Source of the DNA: Pachyseris speciosa
Taxonomy: Eukaryota; Cnidaria; Anthozoa; Scleractinia; Pachyseridae
Assembly: GCA_016490735.1 (NCBI GenBank)
Contig: JAEMWC010000955.1
Location: forward strand, 266,934 to 330,933
Length of the DNA: 64,000 bases
Reading direction: 5' to 3'
Shown here: piece after piece, positions 1 through 64,000 of the stretch
Numbering within the stretch: the first letter of the stretch is position 1
Layout of the letters: each line of letters starts with the position of its first letter
The notes under the pieces: model-generated
Seen by the model: the letters and a program-made list of their open reading frames with translations, nothing else
Database searches by the model: none
What the model was told of the DNA's origin: nothing
Position numbers and translations under genes: made by a program

Positions 1-812
1 TAAAAGTACTGTAAGCCGTTGTTAATCGTTCAAATGCGAAGACTTCTCCGTGTTAATCGTCCCAAATCCAAGCATTTAATCGTTGTAATCTTTTTGTCGA
101 TACAAAAAGGACAGATATTCTCTTTCTGTGATGCGGTAGTACCATTTAGTCCATTGCGATACAGCTCTTCACATTTGCGAGGTATGTGTCACGAACGGAG
201 GTCACTGTGATGAAATAAAGTGATCGCGTGACCCAATTGTCTTTTATTGTTCATCCCAAAAAGCTCGCTTTCCTTAAGCCTTTTTATCACTATCAAATGT
301 AAATTTCACATCTATGAATACTTTGTGCGGTTGTACTTTTCCTCAAATGATGATGTCCAGTCAGCCATCCATTCTGTCAATATATATAGACCTATGTAAT
401 GCCATCCATGATTTCGGAAGCAAAGAAAGTTGTACATTTGGTTAATTCCGCATGCTGAAAATTACTTTCTGCTCCAATTTTATTTATGAACCGCACAGTA
501 AACTACACCTTCTCATTATTTCTACAGTTGCCAGTCTCTTGTCAAGTGGTGAAAATGCAATGTTGACCGTTCTTATTGTGTCAGTTGAGCCCGTATTCAT
601 CATCGTATTTTCCCTTGCCAATAAATAGCAGAGAGCCACGAGAGGGAAGGGAGTTTTTGAGTCCTCAATAATACCCATAATTTCTCTTAATACCAGAATA
701 TATCCCATATAACTAATCGAACTTCTTAAGCATCTGATTTAACAATAATTAACGGCAGGAGCAATTTACTGGAGTGCGTGTATCGGACCTTTTCGCCAGT
801 TTCTCAGTCATA
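1..812. other. non-coding, nothing recognised
   Basis: AT-rich sequence with only short ORFs (74 codons or fewer) that resemble nothing recognisable. No tRNA, splice-framed exon or clear repeat was seen. Confidence 0.5.
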
Positions 813-1090
813 CAATCTTGGACAAAACTACTTGAGAAAATAGGCCTCCTAGGGTCCAAAAATCCTTCTCCAATATGTGTCAGTCAACAATATCCCTAAA
901 GTAGCTTCCTTCCCCCCCCCCCCCCCCCTTTTCAATGTTGAAGTTGGGAAGCCACCATTGTCAGGGAAACGGTTAGGAGGCGCAGACAACATTGAATTGG
1001 TAGGGAGGGGGGCTTTGAAACTCAGTGATCACTGTTTGCACGCACAAAAGCTTCTAAGCTCAATTTTCTCAACAGTTTTGTCCAAGATTG
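813..1090. mobile_element. MITE with TA duplication (family CAATCTTGG)
   Basis: The ends are inverted: CAATCTTGGACAAAACT on the left and its complement ending CCAAGATTG on the right, with TA immediately outside both (811-812 and 1091-1092). TIRs reach about 33 bp with a few mismatches. The 278-bp interior holds a C homopolymer run near 911-928 and no coding sequence. A TA duplication suggests a Tc1/mariner-type non-autonomous element. A relative lies at 62368-62650. Confidence 0.75.
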
Positions 1091-1395
1091 TAGTCTTGAA
1101 TTTACCATTTTGGTACCACAGGTGAATAAGTTATTACCTCCATTTTCAGTAGCCTAAGTAGCAGTCATTTACTTTTAAAGAACACACAGTGTGCATAAAA
1201 TGTGAAGAGGGAAGGGGTAAAGGATGAAAGACAACTCTTGCCCGCCCGCTGCGAACCGAGACATTTGTTTGGATGTCTGTTCTCTTCCCTGAAAAAAACA
1301 AAAGAAAGTTGTATGACTCTTAACAAAACAGTTTTGAACACAACATAAAATTATGTGGTTTACAGTTAGGCTTTAGAAGGTCATCACAACAGATA
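1091..1395. other. non-coding, nothing recognised
   Basis: No ORF, RNA gene or repeat structure stands out here. Confidence 0.4.
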
Positions 1396-1524
1396 TTAGC
1401 CTGTGTAGCTGGCAGTTTTGTCAGGGAGCGCTTGAGCAAGCGGCGATGCCACTAGGAGAATGGAGCAAAGGACGGCTTTGCTGCTTGCACGCTACCCGAC
1501 AAAACCGCTAGCTATGCAGGCTAA
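1396..1524. mobile_element. short palindromic MITE (TTAGCCTG ends)
   Basis: A 129-bp near-palindrome: TTAGCCTGTGTAGC at the left pairs with GCTATGCAGGCTAA at the right, and the inner GTTTTGTC/GACAAAAC also pair. No coding capacity. Similar TTAGCCTGCATAGC sequence sits inside the fold-back at 19321-20999. Confidence 0.65.
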
Positions 1525-1786
1525 ACAAATATTTTTCTTGCTTTGTGAGACTCTTATTTGAATGCCAGCGGATGCAATGACAGTGGTCATCATCTTTTCA
1601 TTCTTAGGGTGAATTAACCCTTGAAAATCTAGTAGTTTTTTCATGGTAATATCGTTGGATTTTCAAAGATTTTTGATGGGATTTTCTTGGAAAAGTTAAA
1701 GGGTTGGACATGGCAAAATATCACGAGAAAGGCTTGTCTAATAAAAAAAACTGATTAAAATCCTCTTTCAGTATTTAAGTATTTAG

Positions 1787-2335
1787 TTTTTTACACTGTA
1801 AATCGAAAAGATATGTTTTAGCCCCCAAAATGGGGCCGTTTCGGTGAGTAAAATACAGTACCATTTTGGGGGCTAATTTAGCCCATTTGGAATAGTTGTT
1901 TTGGCCCCAGTAAATAGGGAAGACATAGCCCTGTATAAGGTAGCCGAAACAAAGACACAAGAGGGCTATTTTGGAAAAATGAAGGGTAGTTTTAGTTTTT
2001 AAAGGGCTGTTTCATGCCTTCAAAAAGAAATAAAATTGGCCCATATTTTGTGGCCAATTTAGCCCAATTTCTGTTCAAAACAAATGTACTCTACATGTAA
2101 AAAACAAAATTAGTACCATTATGTTTGAAACAACATTCCTTATAAGAGCTGTTTTGGGTGTTATTTATGTGAAATAGCTCTCTTAGAAGGGCTAAACTGG
2201 TTTTTGGCATAGTTAGCAATGGCCCCATTTAAGCCATTTCGAACCTGTATAAAGGGGAATTTATGGCCACAATGGGTTACTGATTTAGCCCATATAAAAC
2301 CAAAACAATGCACTTTTTACACTTTTCAGGGCTGA
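1787..2335. repeat. degenerate GCCCC/TAGCCC-rich repeat
   Basis: Repeated words such as TTTAGCCC, GGGGCTAA and TGGGGCC occur many times on both strands over about 550 bp, starting next to ACACTGTAAAT. A related stretch lies at about 14340-14715 and ends in the complementary ATTTACAGTGT, suggesting two oppositely oriented members of one DNA-transposon family. The far ends were not defined. Confidence 0.45.
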
Positions 2336-2519
2336 ATCAACACCAATGTATCCTTAAGGACACTTCTAAGAGAGTCCAAAAGTTCTATACTGGAGGGCTA
2401 AAATCAACTACCACTTACCGTAGAATGGTTCTAATTTTTTGCTTGATTTATACTCATTATACTTCCCAAAACAGCTTAAATACAAGAAACTCCCTTCATT
2501 TAATTAAGAACTATTAGAG

Positions 2520-5050
2520 GCAAAATATATACCCAGGACACATGTTTTGTGAACAACAAAATCATTATTTTTATTCTAAAAGAAACAAAAAATGACTGGG
2601 GATAAAATAGCTCAAAAAACCTCCAATTGCAACAATTTAACAAAATATCGAGGTCATCATCAATTGCAGCAGTTCTCTGTAAAATTCACAATAAAGGATT
2701 AGCCACATTACTACATACAAGTGACCATGCTAAACTGCAAGTAAAATACTGATAACATGATGAATAAACACTGGAAGCCAAGTACAGGTACTGTACAGAG
2801 AAACAAAAGACTATAAAGAACAGGGAAGTAAGTTGCTACTGATGGCTGCTGAGTTACATGTATCAAATATCAACAAAAAAAAAGTGTGGATAAAACAAGT
2901 CATTGGTAACTATCATCACCATTAGAGACCCTCACATGGTGTGCATCAGACATGTTTCATTTAGTTTGTTTGCCACAGGGTATTACTCAATCCAGTGACC
3001 AAATATTAACTACTCAAAATACTATTTGCCTACAGCGTACATGTAGCTGTACATGTTGACAAGTTTATGCTTGAGTAGTTCTTTTTGAGCCTCCTGGTAA
3101 GACTCCTGATAATACTAACACTAAATTGCAGATAATCAATTGCATTTTATGTAAAGGCATCAGAACAAAAAGGGAAAAAATCTTTTTTTAACATGAAAAT
3201 AATCACAAAATAGTACCCAGAGCAAATGTGAGAGACATGCCTATTTATTTTTCACAAGACACCCCGAGACCACAAGATGTAACTCTTAGAAAGAAACCCT
3301 TCTCACTTTCTTCTCACTTACCCGTACGAAATGGGCAGTGCTGGCTGGCTGCAGCAGTCGCAAATTTTGGCTGCTAAAGCAGCCGTTTAACAGCCTTAAA
3401 GGAGAACTGATTCAGAAGTGATTTGATAGCGGCATGAACATTTCATGAAATCACGATCAGCACTGCGTGAAGGCTGTAAATGGGCTTCAAATATGCCAAG
3501 AATGTGTTTACGAGATATCGATTTACGGTATATCAGAAGCGATAAGCGGCGGCGCTTTAGCAGCGGTATCGAAAACTCACGAAATTGCAATCGTCGCTGG
3601 CGGTTTTAATTCAGCTAAGGAGATGCCGACATCACCATAGTTTTCATCCGTATTGGATATTTCCTCACCCTATAGAATCTTGGTTCAAAATCCATCTGCA
3701 CCATTGCCACTTTCCCAAAACCTTGTTCCGTAGACATATGAGTATGGGAAGAGAGTCTGTTGTTTCCTCGCTGATCCATCTTGATCATGACGATCGCAAG
3801 CTCACACAGTCACCAACACTACATACACTGTATAACACGTTGCGATGATGACCACAGCAATGTTTCCTCAGGTAGCTATAAACAGGAAAACATCGTGGAA
3901 ACATGCATAAGCTCAAATTGTTGCCGCAACATATGTTGTTGCCTCGTTTAGCCAGAGCTTAAAATAAACAGATTTGCATAGTGCGAACAGGGCCTCATAG
4001 AATGTCGGAAAACCACGTAGACGTAAGAATGCAAATAATATATAATACGGTTCTAACTGAAACAATGTAAAGTACATAGCTACCATGTGGAAACAGCAAA
4101 TACTGAAATATTTTAACCCAAGTCATCAATCGATCCTTTCCTTCTAGCTTTCATGCCCATCTTCCAGTAACAACGTTTGAGGTTCACGAAAAAATTCCTT
4201 CATGCTCATGATCACCTACATGTAGATCAGTCTCGGTCAGTCCGCTACTTCCCTTTCTTAGTAATCCATAAATTTATATGGGTGCAAGTTTCCTGGAGGT
4301 TATCTTTTCACTTTTAGCAAACATCCTATATGACAGCGTTCACATTTTGAAGCAACAATTGAAAAAACATCATAATGCTGCTTGCTTCCACAGATAAACC
4401 CCAATAAAGATGCCAGAAAAATCTCCGCTTTTACATCGCATATTGTTAATGTCATGGCAAAATCCAAGAGACACTTCTACACTTTTCATCCCAAAATTAA
4501 GGCACTCTACCTATTATTTGCCTGCTTTCAGTTTTTAAAACCAGTAACGGTCGAGTTTGAATCGTCATTGTAACACGAGATGGTCGCAAAATGGCAACAG
4601 TACACATGTTGTCTCAAATGTCCCAAGGGACTTGAATGTCATGTTTCAACTCCGTGCTACTATAATTGAGACTTTTATATCCATTTTGCTTGAATTCTGT
4701 CTGCTACTATCTTCTTTAACTCGATAAAGAATATTTATTGTGGATTACAGGGACCTGTCATATTTTTAGAATGTGAAAAATTCAGTTTTATCTTGAGGCG
4801 CTGTAAAGTGCTGCTCATTTCGTATGGGTATGGCTATATTTAAATACACCATTTACATGTACAGGTGTAAGCCTGGGCTGTCATTAAGCTATTAAGCATC
4901 TACCTACAGTGTACATGTACATGTGTATAAGGAAAGAACATGTAGGAGACTTAGTTTCCATTGTTTACTTCATTTCTCCTCTTTTGGTGGAGGCAAAATT
5001 TGGCTACCATTTGCAAACAGTGCCACTACAGTAGTTCTCAATCACACCCA
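2520..5050. other. 2.5 kb non-coding region
   Basis: AT-rich sequence with several short ORFs (64 to 87 codons at 3396-3848, 63 codons at 4382) that have no recognisable domain and no consistent splice context. Nothing can be annotated. Confidence 0.4.
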
Positions 5051-5054
5051 AACA

Positions 5055-6005
5055 TTGCATTGCATCTACTGTAAACTGATTAATCAAAGCCAAACAGTAA
5101 GAATTCCTCAGCATAAAGCTTTGCACTGAACTAGCATATACTTTGATCACAGTTAACTGTATGGTAAGGAAAAGCTACAAGTAAAAACTGATAATGATCA
5201 CAGTACTGCATAGCAAGGAAAAATAGAAATTGATAATTTGGTACATTGCATCCACTGTAGAGTGATTAGTTAATCAATGCCTACCAGTATGAATTCCTCA
5301 GCATAAAGTTTTGCACCCAACCAGCATAATACCTTGATCATAGTACCACATATCAACTGAAAATTGAAAGTGGAGCATTGCCTCTACTGTAAAGTGATTA
5401 TTCAAAGCCTTACAATTTACACGTACGATTCCCCATACAGTTTTGCACTTAAGTAGCATATACCTTGATCAAAGTACTGCATAGCAAGGAAAAAATATAA
5501 TTTGATAATTTGGAGCATTGCATCTGCTGTAAAGTGATCAACCTATGTCTAACAGTAAGAATTCCTCAGCATAAAGCTTCGCACCTAACTGGCATATACC
5601 TTGATCACAGTACTGTATACAGTGTAGCAAGGAAAAGACAGAACTTGATGTAATTTGGATCAAGCAATACCTAACAATTAGGATTCCTCAGCCTACAGCT
5701 TCACACCTAACCGGCATAATACCTTGACCACAGTACCGCATAGCAAGGACAAAAAATTAGAAATTGATAATTTGAAGCAGTGCATCTACTGTAAAGTGAT
5801 TAGTCAATATTGTAACAGTAAGAATTGCTATGCATACATGTAAAGCTTCGCACCCTATATTAGAATATAAATTTGTCGCAGTACCGCAAGGCAAGGAAAC
5901 AGTAGAAATTGATAATTTGAAGCATTTCATCTACTGTAAAGTGATCAATCAATACCTAACAATTAGGATTCCTCAGCATTCAGCTTCACACCTATCTGGC
6001 ATATA
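5055..6005 (+). repeat. minisatellite array, left part
   Basis: About seven degenerate tandem units of roughly 130-190 bp. Each contains GCATTGCATCTACTGTAAAG, then CCTAACAGTAAGAATTCCTC, AGCATAAAGCTTC, GGCATATACCTTGATCACAG and TAGCAAGGAAAAA. The array stops at 6005 in mid-unit where the 4.6 kb element begins and resumes in register at 10632. No coding frame is maintained. Confidence 0.85.
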
Positions 6006-6637
6006 TGTTGTAGTTCAATTTTTGACTTTGGTTCAATTTTTTTTCAAACCAGTTTATCATTTTTAAGCTGGTTTGTTCTTATGAACTGTCTAAAAAGGGC
6101 TTTTATTTTTGGGGTGTGGTTGAAAAAATGGGGGGGAAATTTTTTTTTGGGGGGGGGGAGGGGGGTTACAGAAAGAATTTAACAACACCTCTTTAAGATC
6201 ACTTTTTTTCTTTCTCCTAACTTCACCCCCTCCCCCATTCACTGTACCACTCCTCCTACTCCCACATTCAGCCACACCCTGCCATCTGACACACCTTATC
6301 CAACTAGACAACTACACTTTTGACAACAAATGATTTTTAATTGCACTTAGTGGAGTTTGAACGAAGTCTTACACCCTATCCATTACACCACACTGGTGAT
6401 GGATGCAAATTAACCCATATTTTATTGATATCCTGACTTTTTACATCCCAGACTCCTCCCTACCAAAAGTTTAATTTATTCATAGATCCCAACTCTCTCT
6501 ACCATCTTATCTGCAAGGCTTCTAAGCTATTTTCAAAATAACAGAAGACATAGAAGAATACTGTTTTGATAAAGAGTAGTTTTACCAGAAAATAACTGAG
6601 TTAAATGAACAAAATAAAATTTCTGCCTCACCACTTA

Positions 6638-7418
6638 AAGTGTATATGACAAAAATTTTTCATTAGCTTGTTCGAAAGAGTTTTCAAAAAAATGAAGAAC
6701 GGCGTTTATTTTATTGTGATAGCACTCTTGGTTGCCGAGTTATTCAAGATTTTGATTTATGGAAATTAGAGGACTTGTAACATCACAAGGTTGACACAAA
6801 ATGAAGTAAAATCAAAATATGGAATATCTGTGCAACTACTAAGTCTACAGGATTAATATTTTGCAGGGTCGATTTGCTGCCAGAACTACACATTCTAATA
6901 GTTGTTATGATGCCACCATAGCAACATACTCGTTATTAGACCTCTACTTTTCCCAAAGGATAAAATCAGAGTTTCCTTCCCCAAGAAGTGCTATTTGCTC
7001 TTGATGTCCATACAGTGGGTGTGAGCAAATATGGACATTACACAGCACAAGTATAAGAGAGTCTGTTAGACTCTGGAGCAACAAATAAGGCATTTTTCAT
7101 TTGGGAAGGTAGAGGTCTGGTAATGGGTATGTTGCTATAGTGACATAACCACTATCACAATGTGTAATTCTGGCAGCATATCAACCCTACAAAATTTCAA
7201 TCCTGTAGACCTATTATTTGCACAGATATTCCAAATTTTGTGATTTTTCTTCATTTTGTGTCCACCTTGTGAAGTCACAAGTCCTCTAATTTGCATAAAT
7301 TAAAATCTTGAATAAATCGGCAACCAAGAGTGCTATCACAATAAAATAACCACCGTTCTTCATCATTTTGAAAGCTCTTTCGAACAAGCTAATGAAACAT
7401 TTTGTGTCATATACACTT
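6638..7418. mobile_element. fold-back MITE, 781 bp, TTA duplication
   Basis: Arms of about 370 bp pair around a centre near 7030. The outer ends are AAGTGTATATGAC and GTCATATACACTT, flanked by TTA on both sides (6635-6637, 7419-7421), a size typical of PIF/Harbinger elements. The inner pairs include TTAGCTTGTTCGAAAGAG with CTCTTTCGAACAAGCTAA. Arms have diverged by scattered substitutions. No coding region. Confidence 0.8.
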
Positions 7419-8284
7419 TTATGAGTAGCCAAAAAACAGAGAAATGGCTAAATGATAGACATTATACAGCAAAATAAGTCAAAGAGTTGTCAATGAGTTT
7501 TTAAGCCTATGCAAAATACATTGTGAGCAGAAGTCAATTACTACTAGAGTGAAACCTGTATTGGGACCACTACAAAGTGATGTTTTCTTCAACCTTATTG
7601 AAATAGACTTAACGGATTTCAGAAATTGTGCCTGCATATGTTCCAATCCACACATTTGGCTCATGTCAGTGAGAGATCACCACACAAAGTTTGTCAGCAC
7701 TTATCCCCTGCATAGTATTAGACAGCTACTGCTGAACTCTTGGGTGCTCTGTCAGGGAGTACTGTAACACATTCATAGATAACCAGTGTGTAACTTAACC
7801 AAGGCTGTGCTCTAGCAGTGCCCGGGGGCCTCTAGCAACTTACTTTTACCTTTGGGTGACAAGGAAATCTTAGTTAGTTTTTTCACACAGTTATTATTCT
7901 GGGCACCCTGGATTTCAAACCTGTCTTATTTAATAAATTATAAGTGGTAGCTGGCATGACCAAAGATGAGTTCTGATAAAACAACATACAGGCTTTGTAG
8001 TACAATCATATATGTTGTGGTATAAAATTTACTTTCTGTGAAATTATTTCATACCAGTATGAAATTTATATCATTTGTCTCCTATGAATGATTAGGGTTA
8101 GGAGACCAAGGTCAGAATAAATTTCATACTGGTATGAAATTAAGTAACTTTCATACCACAAACATATACAATAGCATTACAGCATAGTCTCCCTAACAGT
8201 TCCATAAAATCAAATGAAGAATGATCCTCGCAGTTGTGAACGCAATTTATGCAATTGTGAAAAGAAGCCTGAAAAAAAATTCAG

Positions 8285-8357
8285 GACTTCAACGGGGTTC
8301 GAACCCGTGACCTCGCGATTACCGGTGCGATGCTCTAACCAACTGAGCTATGAAGTC
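8285..8357 (-). tRNA. tRNA-Thr(GGT)-like, probably SINE-derived
   Basis: Read on the minus strand this has an acceptor pair GACTTCA/TGAAGTC, a D-arm GCTCAGTTGGTTAGAGC (A box) and a T-arm ACGGGTTCGAACCCCGT (B box). The anticodon region reads CACCGGTAATCG, giving GGT (Thr), but base 33 is C instead of the universal U and the anticodon stem pairs poorly unless the loop is enlarged. This argues for a tRNA-derived repeat head rather than a working tRNA. Confidence 0.55.
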
Positions 8358-8422
8358 ACTGACGTTGGGAGCAGGTCAATTGTGGGTTCATATGAACCCA
8401 CAATTGAACCCACAATTGACCT

Positions 8423-8438
<16 letters not shown>

Positions 8439-8463
<25 letters not shown>

Positions 8464-8511
8464 ATCACACCGGTAATCGCGAGGTCACGGGTTCGAACCC
8501 CGTTGAAGTCC
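8439..8511 (+). tRNA. tRNA-Thr(GGT)-like, inverted partner
   Basis: Mirror copy of 8285-8357 with the same A and B boxes and GGT anticodon region. One acceptor base differs (GGCTTCA against TGAAGTC) and the anticodon stem has TCACA in place of TCGCA, weakening the fold. Probably a non-functional SINE head. Confidence 0.5.
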
Positions 8512-9149
8512 TGAATTTTTTTTTCAGGCTTCTTTTCGCAATTGCATAAATTGCGTTCACAACTGCGAGGATCATTCTTCATTTGATTTCATTTCCGCAG
8601 TTCATGTATGATTCATTTCATATATCATCCACAGTTCCATAAAAGCTAACCATTTAAAATCAGGGATTAGGCCTAAATAATAAGATCAGTGCCTAACCCT
8701 ACCCCCTGAACCCAATCTGTAACCCCCCTAACCACTAACCCGAACCCTTTATTGAATGTTTTTGCACAACTTTTTTGAGGTACATGTAAGTTCAGTCAAA
8801 GAAAGGAAATAAAGTTTGTGTATTTAAAAAAAACTCACCATAATTGTAAAACTAGGAATACCTGCCGGTAGAGTGCCAACGAGTAAACACTGGCACAGTT
8901 GTGTGCGCAGAGAAAATTAAGAAGTAACCAGAGTACAGTCGATTCTTTTAAACTGAATCGTTGTTTAAGAAAGCAGTGCAAAACTCACATGTTTTTCTTT
9001 GTTTTTTAAAATGTCTATAAGAATTAAACTTGTAGGGTAGATTAGAGGTGAAATATGAGTCCCTTGCATTACTTGAGAGAGATGAAACCAACGTTGTTAG
9101 AAATGAGCATGAATTCAAATGTGACATGTTTTTGTGTTTTAACATGGTC

Positions 9150-9569
9150 TTAGAACGCAAATCCCACATGCTCTTGTTTTAAAATGTTTTTAAGAACAAA
9201 ACTTGTAACATGATCTCTGCCAAATGAATAGCTATTGTCCTCTAACAGTTTCGCAGCTTCTAAGTTATTTATGTTTCCATTTAATACGTGTGCTTCTTTA
9301 TTAGAAATTGCAAAGGGATTGAAACTACCATTAGAAGGATAAGGTATACGTCTTGACAAATATCTCCCGCGGAATCTGAAAACGGTAACATTTTGATTTC
9401 CACGTGAAAAATCGAAATTAGTCACACCGCTTTGGCCCTTACAATGATTTACGACTAACAACATACAGTATAGAAGAAGCATAATAAATTCTCGTGAGCT
9501 GTTACTTCGGTGCACGCACTTCAGCAAGTGGACTTTGGACCTGAGCACTTCTGATCGGATAATTTTCAA
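9150..9569 (-). CDS. unrecognised 139-codon ORF with secretory-like segment
   Basis: The longest ORF inside the 4.6 kb element. Residues about 28-44 are hydrophobic (FIMLLLYCMLLVVNHC), as in a signal peptide or anchor, and are followed by a polar stretch with a possible N-glycosylation site (NVT). If the ATG just before that segment is the real start, the remaining 111 residues would be secreted. It could be a first exon or a fortuitous ORF. No family was recognised and no splice donor was verified. Confidence 0.25.
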   Translation of the reverse strand: MKIIRSEVLRSKVHLLKCVHRSNSSREFIMLLLYCMLLVVNHCKGQSGVTNFDFSRGNQNVTVFRFRGRYLSRRIPYPSNGSFNPFAISNKEAHVLNGNINNLEAAKLLEDNSYSFGRDHVTSFVLKNILKQEHVGFAF

Positions 9570-9734
9570 ATGAAGCTACAGCTGCAAGCCCCCTGAAATT
9601 TTGGAATAAGAAGACTATCCAAATTGATTTGCTAAGTTCCCTCAAGCTTGAGAGATAGTGGCTTTCTGGCAAACAGAGCTTAGACTGTTTTTTGTGAACG
9701 CTAATGGATGAGCACAAACTAACAGCGACACATC

Positions 9735-10080
9735 GTGTGACTCGTGACTCGATTGGAAAGAGGCTTCCCTCTGATTATGTTTATAGTGAATATATTTGAA
9801 TATATTCAAGTGTTTTTTTTCCTTAGTTATAGCACGCTGGCCGATTTTGTAAACAATTGACTGTTGTTTTGGCAAGATTGCTGTTTTGGCACGCTCGCCG
9901 TGACTGTCAAATTTGTAAATTTGAGCACACTAGGTCGATAAAAGAAGAGGCTTTATACGCCCTCTGATTGAGTTTATAGTGATTATGTTCAAGTGGTTTA
10001 GTTTTTTGTTTCTTAAATGGCACGCTGGCCGATCTTGTGAAGGCAATTGACTGTTTTGGCAAGCGAGCCGTTTTCGAGCT
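9735..10080. repeat. two diverged copies of a roughly 190-bp unit
   Basis: The words AGAGGCTT, CCTCTGATT, GTTTATAGTGA, CACGCTGGCCGAT and CAATTGACTGTT appear in the same order at about 9758-9880 and 9946-10065. This is a small tandem duplication near the right end of the 4.6 kb element. It carries no coding frame. Confidence 0.6.
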
Positions 10081-10631
10081 GATTTCGACATCTGCCTCGT
10101 TGGGCGATTTTAGCCTCACTGGGCGATTTTTCAGCCTGCTAGGTGTTAGATTTGTGACACTCTGGCTCCCAAAAACACTAAATTAAAGTACACGCAAGAA
10201 GACAACGCTCACGAGTGAATAATATCAATATTTCCACTCACCTTTTCCTGCCTAATCCCGCACAAGCCACCATGAGGTCAATGTGGTCATCTTGTCATCG
10301 GTCATGATCCTCCTGATGTGATTGGGTTAGATAGAAAAATACCGCGATGCCATTGGCTAACTCGAAAACAATCACTAATGATGTCACTCTTACATTACCT
10401 TATGCTAACTTTTTTCATTCGAGATTTCGTCTCCCTGTACCAAAATCAACTCGCACACACGGCTTTATAATGCTGCCGCCTCGTCACCCTCGCGTCCTCG
10501 CGAGGGTGACTCGTTGGCAAAAGTAAACTGGTTTGAAAAACATAAACTAGTTTGAAAGAAATAGACTGGTTTCAAGATAAATAAACTGGTTTGAAAAAAA
10601 TTGAACCAAAGTCAAAAATTGAACTACAACA

Positions 10632-11110
10632 TATACCTTGACCATAGTACCGTATAGCAAGGAAAAAATAGAAATTGATAATTTGGAACATTGCATCTAC
10701 TGTAAAGTGATCAAGCAATACCTAACAATTAGGATTCCTCAGCATACAGCTTCACACCTAAATGGCATATACCTTGACCACAGTTAACCGTATAGCCATG
10801 CAAGACAAAAAATTAGAAATTGATAATTTGAAGCATCGCATCTACTGTAAAGTGATTAATTAATGCCTAATAGTAAGAATTCCTATACATGCAAGTTTTG
10901 AAGTAAAGTGTCGCGCCTTATTAGCATATAAATTGATCGCAGTACTGCAAGGCAAAGAAACAGTAGAAATTGATAATTTGGAGCATTGCATCTACTGTAA
11001 AGTGATCAATCAAAAACTAACAATTAGGATTCTTCAGCATAAAGCTTCACAACTATCTAGCATATACCTCGATCACAGTACTGCATAGCAAGGAAAAATA
11101 GAAATTAATA
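10632..11110 (+). repeat. minisatellite array, continuation
   Basis: Resumes the same unit order as 5055-6005 immediately after the element at 6006-10631, with about three units. Confidence 0.8.
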
Positions 11111-11492
11111 ATCCTGAAATTCAAAACAGTGAAAGCATCCGTTTCTTTGGGAAAAGACTTAAAAAATTCCTTCTTTTGTAGGCAAATATACTCATTGTTG
11201 AGCTACATACTTCTTCTTTACTTTCCTTTTCTGTTTATAATGCATTTCATAATCCATGCTGTCCCCGTAATTCATATGATGTACCCTATATTGTCAGGAA
11301 GCCTATAGTTCATAAGCCCCGGGCTTCTATATAGGCTTTCTTGTCATTACCACTTTAAACATTATTTGTAGTCTATCGTCTTAAGTTTAAGTTATTATAA
11401 ATTTCTTGTGTTTCGTATTTCTAAATTTCTAGTGTTTTGTATTTTTATGTGGTTAATGGCAAATATAAATGGAAATGAAATGGAAAATGGAT
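11111..11492 (+). mobile_element. 5'-truncated non-LTR retrotransposon tail
   Basis: About 380 bp interrupting the minisatellite, AT-rich with no ORF, ending in an A-rich short-repeat tail (AAATGGAAATGAAATGG). This is the pattern of a 5'-truncated LINE 3' end, integrated in plus orientation. The family was not identified. Confidence 0.5.
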
Positions 11493-11772
11493 TATTCAAT
11501 GCCTAACAGTAAGAATTCCATAGCATAAAGCTTCGAACTTAACTGGCATATACCTTGATCACAGTACTGCACAGCAAGGAAAAAACTAGAAATTGATAAT
11601 TTGGAACATTACATGCATCTACTGTAAAGTAATCAATCAATGCCCAACAGTTAGGATTCCTCAGCATGCAGCTTCACACCTAACTGGCATAATTATACCT
11701 TGATCACAGTACCACATAGGAAGGAAAAAGCAGAAATTAATGATTTGGAGCATTGCATCTACTATAAAGTGA
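11493..11772 (+). repeat. minisatellite array, third segment
   Basis: About two further units of the same family, then interrupted by the MITE at 11777; a last unit fragment follows at 12237-12325. Confidence 0.75.
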
Positions 11773-11776
11773 TTAA

Positions 11777-12232
11777 AGTGCCTATGGAGCAAAATTTGTC
11801 TCTTGCTAATTTTGAAGTTTATCCCTAACAATGCAAGATTCTCAAAATTTGAGGTGCTTGTGATTAAAATTGTTGATATTACGAGCGTTTGAAGTTGGGC
11901 TATTTTGCCTTTAAAAATGGTCAGGGGTCTGGGTTGTGTTTATTCATGAAATTCTATGATGTGACGTCATTTTGGGTACAAAAATGTGTTTGCACTTATG
12001 AATTAAAGTGAAATAGTTGGAATACTTGTCCCCAAAATTATGTCAAAATTACGTCACAGCTATTGTCACGTGTCTTTTTGGCCGCGCGATTCAAATGCCA
12101 TTTTTGAGGGCAAAATAGCCCAATTTCAAACGCTTGTATAATCATTGATTTCAATCAAGAGCACCTCAAATTTTGGAAGTTGATTTTTATGGATTTAAAT
12201 TGGCGAGAAACAAATTTCGCCTCATAGGCACT
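11777..12232. mobile_element. MITE with TTAA (or TA) duplication
   Basis: The ends AGTGCCTATG and CATAGGCACT are inverted and flanked by TTAA on both sides (11773-11776, 12233-12236); the minisatellite resumes in register. Longer inverted words (AGGTGCT, GCCCAA/TTGGGC) make it a 456-bp fold-back. A piggyBac-type TTAA target or a TA target with one more base pair in the TIR both fit. Confidence 0.75.
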
Positions 12233-12427
12233 TTAATCAATGCCTAACAGTTTGATTCCTCAGGAGAAAGCTTTGGACTTAACTACAGTCTGTAGCATAT
12301 CATTATCTTGAACACAGGACTGCTCAGCAGTCGAAATACATAAAATAAATAATTGTTATTATTATTTGAACACATTTGGAGGCTTTTGCTTGAAAGATAT
12401 ATAGGGTAGCCTGGCATAAAACTCAGT

Positions 12428-12913
12428 ACAACCGCCGAGCGGTTAGCTCAGTGGTAGAGCACCGGACTACCATGCGGGAGGTCGCGGGTTCAAACCCTGG
12501 CCGGACCAACACTCAGGATCTTTAAATAATTGAGGAGAAAGTGCTGCCTTTGTAATGACATCTTCAAACGGTTAGACTTTCTAGTCTTCTCGGATAAGGA
12601 CGATAAACCGTAGGCCCCGTCTCACAACTCTTCATAATTCTCTGATTCTGTGGGACGTAAAAGAACCACTAGGGACGTAAGAAAACTCTGGCAGTGACCA
12701 CCCCTAGTGTCTGTCTTAAATTGATATTGACATTACAGGGGCACTCATAACTCAACTTCATTAAAAAATAAAAACCCGACCAAACTTCGACATAGAATGG
12801 TTATGCTCCGACCCCTTCAATTGTAAACTGCATTATAAGCAGTCTGGCAAAGTCCCCTGGCCAGTGCGCCTAGAACAGCTAGTGATATAGGTGCTACCGG
12901 TATATAAATAGAG

Positions 12914-12945
<32 letters not shown>

Positions 12946-12955
12946 CATTATTATT
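12428..12955 (+). mobile_element. tRNA-derived SINE with ATT tail
   Basis: The head has an A box (TTAGCTCAGTGG), an anticodon-like loop (CTACCAT, Gly ACC) and a B box (GGTTCAAACCC). The acceptor does not pair (5' CCGAGCGG against 3' CCGGACCA), so it is not a working tRNA. A roughly 400-bp body follows and the element ends in a (TTA)n tail at 12907-12958. Confidence 0.8.
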
Positions 12956-12959
12956 ATAG

Positions 12960-13915
12960 CACTACCAAATTAATTCCAATCTCTAAAATTGTAGAATCAA
13001 GTAGTATTGTGTAGAGCATAGTTGGGTGTACTTTAAGAGCTAGAAGTCATGTCATATAATTAAGGCAAGATTAATTTTTTACATAACTTGGCGGAACCTG
13101 GGTACATTTTATAATTATTTGAACGGACGTAAGCTTATCACAATGCATACACAAAGAGAAACAAAATTATACCAATGACAAAGTTAAACTGAAGCTTGTG
13201 AGAATACGATGCCAATGGCAATTACACTTTTACTAGTACCTTACCATTATAAATCCCAAGGTAGAAGAACCACCAGCACTGCTATCAGATCTATATCGTT
13301 CTCCTCCCAGTGCATTTAGGCGATAAGATGCGTACAGAATTCGAACCTACATGTACTGTACAACCATAATGCTCTCTGCACGTACATTACGGCGATGCGG
13401 CTAAACATTTGTCCCATTTTAGAAACAAGTAGCCCAAATTAATACGACAAGGGAATCAGCTGTCCACAATTTGACTCTCCTTTGCAGTAAAATTGCCAAG
13501 ACTTTTGAAAATCAAACTCAAAATTGCACAATGTTAAATATTCCGTTGGAAGCCTCCCGCCTAAAACGTTTGACATGCGCGTCTTGGGAGTAGGGCCTCA
13601 AAGATCCCTGGGAGTGAGTTATGTTCGTATCCAGACTCTTTCAACTGGTGGGTTCACAAAGCGATAAATGTTATTGTTACCTGTTTTTCCTTGTCTCTGC
13701 CCTGACAAGAAAAATAGAAACGACATTCTTTGCCATCCCCACATGGGCGTCAAGTGAATCTTAAAAATTATAAATTCAACAGGAGCACGTGGGCTCTAAC
13801 CCCAGTTCAAATATTAAGTATGCCAACTCAAGTATTACTCACTTGATATTCTTTCAGTGGTTACCGGTGAAAACTGTAGACTCCTATATTGAAGTGGAAA
13901 CGATAATTGACCTAA
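12960..13915. other. non-coding
   Basis: No ORF of note and no repeat structure identified. Confidence 0.4.
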
Positions 13916-14213
13916 TGAAAAACTGATCCTCTTTTGTCCTTCTCTTTTGCTAGTATAATCTGATTCTCCTTTTCTCTCTTCATCTCTTTGATTGCAATAT
14001 TAATGATAACAAAATTACCTGTAATTTATTTTAATTTTGTTGCATAGCTTAATCAAACCCGCATTATTATGTAAAGTAATTCATTGTTATTTGTTTTTTT
14101 CTGATATGTTCTAACTTGTGCTCGTCTTGTCCCGCCTTGACTAGCTTTGCGGCTATTTGCGGGACAAGCTTCTTATACCTATCTGAATATGTCAATAAAT
14201 TGTTATTGTTGTT
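13916..14213 (+). mobile_element. possible LINE 3' end
   Basis: T-rich non-coding segment with a short hairpin (TTGTCCCGCC / GCGGGACAAG, 14128-14167) and ending CAATAAATTGTTATTGTTG, as many LINE 3' tails do. No ORF supports it. Confidence 0.3.
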
Positions 14214-14339
14214 TGCTTCCAGCCATGACTTAACTAGCTCTCTCCTCGCATCATGTGTGGCGTTGGGGGATGCCTCGCAGATCGAATATTTTTAGGGTGC
14301 AGAAACCACTTGGAGAGAAACCACAATTCTGGTTCACGT

Positions 14340-14715
14340 TACAATTCGGTTTATATTTCATATTTAAATGGCTACATTAATTAGAGCCCAGTCTACCCTA
14401 AATTGGCACAAATGGAAATAGCTCTACCAATCGGAGTCAAAACGGCTCTAATTGGGGACGTTTTTTGTCGTAAGAAAAGGGCTGTGCTCTTCGATGGCCC
14501 TCAATTGTGTCAAAATGGCAATTGTGATAGGGGCTGATATGCACCAAGGGGCTGAATTATTTTTTCATTGTGGGTCAAATCAGTTTTATTGGGGTCCATA
14601 TAGACCAAATTGACAAAATGGCCCCACGAAGAGTCAAATCAGCTCCAGGTGCTATAGAGCTGAATCGGCACTTTGGGGCTGAAACAGATTTTTTAAATTT
14701 ACAGTGTAGTATTCT
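14340..14715 (-). repeat. relative of the GCCCC-rich repeat, inverted
   Basis: Short words AGAGCCC, GGCTCTAA and GGGGCTGA recur on both strands and the segment ends ATTTACAGTGT, the complement of the start near 1791. Assigned to the same family at low confidence. Confidence 0.4.
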
Positions 14716-15194
14716 ACAATTTTAGGCACGATGTTGTTATTAATTTCATAGGGCCACGAGGGAGACTACAGTCTTGACCATAATTTAAGTGTCATTCATT
14801 CATTTTAGGGCCCATGAACACTTTGAGATTATGGAAAAGGCCATGAAATACCATGAACATACCAGTAAATTGTAACATTATTGTGTACGTTCAAGGTATA
14901 AAATTTTCGATTTTAATTTTTTTTCCATAAAAATAAACTTTTGATTGTGATCTTGCAAGCGAAGAAACATAATTCAAAACAAGTGAATGGCTGCCAAGAA
15001 AATTGGATATAAACCTATTTGCACTAGATATGAACATTGACAGTATATTGATGCAAATGCAGACAACCGGAGTGAATTGCGCGGGAAATGTTAGATGCGG
15101 AAAAGTTCCTTTGCTTCATGAAGGTTTTGCACCAATAAGTGCATGTTCATCAGCGATGTAATTCAGGCTAGGAATAAACAACTATGGGGGAAAA

Positions 15195-15870
15195 TTACAG
15201 ACACAGATATACATTGTTTAACAGATCTTCTACCAAGCAAACGTGCATATCAATCATTACGTCAACGTGGTCATGATTTAATACTTTGGCATGGATCGAA
15301 TCTGTTTGCACATTCAAGCATGGTCTTAATTGTTTGATGTACAGCATTTTGTTAATTAAACAATCAAATTTGTTCCTGCATTTTTTCAGTACCTTGAAAC
15401 AACTAAGGAGGTCTTCAGGGACTGTGCTCACGTGATCATTATCGCAATGTTTCCACACAGATGATGAAGTGCTGTTATGGCCAACAACACGTACATGTAG
15501 ATGTCCACGAGTATAACCAACATAGCTACCTCTATCGCACAGGTTACATTGAAAACGGTAGACTACAAACTATTGGTTAACTAGTTGTGTTTGGGCTCGA
15601 ATTCATGGAGGTCTTGGCCAATTTTGCGACCAACAAATACAGATTGGATTGTGGTTTGGAGATTAAGACTACTTAATGTCTTTCAGCTGAGTCTTAACAA
15701 TGTCAGTGGAATCTTGATCTTTAAAAGGTATGATCACTTGGGTCCCGTCATTTTCCACCATTACTGGCTTGGCCTGCGATGTCTGCTGGTCAGGAACTCT
15801 CGATTTGATAAAGGCGTTAATGGTGGAGTTGATGAAGTGTAGCAGGTACTTTAGGCGTGAAAACACAGGC
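15195..15870 (-). pseudogene. Penelope-like element fragment, GIY-YIG end
   Basis: Read on the minus strand, the translation first gives a segment with VIIPFKDQDSTDIVKTQLKD (around 15700), then FVGRKIGQDLHEFEPKH, a cysteine motif FQCN.C with GYT, then DHVSTVPEDLLSCFKVLK and FDCLINKMLYIKQLRPCLN near 15300-15400. This order matches the linker and C-terminal GIY-YIG endonuclease region of Penelope-like retroelements as known from cnidarians. Stops and frame changes interrupt it. The reverse transcriptase domain is missing. Confidence 0.65.
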
Positions 15871-15884
15871 AGGCATGATCACAC

Positions 15885-16150
15885 GAGCACAGTCCCTGAA
15901 GACCTCCTTAGTTGTTTCAAAGTACTGAAAAAAAATGCAGGAACCAATTTGATTGTTTAATTAACGAAATGCTGTACATCAAACAATTAAGACCATGCTT
16001 GAATATACAAACAGATTTGATCCGCACTAAAGTATTTATTCCATTTAACCCCATCAAAGGAAATCTAAGATCTTACTCCTTTGAACTCACTTGTATTATT
16101 CATTCCTTGAGAATGGTGTCCGGCATGAGGTCGCCGAAACGTCGGAACAT
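15885..16150 (+). pseudogene. second Penelope-like 3' fragment, opposite strand
   Basis: Repeats the C-terminal coding segment of the neighbouring copy (SLKTSLVVS, then CLINEMLYIKQLRPCLNIQ), with a frameshift at an A run near 15928, and runs on into a 3' tail with GGCATGAGGTCGCCGAAACG. It forms an inverted repeat with 15290-15430. Confidence 0.6.
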
Positions 16151-16263
16151 TATATCACTAATCAATCAATGCATTCAAAAATTATAGCTATATAAAATTG
16201 CACAACGCAATCGGTGATTGTGGGTTTCAATTTTACTGATAAAACTGGTGGTCTTTTCAAACA

Positions 16264-16524
16264 ATGAAAAGCTCACTAGCAAGAGTTCACATTGAAATAA
16301 GGAAATTAAACAATGGCAGAGAGATTTATTGTTGTATTTCTGCTTGGTCTTCATTTAAATTCTTGGAAAATTTTGTGGAAAAGGATTGGAAAAATTACGA
16401 GAGTATATATACAGTAAGCCCTTTCTTTGTCCTGATCAAACACATTTCACTCTTTAAATTCACAAGTCCAGCTATCTCTACATGTACACTCTCAATTTGC
16501 AACAACACTTTCAAAAGGCGCTGA
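16264..16524 (+). other. unrecognised ORF, 86 codons
   Basis: An open frame that begins with a charged stretch and includes FLENFVEKDWKNYES. The first half, up to a possible donor near 16402, could be an exon of an unidentified gene, but no domain or partner exon was seen. Confidence 0.2.
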
Positions 16525-16978
16525 AGAGTGTGTCCTGATGTTTCTCAAATCTGCATCAAAACAAAATACAGTGTAGTTAAAATCAAGACTGGGCCAGTGA
16601 CCAAGATGCACTCAAAAAATAGTCGCCATGGAAAAGTACCGTGAGAAATGTTTCTGAGTGGAACCCAAGCATCCAGTTTTAATTAAACCACTATGCCATG
16701 AAAAGGCTACAGAATTTTAGTGTTCCAATTTAACTCATGCTTAGTATGCACGTGGTCCATCCAGTCAATATCAATGTTCAATTTTGAAGGATGTCTTTCA
16801 ATAAAATTGCTTTTTAAACTTAAGCTCACCTGTTTCAGAAAAGTAGTCACCCATATTATTGTTTTGAGCCATCATTTAGTTTAAAAGTTAGTTTAGTTGG
16901 TTTAAATAGCGCTTTATACTAATGACGTCATGAAATTTTAGACCCCCCGCGTGACTCAGACAAACAAACTCCACTTCT

Positions 16979-17641
16979 TTGAGAGCTGCAAGGGAAATGG
17001 CGAGTAGTTCGCTTCATTCCCTTACAGTTCTGACCGAAGAGGACGGCGTTCCTGGCTCCAAATTTGAAAGAGAACCAGAAGATTACACTGTAGACCAGCT
17101 AAAACGGTGGTTGAAATGCAAGGGCTTAAAATTAAGCGGTAAACGAGAAGATCTTGTACAGCGAGTGAGAGACTGTGTGAAGAGCGGGAATTATCACACC
17201 CTTGATCCGGCAATCGATCATGGAAAATGGTTTGCTGCCAAAGTTCTTCAAGAAAATTCTGATGTAAAGACAAATTCTGGATCGATATCCATTCCGTGTA
17301 TTCCGTCGACTGGCTGGCGTGTTTTTCCGTCTCAAAACATTCCTTCGCTCTTCAACTATGGGTACGTGCATTACTACGCGCTAGAATCAATCCAAAATGT
17401 TGCCGATCATCCTGAAGACATCGAAGATGGGCTGGGGCACATGACGGATAAACCTTTGAAAAATGGAAGAAAGTACGTGGATTCGGGCTTTGTTCACGAT
17501 ATGATGGACACGGTAAACGGCGATCATTATTTAGTGAGGGCTCACGTTTGGCCGTCGATGAGAGCAGAGTTGCCGCACAATGTTGTTGTTGTTTTGCCTG
17601 TGAACAGTGGTGCCGTTCTTCATTGCTTTTCCAGTAGTTGA
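16979..17641 (+). CDS. SAP-domain protein of a transposable element, truncated
   Basis: A 220-residue ORF. The first in-frame ATG is at 16979; a second, M7, has a better start context, so the exact start is uncertain. Residues about 34-68 form a SAP motif ([20 protein letters not shown], then REDLVQRV), a helix-turn-helix type DNA-binding fold found in nuclear and chromatin proteins. A second conserved-looking block ([43 protein letters not shown]) follows; it resembles uncharacterised proteins known to be abundant in cnidarians, which carry a further C-terminal zinc/nuclease part. Here the frame ends abruptly after NSGAVLHC at about 17625, and the downstream sequence is the 3' part of the THAP gene. 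Role in transposition is inferred from location between TIRs. It may be non-functional. Confidence 0.65.
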
Positions 17642-18437
17642 TTGTCTCCAAAGGGCAAACATCGTCAAGAAAATCATGCAAAACTTCAAACTTGGAAGGC
17701 CTGAGGCCGGTGAAGTATTTCATGAGAGCTACATCTTGCACGATATTTTCGTAGGATAAAGTACTCACTATTTTAGGACCCTGTAACTGCGTTGTAGAGA
17801 CGTCGTTTTTCAAAATCATAGTTTCTACCTTTGCAGACAACTCGTATTTTGAATATATAGTCTGAGAGCCTTGATCAGAAACCAACTTTCCTGAAGGGTT
17901 AACGTAAGTGTATGTATCGATCACGGCACATTCCTCATCAACACATTCTTCATCAATAAAACTGCTTTCGTCGACTGTCGGTTCAACTTCTTCTGACTCC
18001 TGATCATGATCATCAGAAACTGTAATATCGTTAAATAATTGTTCCTCGTAGTTGTCATTGAATAATTCCTGTTTCTTTGACGCTGGATTTTCTCTTTCTT
18101 TCGGTGCTTTTCTCTTAGGAGCATGTGCTCGACTTACTTGCGCTAGTCTTAGATTTGCCTTCAGTGGATCGGGAAATTCGGCTGTTGGACCTTTTTCGCC
18201 GGGCCAGTGAAGGGCACAAATATAAGTGTTTCTTGTTATGTTTTTCTCCGTAAAAAATTCACGCGAACAAGCCACTAGCCAACGCTTGCACTTTGCCATG
18301 TCTCGCGAAGGTTTTGGGAAGGGAATGAATACTTTCTTCCCCGATTCCTCTAACTCTTTGAGTGATTTTGGCCATTTATCTGCATATCTTGAGTCTGTCT
18401 TACACTCACCCCAAGAACAGTGTTTGGTACCAATCAT
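17352..18437 (-). CDS. THAP-domain transposase-like protein, truncated
   Basis: A 361-residue ORF starting [12 protein letters not shown]. The C2CH THAP zinc finger is visible: C7 and C12, then YICALHW about residue 90-96, and a downstream FPDP in place of the usual AVPTIF-type end. A basic linker and an acidic Ser/Asp/Glu-rich region (about 130-180) follow, then [20 protein letters not shown] and [11 protein letters not shown], which resembles the helical segment before the DDE nuclease in DDE_Tnp_4-type transposases. After about residue 275 the sequence turns low-complexity and loses family character (the antisense of the SAP gene), so the catalytic domain is absent. THAP fingers bind TIR DNA in P-element-like transposases. 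The copy looks inactive as transposase but may still bind DNA. Confidence 0.7.
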
Positions 18438-18641
18438 GCCGCTTCCTTTTAGAACGCTAAGTCATTTTTTGACGAAATTTTCCGTCGTTTTGTTTCAATT
18501 TTACAGCTCTCGCTCATACATTTCCTTTAAGCTGGTCGCAATGTTTGTCTGAGTCTGTGCGGGGGGTCTCATAGGTTATCACGTAACAAAATCTATTTTT
18601 AGTAATAGTATAAAGCGCTATTGGTAGAACCTGACAAAAGT

Positions 18642-18784
18642 TAGCCTGGGACCAGGCTCCACAGTGGGGTTAAGGAGCGAAAAGAAGAAAAGTGGCAAAA
18701 AAATTGGCAAGCGAAGTGAGCCGAGTGGGGAACGTTTCTTCTTTTCGCTTCTTAACTCCACTGCGGAGCCTGGTCCCAGGCTAG
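18642..18784. mobile_element. short palindromic element (AGCCTGGGACCAGGCT)
   Basis: A 143-bp inverted repeat: TAGCCTGGGACCAGGCTCC at the left pairs with GGAGCCTGGTCCCAGGCTAG at the right, with further pairing GAAAAGAAGAAA/TTTCTTCTTTTC. Non-coding. Confidence 0.75.
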
Positions 18785-18834
18785 CCAAATGTGAGAAGGC
18801 AGGCAAACATTTTTTTTCTGTGGGCCGGCAATTC

Positions 18835-19048
18835 AAGGGCTGGGGGCATAAACTGCCTATGTGGAATTTTCGGCCGTTTTTTTATTTGGCTTGGATTTGT
18901 CCAAATTTTTGCATGTGAACTGCATTTTGATTCAAAAACATTGTCCCGTAATTTTTTTTTCACCGATTTCTTTTTCGTTTTCGAGAAATAACGTATGCAA
19001 AAAAAACCACCTAAAACTCTACATAGGCAGTTTATGCCCCCAGCCCTT
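18835..19048. mobile_element. MITE, 214 bp, CAATT duplication
   Basis: TIRs of about 30 bp: AAGGGCTGGGGGCATAAACT on the left and its complement ending CCCTT on the right. CAATT lies next to both ends (829-833 region and 19049-19053, with one extra C at the left). Non-coding, T-rich interior. Confidence 0.75.
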
Positions 19049-19113
19049 CAATTGCATGTGGCTGCTGACTAAAAAGGTACTATCATTCCCAGTCTCCACT
19101 TTGTCCCTTGAAA

Positions 19114-19320
19114 TACAAGATTTACAGTCTTCGGTCCTCTTGTGACCAGGAATCATTTAAACGAAATGATGGTGACATATTTGCATCCTTCAGAAGTTTG
19201 AAAAGTACAGCTGTTTATGGTGGAAATGAACTGCTGAGTGCTGAAATTAATCGTTTGAGTCCAAGCTTGAGCTACAGCCTCTATGTGGGGGAAAAGGTAG
19301 ACAAGAGTCATGGAACATGA
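19114..19320 (+). other. possible coding exon interrupted at its 3' end
   Basis: An open frame of about 65 codons containing CDQESFKRNDGDIFASFRSL and LSPSLSYSLYVGEKVDKSHG, preceded by a TACAG that could be an acceptor and containing a possible donor after GGGGAAAAG (19296). The 1.7 kb fold-back inserts just after 19320. It looks more protein-like than the surrounding ORFs but no family was recognised. Confidence 0.3.
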
Positions 19321-20999
19321 CGGGCATTACTAAACCACGAAACAGCGAAACGAAACACCGAAACAGCTATTGTTCCTACTTTTTTCTCAACACCGAAACA
19401 GCTATTTTTTACCACTTTGATGGTAAATAAAATAGACAGGCCAAACACGACTCCCATTGGTCCATTGGTGTTATCGTTGACCTTCAAACATTCGAGGATC
19501 TCTTTTCTCCCAGCCAGCAGTGTGAACTACATTAGCCAGACTGCGTGGTGCGTTTTCATTAACCCTTTTCCGTTAAACATTAGCCTGCATAGCAGACGTT
19601 TTGGTGTACGAACGCTCGTTTAAAGACCGCCATTTTGGTAGCCATCCAAGGAGAGAACTGGGAACGGTCAGTTTAAGATATGGATTGCGGACTGCGGACC
19701 CGGACTGCGGACTGGGTGTAAAACGAGGACTGAGTATAAAATATGGACTAAAGGCTGCGGACTGGGTACAAACCACGGGCTGAGTACAAAACATTGTACA
19801 AAAAGCATGGAGCAACAAAATGTATTACTGCACTCAAATTCTTGAACTGTAGGAAAGGTGCTTACAATTGCTGTAAATATTACTGGAGTACACAGAAAAC
19901 CTACCTATTTTGACCTCGAGCTCTTCATGATAGAAAAAAATGGCGACGCTTTTCGGTTATAATGTCATCTACGGTAATTGTGTTGTACCATTTTGGCACG
20001 GAAAACCGCTTGTTTAAAATACTTTTTTTAAAACGCTCAGAATTGTCTGATCGAGAATCCACTTTATTTGATTTATGTTCGCAAATACGGATTTGGACTT
20101 TCTCCCAAAAAAGAAACGCACCGGTATTTCCTGTTTTATCTTCTCTGCACCAGTGGCCAGTTGCAGTCGAATGAGCACACATTTCCATTTTCAGCATTTA
20201 TATCTAGATTTGTGACCAGTTATTTTGTGATGCACGCCAGTGCAAGGTCCGGATTCCTTTTATATGCCTTTCTATTTCCATTCTTCCCAATAATAATTTC
20301 TTCGACTCCCTCGATCCAGTGTTAAACTCGTGGAGTAAAGTACAATTTCAGGATAAAGTCTCTACTCTTATACTTTCTCTAGCTCGGTCGATGTTGGAAC
20401 TGAGCATTTCGTGTAACTGAGCATTACTATGTACGTGACAAATCTTGACACGGAATAAGCGGACTCAAGGCTTTTTTTAACCTGCATCTGGGCCAGTACA
20501 ATCCTAGTTTTGTTCTATACTCCCTTTTTTATACTCGGTCCGCTTTTTGTTACTAGTCCGCAGCCTTCAGTCCGCGTTTTATACCCAGTCCACAGTCCGG
20601 GTCCGCAGTCCGAGTCTGCAGTCCGCAATCCATATCTTACACTGACCGTCCCCAAAGGGCGGTCTTTAAACGACCGTTCGTAAACGTCTGCTATACAGGC
20701 TAACGTTTAACGGAAAGGGGTTAATGAAAACGCGCCATGCAGTTTGGCTAATGGAGTTCACACTGCTGGCTGGGAGAAAAGAGAACCTCGAATGTTAGAG
20801 TAAGATATACTCGTAGGAGCCAAACTTTGAAGGTCAACGATACAAAGGACCGATGGGAGTCGTGTTTGACCTGTCTATTTTATTCACCATCAAAGTGGTA
20901 AAAAGTAGCTGTTTCGGTGTTCGAGAAAAAAGCAGGAAAAAATAGCTGTTTCGTTGTTTCGGTGTTTCGTTTCGCTGTTTCGTGGTTTAGTAATGTCCG
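19321..20999. mobile_element. 1.7 kb fold-back element, AACATGA duplication
   Basis: The outer arms CGGGCATTACTAAACCACGA (19321) and TCGTGGTTTAGTAATGTCCG (to 20999) lead inverted arms of about 470 bp. AACATGA flanks both ends (19314-19320, 21000-21006). The arms carry CGAAACAGC repeats at the tips and GGACTGCGG / CCGCAGTCC repeats inside (19685-19760 and 20550-20635). The roughly 740-bp centre has no recognised gene. A 7-8 bp duplication would fit hAT- or MULE-like elements. Confidence 0.85.
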
Positions 21000-21006
21000 A
21001 ACATGA

Positions 21007-22955
21007 CTGACTTGTAAGTGATTACATTGTTTCCTTTAAAAAAAGAGCAGCCAAGTGACAGAGTATTTTTATAATTTTTTGTGCAGTGGTGCCACATTTG
21101 TAAAATTTTATGTGGTTAATTTTCATAAGTTTGATCAGTAATAACCTGTAGGTACAGTGTAGATATAAATTTATGTTATCAAACTCTTACTGTTGTTTGT
21201 TTATTTTGCTATTGATCTGGAATAGCTGTGCTATGATGTACGAATTCCATAGCTAAAGTTCATGCAGGCCCAGATTTAAATGTGTGAGTGCTCAACCTTC
21301 TGAGTTGGTTGTTTGAAAAAAGGGAAATAAATATTTTAGATATTTGTATGACTTGAGCAAAGGCCATACAGTTGTTAGTGCAATGGTTGAACTATTTGGG
21401 CCACAACTGATTTCTTGGAAGAAGTTGCGGTTAATAATTCCTATAAATTTCCACCCAGAGCCAGTTAGAACCATTCTCAGAAATTCTCAACACATTTCTT
21501 CTCTAGTGTAGGAATTGAAAATTTGCAATGATTATTTTACTGCTTTCACTTGACTTTGGCAAAATTAATATCTAACAACATTAATATTTAAAAGAAGAAA
21601 AAGTTAGAGCAAGCTATCAATACTGGTGATAATTAATTTATGTTATGTCCATAATTTGCTGTTATGTCACAACTTGTTCAATAATAACAGGACTGAATAT
21701 AATTTCACTGCATACAAGTTTTTCCTTGTGTCTGATTTCTAAAAGACCATTATTTTGTACTCTTTGGGCTCATCCAAAGTATGATAATTTATAACTTAAA
21801 CTTTATCAGTGTACTTTCTTTTAGGCCGCACAAGTCATGTGATCCACCACTAATCTTGCTCTTGTCAAAAATGTCCACACTGACTCTATCCCCAGAGTCT
21901 AAAGTAGTTACCCTTCATGTTGATTAGATTATTGGATAAAGTTCCACTCTATGATTGCATACCAACTAAACTGTGTTGTATTGACTACGGCAAACAAGAA
22001 TAATTATGTTTAGGAGTGTGAACCAACTTCCTGCTGAATTACCGTACACGCATTAATAGTAATTGGTAATGGTAATGGATTTATATACCACACTTATTAC
22101 ATAGTTTCATGGCGGTTTACAACTCTTCTTCAGTCCGTATTTGATCTCACCGAACCACCCAACCGATACATGAATGCCAGATGAAAGACAGAGATAGACC
22201 ACCACACCAGGAATTATGTCCCCTACTCTTTTCGAAAGTTATGAAACTTATCTCTTCTTCAGCAAAGAGCATCCTTGCGGCATGTTCAATAATCGTACCT
22301 GATGTGTTAATTAGCATCCAGGTTGATCATGTAACGCCAAATGTATTACAAAACCTTGGTATACCCTACAAGCTTGTAACTTAATACATGCAAGTGTAAA
22401 AACATGTTAGACAATGTAAATTCAGAGTAAGTTTGTGGTTGCAGTCGACCTCCATAGGCAAAACAACTCTCCGCTCTTCGCTTTTTAAGCTTTCGTATAG
22501 TTTGATTGCACTCAGGCACTGGGCTGGTGGCCAGTGGTGGGGAGGCTGAGATCATGATTTGGGTTTAATCTGATGCTGAAACTGCTGAACCCATCAGTGA
22601 CATCAGGTTTTATTACAGCCGCACAACATTTTAGCCCACCTTACTCGTGAACAAAACAAATCAACAAACATAGACCCAAAGTGTGGGCTAAGACGAGACC
22701 GTAGAAAACATTAGTTGTGGCAAGATGGCCATTCTTAGCCATAAAAGAGTGTTTCACCAGGTACTGCAAAGATCACATTAGATTGTATCCAGGCAATGTT
22801 ATAACTTCCTAACTGAAACAAACCCATGTTATAACCTTAAACTGAAGAATCCAAAGTGACTCCATTTCAAGTATCAAGTTTGTTTGCTATATTATGTTTT
22901 GTAATGTATGACAGCTTCACTGGTTACCAGTGTAACTGGGTATTTTTTGTTGCAG
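21007..22955. other. non-coding, upstream intron or intergenic
   Basis: AT-rich with short ORFs only. A SINE-like stretch (AATGGATTTATATACCACAC, near 22073) was noted but not delimited. Ends at the 3' splice site before the first fibronectin exon. Confidence 0.4.
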
Positions 22956-23246
22956 TTCCCTATCAGGCACCTAACAACTTCAATGTGACTGCAGAAACCT
23001 CTACCAGTGTCATTGTCTCTTTGCAACCACCATCAAAAAGGAAAATCACAGGATATAAGGTCTTTTACAGAAAGCAAGGCTCTCAAAGCTTTTCAACCAA
23101 TCTGATCATTTACAGTTCAGCAGTTACTGAGACTACTGTGACTAAGCTTCTTAAGTACACAGAATATGAATTTTAAGTACAGACCTTCAACGATTTTGGA
23201 GATGGACCGAAGAGCATGCATAAGGTGGTGAGGACAAAGGAAGATG
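22956..23246 (+). pseudogene. fibronectin type III exon with in-frame stop
   Basis: A 291-nt exon, acceptor TTTTTTGTTGCAG and donor GATG|GTAAGA, phase 1 at both ends. It encodes one FN3 module: the start VPYQAPNNFNVTAETSTSVI, strand C with ITGYKVFYRK, and the tyrosine-corner region LLKYTEYEF. The next codon is TAA (23174-23176), after which the reading frame continues sensibly (VQTFNDFGDGPKSM), so a single CAA-to-TAA change is the likely cause. FN3 domains mediate extracellular adhesion. It belongs with the exon at 27984 and probably with the downstream REJ gene. Because it is 1-1 symmetric it could be skipped without frame loss. A sequencing error or a null allele are alternatives. Confidence 0.8.
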
Positions 23247-23396
23247 GTAAGAGATCAGAGAATGGTTTTAGCACAACTCTCTTCATGTAGTATACTGTAT
23301 TTACTCTAACAGGCGAATTTTTGTTGGTCTCTCCGATTTTGAAATGACTTGTAAGAATATCATGCCTCGCTGTACGTTTAAGTGTCTTATAACATT

Positions 23397-23480
23397 AAGA
23401 GGGCAAAATTACTGAATGCTGATTGGTCGAAAAAGAGGGCATTTTTCCTTAACTTTGCTTCTGAAGAGGGCAAAATTACT
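23397..23480 (+). repeat. short direct repeat
   Basis: AGAGGGCAAAATTACT followed by CTGATTGGTCG occurs at about 23399 and again at about 23465. It is intronic and non-coding. Confidence 0.55.
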
Positions 23481-23946
23481 TGTTCCTGATTGGTCGTGCA
23501 CTGAAAATACTTGCCCCTATTGACTTAACACATTGCTTTCACATTCAGCAGAGGCAGCCAATGAGCCAAGAACCAAGTCAACCAAAAGCTGTAGAAGACA
23601 GTTTTTAGTACCTTGTGGTGCTTGAAGTCTGTTTAAAGTGATTTTTTCGTTAGCCAGAAAAATTTGATCTGTTCTGAATAATTAGGGTATTAAAGGGAAA
23701 CAAGGGTCTAGACGGTGAAATAACTGATAATAACATTGATTTGACCTGTCATTTTTCTTTGTCGGTAATCGAGGACAAAAAAATTGATATTTTCTTCCCG
23801 TGAGCCGCCATCTTTGTTGTGACGTCACATTAGACAAGGAGAAGCTGGTTGAGAAGATGTAAATAGTGATATAGATAGTGAGAACGATTCGATTCTTGAG
23901 CTACATATCTCTTCAAATGTGGCAATACACCTGTTTATGTTTGTTG

Positions 23947-24047
23947 GGGAGCAGGGATGGCGCAGTGGTGAGAGCACTCGCCTTCCACCAATGTGGCCCG
24001 GGCTCGATTCCCGGACTCGACGTCATATGTGGGTTGAGTTTGTTGTC

Positions 24048-24079
<32 letters not shown>

Positions 24080-24212
24080 CGGGTACTCCGGTTTTCCCCT
24101 CTCCACAAAAACCAACATTTCCAAATTCCAATTTCGTCTGCTTGTAAAGCGCATTTGAACATATACACATGGAAAATGCGCTATATAAGTTCTAAATTAT
24201 TATTAATTATTA
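23947..24212 (+). mobile_element. tRNA-derived SINE in FN3 intron
   Basis: The head has an A box (GATGGCGCAGTGGTGAGAGC) and a B box (GGCTCGATTCCCGG). The body includes GAGAGGTTTTTCTCCGGGTA and CTCCGGTTTTCCCCTCTCC, and the element ends in (ATT)n after GCGCTATATAAG. About 265 bp. It lies in the intron between the two FN3 exons, in gene orientation. Confidence 0.8.
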
Positions 24213-24227
24213 TTATTAACCACAAAA

Positions 24228-24430
24228 CGGCTCATCCCAAGAAGAAGAATTTGACTTCAGCATGGCTCAAGGTCAACGTGAAACGGAAGAAACCGAAGCC
24301 GAGTGTACCATTCCATCGCTCGTGCCTTGACCTATCATGGATAGTGCATCTGTGGCAATTGCCATGTCAACAGAAACTGAAAGCATTTGCTGTCAGGAGA
24401 TGGCCATTCTGGGAGACCAACTTTAAAAAG
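24228..24430 (+). pseudogene. P2X7-type cysteine domain remnant
   Basis: One frame gives an acidic run (EEEFDF, MAQGQRETEETE); another gives CICGNC at 24345-24362; a third gives MSTETESICCQEM at 24364-24402. The pattern CxCGxC followed by PMxTxxESxCCxE is that of the intracellular cysteine domain of P2X7 receptors, which is widespread in cnidarian genomes. Frame changes and a stop break it, so it is a remnant. The domain assignment is from pattern memory only. Confidence 0.4.
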
Positions 24431-24479
24431 TCAACTATTCCAATAACCGAACGCGTAGGAATTATAAATTCATAAAATA

Positions 24480-25640
24480 TGCTCGCCAGGCATGCAGGCG
24501 AACTTTTACTAGTACCGGGATAATTGTTGTCCATTTATCCAGGAACGCTGCACAGATACATAACAGAACACGAGTCCTTTCAACTTGTCTGTTTGATAGC
24601 GGATGTTTTAGGGTGATCCACAAGAAGGTCCCCACAGAATGCGCCGTAAGGGCTTACAAAATATGCTTCGTGTGCTTGAGAGCGGGCTGCTCTGCACAGG
24701 TTAAAATACTATAGTCTGGACTTTACAACGGAACTCAAATGTTTTGTTCAACGGATGTTCATTTCTTGGAACAATTTTTGGTTCCAGTCATTTGTTGCCG
24801 ATGAAACTCGGGCACCTGTAGTCAGGCTACATAGTATTGCTAGTCTCACTTACAAATATGCCATTAGTAAATTGCAAGACTAACTATTTTCAATCACGAG
24901 AGAGTAATTGTAACACCTACCACTGCGGGTGCCACCCAAGTATAAACAATGTTGATTTCATTTAATGCATGCAAGTAACTAAGACGGAAATGAATAAACT
25001 TTTGAATCCTCAAGGCTTATATTCTTTTCGGATCATATCATTTTCTGAAATTATTATTTCAGAAGCATGAGATTAGCTGCTTACCGACAGTTCACGTGTT
25101 GGAAATGCAACTGTACAACAGCCTTGGAAAGGGGAATAGACGGGTGATCCCTTCTTGCTTTGTCTCAGCAATCCAAAATAGAAAGTGGAAGAAAGTGGAA
25201 AGAAAGTGGTAATAATACAGGCTTTAAAGATGCGATGCCGAGGGAAATGATTCTTTGCCGAGATAATAGTTGGCAACACTGACTTGAACCTGCGTGTCTA
25301 TACAAAAATAAATGAAACCATTCGGACCTAATAACTCCCGTTACAGCTCCCTTCTTTAAAAATCAAAGGAAATTCAAGAGTACATACTAAAGGCATTATT
25401 TATGTATTGCAAGCTGAAAATGGAAGGGAAAGCTTCATCAAATCAGCTGTCAGATGGTGGCTTCCTTCCTCTCCCCTTACTTCCGAGCATTGCCTTTAAG
25501 ATAAAAATCAAGGGACGATTAAATTTATTAATACGCACCCCACCAATGAGGAAGGCTATGACCTCACGATACAGTCCTCACGATGGCTATCGCTGAGAAT
25601 TTAGAAAATTACTTTCTCACTATTCCAACAAAATATATGG
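24480..25640. other. intronic, nothing recognised
   Basis: Short ORFs only; no convincing exon, RNA or repeat. Confidence 0.4.
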
Positions 25641-25644
25641 CTAC

Positions 25645-25802
25645 GAATGATATATGAAATGAATCATATATGAACTGCGGAAATAAAATCAAATGAAGAA
25701 TGATCCTCGCAACGCAATTTATGCAATTGCGAAAAGAAGCCTGAAAAAAATTCAGGACTTCAACGGGGTTTGAACCCGTGACCTCACGATTACCGGTGCG
25801 AT

Positions 25803-25843
<41 letters not shown>

Positions 25844-26030
25844 AGGTCAATTGTGGGTTGATCCCGTGAAGGAAATGAGTATGAATGATATATGAAATGA
25901 ATCATATATGAACTGCGGAAATGAAATCAAATGAAGAATGATCCTCGCAGTTATGAATGCAATTTATGCAATTGCTAAAAGAAGCTTGAAAAAAACTAAC
26001 TGCGAGGATCATTCTTCATTTGATTTGAAA
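25645..26030. repeat. third tRNA-Thr-like repeat with hairpins
   Basis: ATATGAAATGAATCATATATG, then GAAATGATCC-type sequence ending GAAGAATGATCCTCGC, occurs twice (25650 and 25890), flanking a minus-strand tRNA-like copy. The second copy ends in a hairpin (AATGATCCTCGCAGTT with AACTGCGAGGATCATT, to 26020). This is a rearranged member of the family at 8208-8589. Confidence 0.7.
25756..25828 (-). tRNA. tRNA-Thr(GGT)-like, SINE-derived
   Basis: Same A box, B box and GGT anticodon region as 8285-8357, with one more base change in the anticodon stem (CACGATTACC). Probably non-functional. Confidence 0.45.
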
Positions 26031-26754
26031 ATATATGGCCTCAGACATTGTATGCTGGTATCCTTGCGTGACAAAATATGCACGGCTAATGCTTTGAGTT
26101 CATGTGTCCAAAAAATGGAGAAAACCGTTCACTATAGTAAAGAAAATAGAAGAAAAAAGCGAGGAACTCCATAGTAAGCATATTTTTAATAAAGGCAGCA
26201 AACACGAATGAAAATAATCTCACGTACCTGAAGATCTCGCGTGTAGTCCTCCGATGTAACAGTTCAAGGGTTTTGGTAATTTACACTTACGTTTTTATTT
26301 TGGGAGCCACAATCTTCTCATTCTTTCATATAAAGGTAGTACGTGAGACGTAACCCGTCCTTTAGTATTTGTGTAAGTGTTGTTACAGCTAAGAGCAAGA
26401 CATTGAATCAAACTAACTCAATCTTTACAGAAATCCTCTGTTTGCCAAAGATCAACTTGTCTAATGCTAAGTCAGCCTCATCTCATTTCTGAGTTACAAG
26501 ATGGCGGACGCGTGCTCTCAAAAGCGGCAATTTGGCGCAATTTCAAAGTCATCTGAATAGAATTCAGAACGGCGCTTAACCAAACGAATACCAGATTTCA
26601 AATCCTGTGTGCATGGCCTTTCATTTAAGGTAAAATTTTTCTAGACCCTTGTTTTCCTTCAAGACAACAAAGGAGTTTCGTTATGATCTAGGTTAAAATC
26701 GTTTTTACCAGAATTTCATTTTGACCTACAACATATTTATGTATAAACTTGTAC

Positions 26755-26926
26755 TACAGTGGAAGCCTGTTAATACGGACACCAAAGGGACATGCCAAGG
26801 TGTCCATATTATTTGGGTGTCTGTATAGCAGGCTAATGTAAGAGAAAATATGAGACCTTTTTAGTAGTCGGGACAAAGAAAACTGTCTGTTATAAGCGAG
26901 TGTCCACAGAGCGGGGTTCCACTGAT
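26755..26926. mobile_element. MITE, 168 bp (CAGTGGAA ends)
   Basis: CAGTGGAAGCCTG at the left and CGGGGTTCCACTG at the right are inverted, and the interior has GGTGTCC words on both strands. The ends resemble pogo-type elements. A TA is present only on the left flank. Confidence 0.5.
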
Positions 26927-27270
26927 ACATGTAACTTAGGCGTAATACAAAGGAAAACTTATAGGCCTTACAAATCACATTTTTACAACAACTGTTGTTC
27001 ATAATTTTCTGGGGGACTGCACATATGTAGGTTCCTGGCTGCATCCCAGTGGTTTTGTAACTAAAGCACAGACACTTCTGAGTTTCCAGGTAACACCCTT
27101 CCTCTTGATATTAAGAGAGTCTCTTAAGATTAGTTCCAAGTTGATTTTGAAGAACTACTGGCTGTGAAGAATTGGACAATAAAGATTAATTTGTTCATGT
27201 GATTCAAAGTGAATTTAGTCAAATTTTTTGACTTTTTCGCGATAATTGCAAGTAGGCCTCATGTGTAATA

Positions 27271-27656
27271 CAGTCGAACCTCGATTATCCGGAATTTTTC
27301 GATTATCCGGACTTGCTTAGCTGGCCCCATTTTTTACATGAATATTAATTAGCCATATTTAAGATCCGCAGCAAAACTTTTTCTTTGAAATTAAGTAATG
27401 AAACTCCGGTTCAAACTGAATTTGTTTCCCTTAAAAACAGAAATCTGTACGCGTTTTGAACTGACGTGTGCCCTACTACGGCAGTGCACTTCATTGAGCT
27501 CCGATTTGCTCAGGCGTTCTTTGTTTCTTGGTGAAATTTCCACGCTCCACTTGTTCAGTCATTCAGTTTAAGTTTTGGCTCATTAATATTCATATTTTCG
27601 ATTATCCGGACTGTTCAGCTCGGTCCCAACGAGTCCGGATAATCGAGGTTCTACTG
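27271..27656. mobile_element. pogo/Tigger-like MITE, TA duplication
   Basis: CAGTCGAACCTCGATTATCC at the left and GATAATCGAGGTTCTACTG at the right are inverted, flanked by TA on both sides (27269-27270, 27657-27658). The interior repeats TTCGATTATCCGGACT at both sides. 386 bp, no transposase. The CAGTnGAACCTCGnTTATCC start is typical of pogo-family elements. Confidence 0.8.
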
Positions 27657-27983
27657 TACTTTACTTGGGAGACATTGTTACCTGAGGCCAAAACTAGGTT
27701 GAGTAACTTAACCAGCTTGGAATGAATTGCAGCAGAACTTCACAGCTAAATGCTATTTGATCTGTTGTCTTTATATGTGTGTATGTGTTCTGGTTATTAA
27801 TTGTTGACAGACATGGAGAATGAGAATTAACTTTCGCTGATTGTAATAAATACTTTAATTTTTTGGAACTTTTTTATTGCCAAAGATTGGTTAAAACCTA
27901 GCTTGTATGGTTTTTCCTGTGAGTATCAACATACTTAAACTAAGATCATTTTTATATATTGTCTTCTTGATTCTTTCATACAG

Positions 27984-28288
27984 TTCCTTCAAAAGCTCCT
28001 CGAAACCTTACAGCGACTGCAAAAACTTCTACCAGCATTTTTACATCTTGGGAGTTGCCAGCTATAGACTCTAGGAATGGAGAGGTCAAAGGTTTTAAAT
28101 TGTTCTATAAACGGAAGGGTTCAGCTGCCAACATGACAACCACTTTGTTGTTTGAGAGTGCTGAAAGTCGCCAGAAACTGTTTCTGGGCTGGAGAAACTT
28201 ACAGAATATGAATTTGAAGTCCTGGCGTTTACTTCTATTGGCAATGGGCCAAGGACTTCTGTAGTCATTGCAAGAACAAAAGAAGATG
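27984..28288 (+). pseudogene. second fibronectin type III exon, frameshifted
   Basis: Acceptor TTTCATACAG and donor GATG|GTGAGA, both as in the exon at 22956. The length is 305 nt, one short of a multiple of three. It begins VPSKAPRNLTATAKTSTSIF and runs to about 28170; the remaining domain (GLEKLTEYEFEVLAFTSIGN) continues in another frame, so a single-base deletion near 28165-28175 is likely. The two FN3 modules are close paralogues of tandem-domain type. As with its neighbour, its 1-1 symmetry would let splicing skip it. Confidence 0.8.
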
Positions 28289-29511
28289 GTGAGAATTTAT
28301 AATTTGCTAGTTTCTTTTTTAAGCAGTCTACTCTAGGTGAATGTGCGTACCACTGACGTTTCCATAAACTGACTTCAAATTCTCACCATGCACGGTCAAG
28401 TGTATTGTGTACCAGTATGTTAATTAGTTATGAGTTCATGGCATGAGGTGTCCATGTTATCATTTTACTGATTATAATATTATAGACAGTGATTGGTTAA
28501 TGTTAGTCATGTTGTTATTGCTCTTCAGCCACAGACCCTGTTACATCATTGGCGTTTATACCACTGTAAAAAGCGATTGGTTCATTTTGATTCATCTTGA
28601 TCCTTTGGATTCTGGTGGCCTTATTTAATGAAAATTTGGTTACAGAACGAAAGAAAGTACCAAATATGGCATGTGTTCTCTTTTAGTGCAACAAGCAGTT
28701 TTAGAAGGGGTGTCACTGATGATGATCCGATTATCTGGGGGAGTTTGTAAAACAGTTGAAGTTTGTATGATTATCTCCAAGCAGCATGACCAGCTAGAGT
28801 GTAATAACATGTCAGATTTCAGTCTTTTTTTCCTGTGCAGCAAAGGAGGGTTGTCCAATACTGTCGACATGATACGAGTCGTAAAATACGTTTTTCAACT
28901 CGTACGAGTGGACAAGTTGTATCGACTCGACAGACGGGGTTGTCGAGTGGACAAATGCGAGTTTCACATGGTAAGGGTCACTGCGATAGAGTTGTCGAGT
29001 CGTACGACTCGTTCGAGTGGAGAAAGCGATTGTCGAGTCGACAGACGGAGTTGTCGAGTGGACAAATGCATCTCATTAGGGAGACTTTGAATTTGGAACG
29101 AGTTATACATGGCAAGGGTCACTGCGATAGAGTTGTCGAGTCGTACGACTCGATCGAGTGGAGAAAGCGATTGTCGAGTCGACAAACGGGGTTGTGGAGT
29201 AGACAAATGCATCTCATTAGGGAGACTTTTTGGTGCGAGTGAGACATGGTAAGGGTCACTGCGATAGTGTGGTGGAGTCGTATAGTTCGAGTGGAGAAAT
29301 CGACAAAATTAGGGGGACTTTGATTTAGAATTTTGGTGCGAGTTAAACGTGGCAAGGGTCAGTGCGATAGTGCGAGTCGTCCGCGTGGAGAAAGCGATTG
29401 ACGGGTCGACGGAAAGAAGTTGTCGAGTCAAAAATACGAGGGGAGATAGGTATTATTGTGGGGATTTGGAATTTTCTAGCGAGTTAGATATGGTAAGAAA
29501 CGGTCCCTGAG

Positions 29512-29935
29512 ATAGGGCCATTTATTCTGGATAAAATAAGACGCGTCTTATCTAAAGCGCGACTTAAATTATGACGCGAACTGTATGGTTTACACTTTGG
29601 CGTCCTACATATGACGATCTCGGATAAATTTTTCGCGTCTTATTTTTGATTCAGCGTCGTTTATTAGCAATGTTGCCATTAGCAACAGTCCTAAGCACGC
29701 GCCCATGCAGTTTACGTCTTATTTAGGACGCGAAACCATTTATGTGAAGAATTTCACGTTTTTATTAAGACGCAGGCAAAATAAGAACAGCTGAAAAGCC
29801 TGTTCTAAGATAAGAGTCCTCTTATGTAAGACGCGACTGAAATAAGACGCGAACTCTTATTTTGCACCATTTATAGGATAAGTATGGTCTTATTTATGTC
29901 GCGTTTTAGATTAGACGCCTCTTATTTCTCCCGTA
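29512..29935. repeat. AAGACGCG-rich nested repeat
   Basis: Starts GGGCCATTTATTCTGGATAA and contains many copies of AATAAGACGCG and its complement CGCGTCTTATT. Probably a MITE nested in the hAT-like element; exact ends were not resolved. Confidence 0.5.
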
Positions 29936-30239
29936 TTGAGTTGTTCTTTGTCAGCATTCGATACCCAACGTGAACGAAAATATAATTGAATCGCGTATTA
30001 TTTTGAACAACGAAATTTTCAGGGCTGTAGCTGGAATGGAATACTAATTTCCGTGTAGGAATGGGTTGTGTAGTGAGGTGAAGTTGTTTCTTTGCTGCAG
30101 GCCTTTTCAACGCCGGCATAAATATCATAAATGAAATGTTGCCCTGATTTAGTTTTAGTAAAAATTCCATCCAAATTTTAAAGCAATAAGATATTTTATT
30201 AAATGGTCATCTTTTCAACTGAATGTCAAATGAGTTGAT

Positions 30240-31200
30240 AATGCCGGTTGCGCCTTTCCGCTTGTGGTTTAAAGAACGAAGCGAAACTGTGGTATCGCGC
30301 TTAGTATCGCTGTAGCATACGAGGCATACTCATGTGTAGCTCGCTTGTTTCTGCCGGTTGCGCATTTCCACTTGAGGCGTAAAGAACGCGGTATATACAT
30401 GAGTAACGTGCGCTTGTTTCTGCCCGTGGCTGAAAGAATGAGGCATACACGATGTGTAGCGCGCTTGTTTATGCTGGTTGCGATTTTCCCTTTGTTGTTT
30501 TAAAGAACGAGGTGTAAGCTAGTGACGCACGCTTCGTCGCTTTTTTCTGCCAGGGCCTAGAGAACGAGGCATTATATGGGTAGCGCGCTTGTTTACATGA
30601 TTAACGCGCGCTTATCTCTGCTCGTTGGTTAAAGAACGACGCATACTCATGTGTAGCGCCCTTGTTTCTGCCGCTTGCGTTTTCTTGCTCGGGTATAAAG
30701 AACGAGGTGTTACGTGTAAGAGGAGCTTGTTTCGACCCGCCGCTTAAAGTACGCGGCATATACTTGAGTAACGCACGCTTGTTTCTGTTCCTGGCTTAAA
30801 GAACGGTTGCGCCTTTCCGCTTGTGGTTCAAAGAACGAAGCGAAACTGTAGTATCGCGCGCTTGTTTCGGTTCGTGGCTTCAAGAACGAGGAATACGCAT
30901 GAGTAACGCGCGCTTGTTTCTACTCATGGGTTAACGAACGAGGCATACTGATGTGTAGCTCGCTTGTTTCTGCCGGTTGCGCATTTCCACTTGAAGCTTA
31001 AAGAACGCGGCATATACATGATAACGCGCGCTTGTTTCTGCTCGTGGCTTAAAGAACGAGGCATACACATGTGTAGCGGGCTTGTTTCTGCCGGTTGCGC
31101 TTTCTGCTTTCCGCTTGTGGTTTAAACCAGTAACTCACGCTTTGTCGCTTCTTTCTGCTCGCGGCTTAAAGAACTAGGCATACATATGTGTAGCGTGCTT
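30240..31200. repeat. minisatellite, composite unit about 60 and 120 bp
   Basis: About ten degenerate units built from GCGCGCTTGTTTCTGC, then GGTTGCGC..TTTCC or CTCGTGGCTTAAAGAACGAG, then GCATACACATGTGTAG. It fills the interior of the hAT-like element. Not coding. Confidence 0.8.
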
Positions 31201-32128
31201 GTTTCGATTTTCCGCCATGTTAATCTTTCTGCTAATGAGATCCATTTTTCCACTCGACAAGCTATTTTGTCGAGTCGACAATAACTTTGTCCACTCGTAC
31301 GACTCGTACAACTCGACAACTGTTCGAAACGGACCCTTGGGTGAACTAATGAGATGCATGCTAATCTTTCTGCTAATAAGATGCATTTTTCCACTCGACA
31401 AGTTATTTTGTCGAGTCGACAATAATTTTTTCCACTCGTACGACTCGTACAACTCGACAACTGTTCGAAGCGGACCCTTGGGTGAACTAATGAGATGCAT
31501 TTTCCACTCGACAACTCTGTCTGTCGAGTCGACACAAGTTGTCGACTGGTACGAGTTGTAAAACGTATTTTTCGACTCGTATCATGTCGACAGTATTGGA
31601 CATGACTGCAGCAAAGTTCACAATACTGTATGTGGTGTGTGTTTTGATTGGCCAATGCACAATAGAAGGCACATGGCAGTGTTTTCATTGGTTAAAGCCA
31701 ACCCGAAGTCCAGAGTGCAAAGCATTACATCATCAAGAGCATTCATCTACATGACCCAGGAAAATCACAAATTTGCTTAATAAGCTAGTGTAATCTGAAA
31801 CCTTCAGTGAGTGCTCAAGGTTATACAGCCCACTTCGAAAGACCTAAACACACTTTCCTTGCACATATCTTTGTAAAGTTGTGAAGATTTTAATCCAGTA
31901 GTCTGTGCGCATAAAAAAAGTTAAGCCGAATTTAGGAAAAGGTAGAAGTCTTGCATACGCCGTGACAGTTCTATATTATTTTAGTACTTGGTAAACGATA
32001 TTACCGTGGATCTACTACCTGTGTCGCGATTTTCCAGTGCGCGTGTCCAACATGCACCACTGCAGAGAAGGATTTAACAGACAGTTGGTCATCTTGACGT
32101 GTCGCGCACGTGACCTGAGTGACCTTTC

Positions 32129-32462
32129 AGGCCCAGCCAGGGGGCAGTAGTGGGATACCAATATACCCGGTTTTTTCCCCATCAGATACCAATATAGTAC
32201 CTAAAAATTGTAAAACTTGTGAATTGCTTAAGACCTAAAATTATGTTCAAGCATTTAATTCATGTCTAGAATAGAGTAGAATAGAATAGAAAACCTTTAT
32301 TTTGACGCTGTAAGTCTTAATGCGAAAAGCGTGGTCTATATACCAAACACCTAAAATTCATGAAAAACCAGATACTTTATACCCGAATTGTAACATAAAA
32401 ATACCATATACCTAGTTAAAACGGCTCTAGAAACAATATACCCAAAACCCCTGGCTGGGCCT
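32129..32462. mobile_element. 334-bp hAT-like MITE, 8-bp duplication
   Basis: AGGCCCAGCCAGGGG and CCCCTGGCTGGGCCT are inverted ends, flanked by GACCTTTC on both sides (32121-32128, 32463-32470). The interior repeats ATACCAATATA and ATACCC words. Non-coding. Confidence 0.85.
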
Positions 32463-32999
32463 GACCTTTCGTGCAGTTTTAAGTGACTGTTCGTGGAAAA
32501 CTGCACAAAATCTCGAAAGATATTTTTCAAGGCAAGCCTTCGGTTCTTTTTTTCATTTTTATCTGCAAGAGGTGCTTCGATGAGCAATTTCGGCAGTTAC
32601 TCTGACCACGTTGTGAATCCTACACCATTCGATAAGCGTTTTCTTTCTCAAACCCTGAGCAGAAATGAAATTAATTATTGATGTCAACAATGTGATTAGT
32701 GACTTTGGAATAAATAAACTATTTTCCCCTCATTAGCTATGCAGAATATACCGCGGTCAATATCACCGCCTCTGATGCAGAAAATTCCAGGTTCAAATTG
32801 CAATAGTGCAATATCCATGAGTTTTTTTTCTTTTATTTGTTTCTTTTTTTATTGCTTTGTTGTTGTTGTTTTTTGTTTTCTTTTTTTACAAGAATTATTA
32901 TTGTTATCGGTGGCTGACCTGTAAAGCAATTTCGTCAGTTTTAAAGGGATATATATTGACAGGGTACAAAAAAATAGATTCTAACATTATGATAAGCTC

Positions 33000-33850
33000 A
33001 ATGCGTCCGATGTAAGGAGAACAGAATTATCTTTTCTCTTGTCCCCCGTGATTTTCCAGTGCACCTGTCCAACACGCACCACTGCAGAGAACGATTTAAG
33101 AGACAGTTGGTGACGTGTCGCAACACATGACTTGAGTGACCTTCGAAGTCTTTGTTCTCAGCGCTTTTATTTTGTCCGCTACTAAAGACTTCGAAACAGG
33201 CATCTGTTACTTGCGAAGTATCCGTCTCATCCTTGTCTACACACGTTGCCCCGTGTCCACAGCTTGTAGGCGAGGGTAAAGTGTTAGATAGCTTTAAATC
33301 GATCGTTGCAAAATAAGAGTTCATCAGGTTCGCTTTTCCCGAGTCTGTGAATTCCAGGACGTTGTCTTCCCTTTTAAGAGGCCTGATGTTTCCGCGGACC
33401 TTGGGGTTCGTAGCCCCTTGAGAAGATTACAGTATGCGCTCGAGGACTTGACTTCACTAAAAATGTTGGAAAAACAGGCTGATTTAGCTTTTCTTAGGTC
33501 AGTTATAACTTCGTTCCTAACTTTTTTGTAATTAGACCATTGCTCAGGACATTTACAAGAAATTTCCGCCTTAAAGGGTTTGTACCTTCGGTTCATTTTG
33601 TGACGAATTTCACAAGTTGTCCATGGAGAGGAGAAGCTTATTGGCCTTATTTCCTTCCACGGAGCATGCTCATTGCAAATATCGTCGAATAATCGTTCCC
33701 AAACCCATAGCTGGTCGTCGGGCTCTTTAAAGATGGATAATTTGTGGAGGTGGTCTTTTGTTATTGAGCCGAATGGTGGCGTAAATTAAATCGTGGTCCG
33801 ATATACCCAGTGGGAATACACCAGAAGGACTGATGAGATCCTCTCTCTCC
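33000..33850 (-). pseudogene. LINE ORF2 fragment, endonuclease to RT linker
   Basis: On the minus strand the segment near 33810 gives PLGISDHDLIYATIRLNNK, the C-terminal SDH motif of an apurinic-type LINE endonuclease. It is followed by MNRRYKPFKAEISCKCPEQW and NEVITDLRKAKSACFSNIF (33324-33596), the usual linker before the reverse transcriptase. A further piece (MNSYFATIDLKLSNTLPSP, 33290-33324 on) follows in another frame. A related stretch recurs at about 32020-32120. Stops and frame changes make it inactive. Confidence 0.7.
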
Positions 33851-35020
33851 TCTTCCTTATCAATTTTTTTTTCAATCCTAATTAGTGATAAAAGCCAAAC
33901 AATAAAAGTCAGACAGGAATAAAACTGTTATATATCTCCTACTTGACGCTTTTTGCGTCATTTAAGGACGTAAATACACTTGTCTCACATGAGCTCACAG
34001 TAAACACCTCTTAATCACGTCCTTAAAAACCGTAAAGCCAAAACGCAGTTATGTCCATAGTTTCTCTCCAAACTTAGACATGTATTTTGACTTGTTCCAT
34101 CATAACAACGAAATTCACCCGATGGCGTCGTACGAAAAACATCCCAAAATGAGCTTTTCTCCCTGACCATTTTTCATCCAGGAGATTTAAGACAATAAAA
34201 CCCTATTGCTTAAGACAATTTTAATTGTTAATTTAAAAAATGCCAAAAGTACAATACGTCCCGTACATATTGCTAAACTAACCGAATGATCACACTGCGT
34301 AAAAGCACTCAGACAACCAGTTGCAAAATTGTTGTGACACTACTCGCTATTAGTAAGAAATCCATAACATGTGGAACATACCCCCTTACTCCAGTCCAGG
34401 ATTACCCCTAAGGGCGGGCCCAACTAGTGTTTCAGTCAATGAGAATCCATGCTAGAGTTTGTTTTGTCACGTGTCAAAACACCGTCAAAACAAACCCACT
34501 TTTCAAAATGGCAGATACGTGGATGATTGTTTAAACTTTGAGCGCGCTTCACAACGCTACATTATGTTTATATTTCGAACGAGAAATAACGGTGTGTCGA
34601 TATTACGCAATTTGATTGTTGTTAAGTTACACTCAGGTCATGTGCAGTTGTTTTAGAGGATACCATGTGTTTTGAGCCAAATGGCGTAGTCTGTACTTCG
34701 ACGTTGTCTGTACGCAGGTACACTCGCGCGTACCTGAAAAAGTCGAGAAACTGTTTTCTTTCAATGTTTTGTTTTTGAACCATTTGAATTCCTTTACCCT
34801 TTCACAGTAAAAGGAGTTTGGACTCAAGAATGTTTGTTTGCTTCTTTTTCAAACGTTTGGTATCGAATAGTTCATCTTGATCGTACAACTCCTCGCTTTC
34901 CCTGCTGCTGCTCAATGTTTTGGACATAAAATTGGCTCAAGGAAACCCATACGAAGTTACTCTATGACAGTAGAAGGACTAATAACCGTGGAGTTCCGCT
35001 TTTAGGCTTGGCTAAATATT
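33851..35020. other. non-coding, nothing recognised
   Basis: No conserved ORF. Short inverted words (TTAAGGACGT / ACGTCCTTAA, 33962-34025) suggest a minor hairpin repeat. Confidence 0.35.
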
Positions 35021-35023
35021 TAT

Positions 35024-35434
35024 CGTAAAAGCTCTATATTAAGCCCCCCATCTCTACTAACCCCACCCCCTCTAATAAGCCCCCCGCTTGGACGTCACTT
35101 CAGTAATAAGACCCCCCTGCCTCTCTAATAAGCCCTTCCACCCCCACATAAGATTTAGTAAATAACTCCCACCTATTCCCTTTTGCGAAATCCACTTCAT
35201 GCGGCCCGGTTAGTTTTTTTTTTAAACAAATATACACTCAAACACATAATACTGTTCGCTTCTCTTTATTCAATAACCAAGTTTCACTGCAGTTGTTTGA
35301 GTTTCGTCGAAATACATAAACGGCGTGTTTAAGATTTGAATAAGCCCCCCTCTCTAAACCCCCCCCCCCCCCCACCCTCCGTTAATAAGGCCTGAAATTA
35401 AATAAGCCCCCGGGGACTTAATAGAGCTCTTACG
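35024..35434. mobile_element. fold-back MITE rich in TAATAAGCCCC
   Basis: CGTAAAAGCTCTATATTAAG on the left pairs with CTTAATAGAGCTCTTACG on the right. The interior has at least six AATAAGCCCC-type words and a C homopolymer at 35359-35374. Non-coding, 411 bp. Confidence 0.7.
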
Positions 35435-35718
35435 GTATATTATTTTAACGTTAGGGATACTCGTCTGGTGGTGTAATGATGTAAATAGCAAGCGGAATGG
35501 GAAAAAGTGAACGCATTGTGGTCACCTCGTTTTATAGCCTTGTATCGGCCTGTCTTCGCTCTGATAGGGTTTTTACGGTATATTATTTTAACGCTAGGGA
35601 TACTCGTTTGGCGGTCTAATGATGTAAATAGCAAGCGGAATGGAAAAGAGTGAACGCGTTGTGGTCACCTCGTTTTATAGCCTTGGATCGGCCTGTCTTC
35701 GCTCTGATAGGCTTTCCA
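35431..35718. repeat. 143-bp direct tandem duplication
   Basis: Two nearly identical units starting TACGGTATATTATTTTAACG at 35431 and 35574 and ending GTCTTCGCTCTGATAGG. Few differences, so recent. Confidence 0.85.
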
Positions 35719-35719
35719 T

Positions 35720-36755
35720 GACAGATTATTACTTTGCCATCCTCACTGACAAAATGAAAGAGCAGGATGAAGAAACTGAAGAAAAGCTTTAGCAGACGCT
35801 ACTTCGGAGCGTTATAAGCGTAAAGAGGATCAAAACGCCACTTCGGAGCCTTATGTCAGATGCGGGGTGGTCCTCGATTTCGTAAACATAAGGAAATCGA
35901 CTTTTAATGAGATAATTTCTGAGTTTGTTGGAAAAAAGGCGGATGATTAGCCCTGTACCTGTGACGGAAAAGTAGATACAACTTCTATGAAAGCTATCGG
36001 CAATTATATCTGACATAGCGTCAGGATTTCGGTCTGTTGTTCATGGAGATGTGGACAAACACATAGATTGTTTACGCAGATTTCTGAGAAGCTCGAACTT
36101 AAATTAAACTTAACTAGGTCATAATTACGTCATTGTAGGTGCTTTATAAGGAAAACAATGCTGGTCAAACACAATGTGGTACACAGCGGTAAAAAATCAC
36201 CCATTTGTGAACTAAAGTCTGAGATACCACTAACCTTTTAGCTCAATCAGCCAAATTCGTTCTATCGTGCTCCGCGTTTCAAACCAGTTTTAGTTTTTCT
36301 GTTCGGCCAATCATCTCAGTGGGAGCGGCGATATGCAAATCAGAACGCAGCACGTTCTGATTGGGCTTATTTGCATAACTCGGCACTGAATCAGAATATC
36401 ATTCCTTTACAAGCACAAATTAAAATATTCATGTTTTTCTGTTTTAAGGAAACACTGTCGATCCCATTTTGTGGCGGGATTGAAAAATAATTACCAGATT
36501 AATATTGAACCTCTTGTAATCATGCAACCAAAGGTATCAGTAATTGTTGCATTGATTTGACAGGCTAAAAATAGGAATAAGGTAGCATAGAAATTGGTTG
36601 TTAAGGACAAGTGATTGCATTGTATTTTAATCAGATAGAAAGACTGAAGTTGTGTTGATTATGATTTCTGGACACTCAAAGTCCTTTTTAAGGAATGCCT
36701 AATGCAAAGCCTTTTATTTTAAATTACCTTAGCTGTAATTTCAAAATACAACCTG
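35720..36755. other. intronic/non-coding
   Basis: One hairpin-like stretch around AACGCAGCACGTT (36344-36357); otherwise nothing recognised. Confidence 0.35.
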
Positions 36756-36757
36756 AA

Positions 36758-37142
36758 GACATTTAACATTAGATTTAACCCGGGATTAATGAATGTATGG
36801 TATAGCCAGCAGAGTTTCAAGAACCCACAAACATGTGACTCACCTTGCATCAAGAAGTATCAGAGAAAAGCACCCTTAAAAAGACATTTAACATTACATG
36901 ATGATTTAACCCGGGATTAATGAATGTGTGGTATGGCCAGCAGGATTCAAGTACCCACAAACATGTGACTCACCTTGCATCAAAAAGTAATAGAGAAAAG
37001 CAGCCTTAAAAAGACATTTAACATTCCATGATGATTTAATCCAGGATTAATGACTGTATCGTATAGTCAGCAGGATTCAAGTACCCACAAACATGTGATT
37101 CCCCTTGCATCAAGAAGTACCAGAGAAAAGCAGCCTTTAAAA
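36758..37142. repeat. tandem triplication, unit about 128 bp
   Basis: Three units start GACATTTAACATT at 36758, 36883 and 37013, each with CCCGGGATTAATGA (or variants), CCCACAAACATGTGA and CACCTTGCATCAA. Non-coding. Confidence 0.85.
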
Positions 37143-38299
37143 CAAAAGACCAGGGAGATAATTATTTTTAATCATTTTATTTGGACATCTTCTTGGCTGA
37201 TGAAAGGACCTGAAATAAAATATAGGCAGCATCAACTATAACTGCTTTGAATGTACTGAATTCAACAGAAGTGTACAGCATCAGTATTGGTGTTAGCTGA
37301 ATACAAAGGAATTCCACCAATTTTGTGACATTCTCGAATACGTTGTTACTATGGCCTCATATTTTGTTGCCTCTATTAAAAACTCAAGTAGTGTCTGAAT
37401 CCTTTTGTCCAATTTTTGCCTTTATTTTGGTGCTTGCAAACTGATAGAAATTGTTGTTTGTGGTTCGTATATATTTATATTTTCATAACCTGTAAAATGT
37501 TGATTGGAAGTTTGTTTCAGTTGAGCAATTTAAGTGAACTCAAGTAGCAAAGGAATGAACCCATGTTGTCGTAGTTAGATTGAAGTTTCCAGCCAAGTAA
37601 CGAGCAATGAGTTTACTCGTCGCACGAGTCAAGTTGGAGTCACGAGTCAGGTTCGAGTAAGGTTCCAAATTTTCTTCTTTTCTTTTTTTCTTATTTATTT
37701 ATTTTTTTTGTTTCTTTTTTTCGATTACACTACTAATGTGCGAGCAGTAACCAGAAATATTAACTTCCCAGTTGGCGAAATTTTTCATTCTCGACCAAAA
37801 GAGCCATTCCCGCTGCGTATTGCCGTTGCTTCACCAAGATGCACGACAACTTTCAATATTAATACATTTTCTACGAATATTAAGGCCTCAAATTTGCACA
37901 TACCTGAAGTACATGTCCCATTTACCCGATATACCGGAAAAACACGCGCGTATGGAAAACCAGGAAACCGGAAAGCCGGAAAGCCGGAAAGCTAGAATCC
38001 GGAATGCCGGAATGCCGGAAAGTGCCGGAAAACCGGATAGAGCTAGTCAGAAAAGGAAATAGAATGGAATTAAATGGAAAACAGTTTTTAGTTTATAATT
38101 TTGTTTTATAAATTAAGGTCGCACTCGCACACCTGCAGCACTCCAGCTCCCGAGATTTTAATTACTCATTTTTCCCACGGCGGCGAAACAATTTAATTTG
38201 ATATTATGGATGCTTGCGGTCTTCACGTGCAAGCTACAGATGGTTGACAGCTGTACTACACCTTTAATTTCAAGGCGTGAGAATGTTTTTTCCAATCGC

Positions 38300-38901
38300 T
38301 AACCTTTTGTACATTATGCTAGCATTTTTTCGAGGCGCCACGCAGCTCCCGGAACAGTTCACAGGATTGGCTGAGAAAACAATAAACAAACAACAGAAAC
38401 AATGGACCCTAGCCCTGAAATAATGGAGCTGCGTGGTAATAAGAACCAATGAAATAAGAGGTTACTGAGAGCTGCGTGGCATCTGATTTTTTCGAGCATT
38501 TTAGTGAGGCAAAAGGATTGAGCATTATTCGAGCATTTTAGTGGCATTTTCCCGGAAATTTCTTTTTCCGAGAAACTAAAAAAGAAAATATCTTTTTGGA
38601 GAAAATGAAGACTAAAACTCAAAATTCATAGATGATTTCGAGGATTATGTTTTTTTGGCTGTATTTATGAACTCGTATACGTTGTTGTTGTTACTTGCAA
38701 GACTTGTACGTTTTTGTAAGTGTGAACAGTTAACACCATGTTAAAAACTTTTAAATTAATTAAAAAACCGTTTCTATAATGAGCATTATCCGAGCATATT
38801 AGTGGCTATTTTTGGGAAGACCGAGCATTTTAGTGGGAAAATTGGAGTATTAAGGTGGAGCATTTTAGTGGGGAAACAAAAGCATAATGTACAAAAGCCT
38901 A
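38300..38901. mobile_element. nested 602-bp element, CCAATCGC duplication
   Basis: TAACCTTTTGTACATTATGC and its near complement at the right end form TIRs, flanked by CCAATCGC on both sides (38292-38299, 38902-38909). CGAGCATTTTAGTGG recurs about five times inside. Non-coding; an 8-bp duplication suggests hAT. Confidence 0.8.
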
Positions 38902-38945
38902 CCAATCGCGAAACATACCTTTCAAACTGTGAAACGTACACTAAG

Positions 38946-39245
38946 CGGATGTTTACATGAGAAAACTCGCACCGAGGCGAGTTTCATACCGGTGTGAGGT
39001 TCATATCGGGGCGACTTTTGCCCCGGCGCGAGTTCACTCCGGGTCCCTCTCGTAACTCTGTATTCGTTTACATGATACCACCGAAAAATGTCATGTCGCA
39101 CCGGCGCGAGTTCACCCCGGTTCCTGCACTGGAGCGATAATTTTCGTTCCGGTGCAAAATCTCGAATACGAATACAGAGCTGCAAGAGGGAACCAGAGTG
39201 AACTCGCGCCGGGGCGAAAGTCGCCCCGGTATCATGTAAACACCC
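38946..39245. mobile_element. nested MITE with ATGTTTACATGA ends
   Basis: GATGTTTACATGA and TCATGTAAACACCC are inverted ends, with ACTAA next to both (38940-38944, 39246-39250). The interior has CCGGCGCGAGTTCAC words on both strands. Confidence 0.65.
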
Positions 39246-39301
39246 ACTAAAACTGAAGCGGTGGGCTTCAAAAAACGAAAGTATGAACAAATACATATGA
39301 G

Positions 39302-39453
39302 TTATTGGCCAAGGGTGAGGTCAAGATGGCGGGATATTAGCCAAGTTCTTTTTTTGCGTGTTTATGGACCGAGATGAAGTCGAGGTCCATAAACACGCAA
39401 AAAAAGAACGAGGCCAATATCCCGCCATCTTGACCGAACAAGCTTGGTCAATA
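39302..39453. repeat. 152-bp perfect-type hairpin
   Basis: TCAAGATGGCGGGATATT pairs with AATATCCCGCCATCTTGA, and TTTTTTTGCGTGTTTATGGA pairs with TCCATAAACACGCAAAAAAA around a 7-9 nt loop. Confidence 0.85.
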
Positions 39454-40483
39454 AAGGATTTATTATATGACTCAAAGGACGCCATCAAGAGACAGTAAAA
39501 TGCGGGACGAACGGGCTATCCCGAGAGGTCAAGAGGGCTCCATCTTGACCTCGTGGGTAGCCAATCACAGCAGGAGAATTGACTCATCTTGACCGCTGCA
39601 AGAGCCAGTCATATAATAAATGTGGTTCACGAAAAATAACAATCATGCCGACCTCTTTCCTGCCATCTCTTGGATTTCATTATGACGAGATCTGAAAGGC
39701 GACGCAAAGACGTTATACCACAAATAAAACGAGCTATAACATTCATTTATAATTTCCTTTTCTTGTCGGGACTTCCTTGTTCAATTATCTAGGAAAAATA
39801 TTCTCACGCCTTGAAAGTAAAGGTGGAGTACAGCTGTCAATCACCTGTAGCTTGCACGTGAAGACCGCAAGCGTCCATAATATCAAATTAAATTGTTTCG
39901 CCGCCGTGGGAAAAAAATGAGTAATTAAAATCTCGGGAGCTGGAGTGCTCCAGGGTGTGCGAGTGCGACTTTTATAAAACAAAATTATAAACTAAAAACT
40001 GTTTTCCATTTAATTCCATTCTATTTCGCTCCAACTTAATTTTCCTTTTATGACTAGCTCTATCCGGTTTTCCGGCACTTTCCGGCATTCCGGTATTCCG
40101 GCATTCCGCATTCTTGGCTTTCCGGCTTTTCGGTTTCCTGGTTTTCCATACGCGCGTGTTTTTCCGGTATATCGGGTAAATGGGACATGTACTTCAGGTA
40201 TGTGCAAATTTGAGGTCTTAATATTCGTAGAAAATGTATTAATATTGAAAGTTGTCGTGCATCTTGGTGAAGCAACGGCAATACGCAGTGGTAATGACTC
40301 TTTTGGTCGAGAATGAAGAATGTCGCCAACTGGGAAGTTAATATTTCTGGTTACTGCTCGCACATCAGTAGTGTAATCGAAAAAAAAAAAACAAAGAAAA
40401 CAAAAAGAAAAAAAATTTGGAACGTGACTCGTGACTCGAACTTGACTCGCGACTCGAACTTGACTCGTACGACGAGTAAACTG

Positions 40484-40735
40484 ACGAGCAATACTGCATT
40501 TTGCTCGACATCTCATACATATTGACCATGGGTGGACATTTGGTAAATCAACCAACACAGAAACATTCCAAATTTTCAGGACTTGGTCAGCAAATTTAAT
40601 AGCCTCCTCTTTTCGTTCCCCTGGTTTGAGTCTATCAGCGCAAATTCGACAAAGAGAGTCGCGCCATTTCGTATGCACTTCCATAGAATCCCCTTCAAAA
40701 CAAAATGAAAACAAAACTGGGTGTTTTAAACACAT
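40484..40735 (-). pseudogene. RAG1-like zinc-binding exon, split by transposon
   Basis: A minus-strand frame of about 70 codons with possible acceptor at about 40697. It contains SLCRICADRLKPGERKEEAI, then VLKIWNVSVLVDLPNVHP and ICMRCRAKC. The order C-x2-C, W, V-HP, C-x2-C matches the central zinc-binding region of RAG1 and the RAG1-like zinc-finger exons known from cnidarian genes. The frame is broken by the element at 37609-40483; on the far side (37599 downward on the minus strand) it stays open for about 20 codons (YLAGNFNLTTTTW). Whether a working copy exists elsewhere is unknown. The host gene was not identified. Confidence 0.5.
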
Positions 40736-41119
40736 AGAAACAGCAATCCTTTTGTCTTACTAAAACAGCTGTTTCAGTAAACTTTAATGCCTAACCTTCA
40801 AAAAAAAAATCAGTTGTCTGCAACGCTGGGATTTGGCATGATGGCACTTCAAGAACACTATAATCAGTCAAAAATTCCGAATAGATACAGAAAATTCGAA
40901 AAATACGATAATCTGAGCTAACTCTCGACTTATTTTGAAATGTGATCCGAAAATGGCGGCTACCTTGATGTTTCCTTATCAAAAGTTCCAGATCAGTATT
41001 TTACGTGTCAGAAAACAAACGATTTCTTACGACCCGCGCGTCTCTTGCAAACCGTCCGCTATGTTCCTCAAGAACAATGGCTTCGTGACGTCACTGATGT
41101 CCTAAAAATAGTGATAATG

Positions 41120-41371
41120 GGGCCCGGTTGTTCAGAAGCTGATTAACTTGTTAGCGTAAACTTTGGTTGCGGTTTATAACTTTTGGATGAAACTTTTTTA
41201 ATTTTGTAACTTTTGGATGAAACTTTCTTTTGCTGCTTTTTGTTTTTTAATATTGATGTCCTCTAATTTAAACTTTTACAGAATATCAGCGTTGAACAAC
41301 ATTTGTGGATAGAGAAATAAACTCCTTGGTTAATTTTGTATTAGGGTTAATCGGCTTTCGAACAACCGGGC
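41120..41371. mobile_element. MITE, 252 bp (GGGCCCGGTTGTTC ends)
   Basis: GGCCCGGTTGTTCAGAAGC at the left and TTTCGAACAACCGGGC at the right are inverted, as are the inner GATTAAC/GTTAATC. Interior has a short direct repeat (AACTTTTGGATGAAACTTT, 41190 and 41207). Non-coding. Confidence 0.7.
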
Positions 41372-43125
41372 GGACTGGATTCTTCCTCATTCAAAGGTGT
41401 TCGTGCCCGTTTCGAGCTTGCAGATGTTGCAGTGCACGCAACTTTGTTTAGAGTGGGGAGATGGAAAGCGCAAGATCATGGAGACATCATTAAAGCCCAA
41501 ATAAGGCACAGTGTCTCAAGTAGTTTTGCAACTGGATGTAGCTTGGGCACGGCTGCCCGTGGATGCTGATCTCACGTTGGAAAAAGAAAAGAAAAGAACT
41601 GGGAGGATGAGGAAGTCTTTTATAAGATTTTTTTCTTCCAGTGCTTGCGCAAGATTTTATTTCGCGGGTAAAAGCCTCTGTGCGGTGTTTTATAACTTAT
41701 TTAATGCACATATATTTATTCGTTTCTTCACTATTTCACTAAAAATTGACGTACAAAATAGATTTCATACTTAAAGACCATTTCTGAAATTTCAATTAAA
41801 ATAGTAAAGGTGCAGTGTCATGCGAATCATCTCGTACTTATTTCAGTCAACTATTTGACAAAACATGTTTTGGTATTTTTCTTATTCGTGCATTGGCTCA
41901 GTACTTGAAAACGATGACCCGACTTTTCCTAGTAGAGGTTCCAAATACATGTTTCATACCAGCTAACACAACAATAAGCTTTTTTACAGACTACTCCTGT
42001 TTTGTTATTTATTTGTGAAGTGTTTGGTATTTCGGTAACTGAAACTGAGCTCTAAACACGACGACCACACAGTTTCCTTTCCGATCTAAGCCCATTTGTA
42101 AACTCTGGGTTCACAAAAATTCAGTCTAGCTAAAGAAATCTTGAAAAAATATCCCGGCTTGAACGTGATTCGATGCAATGACCACCTGCGTTCATAATTG
42201 CAGTAGTCTTTCACACCTTTTAAGAAACTTTCACCTTCAGTGCAGTACGTTCATCTTCTTCAATTAGAGCTTCCATGTGCATTGATTAAATCAACAGTGG
42301 TGAAGTCGCGGTTACTAGTCATTGTTTCACGACACAAATCTGTGAATTATCTTTCCTTTATTACACATGGAGAATCCTACACGAGAAAGGGAAGATATTA
42401 ATTTTATTTTGGAGTGGTTAAAACAATATTTTACTGCCTGTTTTTTTTTTCCTAAAATATTGTTTTTACCATTGGAAAATAGAACTGATTTATATATTCG
42501 CCCCACCATGTACATCTTTTCATTATACAGTCAACTCTCTCGTAAGCGGTCACCCTAGGGAATTGGAAAAAGTGTCCGTTAGTAGAGCTCTCCACTTAAG
42601 AGAATTTTCCCAAAAGCAGGGTGAATGTCCGCTTACGGGAACAAAACCTTCATAACAGGTAAACATGTCCACAGAGGAGATAGGTGCCGCCTGGAAATTC
42701 CTAGCCTGCGTAGCAAGCGTTTTCATAAGGTTTCCGAGTATAGAAAGACCGAGTAAAGGGATTTTCGATGTTTTGGCGTCGCCAAAAATGGGGCGCGGCC
42801 AAAACATCTGACAGTGTCCGCTAACGGACACGCTCTACATACAGACTCTTTATTCGTCAGCGATAGTTTTTTCGTCAGCTTCAGAGAACTTCAGGAATCT
42901 GTCAATCACCATTTTTCACTGACTACACAAACAACCCTGAAAAAGCGGGAAATGACGTCATCAATATCCTCACTTGTAAGGAGTAGGAAACTATGCCCCT
43001 AAAGTCCCAGATGTAGTTTTGTATGAATTTTACGAGCAGTATATTTTTGGATTAAAACACTTGTGTCTAGTTACAAAAAAAAACAAGTTGCCCACTTTCT
43101 TGCATAAAATGCAATTTAACTCACC
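41372..43125. other. intronic/non-coding
   Basis: Contains a possible pogo-like MITE at about 42528-42840 (CAGTCAACTCTCTCGTAAGC at the left, GTCCGCTAACGGACACGCTC at the right). Otherwise no exon was recognised. Confidence 0.4.
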
Positions 43126-43221
43126 AAACTATTTTTACTGAGTGCGTGCTCCGAAATGTATACCTAACCCTAACGCTGACCCCAACCGTAATCCTTTTTT
43201 TTTTTTTTTCATTCTTTTCAG

Positions 43222-43263
43222 CAACTACCATTGACAAACCGTCGGAAGCACCGATTATTTCAA
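43222..43263 (+). CDS. microexon A1 (42 nt, phase 1-1)
   Basis: Acceptor TTCATTCTTTTCAG and donor CAA|GTCGGT. With a G from the preceding exon it encodes TTIDKPSEAPIIS after an Ala, a Ser/Thr/Pro-rich 14-residue module. Phase 1 at both ends matches the FN3 exons upstream and the REJ exon downstream, so it can be inserted or skipped without frameshift. Expression evidence is lacking; identification rests on splice signals, phase and conservation of the coding sequence in eight copies. The donor is weaker than consensus. Confidence 0.6.
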
Positions 43264-43760
43264 GTCGGTGTACACTGTCTGCATATTTCTTTTTAAGATG
43301 AAAAATTATAAAGTTTATAAACAACCAGCAGCACAAAATAAAAGGAGATACAATGATAAGGCAAAGCCAGGGGCTAAAATGGCAAAGGTCAATCGTGCGA
43401 GAGTTACAAACCAACATGTGCAAAAAGGGTTGAAGTCAAACAAACAAATATCATAAATAGACACAATAGGCGAATTATACAGAAATAAGTAAACAAATAA
43501 GTGGAATTAATATAAAACAAGCTATCAACGTATATACAGTAGTTTGAGGTAGACATAGGTGGGAAAATAGATGAAGATTTTCTATTGTTTAGATTAGTAA
43601 ATAGAAGTATAAGATCGAGAGATGGAAGGGCGGTGTTTTATTAATAGAGAGATTGGAGAAAAGAAAGAATACGTTACAGCGTTAAAAACTTCATGCAATA
43701 CATCGCGTTTCAAATATTTCACTGAAATCACTTTTTAACACTCTCTTTTATACTTTTCAG

Positions 43761-43802
43761 CAGCTGCCACCGACAAACTATCAGTATCACCGACTGTTTC
43801 AG
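43761..43802 (+). CDS. microexon B1 (42 nt, phase 1-1)
   Basis: Acceptor TTTTATACTTTTCAG, donor CAG|GTCTGT. Encodes AATDKLSVSPTVS after an Ala. Same length, phase and layout as type A, so the two are paralogous: both share DKLS or DKPS and a P followed by a hydrophobic pair and S. Confidence 0.6.
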
Positions 43803-44367
43803 GTCTGTATGTAGTGTCGAAAAACACAACATGCTAAAGTTTGCAGAATATCACAGCCCATAGTTGCTGTGTTAAGCCTCTCTTTTTCCTCGTTTGATGA
43901 TCTAAGGAACGCTTTGCATAATCAGTTATTTCCTTTTTTTGTTACTTTTTCGTAAGGTGTAACAGACAGCGCATTGACGTCAACCATATTTGAGCCAAGT
44001 TTGTCCAACAGCCAACTTCAATCTTCAGCGTTATTACCAGGGAAATGTTCGTGCATATCCAGTTCAATATTCAAAACAATATGATCGCTAAAATTAATCA
44101 GTGTTTCAATATGCAGAGAGAACTGTTGTTTTGTAATGCTAAGTGTTGCGTGACATTGAAATTTGTTCAGTCAAATACTATTTTGAAGTAATAGATCAAA
44201 AGTCTGATCTCCCGACAATAAGTGGTACTATGACTACCTTAATGAAAAAAAATTGATGTCACGTGATCGGTACTTTTGACAACAAATAACAAAAGCGATG
44301 GCTAAGCTTAGCTTAAACATGGGTGGAATGGAGGGGGAGGGGGGTTGGGAGAATGAATGTTTGTTTT

Positions 44368-44494
44368 GCCCTTAGGGTTAAGGTTCTGAGGCTTGGAGTA
44401 AGGCTAGATTGATGGGTTAGGGTTAAGTTAGGTTAGGTTTGGGGTTAGGTTTAGGTTGGGGTTGGGGTTAGAGTTGGGGTTAGGGACAAAATAT
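44368..44494 (+). repeat. telomere-like degenerate TTAGGG tract
   Basis: Variants of GGGTTAGGGTTAAG, GGTTAGGTTT and GGGGTTGGGGTTAG over about 125 bp. Present in all four units (also about 46665-46782, 48962-49076, 51270-51383), with copy-specific single-base length changes in G runs. Confidence 0.75.
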
Positions 44495-44523
44495 TCAGTG
44501 TCTTTCCTTCCATGTTGCACTTT

Positions 44524-45429
44524 GCTACAATAGTTAGCGCTTTGCGCACGAACTAGCTCCTGTCATTCGAAATATTTATAACCAGTCGCTTAAGGAGGGA
44601 TACATCCCATCACTTCTAAAATCTTCCATCGTCACCCCAATCCCGAAGGTCACCCCACCAAAAGAAAAAAAGAGCGATCTCCGCGCCATATCACTCACGT
44701 GCACACTGGCAAAAGTCATGGAGAGATTCACGTGCATAAGCTACTGCAACAGTTACATGGAAAAATCGACCCGCGACAGTTTGCGCGTAGAGGCCACTCA
44801 AAAACAGATGCTCTTCTATTCATGTTACAATCCATTTACGAGGCAGTAGACTTTGGTGATCTAGGAGCCCGGATCTTCTTCGCTGACTTTTCGAAAGGCT
44901 TTGATCTAATTGACCATAAAATCTTAATGACTGAGATGCAAAAACTAGAGGTTAAACCCGCGCTCATCAGTTGGATTTCTGCGTTCCTAACAGATAGACA
45001 GCAAGCTGTAAGAATAAGTACAACCTTATCACATTGGAAATTCTTCAAGGGAGGTGTGCCTCAGGGAACTAAACTAGGAGTGATACTTTTCACAATAATG
45101 ACAAACAGTCTTTTAGCTGATTGGCACCTGAGAGTCAAGATTGTGGATGAGACGTCTGCCATAAAAATACTACCCAGGAACTCTATCAGTCTGCTCAATT
45201 CGACCCTATCTGACATTCACAATTTTTCTATGGATCACAACATGAGACTAAACCCTATTAAATGTAAAGAGATGTTAATTAAGTTTATGTTAAATCCTAA
45301 CTTTATTCTCAGACCATTAATTGTAGGCAACAACGCTATAGAACGTGTATCGACTTACGAGATGCTAGGAGTACTTATCGATAGCGACCTTAAGTGGAAT
45401 AGTCATATTGACTACATGTTAATTAACTA
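44524..45429 (+). pseudogene. LINE reverse-transcriptase fragment, copy 1
   Basis: Begins in one frame with APVIRNIYNQSLKEGYIPSL and IVTPIPKV, shifts frame near 44710-44750, then runs open for 240 codons: FARRGHSKTDALL, FFADFSKGFDLIDHKIL (RT motif A with D), GGVPQGTKLGVILF (motif B), and KIVDETSA where YxDD is expected (motif C), then a NPIKCKEM segment and YEMLGVLIDSDLKWNSHIDY. The second catalytic Asp of motif C is Glu. The 3' end is lost at the unit junction. Related to CR1/L2/jockey-type RTs; clade not settled. Inactive. Confidence 0.85.
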
Positions 45430-45521
45430 CCAAAGTATTTTTACTGAAATGTATGCTCTGAAATGTATACCTAACCCTAACGCTGACCCCAACCCTAATT
45501 CTTTCTTCTTTTTTTTTTCAG

Positions 45522-45563
45522 CAACTGCCATTGATAAACTATCGGAAGCACCGATTATTTCAA
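45522..45563 (+). CDS. microexon A2
   Basis: Acceptor TTTTTTTTTTCAG, donor CAA|GTCAGT. Encodes TAIDKLSEAPIIS after an Ala. Differs from A1 by four or so bases, all leaving an open frame. The upstream polypyrimidine tract is preceded by CCTAACCCTAACGC. Confidence 0.6.
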
Positions 45564-46059
45564 GTCAGTGTCCACTGTCTACATAATTTTTTTAAGATGA
45601 AAAATTATAAAGTTTACTAACAACCAGCAGCACAAAACAGAAGGAGATACAATGATAAGCCAAAGCCAGGGGCTAAAATGGCAAAGGTCAATGGTGCGAG
45701 AGTTACAAACCAACATGTGCAAAAAGGGTTGAAGTCAAACAAACAAATATTATAAATAGACACAAGAGGCGAATTATACAGAAATAAGTAAACAAATAAG
45801 TGGAATTAATATAAAACAAGCTATCAACGTATATACAGTAGGTTGAGGTAGACATAGGTGGGAAAATAAATGAAGATTTTCTATTGTTTAGATTAGTAAA
45901 TAGAAGTATAAGATCAAGAGATGGAAGGGCGGTGTTTTATTAATAGAGAGATTGGAGAAAAGAAAGAATACGTTACAGCGTTAAAAACTTCATGCAATAC
46001 ATCACGTTTCAAATATTTCACTGAAATCACTTTTTAACACTCTCTTTTATACTTTTCAG

Positions 46060-46101
46060 CAACTGCCACCGACAAACTATCAGTATCACCGACTGTTTCA
46101 G
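46060..46101 (+). CDS. microexon B2
   Basis: Encodes TATDKLSVSPTVS after an Ala; acceptor and donor as in B1. Differs from B1 by one base (GCT to ACT, Ala to Thr). Confidence 0.6.
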
Positions 46102-46818
46102 GTCTGTATGTAGTGTCGAAAAACACAACATGCTAAAGTTTGCAAGAATATCACAGCCCATAGTTGCTGTGTTAAGCCTCTCTTTTTCCTCGTTTGATGA
46201 TCTAAGGAACGCTTTGCATAATCAGTTATTTCCTTTTTTTGTTACTTTTTCGTAAGGTGTAACAGACAGCGCATTGACGTCAACCATATTTGAGCCAAGT
46301 TCGTCGAACAGCCAATTTCAATCTTCAGCGTCATTACCAGGGAAAAGTTCGTGCATATCCAGTTCAATATTCAAAACAATATGATCGCTAAAATTAATCA
46401 GTGTTTCAATATGCAGAGAGAACTGTTGTTTTGTATTGCTAAGTGTTGCGTGACATTGAAATTTGTTCAGTGAAATACTATTTTGAAGTAGAGATCAAAA
46501 GTCTGATCTCCCGACAATAAGTGGTACTATGACTACCTTAATGAAAAAAAATTGATGTCACGTGATCGGTACTTTTGACAACAAATAACAAAAGCGATGG
46601 CTAAGCTTAGCTTAAACATGGGTGGAATGGAGGGGGAGGGGGTTGGGAGAATGAATGTTTGTTTTGCCCTTAGGGTTAAGGTTCTGAGGCTTGGGGTAAG
46701 GCTAGATTGATGGGTTAGGGTTAAGTTAGGTTAGGTTTGGGTTAGGTTTAGGTTGGGGTTGGGGTTAGAGTTGGGTTAGGGACAAAATATTCAGTGTCTT
46801 TCCTTCCATGTTGCACTT

Positions 46819-47724
46819 TGCTACAATAGTTAGCGCTTTGCGCACGAACTAGCTCCTGTCATTCGAAATATTTATAACCAGTCGCTTAAGGAGGGATACA
46901 TCCCATCACTTCTAAAATCTTCCATCGTCACCCCAATCCCGAAGGTCACCCCACCAAAAGAAAAAAAGAGCGATCTCCGCGCCATATCACTCACGTGCAC
47001 ACTGGCAAAAGTCATGGAGAGATTCACGTGCATAAGCTACTGCAACAGTTACATGGAAAAATCGACCCGCGACAGTTTGCGCGTAGAGGCCACTCAAAAA
47101 CAGATGCTCTTCTATTCATGTTACAATCCATTTACGAGGCAGTAGACTTTGGTGATCTAGGAGCCCGGATCTTCTTCGCTGACTTTTCGAAAGGCTTTGA
47201 TCTAATTGACCATAAAATCTTAATGACTGAGATGCAAAAACTAGAGGTTAAACCCGCGCTCATCAGTTGGATTTCTGCGTTCCTAACAGATAGACAGCAA
47301 GCTGTAAGAATAGGTACAACCTTATCACATTGGAAATTCTTCAAGGGAGGTGTGCCTCAGGGAACTAAACTAGGAGTGATACTTTTCACAATAATGACAA
47401 ACAGTCTTTTAGCTGATTGGCACCTGAGAGTCAAGATTGTGGATGAGACGTCTGCCATAAAAATACTACCCAGGAACTCTATCAGTCTGCTCAATTCGAC
47501 CCTATCTGACATTCACAATTTTTCTATGGATCACAACATGAGACTAAACCCTATTAAATGTAAAGAGATGTTAATTAAGTTTATGTTAAATCCTAACTTT
47601 ATTCTCAGACCATTAATTGTAGGCAACAACGCTATAGAACGTGTATCGACTTACGAGATGCTAGGAGTACTTATCGATAGCGACCTTAAGTGGAATAGTC
47701 ATATTGACTACATGTTAATTAACT
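46819..47724 (+). pseudogene. LINE reverse-transcriptase fragment, copy 2
   Basis: Same structure, frameshift, VDETS substitution and 3' truncation as copy 1, with scattered single changes (for example AGTACA to GGTACA near 47310). Shared defects show the LINE was already dead before amplification. Confidence 0.85.
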
Positions 47725-47813
47725 ACCAAAGTATTTTTACTGAAATGTATGCTCTGAAATGTATACCTAACCCTAACGCTGACCCCAACCCTAATTCTTT
47801 TTTTTTTTTTCAG

Positions 47814-47855
47814 CAACTGCCATTGATAAACTATCGGAAGCACCGATTATTTCAA
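47814..47855 (+). CDS. microexon A3
   Basis: Identical to A2 in coding sequence and donor; the polypyrimidine tract length differs. Confidence 0.6.
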
Positions 47856-48351
47856 GTCAGTGTCCACTGTCTACATAATTTTTTTAAGATGAAAGTTTAT
47901 AAAGTTTACTAACAACCAGCAGCACAAAACAGAAGGAGATACAATGATAAGCCAAAGCCAGGGGCTAAAATGGCAAAGGTCAATGGTGCGAGAGTTACAA
48001 ACCAACATGTGCAAAAAGGGTTGAAGTCAAACAAACAAATATTATAAATAGACACAAGAGGCGAATTATACAGAAATAAGTAAACAAATAAGTGGAATTA
48101 ATATAAAACAAGCTATCAACGTATATACAGTAGGTTGAGGTAGACATAGGTGGGAAAATAAATGAAGATTTTCTATTGTTTAGATTAGTAAATAGAAGTA
48201 TAGGATCAAGAGATGGAAGGGCGGTGTTTTATTAATAGAGAGATTGGAGAAAAGAAAGAATACGTTACAGCGTTAAAAACTTCATGCAATACATCACGTT
48301 TCAAATATTTCACTGAAATCACTTTTTAACACTCTCTTTTATACTTTTCAG

Positions 48352-48393
48352 CAACTGCCACCGACAAACTATCAGTATCACCGACTGTTTCAG
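48352..48393 (+). CDS. microexon B3
   Basis: Identical to B2 in coding sequence, acceptor and donor. Confidence 0.6.
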
Positions 48394-48609
48394 GTCTGTA
48401 TGTAGTGTCGAAAAACACAACATGCTAAAGTTTGCAAGAATATCACAGCCCGTAGTTGCTGTGTTAAGCCTCTCTTTTTCCTCGTTTGATGATCTAAGGA
48501 ACGCTTTGCATAATCAGTTATTTCCTTTTTTTGTTACTTTTTCGTAAGGTGTAACAGACAGCGCATTGACGTCAACCATATTTGAGCCAAGTTCGTCGAA
48601 CAGCCAATT

Positions 48610-48810
48610 TCAATCTTCAGCGTCATTACCAGGGAAAAGTTCGTGCATATCCAGTTCAATATTCAAAACAATATGATCGCTAAAATTAATCAGTGTTTCA
48701 ATATGCAGAGAGAACTGTTGTTTTGTATTGCTAAGTGTTGCGTGACATTGAAATTTGTTCAGTGAAATACTATTTTGAAGTAGAGGATCAAAAGTCTGAT
48801 CTCCCGACAA
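48610..48810 (-). other. unrecognised antisense ORF in repeat unit
   Basis: A 66-codon frame (SLNKFQCHATLSNTKQQFSL, DHIVLNIELDMHELFPGNDA) recurs in units 3 and 4 (50920-51120) and in broken form in units 1 and 2. Read-through past the stop gives more protein-like sequence (LFDELGSNMVDVNALSVTPY), so it may be a fragment of another mobile-element protein on the minus strand. No family was identified. Confidence 0.3.
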
Positions 48811-49111
48811 TAAGTGGTACTATGACTACCTTAATGAAAAAAAATTGATGTCACGTGATCGGTACTTTTGACAACAAATAACAAAAGCGATGGCTAAGCT
48901 TAGCTTAAACATGGGTGGAATGGAGGGGGAGGGGGTTGGGAGAATGAATGTTTGTTTTGCCCTTAGGGTTAAGGTTCTGAGGCTTGGAGTAAGGCTAGAT
49001 TGATGGGTTAGGGTTAAGTTAGGTTAGGTTTGGGGTTAGGTTTAGGTTGGGGTTGGGGTTAGAGTTGGGGTTAGGGACAAAATATTCAGTGTCTTTCCTT
49101 CCATGTTGCAC

Positions 49112-50018
49112 TTTGCTACAATAGTTAGCGCTTTGCGCACGAACTAGCTCCTGTCATTCGAAATATTTATAACCAGTCGCTTAAGGAGGGATACATCCCA
49201 TCACTTCTAAAATCTTCCATCGTCACCCCAATCCCGAAGGTCACCCCACCAAAAAAAAAAAGAGCGATCTCCGCGCCATATCACTCACGTGCACACTGGC
49301 AAAAGTCATGGAGAGATTCACGTGCATAAGCTACTGCAACAGTTACATGGAAAAATCGACCCGCGACAGTTTGCGCGTAGAGGCCACTCAAAAACAGATG
49401 CTCTTCTATTCATGTTACAATCCATTTACGAGGCAGTAGACTTTGGTGATCTAGGAGCCCGGATCTTCTTCGCTGACTTTTCGAAAGGCTTTGATCTAAT
49501 TGACCATAAAATCTTAATGACTGAGATGCAAAAACTAGAGGTTAAACCCGCGCTCATCAGTTGGATTTCTGCGTTCCTAACAGATAGACAGCAAGCTGTA
49601 AGAATAGGTACAACCTTATCACATTGGAAATTCTTCAAGGGAGGTGTGCCTCAGGGAACTAAACTAGGAGTGATACTTTTCACAATAATGACAAACAGTC
49701 TTTTAGCTGATTGGCACCTGAGAGTCAAGATTGTGGATGAGACGTCTGCCATAAAAATACTACCCAGGAACTCTATCAGTCTGCTCAATTCGACCCTATC
49801 TGACATTCACAATTTTTCTATGGATCACAACATGAGACTAAACCCTATTAAATGTAAAGAGATGTTAATTAAGTTTATGTTAAATCCTAACTTTATTCTC
49901 AGACCATTAATTGTAGGCAACAACGCTATAGAACGTGTATCGACTTACGAGATGCTAGGAGTACTTATCGATAGCGACCTTAAGTGGAATAGTCATATTG
50001 ACTACATGTTAATTAAAT
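49112..50018 (+). pseudogene. LINE reverse-transcriptase fragment, copy 3
   Basis: As copy 2; one change near 50017 gives KYQ rather than NYQ after the junction. Motif A is intact, motif C is VDETS. Confidence 0.85.
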
Positions 50019-50109
50019 ACCAAAGTATTTTTACTGAAATGTATGCTCTGAAATGTATACCTAACCCTAACGCTGACCCCAACCCTAATTCTTTTTCTTT
50101 TTTTTTCAG

Positions 50110-50151
50110 CAACTGCCATTGATAAACTATCGGAAGCACCGATTATTTCAA
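50110..50151 (+). CDS. microexon A4
   Basis: Identical in coding sequence to A2 and A3. Confidence 0.6.
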
Positions 50152-50661
50152 GTCAGTGTCCACTGTCTACATAATTTTTTTAAGATGAAAGTTTATAAAG
50201 TTTACTAACAACCAGCAGCACAAAACAGAAGGAGATACAATGATAAGCCAAAGCCAGGGGCTAAAATGGCAAAGGTCAATGGTGCGAGAGTTACAAACCA
50301 ACATGTGCAAAAAGGGTTGAAGTCAAACAAACAAATATTATAAATAGACACAAGAGGCGAATTATACAGAAATAAGTAAACAAATAAGTGGAATTAATAT
50401 AAAACAAGCTATCAACGTATATACAGTAGGTTGAGGTAGACATAGGTGGGAAAATAAATGAAGATTTTCTATTGTTTAGATTAGTAAATAGAAGTATAAG
50501 ATCAAGAGATGGAAGGGCGGTGTTTTATTAATAGAGAGATTGGAGAAAAGAAAGAATACGTTACAGCGTTAAAAACTTCATGCAATACATCGCGTTTCAA
50601 ATATTTCACTGAAATCACTGAATTATTAACACTTTTTAACACTCTCTTTTATACTTTTCAG

Positions 50662-50703
50662 CAACTGCCACCGACAAACTATCAGTATCACCGACTGTTT
50701 CAG
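50662..50703 (+). CDS. microexon B4
   Basis: Identical in coding sequence to B2 and B3; the intron just upstream has a short insertion (TGAATTATTAACAC) unique to this unit. Confidence 0.6.
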
Positions 50704-51414
50704 GTCTGTATGTAGTGTCGAAAAACACAACATGCTGAAGTTTGCAAGAATATCACAGCCCGTAGTTGCTGTGTTAAGCCTCTCTTTTTCCTCTTTTGAT
50801 GATCTGGGAAACGCTTTGCATAATCATTTATTTCCTTTTTTTGTTACTTTTTCGTAAGGTGTAACAGACAGCGCATTGACGTCAACCATATTTGAGCCAA
50901 GTTCGTCGAACAGCCAATTTCAATCTTCAGCGTCATTACCAGGGAAAAGTTCGTGCATATCCAGTTCAATATTCAAAACAATATGATCGCTAAAATTAAT
51001 CAGTGTTTCAATATGCAGAGAGAACTGTTGTTTTGTATTGCTAAGTGTTGCGTGACATTGAAATTTGTTCAGTGAAATACTATTTTGAAGTAGAGGATCA
51101 AAAGTCTGATCTCCCGACAATAAGTGGTACTATGACTACCTTAATGAAAAAAAATTGATGTCACGTGATCGGTACTTTTGACAACAAATAACAAAAGCGA
51201 TGGCTAAGCTTAGCTTAAACATGGGTGGAATGGAGGGGAGGGGGTTGGGGAATGAATTTTTGTTTTGCCCTTAGGGTTAAGGTTCTGAGGCTTGGGTAAG
51301 GCTAGATTGATGGGTTAGGGTTAAGTTAGGTTAGGTTTGGGGTTAGGTTTAGGTTGGGGTTGGGTTAGAGTTGGGGTTAGGGTCAAAATATTCAGTGTCT
51401 TTCCTTCCATGTTG

Positions 51415-52283
51415 CACTTTGCTACAATAGTTAGCGCTTTGCGCACGAACTAGCTCCTGTCATTCGAAATATTTATAACCAGTCGCTTAAGGAGGGATAC
51501 ATCCCATCACTTCTAAAATCTTCCATCGTCACCCCAATCCCGAAGGTCACCCCACCAAAGAAAAAAAGAGCGATCTCCGCGCCATATCGCTCACGTGCAC
51601 ACTGGCAAAAGTCATGGAGAGATTCACGTGCATAAGCTACTGCAACAGTTACATGGAAAAATCGACCCGCGACAGTTTGCGCGTAGAGGCCACTCAAAAA
51701 CAGATGCTCTTCTATTCATGTTACAATCCATTTACGAGGCAGTAGACTTTGGTGATCTAGGAGCCCGGATCTTCTTCGCTGACTTTTCGAAAGGCTTTGA
51801 TCTAATTGACCATAAAATCTTAATGACTGAGATGCGAAAACTAGAGGTTAAGCCCGCGCTTAACAGTTGGATTTCTGCGTTCCTAACAGATAGACAGCAA
51901 GCTGTAAGAATAGGTACAACCTTATCAAATTGGAAATTCCTTAAGGAGGTGTGCGTCAAGGAACTAAACTAGGAGTGATACTTTTCACAATAATGACAAA
52001 CAATCTTTTAGCTGATTGGCACCTGAGAGTCAAGATTGTGGATGAGACGTCTGCCATAAAAATACTACCCAGGAACTCTATCAGTCTGCTCAATTCGACC
52101 CTATCTGACATTCACAATTTTTCTATGGATCACAACATGAGACTAAACCCTATTAAATGTAAAGAGATTTAATTAAGTTTATGTTAAATCCTAACTTTAT
52201 TCTCAGACCATTAATTGTAGGCAACAACGCTATAGAACGTGTATCGACTTACGAGATGCTAGGAGTACTTATCGATAGCGACC
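51415..52283 (+). pseudogene. LINE RT fragment, copy 4 (5' part)
   Basis: Fourth copy with extra damage: a frameshift at motif B (near 51948) and a lost base near 52169. It is cut by the piggyBac at 52288 and continues at 55048, where, unlike the other copies, the LINE 3' end is retained. Confidence 0.85.
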
Positions 52284-52287
52284 TTAA

Positions 52288-55043
52288 CCCTCATTCTACC
52301 AGGTGGGGTCCAATGCGATTCTCTGTGATAATAAACATTCACCAAAGCTCGTATGGCGAGACGATTTTTTCCAGATTTCATCAATTTTTCTCGTTGTGTT
52401 ACTTTCTTCCGATGGAAATGTTGCTTTTAAAATCCAGAGGACTATGAAAAATTGCTGCTCGTTTTCCTAATGGGGTCTAAATTGACCCCAGCAATGCTAC
52501 AGGATAGTTCAAGGTTACCAAATGAAGTACTGGACAGTTCAATGTAATATACATAAAGTGCTAACAAGTAAATAGCCTGTTCGATTTAGGATTGCTTTGT
52601 TCAACTTAGACTCCTTTTGTTTCCCTTAAGTAATGGCGGCAAAAGGTAGAATTTTGTATTACAATACAGAGGAAACTCTCCATGCGGTTCTAGAAGTGCA
52701 CTCAGATGAATCTGAACTAGAAATTTTCCGACAACTCCGATACAGAAAGTGACCATTTGTCAGAGCCTTCAGACCACAGTGATTCTGAGTCAGCTCCTAT
52801 ACTACTATATGAAAGGAATGCAACAGACCAGGCTTTCACTCCTTCTGAACCTCCAAATGAGCCTAAAGATGTCGTGGTAGTGTTCGAAATCGTGGCCAGG
52901 CTAGAGGACGAGGGCAGACAGTTAGGGTTGCTAGGGGAGAGGAAGGTATTGCGCAGGATGTGTTTATCGCCAAGAATGGAACCATTTGGCAGATCACTCC
53001 ACCAAATGGAGGTCGACGTCACATGCAAGACACATAAGGACACCTCCAGGAATAACACTTGCTGCTAAATGCAACTCAGTCGAGGAAGCCTTTGGATTTT
53101 TCATCACCCCAACTACGTTGATCTCATTGCTCTAGAAACTAATCGTCAGGCTAGACGCATGGTCAGTCAATGGAATGAAGATAACCCTGAGAATAGAAGA
53201 GATTGGTAGGAAGTTGACTCGACTGAGACTAAGGCCTTTATTAAACTTTTCATTATGCCGAATTGCACAAATAAATCATGAATCTGTGTCCTCGTTATGG
53301 TCAGAGAATAAGGGAGACCAATCATCAGTGCAACCTTGTCCACGAATAGATTTACAAGTATTCACAAGTTTTTAAGGTTTGATAATCGTGCAGCTTGGGA
53401 AGAAAGACACGCTGATGAGAAACTCGCACCATTTAGGGACTTTTGGAATCTGTTCCAAGCACAACTTCCAAAGTTCTACATTCCTGGTCCAGATCTTTGT
53501 GTAGATGAGCAGCTTGTGGCGTTTGGAGGCAGATGTGGTTTTCGCCAGTACATTCCATCTAAGCCAGCTAAATATGGAATTAAAATTCGGTGCTGCCGTG
53601 ATTCACAGACCTGTTATCCATTGAAAGGTGATGTTTACCTGGGAAGGCAACCTGGCCAGCAGAGAGAAGTTCGACAGGGAGCTCGTGTTTTCAAACAGCT
53701 TGTGGAACCATGGGTAGAAGTGGAAGGAATGTCACATCCGACAATTTTTTCACCTCATCCCTCTTGCAGAAGATCTTCTGAAGGATGGCTTGATCTTTGT
53801 GGGCGCAATCCGTTCCAACAAACCACACATCACAGATTCAATGAAGGCTAACAGTACCAGACAGGTTCAGAGTTCCATGTTTGGTTTCAGTGACCAGCTC
53901 ACTTTGGTTACATGTGTAGCAAAGGAGAAGCAGGCTGTCTTGGTGCTGTCAACAATACATCATGATGACCAAGTAGATGGTGACACCCAGAAACCAGAAA
54001 TCATCCTCTACTATAACTCAGCCAAAAGTGGAGTAGATAATCTGGATCACCTGGCAACGATGTACACAAGTAGGAGGAAAGTCAACCGTTGGCCTGTAGC
54101 ACTATTCGGAAATATCGTTGATGTTAGGGCTGTAGCAGCATTTATTGTCTGGTTAGGCAACTTTCCTCAATGGAAAATTTCTGAAGGTAAACGCAGGAGA
54201 CGCCTCTTCCTTTGAGAGCTAGCAAATCAGCTCGTCTTGCCACACATCAGACGCAGAGCACTTACACCTACATTGCAGGCACAAATCAGGAATGCCATGA
54301 AGATGGTTGGAGTTGATCTTCCTCTGCCTGTCCAGCAAGTTCAAGGTGACACAAGTGCGGCAAAGAGAAAGAGATGTCACCTTTGCCCTCGTGGATTCGA
54401 TAAGAAGGTTCGATTGACATGCGATAGGTGCAAGCACCCAGAATGTCCAGCACACAGTGTTCAACAAGTGCTTTACGATGATTGCTTCTAGATCTAAGAA
54501 GTCTCATGATGTTACAGGCACTGTTTGGTTACATTCCATCAGAATGAAAACGAAACATTTTCCTTATATAATATGTAACGTTTATACTATTTTTCATTGT
54601 TCATTGTCATCCTGAATATCAAACAATTTTAATTATTTTATGAATTTTCCAACAGTAATTCGCTGTTTATGTGGGAAAAGTTTATGAATTGGTTCTTAGA
54701 ACTTCTATGCGGCCCTGCGCTATGCATTGTATACCACAGTTGTTTTTCAAATAGTCAATAACCGTAATAAGGGATGGGGTTTGAGTGGACCCCAGCTGGT
54801 AAGATTTGCACAAATCTGTTGAGTTCTCTAAGCATGTTTGTCTAATTGGCACGTAAAACATTCCCTTTAATTTCAAGGTACAATTTTAACGTTTGCATTA
54901 GTAAATGGAAGTATTATTAACGTTAGTTTTTCTAAAAATTATTGAAAATCGTAACTGAGCATGATTGAAAGAAAAAATGGAGTGTATGTTGTGTGGAAAA
55001 AAGTAAAAAAAAAAGTATGTAAAATATGTTGGTAGGATGAGGG
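52288..55043 (+). mobile_element. piggyBac element with TTAA duplication
   Basis: CCCTCATTCTACCA and TGGTAGGATGAGGG are the inverted 14-bp ends; TTAA flanks both (52284-52287, 55044-55047). 2756 bp. It carries a degraded piggyBac transposase in plus orientation and has split LINE copy 4 precisely. Confidence 0.95.
52632..54491 (+). pseudogene. piggyBac transposase, frameshifted
   Basis: Starts at ATGGCGGCAAAAGG (52632) and breaks frame several times (near 52730, 52950, 53170, 53370, 53760, 54210). Visible family blocks are an acidic N-terminus (SDHSDSESAP), IHKFLRFDNRAAW, CVDEQLVAFGGRCGFRQYIP with the first catalytic Asp near 53503, TSDNFFTS near 53740 with the second, NSAKSGVDNLD near 54030 with the third and fourth, and a C-terminal cysteine-rich zinc finger (CHLCPRGFDKKVR, CDRCKHPECPAHS). 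All four catalytic Asp codons survive, but the ORF is not intact, so it is recently inactivated. Confidence 0.9.
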
Positions 55044-55047
55044 TTAA

Positions 55048-55619
55048 GTGGAATAGTCATGTTGACTGCATATATAAAAACGCTTGCAAGAAGCTCTACT
55101 CCCTACGTATTCTACGCCAAGCCGGCGTTGATCAAGGTAGCATGTTAAAGGTCTATATAAGCACTATTAGATCCGTTCTAGAGTACGCCGTGCCTGTGTG
55201 GCAATCCATTCCAGGTTATCTGTCTGACAAAATTGAATCCATACAGAAAAGGGTGCTTAAGATAATTTTCCCCTGTGTTGAAAGTTACCTAGATGCCCTC
55301 GAGTTAGCACGGGTGGAAACTCTTGTGTAAAATGAAGGACTTAAACCACCCTCTTCATCCTCTTCTACCAATACGCTTGGCCGATACCTGTCCTACACCC
55401 TAAGGCACAAATCAGACCAGCTGTACGTTTATAAAAACGTTACTTCCTGTAGAACGAAGCGCACCGAAGACTTTTTCACTTTTAAGTATTTTTAAGAAAT
55501 GTGGTGTATATAATTTTTACTTAATGTACATATAAATGTACATAGTTGATTTTATTAATTTTTCATTGTATTATAACTCGTTAAATCAGTAAGTTACTGC
55601 AAGAGAGTTGAATAAACTG

Positions 55620-55640
<21 letters not shown>
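55048..55640 (+). pseudogene. LINE 3' end, continuation of copy 4
   Basis: Resumes after the TTAA with LKWNSHVDCIYKNACKKLYS, LRQAGVDQGSMLKVYISTIR, SVLEYAVPVWQSIPG and IQKRVLKIIFP, the C-terminal thumb region of LINE RTs, then a stop at about 55328. A short 3' UTR ends in (ATT)n at 55618-55647. It shows what the amplified units lack. Confidence 0.85.
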
Positions 55641-55650
<10 letters not shown>

Positions 55651-55760
55651 GAATTTAGCACAGGGATTTTATCTGGGAAGAAATATCCAGTCAAGTCTCA
55701 TCCCGAGACGTCAGACTTCCAGCACTTTTTTGAGGATATGTGCCGATCCGAGAAGTGCCG

Positions 55761-55762
<2 letters not shown>

Positions 55763-55845
<83 letters not shown>
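55763..55845. repeat. compound (CTT)n-(ATT)n microsatellite
   Basis: About ten CTT triplets followed by about eighteen ATT triplets. The poly-Ser/Tyr/Ile ORFs over it are artefacts. Confidence 0.95.
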
Positions 55846-55849
55846 AGGC

Positions 55850-56822
55850 TTGTACTAGGAACTACTTCCCCTCCAACTCTCCGTCATTTGCTCAGGATTT
55901 CACTAACATTTGCAGAAATACTATTTTACATGACCCTGTGTACAGGGTTCACAGATTCAATATGTGAAACTAGCTACAAAACGCATTTTTTTTATATAAG
56001 CTAGCTTTAGATTAATTTCACGTCCTATTTCAGATATTCGTAGTTCTAAAGTTTCTCACTCTCCTTATAGTGGCTCTTGTGTCAAATGGGTACACAACAT
56101 CGATATAAAACAAATACGATGTTTCTGGTCTATTACAACAATATCCGGCTTGTCATGCCCAACTTGCTTATTGTTGGTTTTCATGTGATGTCATCAAAGT
56201 TATAAAACTTAAACTAAGGGCACCACAAAGCTCGTCTTTCCATGATTATTTTCAACATACTAGTGAGATAAATTAAAGGAAATTTCGTGCTGATACATTC
56301 CTTCCTTTACAACTACAGCATTTCCAAACTTGATCCTATTTTCGCTTAGCGTTGCTCTGACCAGTACTATAGAGCCAGAAAATTGATCTAAACTGGTTTA
56401 CAGGCTGAGATCCCCAAGCAACGTACAGTGAATTAACACACTGCCCCAGGATTATTCTCATTATCACTCTCAGTTTCATTCTCATTATCATGGACAGAAA
56501 ATTTACATCTCTTCAAAACTCACTCTTCTGAATGTAGGATTTTTCCAGTTTGTTTATGATTTTGTCCTCGCACTGCAAGGTCCTGTACCTCTTCTTTCAC
56601 AGTTCAGGTCAAGTAAAAGAACGACCGAATTTTATTCGATTGCCATTTATGTATCGTAAGACCAGTCAAATAGAGAATTTCTAGAGTAGTGCCATAGTTA
56701 TTTCAATAATAAAATTCTTTACGTAACAAATCGCCAAAAATAAAGGTTCTGTATTTTTAGTTTTGTTGTGGTTTTGGGTTTTGTTTTGGTTTGCATTTCA
56801 CATGTATATTTGTTCTAAACAG
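55850..56822. other. intron before REJ exon
   Basis: Non-coding with a T/G-rich stretch (56760-56795) shortly before the acceptor. No exon recognised. Confidence 0.45.
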
Positions 56823-57082
56823 GATCACAGTGTATAGTTAAGCCATCTGAAGGAGAAAGCCTAGACACATTGTTCAACATAACGTGCTCTGGTTGGAATT
56901 CTCCTCAGTCTTCTCCTTTGACATACGAGTTTTGGTACACACTTGTGAATGGCTTACAAGGCAGACTATACAAAGGAAACAAGAGCAGCTTCCGTACAGT
57001 ATTGATTCGTGGTATTTCTGCAATAAAAATCTTAGTTCGTGAAGTAGGAGGAACAGTAAGAGAAAAAGAGTGGAACGTATCG
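56823..57082 (+). CDS. REJ-domain exon (polycystin-1-like gene)
   Basis: A 260-nt exon, acceptor TTCTAAACAG, donor TCG|GTAAGA, phase 1 to phase 0. It encodes QCIVKPSEGESLDTLFNITC, SGWNSPQSSPLTYEFWY, YKGNKSSFRTVLIRG and VREVGGTVREKEWNVS. The block C-x-V-P-G-L-T-F-C-GW followed by PLTYEF is diagnostic of the REJ (receptor for egg jelly) module of polycystin-1 family proteins and sea-urchin sperm receptors. The domain is extracellular. It follows the microexon array in matching phase and is followed by further exons in phase 0, so it anchors the gene on the plus strand. No stop or frameshift is seen. Its N-glycosylation sites NIT and NKS fit an extracellular location. Confidence 0.85.
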
Positions 57083-57447
57083 GTAAGAAATGTCCATTGC
57101 CTTGGGGAATCTTATGTTAAGGCCTTCATCATTTTCTTGACCTCTTTTTACTGGCAAGCGTATTATGTCTACGCAAATCTCTTATTGATCTAAATTACTG
57201 CAACTGAGATTCATAATTGATATGGATCGCCCTTAACATGAAGACGATAAGATGTGAGAAACTAAACATAGGAGCATGACACTGGTGAAAAGTATTGGTC
57301 AAACATTTCTTTTCGTAATCTAGCGAGGGTAAAGTAGTCTGCCAAGTCAGAAGTCGAATGGTTTTACTGCTTTCAAACAGGTCAACGTTATTCAAATCTG
57401 TTAAATAAGAGAGTGGCTGAATGACAACCGTACCTTTTTGCCTTCAG

Positions 57448-57591
57448 GTTCGTCCCTCCTCGTTAACAACGTGTAAAGAATGGACTGCAGAACTAGAGAG
57501 GTATAACAGGAGTGGAGATTCTGGCAGAGCAATCCTAGCTTCAATAGAAATATCGTTATATTTTGGTGAAAACCTCACTACATGTCAAAAG
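57448..57591 (+). CDS. exon after REJ domain
   Basis: A 144-nt exon (48 codons), acceptor TTTTTGCCTTCAG, donor AAAAG|GTTCGT (weak), phase 0-0. Encodes VRPSSLTTCKEWTAELERYN, then GRAILASIEISLYFGENLTT with C near the end. Presumably the helical region following REJ in polycystin-like proteins. Confidence 0.7.
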
Positions 57592-57961
57592 GTTCGTATA
57601 ACTTAATTGTTGAATTGAGCTGAGGCAAATCAATTTCCATAGTAAGAAAATTTACCGAGCGAAAATTAAAAATCAATTGTAAGTATGTAAATTCTATATC
57701 TTTGTTACATATCAATATGTCCAAAGTCAATTTTTCGTGGAGTACTCATTTAATGTAAATTCCGTTTGTAGGCGATATCCGAGTTTACAATGACGGCTAA
57801 TTGGTAAAAAGATATTTCGCATTTGAGTCTCAGTTCATTAAATAAGTTGCATATGGTGACTACTCACTGGGGAATGAAGGGAAATAAGTGAGTTTTCATA
57901 AACCCATTGCTCCATCTCTACAACTTCCATAATTCATCCATTTCTTGTTTTACCCTTTCAG

Positions 57962-58026
57962 TTCTTCGCTACTGATCTTAACTGTAGAGGCAAAGCTTAC
58001 AGTCCTGATGAAATATCTGATAAAAT
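57962..58026 (+). CDS. possible small exon, donor unresolved
   Basis: After TTTACCCTTTCAG a phase-0 frame gives FFATDLNCRGKAYSPDEISD, which looks protein-like with a Cys, but no donor that keeps phase with the exon at 58412 was found. The exons at 57448 and 58412 join in phase without it, so it may be alternative, mutated or spurious. Confidence 0.35.
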
Positions 58027-58411
58027 ATGGTTATCCTTTTTTCGATTATTCTTCTTCATCCTCCGATGCTCACACTAAAAATAAAAGTTTCTGAAACCAT
58101 GCGTGACAACAACAACGGCAACTTTGTTACCTTAACAAGCAGACTATACATAATAACACAAACGAACTGAGGGACAAAAACGTGAAAAGTGGGCTGGCAA
58201 TAAAGCCTAACGACAAAAAGAAACCAAATGAATGAATGAATAAAATAATAAATGAATAAATTAAATAAACGTCAGTGTGCAAAGGACTTTTCTATATAAC
58301 TTTAAAGATTGAAGACCACAATTGCACTTTACATTGTTATCTTATCTTCAACGCAATCACAAGCAACCACAGGTTCGCTAAACTAAGAAAACATTCTTTC
58401 TTATCCTGCAG

Positions 58412-58537
58412 TTAGTTGATTATGTTGCTGATATGACATCCAACCTGAAGGTTGAAAACACGAGCGACATTCTCCCACTGTTACTGGCTTTTGATTTTGT
58501 AGTGAATTTGTTGGAGAAGCCTTCTACCGATAATGTG
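58412..58537 (+). CDS. exon of the REJ gene, pre-membrane region
   Basis: A 126-nt exon (42 codons), acceptor TTATCCTGCAG, donor GTG|GTAAGT (near consensus), phase 0-0. Encodes LVDYVADMTSNLKVENTSDI and LPLLLAFDFVVNLLEKPSTD. The leucine-rich helical pattern is like the part leading into the GAIN/GPS domain of polycystin-1-like and adhesion receptors; this is inference. Confidence 0.75.
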
Positions 58538-58990
58538 GTAAGTTTTTATTACCTTCGTAAATATCTGTTGCACTAAAGAATGTGATAGTGTTTAGTTCTA
58601 CAGTAATCAGTCCTTGCCTGCAAACCAAGAGAGGATCCCATGCCCCATCATAGTTTTCTTAAATCTATTCTTTGTTCTTGTTCCCAATGTCGCGCGGTTA
58701 GATGACCCCGCAGGGCCGGGGATGACTGACGATCAGATTTTCTCGCTACTAGTATTTTCCCGCTGTCGTGTCACGTGCATTCAGCGTCCAAATCTTGTAG
58801 CTAGAAATGTGTGATCCCGACTGCCAGTGTGTTTCAGCGCAATGAGCATTCACAAGGAACTTATATATTTAGCAAAGAGTAAAAGCGGAGCTCCACGATT
58901 ATTTTTGTTTTACTGGTATCGACCAACTTCGCATCGCTTTCCTTGGGCTAGTTTTGTGTCCAAAAATTAACCAGCAGCTGGGAAAATGAA

Positions 58991-59191
58991 GTGTTTTACG
59001 ATCCAGATGCAATATTCGACAGTAAACGTTTGGAAAAGAAACAAACAAATATTCTTGAGTCCAAACTACTTGCAGGTGAAAGCGTACAGAAATTTAAAGC
59101 GGATCAAAAACAAAACATTGCAAGAAAACAAAGTAAGATGCGTACATTTGTTCGAATGTTCTTGGAGAAGGTGGAGAAATTAGACAAGTAA
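58991..59191 (+). other. unrecognised 66-codon ORF in duplicated block
   Basis: Charged, helix-prone sequence (FYDPDAIFDSKRLEKKQTN, ending FLEKVEKLDK). Copy 2 near 60768 has the same DPDEIFDSKRLEEKQT start but is frameshifted and internally shortened. It could be a fragment of a retrocopied gene; no family identified. Confidence 0.3.
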
Positions 59192-59282
59192 CAAACATAT
59201 CTTGTAATAAGCTAAAAAATTCTAATAGTTTAGTCAGTTAGCAATCACTCGGAACTCAGAGCTGAGTAATAGCGCCATTTAA

Positions 59283-59305
59283 AGTGCCTATGAAGTCAAA
59301 AAGTT
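59283..59305 (+). repeat. isolated AAGTGCCTATG terminus
   Basis: TTTAAAGTGCCTATGAAG matches the TIR of the MITE at 11777-12232 but no partner end was found nearby. Confidence 0.4.
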
Positions 59306-59500
59306 CTTGTTCTAATATAGCAGTTTATCATTTTTTCATTCTTAATATTTAGGTTTTAGGCAGTAAAACATTCACAACGCGAAATAAATCGAACCGAAAG
59401 TTTTAAATTTGGCACCAAAAAGTGTCTCCATCTTGCGCGCGGCCCAAAGATTGTATTACAAAAGTGTGACGTAGGAAATGCTTCATAAAACACGAGTGTC

Positions 59501-59773
59501 GTGGCATTTCCTACGTCATCAGCATTGTTTCGAGCAAAGGTTCATTCCCAGTCCAAGGGACACGATTTAGTGAATTTTGAGTTTCTTTGGAGCGCGAAAA
59601 ATTCGGCTTTAGTTGATGCTGTCAAATCTCTTTTGTCAGTTTGTAATCAAGACACAAGAAGCTTCAAATATTCGAAAGAAAATGTTTTACTTCAAAGCGC
59701 TTTAAGTGCCTTAATAGTTTCACTGTTACTTCCCATGTCCAGTGAGGAATCTTCTTCGATTAAAGATTCTTAG
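59501..59773 (+). other. unrecognised 90-codon ORF
   Basis: Contains LVNFEFLWSAKNSALVDAVK and LLSVCNQDTRSFKYSKENVL. The 3' part (SSEESSSIKDS) is repeated in copy 2 near 61100. Possibly a fragment of an old coding sequence; no domain seen. Confidence 0.25.
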
Positions 59774-61720
59774 CGGCAAAACATCCAGTTATAACGAGAC
59801 AGTGCTTGCCACTATAAAATTATCAAAGCCAGCCAACATACTTCGCTGTTTTTGACATTCAAATGTATATTCTTACCGGTTCAAACAAAAAAAAATCTTG
59901 ATAATTACTCAAGTTATAAGGCGAAACTTTCTATGTTACAAGTTGATCAGGAACAAAAAAATTCTTTGTCTATCTGATAATTACTGACAAGTTCATACTG
60001 TATAACTGTCTTTGTCTACAGTCTCCGGACGAAGATCTGTATCGCTTTCAAATGATGTAAAGCGCGCTAGTTTTTGACATTTTCTTGACAGCTTTTTGAC
60101 AAAATTCCGTCAGAATTTGAGCCATGTACATGCATTTGATCAGTTTTTCCCCTCGAGCTTGAATTATTTCGCCGACGAGCGAACAGAGCTTTGCAAGAGA
60201 GAATGAGGTAAGAGAACAGATCCCTGTCCCCATCATAGTTTTTCCTAAATCTATTTTCAGTTTCGCGAAGCTATTTTAAGTTCTCATTCCCAATGTCGCG
60301 CGGTTCGGATGATCTAAACTTGTAGAAGCTCACGGTAATTACCGGGTCCGTTAAGCTGTTTTGTTTTCTATTCCAGATGGGAGTTTCAAACGTTTTGAAA
60401 ATTATACAGTAAAGTTATCAGCTAAAGTAACAAAATGGCCATCTTTGGAGGTCGGAACACGCCCTAAAAATATGGTTTCGGACCTGTTAAGTTACCGGAC
60501 TTTCAAGAAAAAGGCCCATGCAGAGCCGGAGACGACAAGGGTCAGATTTTGCCGATACTAGTATTTTTCCTCTGTCGTGTCACTGTCTTGTAGCTAGAAA
60601 TATGTGATCACGATTGTCAGTCTGTTTTAATTTTTTTAAGTGTAGTCTGAGCGCGATGAGCATTCGCAATGAGCATATATATTTAGCCAAGTCTAAAAGC
60701 GGAGCTCCACGAATTGATTATGTTTTTTACTGGCATCGAGCAACTAGCATCACTTTCCTTGGCCAATTACGATCCAGATGAAATATTCGATAGCAAACGT
60801 TTGGAAGAGAAACAAACTAACAAACATTTTTGAGTCCAAAAATTGTTCAGGAAAGCAAAGTGCGATGCGTACGTTTTCTCGAAGATTCCGCTTGGATAAG
60901 GTGGAGAAATTAGACAAGTAACAAACATATCTTGTACTGAGCTCGAATAATTGCTAAGCAACTTTGACATAAATGTACGTAGAAGAGACTGAAAGGAGCT
61001 GAGAACGAACCAGATAGTTAAGTCGGTTAAGACAATCACTCGAAACTCAGAGCTGCATAAGAGCGCCATTTCACACAAAATTAAGTTTCACTGTTACTTC
61101 CCATGTCTAGCGATGAAGCTTCTTCAATTAAAGATTCTCAGCGGCAAAACATCCTGTTAATTATAACAAAGACAGGTCAAGAAAGTGCTTGTGAAACCAC
61201 ACGAGCTTAAACAGAGCCGTCCACTATAAAATTATCAAGCCAGCCAACAAACTTCGCTGTTTTTGACATCCAAACGCGGATTCCTACCGATTCAAACAAA
61301 TTACTCAAGTTGTACGGCGAAACTTCGTTGTTTACAGTCTTTGGACGAGGATCTGTAACTTTCAAATGAACCGTTAAGGGCGCTAGTTTTTTACATTTAC
61401 TTGACAGCTTTTTCACAACTTTCCGTCAGATTTTGAGACATATACATGCATTTGATCGGCGTTTTCCCTTCGAGCTTGAATTTCGCCGAAGAACTAACAA
61501 AGTTTTGAGTTTCGGCGACGAACGTTATCTCTCTACTAGGGAGGCCATTTTTTTCGTTAACTGCTCAAGCCGCGGATATTTTAATTTCATTACGTCATTA
61601 ACTGGCCAATCAAGTGCCTCCCTAAAAATAGCTACGCGGGTGAACCTTAAGCTAAAAATAGATTAAAAAACTGTCATTGGAAGAGGCTCATGTATTGGGG
61701 ATCCGTTCTCTTACCTCATC

Positions 61721-62367
61721 CACTCTTGTAAACCGTTATTCAAAAATTGCAACAACTTATATATCAGGTTAATTTCTCTTCCTTTAAGATAGGCTGTTTG
61801 GTTAGCGCGAAATACCCTGTGTTACCCTGTGTTAGCGAGCATATAGCCACGGACAGAGCCTCTCATGTATTCATACCATTATAACAATCTGAAAAACCAC
61901 CGCACCTTGTGTTCCTCTAATTGTTTCAGCATTGTAGATCATGCCACTCCCAATATTCAGCTAAGATAAAAGAATCCCACCTTAAATCGACAATTCAAAC
62001 ACGTTAATTTAAGACTTCCTTTAAAGTTCTCATATAGGGATATATACCAATAGCCATAAATCTATTATGGCTCTTGTGTGTGTGTTTAACACTGACCTAT
62101 AGAAACGTTAAGAAAAACGCCTTATAACAACTTAGTATTTTATTGTTCTTGCTTTCATTAAGGATTCTAATTTGCACTGTATAGTTATTTAGTCAATTGC
62201 TGTATGTTATTTCATAACTGACGATGGCACCGAACATATCTTTGAAGAAAATTTTAAGTGTTTTGTGACAGTGTTCTCTCAAAATTTTTACTGAAGCTGA
62301 TATAGGAATGGAAATGAGGTGGTAAATTTCCAAAAAGAAGCTGCTTAAATTACTACGAGCAATAGCG
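61721..62367. other. intron, nothing recognised
   Basis: AT-rich; a local direct repeat (TACCCTGTGTTA, 61811-61831) only. Confidence 0.4.
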
Positions 62368-62650
62368 TACTATAATCTTGGACAAAAAAGTTGAGGAAAT
62401 TGATGTTGAAGCCTTTCTACGTGCAAACAGTAATCGAATGAGTTTCAAAGTCCTCCTTCCCCTAAGTCAATATTTTCCACGCTTTCTAAACGTTTCCTTA
62501 ACAATGGCAGCTTCCCAAATTCAACATGGGTAAGAAAGAGGGGAGGGGAAGTTACGTTAGGAATATTGTTGACCCACACATACTGGAGAATGATTTTTGG
62601 ACTCCAATGAAAATGTTTTCTCAACTAGTTTTGTCCACGATTGTGGGTCG
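62368..62650. mobile_element. MITE of the CAATCTTGG family
   Basis: TAATCTTGGACAAAAAAGTT on the left and AACTAGTTTTGTCCACGATT on the right are inverted and match the ends of 813-1090. The interior also matches in order (CACTGTTTGCACG-type versus CGTGCAAACAGTAA) in reverse orientation. Non-coding. Confidence 0.7.
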
Positions 62651-62901
62651 ATTTCTTGTAGTTTCCTGTGTGCCACCTTCCCTTTCAACTGGAGTCCACC
62701 TTCACAGTTCCAAGGCTTATAATTGAAAAGCCGTGTTGGAGATGGTGGTAACTCAGTGGCCACCATTTGTAGCTTCAGGATCCCTAAGACAAGTCTGCTG
62801 GGAAGCATTTTTCACCATCACAATACCTCGTATAAAAGTGTGATTTACCTTGGATTGTTTCTGTAATGTATTAAATTTTCTTAAATGCATTGTTGTTTCA
62901 G

Positions 62902-63081
62902 TTGCGTAATAGTTTGAAGAGACTTGTGTCGCATATTAGTGAAAAGACCAGAACACTAGGACCAGCTCTAGCTAAGAGTGTATCCTTAGTGGAAAAACTC
63001 CTCTCAAGCATTGGTAAAGCCATGAACAGCACTTCAAAAGATATTTATCTTCTCAACGCGGACCCAAAGATTCAGGAAGAG
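62902..63081 (+). CDS. exon of the REJ gene, last in window
   Basis: A 180-nt exon (60 codons), acceptor TTGTTGTTTCAG, donor GAG|GTATTT, phase 0-0. Encodes LRNSLKRLVSHISEKTRTLG, LAKSVSLVEKLLSSIGKAMN and DIYLLNADPKIQEE. The amphipathic helical pattern continues that of 58412-58537. The gene must run on past the right edge, since no stop, PLAT or membrane segment has been reached. Confidence 0.75.
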
Positions 63082-63194
63082 GTATTTATAAAAAAATATC
63101 ATTAGTTTTAATTTACCTGTCACACCTTATTCCCAGCTTTAAATTATCGAAAAAAAAGGTGGCTCTGAACCCTATAGCCTCCTATGCAGACCTT

Positions 63195-63262
63195 CTTTTG
63201 GCGCATCACACAATCTTTTCTCCCCTGTTGGGGAGGAAAGATTGTGTGACGAGCCAAAAGAG
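63195..63262. repeat. 68-bp hairpin
   Basis: CTTTTGGCGCATCACACAAT pairs with ATTGTGTGACGAGCCAAAAG; inner CTCCCC/GGGGAG closes a short loop. Confidence 0.8.
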
Positions 63263-63599
63263 CGTCAGCGATTGTACCGATTTCTTGTACCGATTTTTTT
63301 TTAACTTTGCAGAAAGATGAATCTTCATATGCTGAATGCAATTCAGTAATAAAAAAAACGGGCGTCATCCAACTCGTTTTTTTTAGTTACACGCACATAA
63401 AACCAAAATTAAGAATGTTTCTAAGAGGCTGTACTGTTGCTATGGTAACCTTATATGTCAAAAAATTGATAACAACTTGTTGACAAATAGTTGGGAAATT
63501 GTTTTGATATCATGTTCAAAAAAACAAACGAAAATTGTGGGAGTATCGATCCATTAAAGAGTTCAAAAATAACGCAATCATTTTGAGCCACCTTAAAGG

Positions 63600-64000
63600 G
63601 ACGCTGTCATGGGTTAACATGCGCAGCATTTCTCACACGAAGAGATTTTCCTGAACGCGTTGATATCTTGTTTTTCTTTAAAAGTCGACATTAAACAGGG
63701 GCACCCAACTAGCCAAATCAACCAAAAGCTGTAGAAAGGCATTTTTAAGTACCTTGTGGTGTTTGAAGTCTGTTTAAAGTGATGTTTCATAAGCTAGAAA
63801 AAGTTCATCTGTTCGGATTCCCTAGCTGAAAGTTTAATTGCCCGAAAATGTCAGGGAACAAAATCTTCCTTTGAGAAAATGCAAGCTGAAATGAACTTTC
63901 CACGAGCTTTCTAGGGAACTATTTTCTTTCCGAAAATGCTAGCTGAGGTTTTTGACTGCCAAAAACAGCAATTACCACCTTTCCGAAAACCTCAGGGGCT
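63600..64000. repeat. dispersed repeat shared with 23570-23660
   Basis: TCAACCAAAAGCTGTAGAA, TAAGTACCTTGTGGTG and TTGAAGTCTGTTTAAAGTGA occur in the same order at 23578-23642 and 63716-63782. The repeat runs off the right edge and its ends are not defined. Confidence 0.6.

Follow-up and report, generated by a model that had tools for sequence, protein, structure and literature searches.

In the coral Pachyseris speciosa, four tandem copies of a block of ~2.3 kb, each with one 42-nt segment of type A, one of type B and part of a LINE, lie between two fibronectin type III (FN3) exons and an exon of the receptor for egg jelly (REJ) region, all on the same strand of the 64,000-nt stretch of DNA analysed here (the window). 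The array is best explained, with a probability of roughly 0.55, by block duplication through unequal exchange of short linker exons ahead of REJ, the segments possibly being spliced. A single transcript may join the FN3 exons, the blocks and the REJ exon. Coordinates are collected in Table 1.

Table 1. Features of the array and its surroundings (position 1 is the first base of the window)
Feature	Position	Strand	Remarks
FN3 exon 1, 291 nt, phase 1-1	22956-23246	+	Pfam fn3; in-frame TAA stop
FN3 exon 2, 305 nt, frameshifted	27984-28288	+	Pfam fn3 in two frames
Block 1 (A1, B1, LINE fragment)	43103..45417	+	5' edge approximate; 32/33 private changes in 5' half
Exon-like segment A1, 42 nt	43222..43263	+	TTIDKPSEAPIIS in phase 1; 4 differences from A2-A4
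Exon-like segment B1, 42 nt	43761..43802	+	AATDKLSVSPTVS in phase 1; 1 difference from B2-B4
LINE reverse-transcriptase fragment, block 1 copy	44538..45417	+	RVT_1, 9.4e-16
Block 2 (A2, B2, LINE fragment)	45418..47713	+	0 private changes
Exon-like segment A2, 42 nt	45522..45563	+	TAIDKLSEAPIIS in phase 1
Exon-like segment B2, 42 nt	46060..46101	+	TATDKLSVSPTVS in phase 1
Block 3 (A3, B3, LINE fragment)	47714..50007	+	1 private change
Exon-like segment A3	47814..47855	+	same sequence as A2
Exon-like segment B3	48352..48393	+	same sequence as B2
Block 4 (A4, B4, LINE fragment)	50008..52287	+	interrupted by piggyBac-like element; 18/25 private changes in 3' half
Exon-like segment A4	50110..50151	+	same sequence as A2
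Exon-like segment B4	50662..50703	+	same sequence as B2
piggyBac-like element	52288..55043	+	terminal repeats CCCTCATYCTACC; DDE_Tnp_1_7 transposase split over two frames
LINE 3' part, single copy after last block	55044..55647	+	ends in TTA repeat
REJ exon, entry phase 1, exit phase 0	56823..57082	+	open; REJ profile positions 316-413 of 452, E 2.3e-10
Putative downstream exon, phase 0-0	57448..57591	+	open; no Pfam match
Putative downstream exon, phase 0-0	58412..58537	+	open; no Pfam match
Putative downstream exon, phase 0-0	62902..63081	+	open; weaker splice sites; no Pfam match

Structure of the array

The original prediction described an array of eight 42-nt segments, each with an AG acceptor and a GT donor, and all eight are present with both signals. 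They are not eight independent exons but two types carried by four block copies, and four distinct sequences occur among them (A2, A3 and A4 are exactly identical, as are B2, B3 and B4). Pairwise divergence between blocks is 0.23-2.76%, with blocks 2 and 3 differing at 5 of 2172 sites, and the differences among the four form the mosaic pattern of unequal exchange, in support of the suggestion that the array is expandable in the germline. The LINE fragment was found in all four blocks by tblastn and direct repeats; its best-scoring relative is 74% identical, and the highest identity among the matches listed is 81%. Block junctions fall inside the LINE, and the three boundaries share one junction point, with a single differing base at the third. 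The piggyBac-like element is flanked by TTAA on both sides (52284-52287 and 55044-55047). The arrangement of two segments in each of four blocks, the LINE part of each block and the piggyBac-like element in the last block had gone unnoticed in the earlier description.

The predicted modules had been assigned the motif ATAxDKLSxxP, which fits six of the eight segments if a G is assumed before the exon, the exceptions being A1 (ATTIDKPSEAP) and B1 (AAATDKLSVSP). The leading residue of a module is set by the last base of the preceding exon, with G giving A and A giving T. The description of the modules as rich in Ser, Thr and Pro holds for B, where these make up 7 of 14 residues, and less well for A, with 4 of 14 (counted by eye). 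At B1 the acceptor reads CAGCAG, giving a possible second acceptor with exon start at 43764. A Ser-rich open frame (46256-46381, with copies) was considered as a third exon type in each block and set aside on two grounds: the blind splice scan described below gave no hit to it, and block 1 and blocks 2-4 differ there at 5 of 100 aligned positions.

Splice sites and reading phase

Splice sites were scored with a generic position-weight matrix. On this scale the acceptors of the array lie at or above percentile 99.4 among 3882 plus-strand AGs, and the donors, ranked among 3688 plus-strand GTs, at percentiles 86.8 (A1), 95.8 (A2-4) and 97.6 (B1-4). Open segments of 27-330 nt, symmetric in phase 1 and with an acceptor score of at least 8 and a donor score of at least 3, were sought in a blind scan, which returned 15 hits on the plus strand, with the array segments at ranks 1-7 and 11 and the second acceptor of B1 at rank 13, and two hits on the minus strand. 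At a score of at least 14.9 and a length of up to 60 nt, seven plus-strand hits were obtained (A2-4 and B1-4, with A1 slightly under) and one on the minus strand, where 40 dinucleotide shuffles averaged 0.70 hits and never gave more than 3; for any length the counts were 10 and 1, against a shuffle mean of 1.30 and maximum of 5 (n=40). This excess is not significant by itself because the independent sequences are A and B only. The data support the view that the segments are splice-competent, length-neutral and exon-like, and they may be spliced at the present day, at whatever level of inclusion.

The symmetric phase 1-1 originally proposed is compatible with the segments but is not fixed by them, as phase 0 is also open in all four distinct sequences; phase 2 meets stops in A and A1 and none in B and B1. 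Assignment to phase 1 depends on the flanking exons, and the proposed agreement with these neighbours was borne out on the downstream side, where the REJ exon enters in phase 1, but not on the upstream side, where both FN3 exons are broken. Since each 42-nt exon would enter and leave in the same phase, any number of modules could be tolerated without breaking the frame.

Similarity between A and B

A and B are identical at 33 of 42 positions, and the likeness begins at the pyrimidine tract and ends after donor position +6. The aligned exons score 50, a value reached by 0/500 shuffles (the highest of which scored 22.5), and the flanks, taken without the 16 bases before and 6 bases after the exon, score 24.5 and 23.5, values matched by 70 and 276 of 500 shuffles, respectively. 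In simulated flanks with a pairwise difference of 0.20-0.24 and small indels, mean scores were 71-94 upstream and 164-215 downstream, and scores as low as those observed arose in 0/300 runs in each of six settings. At a simulated difference of 0.30-0.36, with small indels and no large insertions, 0.3-7.0% of runs brought the upstream flank down to the observed score. The likeness is thus confined to the exon, while flanks of equal divergence would still align, suggesting that A and B are old paralogous exons.

Differences between A and B fall evenly over the codon positions (3:3:3), and synonymous to non-synonymous codon changes number 3:6 in phase 1 and 3.5:5.5 in phase 0, which is too few to decide on phase or selection. 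Identity from copy to copy is uninformative on function because the A/B pairs lie within near-identical duplicated blocks. A1 and A2 differ at 4 of 42 positions, comparable to 5/65 and 8/96 in the flanks, and no sign of recent constraint is seen in A1 against this background.

The surrounding gene and database searches

The gene looks like an animal REJ-type receptor; it may be of the adhesion or gamete-recognition type suggested earlier, and inclusion of the segments may be tuned by splicing. The REJ exon has a relative (P0121) identical at 58 of 95 residues (61%), and the REJ open frame as query found one protein among 8 candidates, with the source label 'lgn', which we take to be Logan. The protein predicted from REJ plus the downstream exons found no homologue at E<=0.001 among 708 candidates, with a query that held 45 filler letters and stopped short of the last 45 residues, and among solved structures two designed proteins (E 0.16 and 0.22), nothing convincing. 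The second piece of FN3 exon 2 (45 aa) scores 21.3 bits, under the Pfam cut-off of 25 bits. Profile positions 1-315 of REJ were not found in the plus-strand frames of 28300-43150 or 52288-56822, nor was any further REJ match in the plus-strand frames scanned on either side of the array (43151-52287). With the FN3 exons disabled and REJ positions 1-315 not found in these stretches, the gene may have lost function in its 5' portion. The three plus-strand frames of 57061-64000 gave no Pfam match of any kind, and no PKD repeats, GPS, PLAT or membrane spans were seen in the stretches scanned; the gene may run past the end of the window.

Rfam gave 0 matches to structured or non-coding RNA in 42600-52400 at E<=0.1, and none of three tRNA-like calls in the window lies within the array. 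Public collections of viruses and prokaryotes were searched by pattern, and negative results there say little about animals: a 40-base exon pattern had no match in viral contigs and a 35-base pattern none in genome contigs, while a 17-base pattern matched 28 stretches and is so loose that chance hits seem likely. Viral contigs gave six pattern matches to the REJ exon, and no relative.

Origin of the array and alternative explanations

On the favoured reading, a linker exon, short and frame-neutral, that lay ahead of the REJ region would have been duplicated long ago to give A and B, and a LINE would later have inserted into the intron behind B. A segment of ~2.3 kb, starting shortly ahead of A and ending within the LINE, would then have been tandemly duplicated, and unequal exchange would have led to four copies, with the middle copies homogenised and the outer edges left diverged. 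In the last step, the LINE copy of the final block would have received the piggyBac-like element at a TTAA. With every block, the linker preceding REJ would grow by 28 Ser/Thr-rich residues.

It is possible, though less likely, that A and B were once real exons and that, with the 5' part of the gene decayed, the blocks are a passive outcome of segmental duplication in DNA that is dead or seldom transcribed, without effect on a protein. Such a relic would fit the in-frame stop in FN3-1, the frameshift in FN3-2, the transposon insertions within and around the array, the lack of a match to the first two-thirds of REJ in the scanned stretches and the absence of constraint on A1 compared with its flanks. 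Nevertheless, splice sites are intact in all eight copies, and REJ and the three putative downstream exons are open, so that the array could still be part of a shorter transcript initiated 3' of the FN3 exons.

That the segments are no exons at all, their AG and GT borders and open frames being chance features of one repeated intronic sequence, seems unlikely; there are just two independent sequences, and shuffled DNA yields comparable short hits, but chance does not explain why the detectable similarity of A and B lies only between the splice sites. An assembly artefact, with alleles placed in tandem or repeats misresolved, is highly improbable as the source of the copy number. Blocks 2 and 3 are indeed close enough to raise this suspicion, but the private changes of blocks 1 and 4 are separate and lie at opposite edges, the LINE junction recurs at one point, and the LINE continues after the last block only.

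Comparison with known systems

Neuronal microexons are very short, frame-neutral cassette exons, usually single and of about 3-27 nt, with an upper limit of about 27-30 nt; the present segments are likewise short and frame-neutral, but longer and in a tandem array. Micro-exon genes of schistosomes have exons of 6-81 bp, set apart by long introns and in most cases divisible by three in length, a range into which 42-nt exons fit; their products are secreted proteins with an N-terminal signal peptide, put together for the most part from micro-exons, whereas here the neighbouring exons (FN3, REJ and others) are of conventional type, with lengths of 126-305 nt. Searches of the literature found no paper joining receptor for egg jelly, fibronectin type III and coral, and, for microexons or tandem exon duplication in cnidarians, coral and Nematostella, no such array in titles among the matches listed.

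The array resembles the tandem multi-exon block repeats of human LPA KIV-2, for which the sections consulted give a repeat unit of 5.6 kb, exons of 160 and 182 bp and a measured copy number of 1 to >40 per allele (PMC6314250). Both have tandem blocks in one gene with two exons per block amid a few kilobases of intron (here 42 + 42 nt in ~2.3 kb, presumably in one transcript). KIV-2 encodes a kringle domain, whereas the exons here would encode a short linker, and four copies are seen in one assembly; their number may vary among individuals. With the REJ and polycystin-1 receptors, as portrayed in extracts on sea urchin SpREJ (PMC1934368), a coral REJ skeletal protein (PMC4890752) and Ciona s-Themis (PMC7018956), the gene shares a REJ-region exon with a conserved relative, and the same extracts do not mention a tandem-exon array. 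The REJ domain of SpREJ is given as ~600 residues (PMC1934368, in part), and FN3-like domains have been described inside the REJ module of polycystin-1 (PMC3677617, in part); the match here covers part of the profile in one exon, against the whole domain in the REJ/PKD1 family.

Biological implications

If the exons are unused, the array would neatly illustrate how unequal exchange can multiply exons in a gene segment undergoing decay, and would caution that 'exon arrays' of near-identical copies carry no conservation signal of their own. If they are used, it would be a compact natural case of a linker lengthened in 14-residue steps at no frame cost, through both DNA block number and splicing, in a class of receptors with ties, in other animals, to fertilisation and self-recognition. 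A living surface receptor of the REJ type, whose stalk length would depend both on how many 2.3-kb blocks the germline carries, a number altered by unequal exchange, and on how many 42-nt exons each cell splices in, seems improbable at present; were it true, individuals would carry different sets of stalk lengths in a class of molecules that includes gamete and self-recognition receptors.

Position, splice sites and frame of the array

An original prediction that eight 42-nt microexons precede an REJ-domain exon had placed them exactly: every segment is present, preceded by AG and followed by GT, as four copies each of two types, A and B (see table). Beyond the array, the best ungapped match to A or B anywhere in the window, on either strand, is at most 26/42. 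The splice sites are good, with acceptors at or above the 99.4th percentile of plus-strand AGs and donors between percentiles 86.8 and 97.6 of plus-strand GTs, as scored with a generic position-weight matrix. When open segments symmetric in phase 1 were scanned for blindly, the array took ranks 1-7 and 11 of 15 on the plus strand; the minus strand gave two matches. Comparable short matches numbered seven on the plus strand, as against a mean of 0.70 and a maximum of three in 40 shuffles, although the effective comparison is 2 against 0.70, because the array copies are not independent. Phases 0 and 1 are both open in all four distinct A/B sequences, and phase 1 was assigned from the entry of the REJ exon and the exit of the fibronectin type III (FN3) exons upstream. 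A tandem acceptor, CAGCAG (43758-43763), which could move the exon border by 3 nt, occurs in B1 only.

Features of the array and its surroundings (window positions)
Feature	Position	Strand	Remarks
FN3-1	22956-23246	+	in-frame TAA (...TEYEF*VQTFNDFGDGP...); good splice sites
FN3-2	27984-28288	+	305 nt; frameshift midway; good splice sites
A segments	starts 43222, 45522, 47814, 50110	+	42 nt; AG/GT bounded
B segments	starts 43761, 46060, 48352, 50662	+	42 nt; AG/GT bounded
piggyBac-like element	52288-55043	+	TTAA each side; matching terminal repeats; ends CCCTCATYCTACC
REJ exon	56823-57082	+	profile 316-413 of 452, E 2.3e-10; open; phase 1 entry, phase 0 exit
Inferred exon, phase 0	57448-57591	+	open; no Pfam match
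Inferred exon, phase 0	58412-58537	+	open; no Pfam match
Inferred exon, phase 0	62902-63081	+	open; weaker splice sites; no Pfam match

Tandem blocks and mobile elements

The eight segments lie in four tandem blocks, each with one A and one B, spaced 2292-2310 nt apart and differing pairwise by 0.23 to 2.76%. Private changes fall in the 5' half of block 1 (32/33) and the 3' half of block 4 (18/25), with none in block 2 and one in block 3; such concentration at the outer edges is the pattern that would be expected from unequal exchange homogenising the middle. All four blocks carry a LINE reverse transcriptase fragment (direct repeats, with tblastn matches for each copy; RVT_1 E 9.4e-16 in block 1). 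Among the best 120 of 318 LINE matches, the top-scoring is 74% identical and identity reaches 81% at most; two carry the name of the octocoral Paramuricea clavata, the sole hint in this analysis of an anthozoan host. Some relatives align about 15 residues beyond the block junction (tblastn; 45417-45469 and copies, ending at 45463 or 45469), and the sequence ahead of exon A may itself be LINE-like.

The junction falls inside the LINE at an identical point at 3/3 boundaries, with one deviating base at the third. Past that point the LINE continues as a single copy after the last block (55044 to ~55647), separated from block 4 by the piggyBac-like element, whose DDE_Tnp_1_7 transposase is divided between two frames. 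The empty site without this element continues into the LINE sequence also seen at block junctions. The order of events from this layout is therefore the A/B split, LINE insertion, block duplication and piggyBac insertion.

Other repeats in the window include a large inverted repeat about 2 kb apart (37579-38062, plus; 40010-40756, minus), with common peptide-level sequence and a GGAAAGCC-type repeat, and short tandem arrays of 141-nt units with many GTCGAGTCGACAA-like motifs (28958-29282 and 31216-31500). Open frames overlapping on opposite strands (16955-17638, plus; 17352-18458, minus), one with a SAP domain and one with a THAP match under Pfam's cut-off, are possibly a DNA transposon. tRNA-derived repeats may account for three tRNA-like calls (8284-8357, minus; 8438-8511, plus; 25755-25828, minus), in which the anticodon is given as the four bases 'ggta'.

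Exon status of A and B

Similarity from block to block is no evidence for exons, because introns and LINE are about equally similar; the comparison of A with B is evidence. The two are identical at 33/42 positions, in a local alignment spanning the pyrimidine tract to donor position +6. For the exon pair the alignment score is 50, and shuffles reach 22.5 at most; the upstream flank scores 24.5 (equalled by 70/500 shuffles) and the downstream flank 23.5 (276/500). In the upstream alignment, the part near CAAA-TATTT-ACTGAAAT is possibly homology that has decayed. Flanks simulated, with small indels only, at the exon's divergence (pairwise 0.20-0.24) had mean scores of 71-94 upstream and 164-215 downstream, and in each of six settings none of 300 runs per flank was as low as observed; at 0.30-0.36, 0.3 to 7.0% of runs were as low upstream and none downstream. 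Thus either A and B were preserved between splice sites while the introns drifted, or the exon and its borders alone were copied. Of the two, preservation between splice sites is what real exons usually show. Recent constraint was not seen between A1 and A2 (4/42 differences; flanks 5/65 and 8/96), and A-B changes are distributed 3:3:3 by codon position in both open phases.

Flanking exons and the main alternative

The main alternative is that the 5' end of this gene copy has been lost or is decaying, and that the array is passive. FN3-1 and FN3-2 are both disabled, in a setting that is otherwise exon-like. No further REJ or FN3 pieces were found by Pfam in plus-strand frames of 28300-43150 and 52288-56822, nor any domain except FN3 in those of 1-14999 and 18600-28301; the scan works for domain-sized exons at least, since it recovered FN3 within 18602-28301. 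Pfam coverage of 43151-52287 comprised one LINE frame, that of 15000-18599 two open frames and that of the minus strand one open frame. Downstream, the REJ exon is identical to a relative at 58/95 positions; the gene's place in the REJ/PKD1 family is established only in part.

Known arrangements and proposed working

In anatomy the array is like LPA KIV-2, which has two exons in each tandem block (PMC6314250), and in exon size it is like schistosome micro-exon genes. Its REJ setting is reminiscent of SpREJ (PMC1934368), a coral REJ skeletal protein (PMC4890752) and Ciona s-Themis (PMC7018956).

Splicing of A and B, their inclusion levels and their function are putative. If spliced, each would contribute 14 residues with the frame unchanged, giving a Ser/Thr-rich linker ahead of REJ (Ser+Thr+Pro 4/14 in A and 7/14 in B). 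With four blocks the linker would gain at most 112 residues, and unequal exchange could alter the number of blocks.
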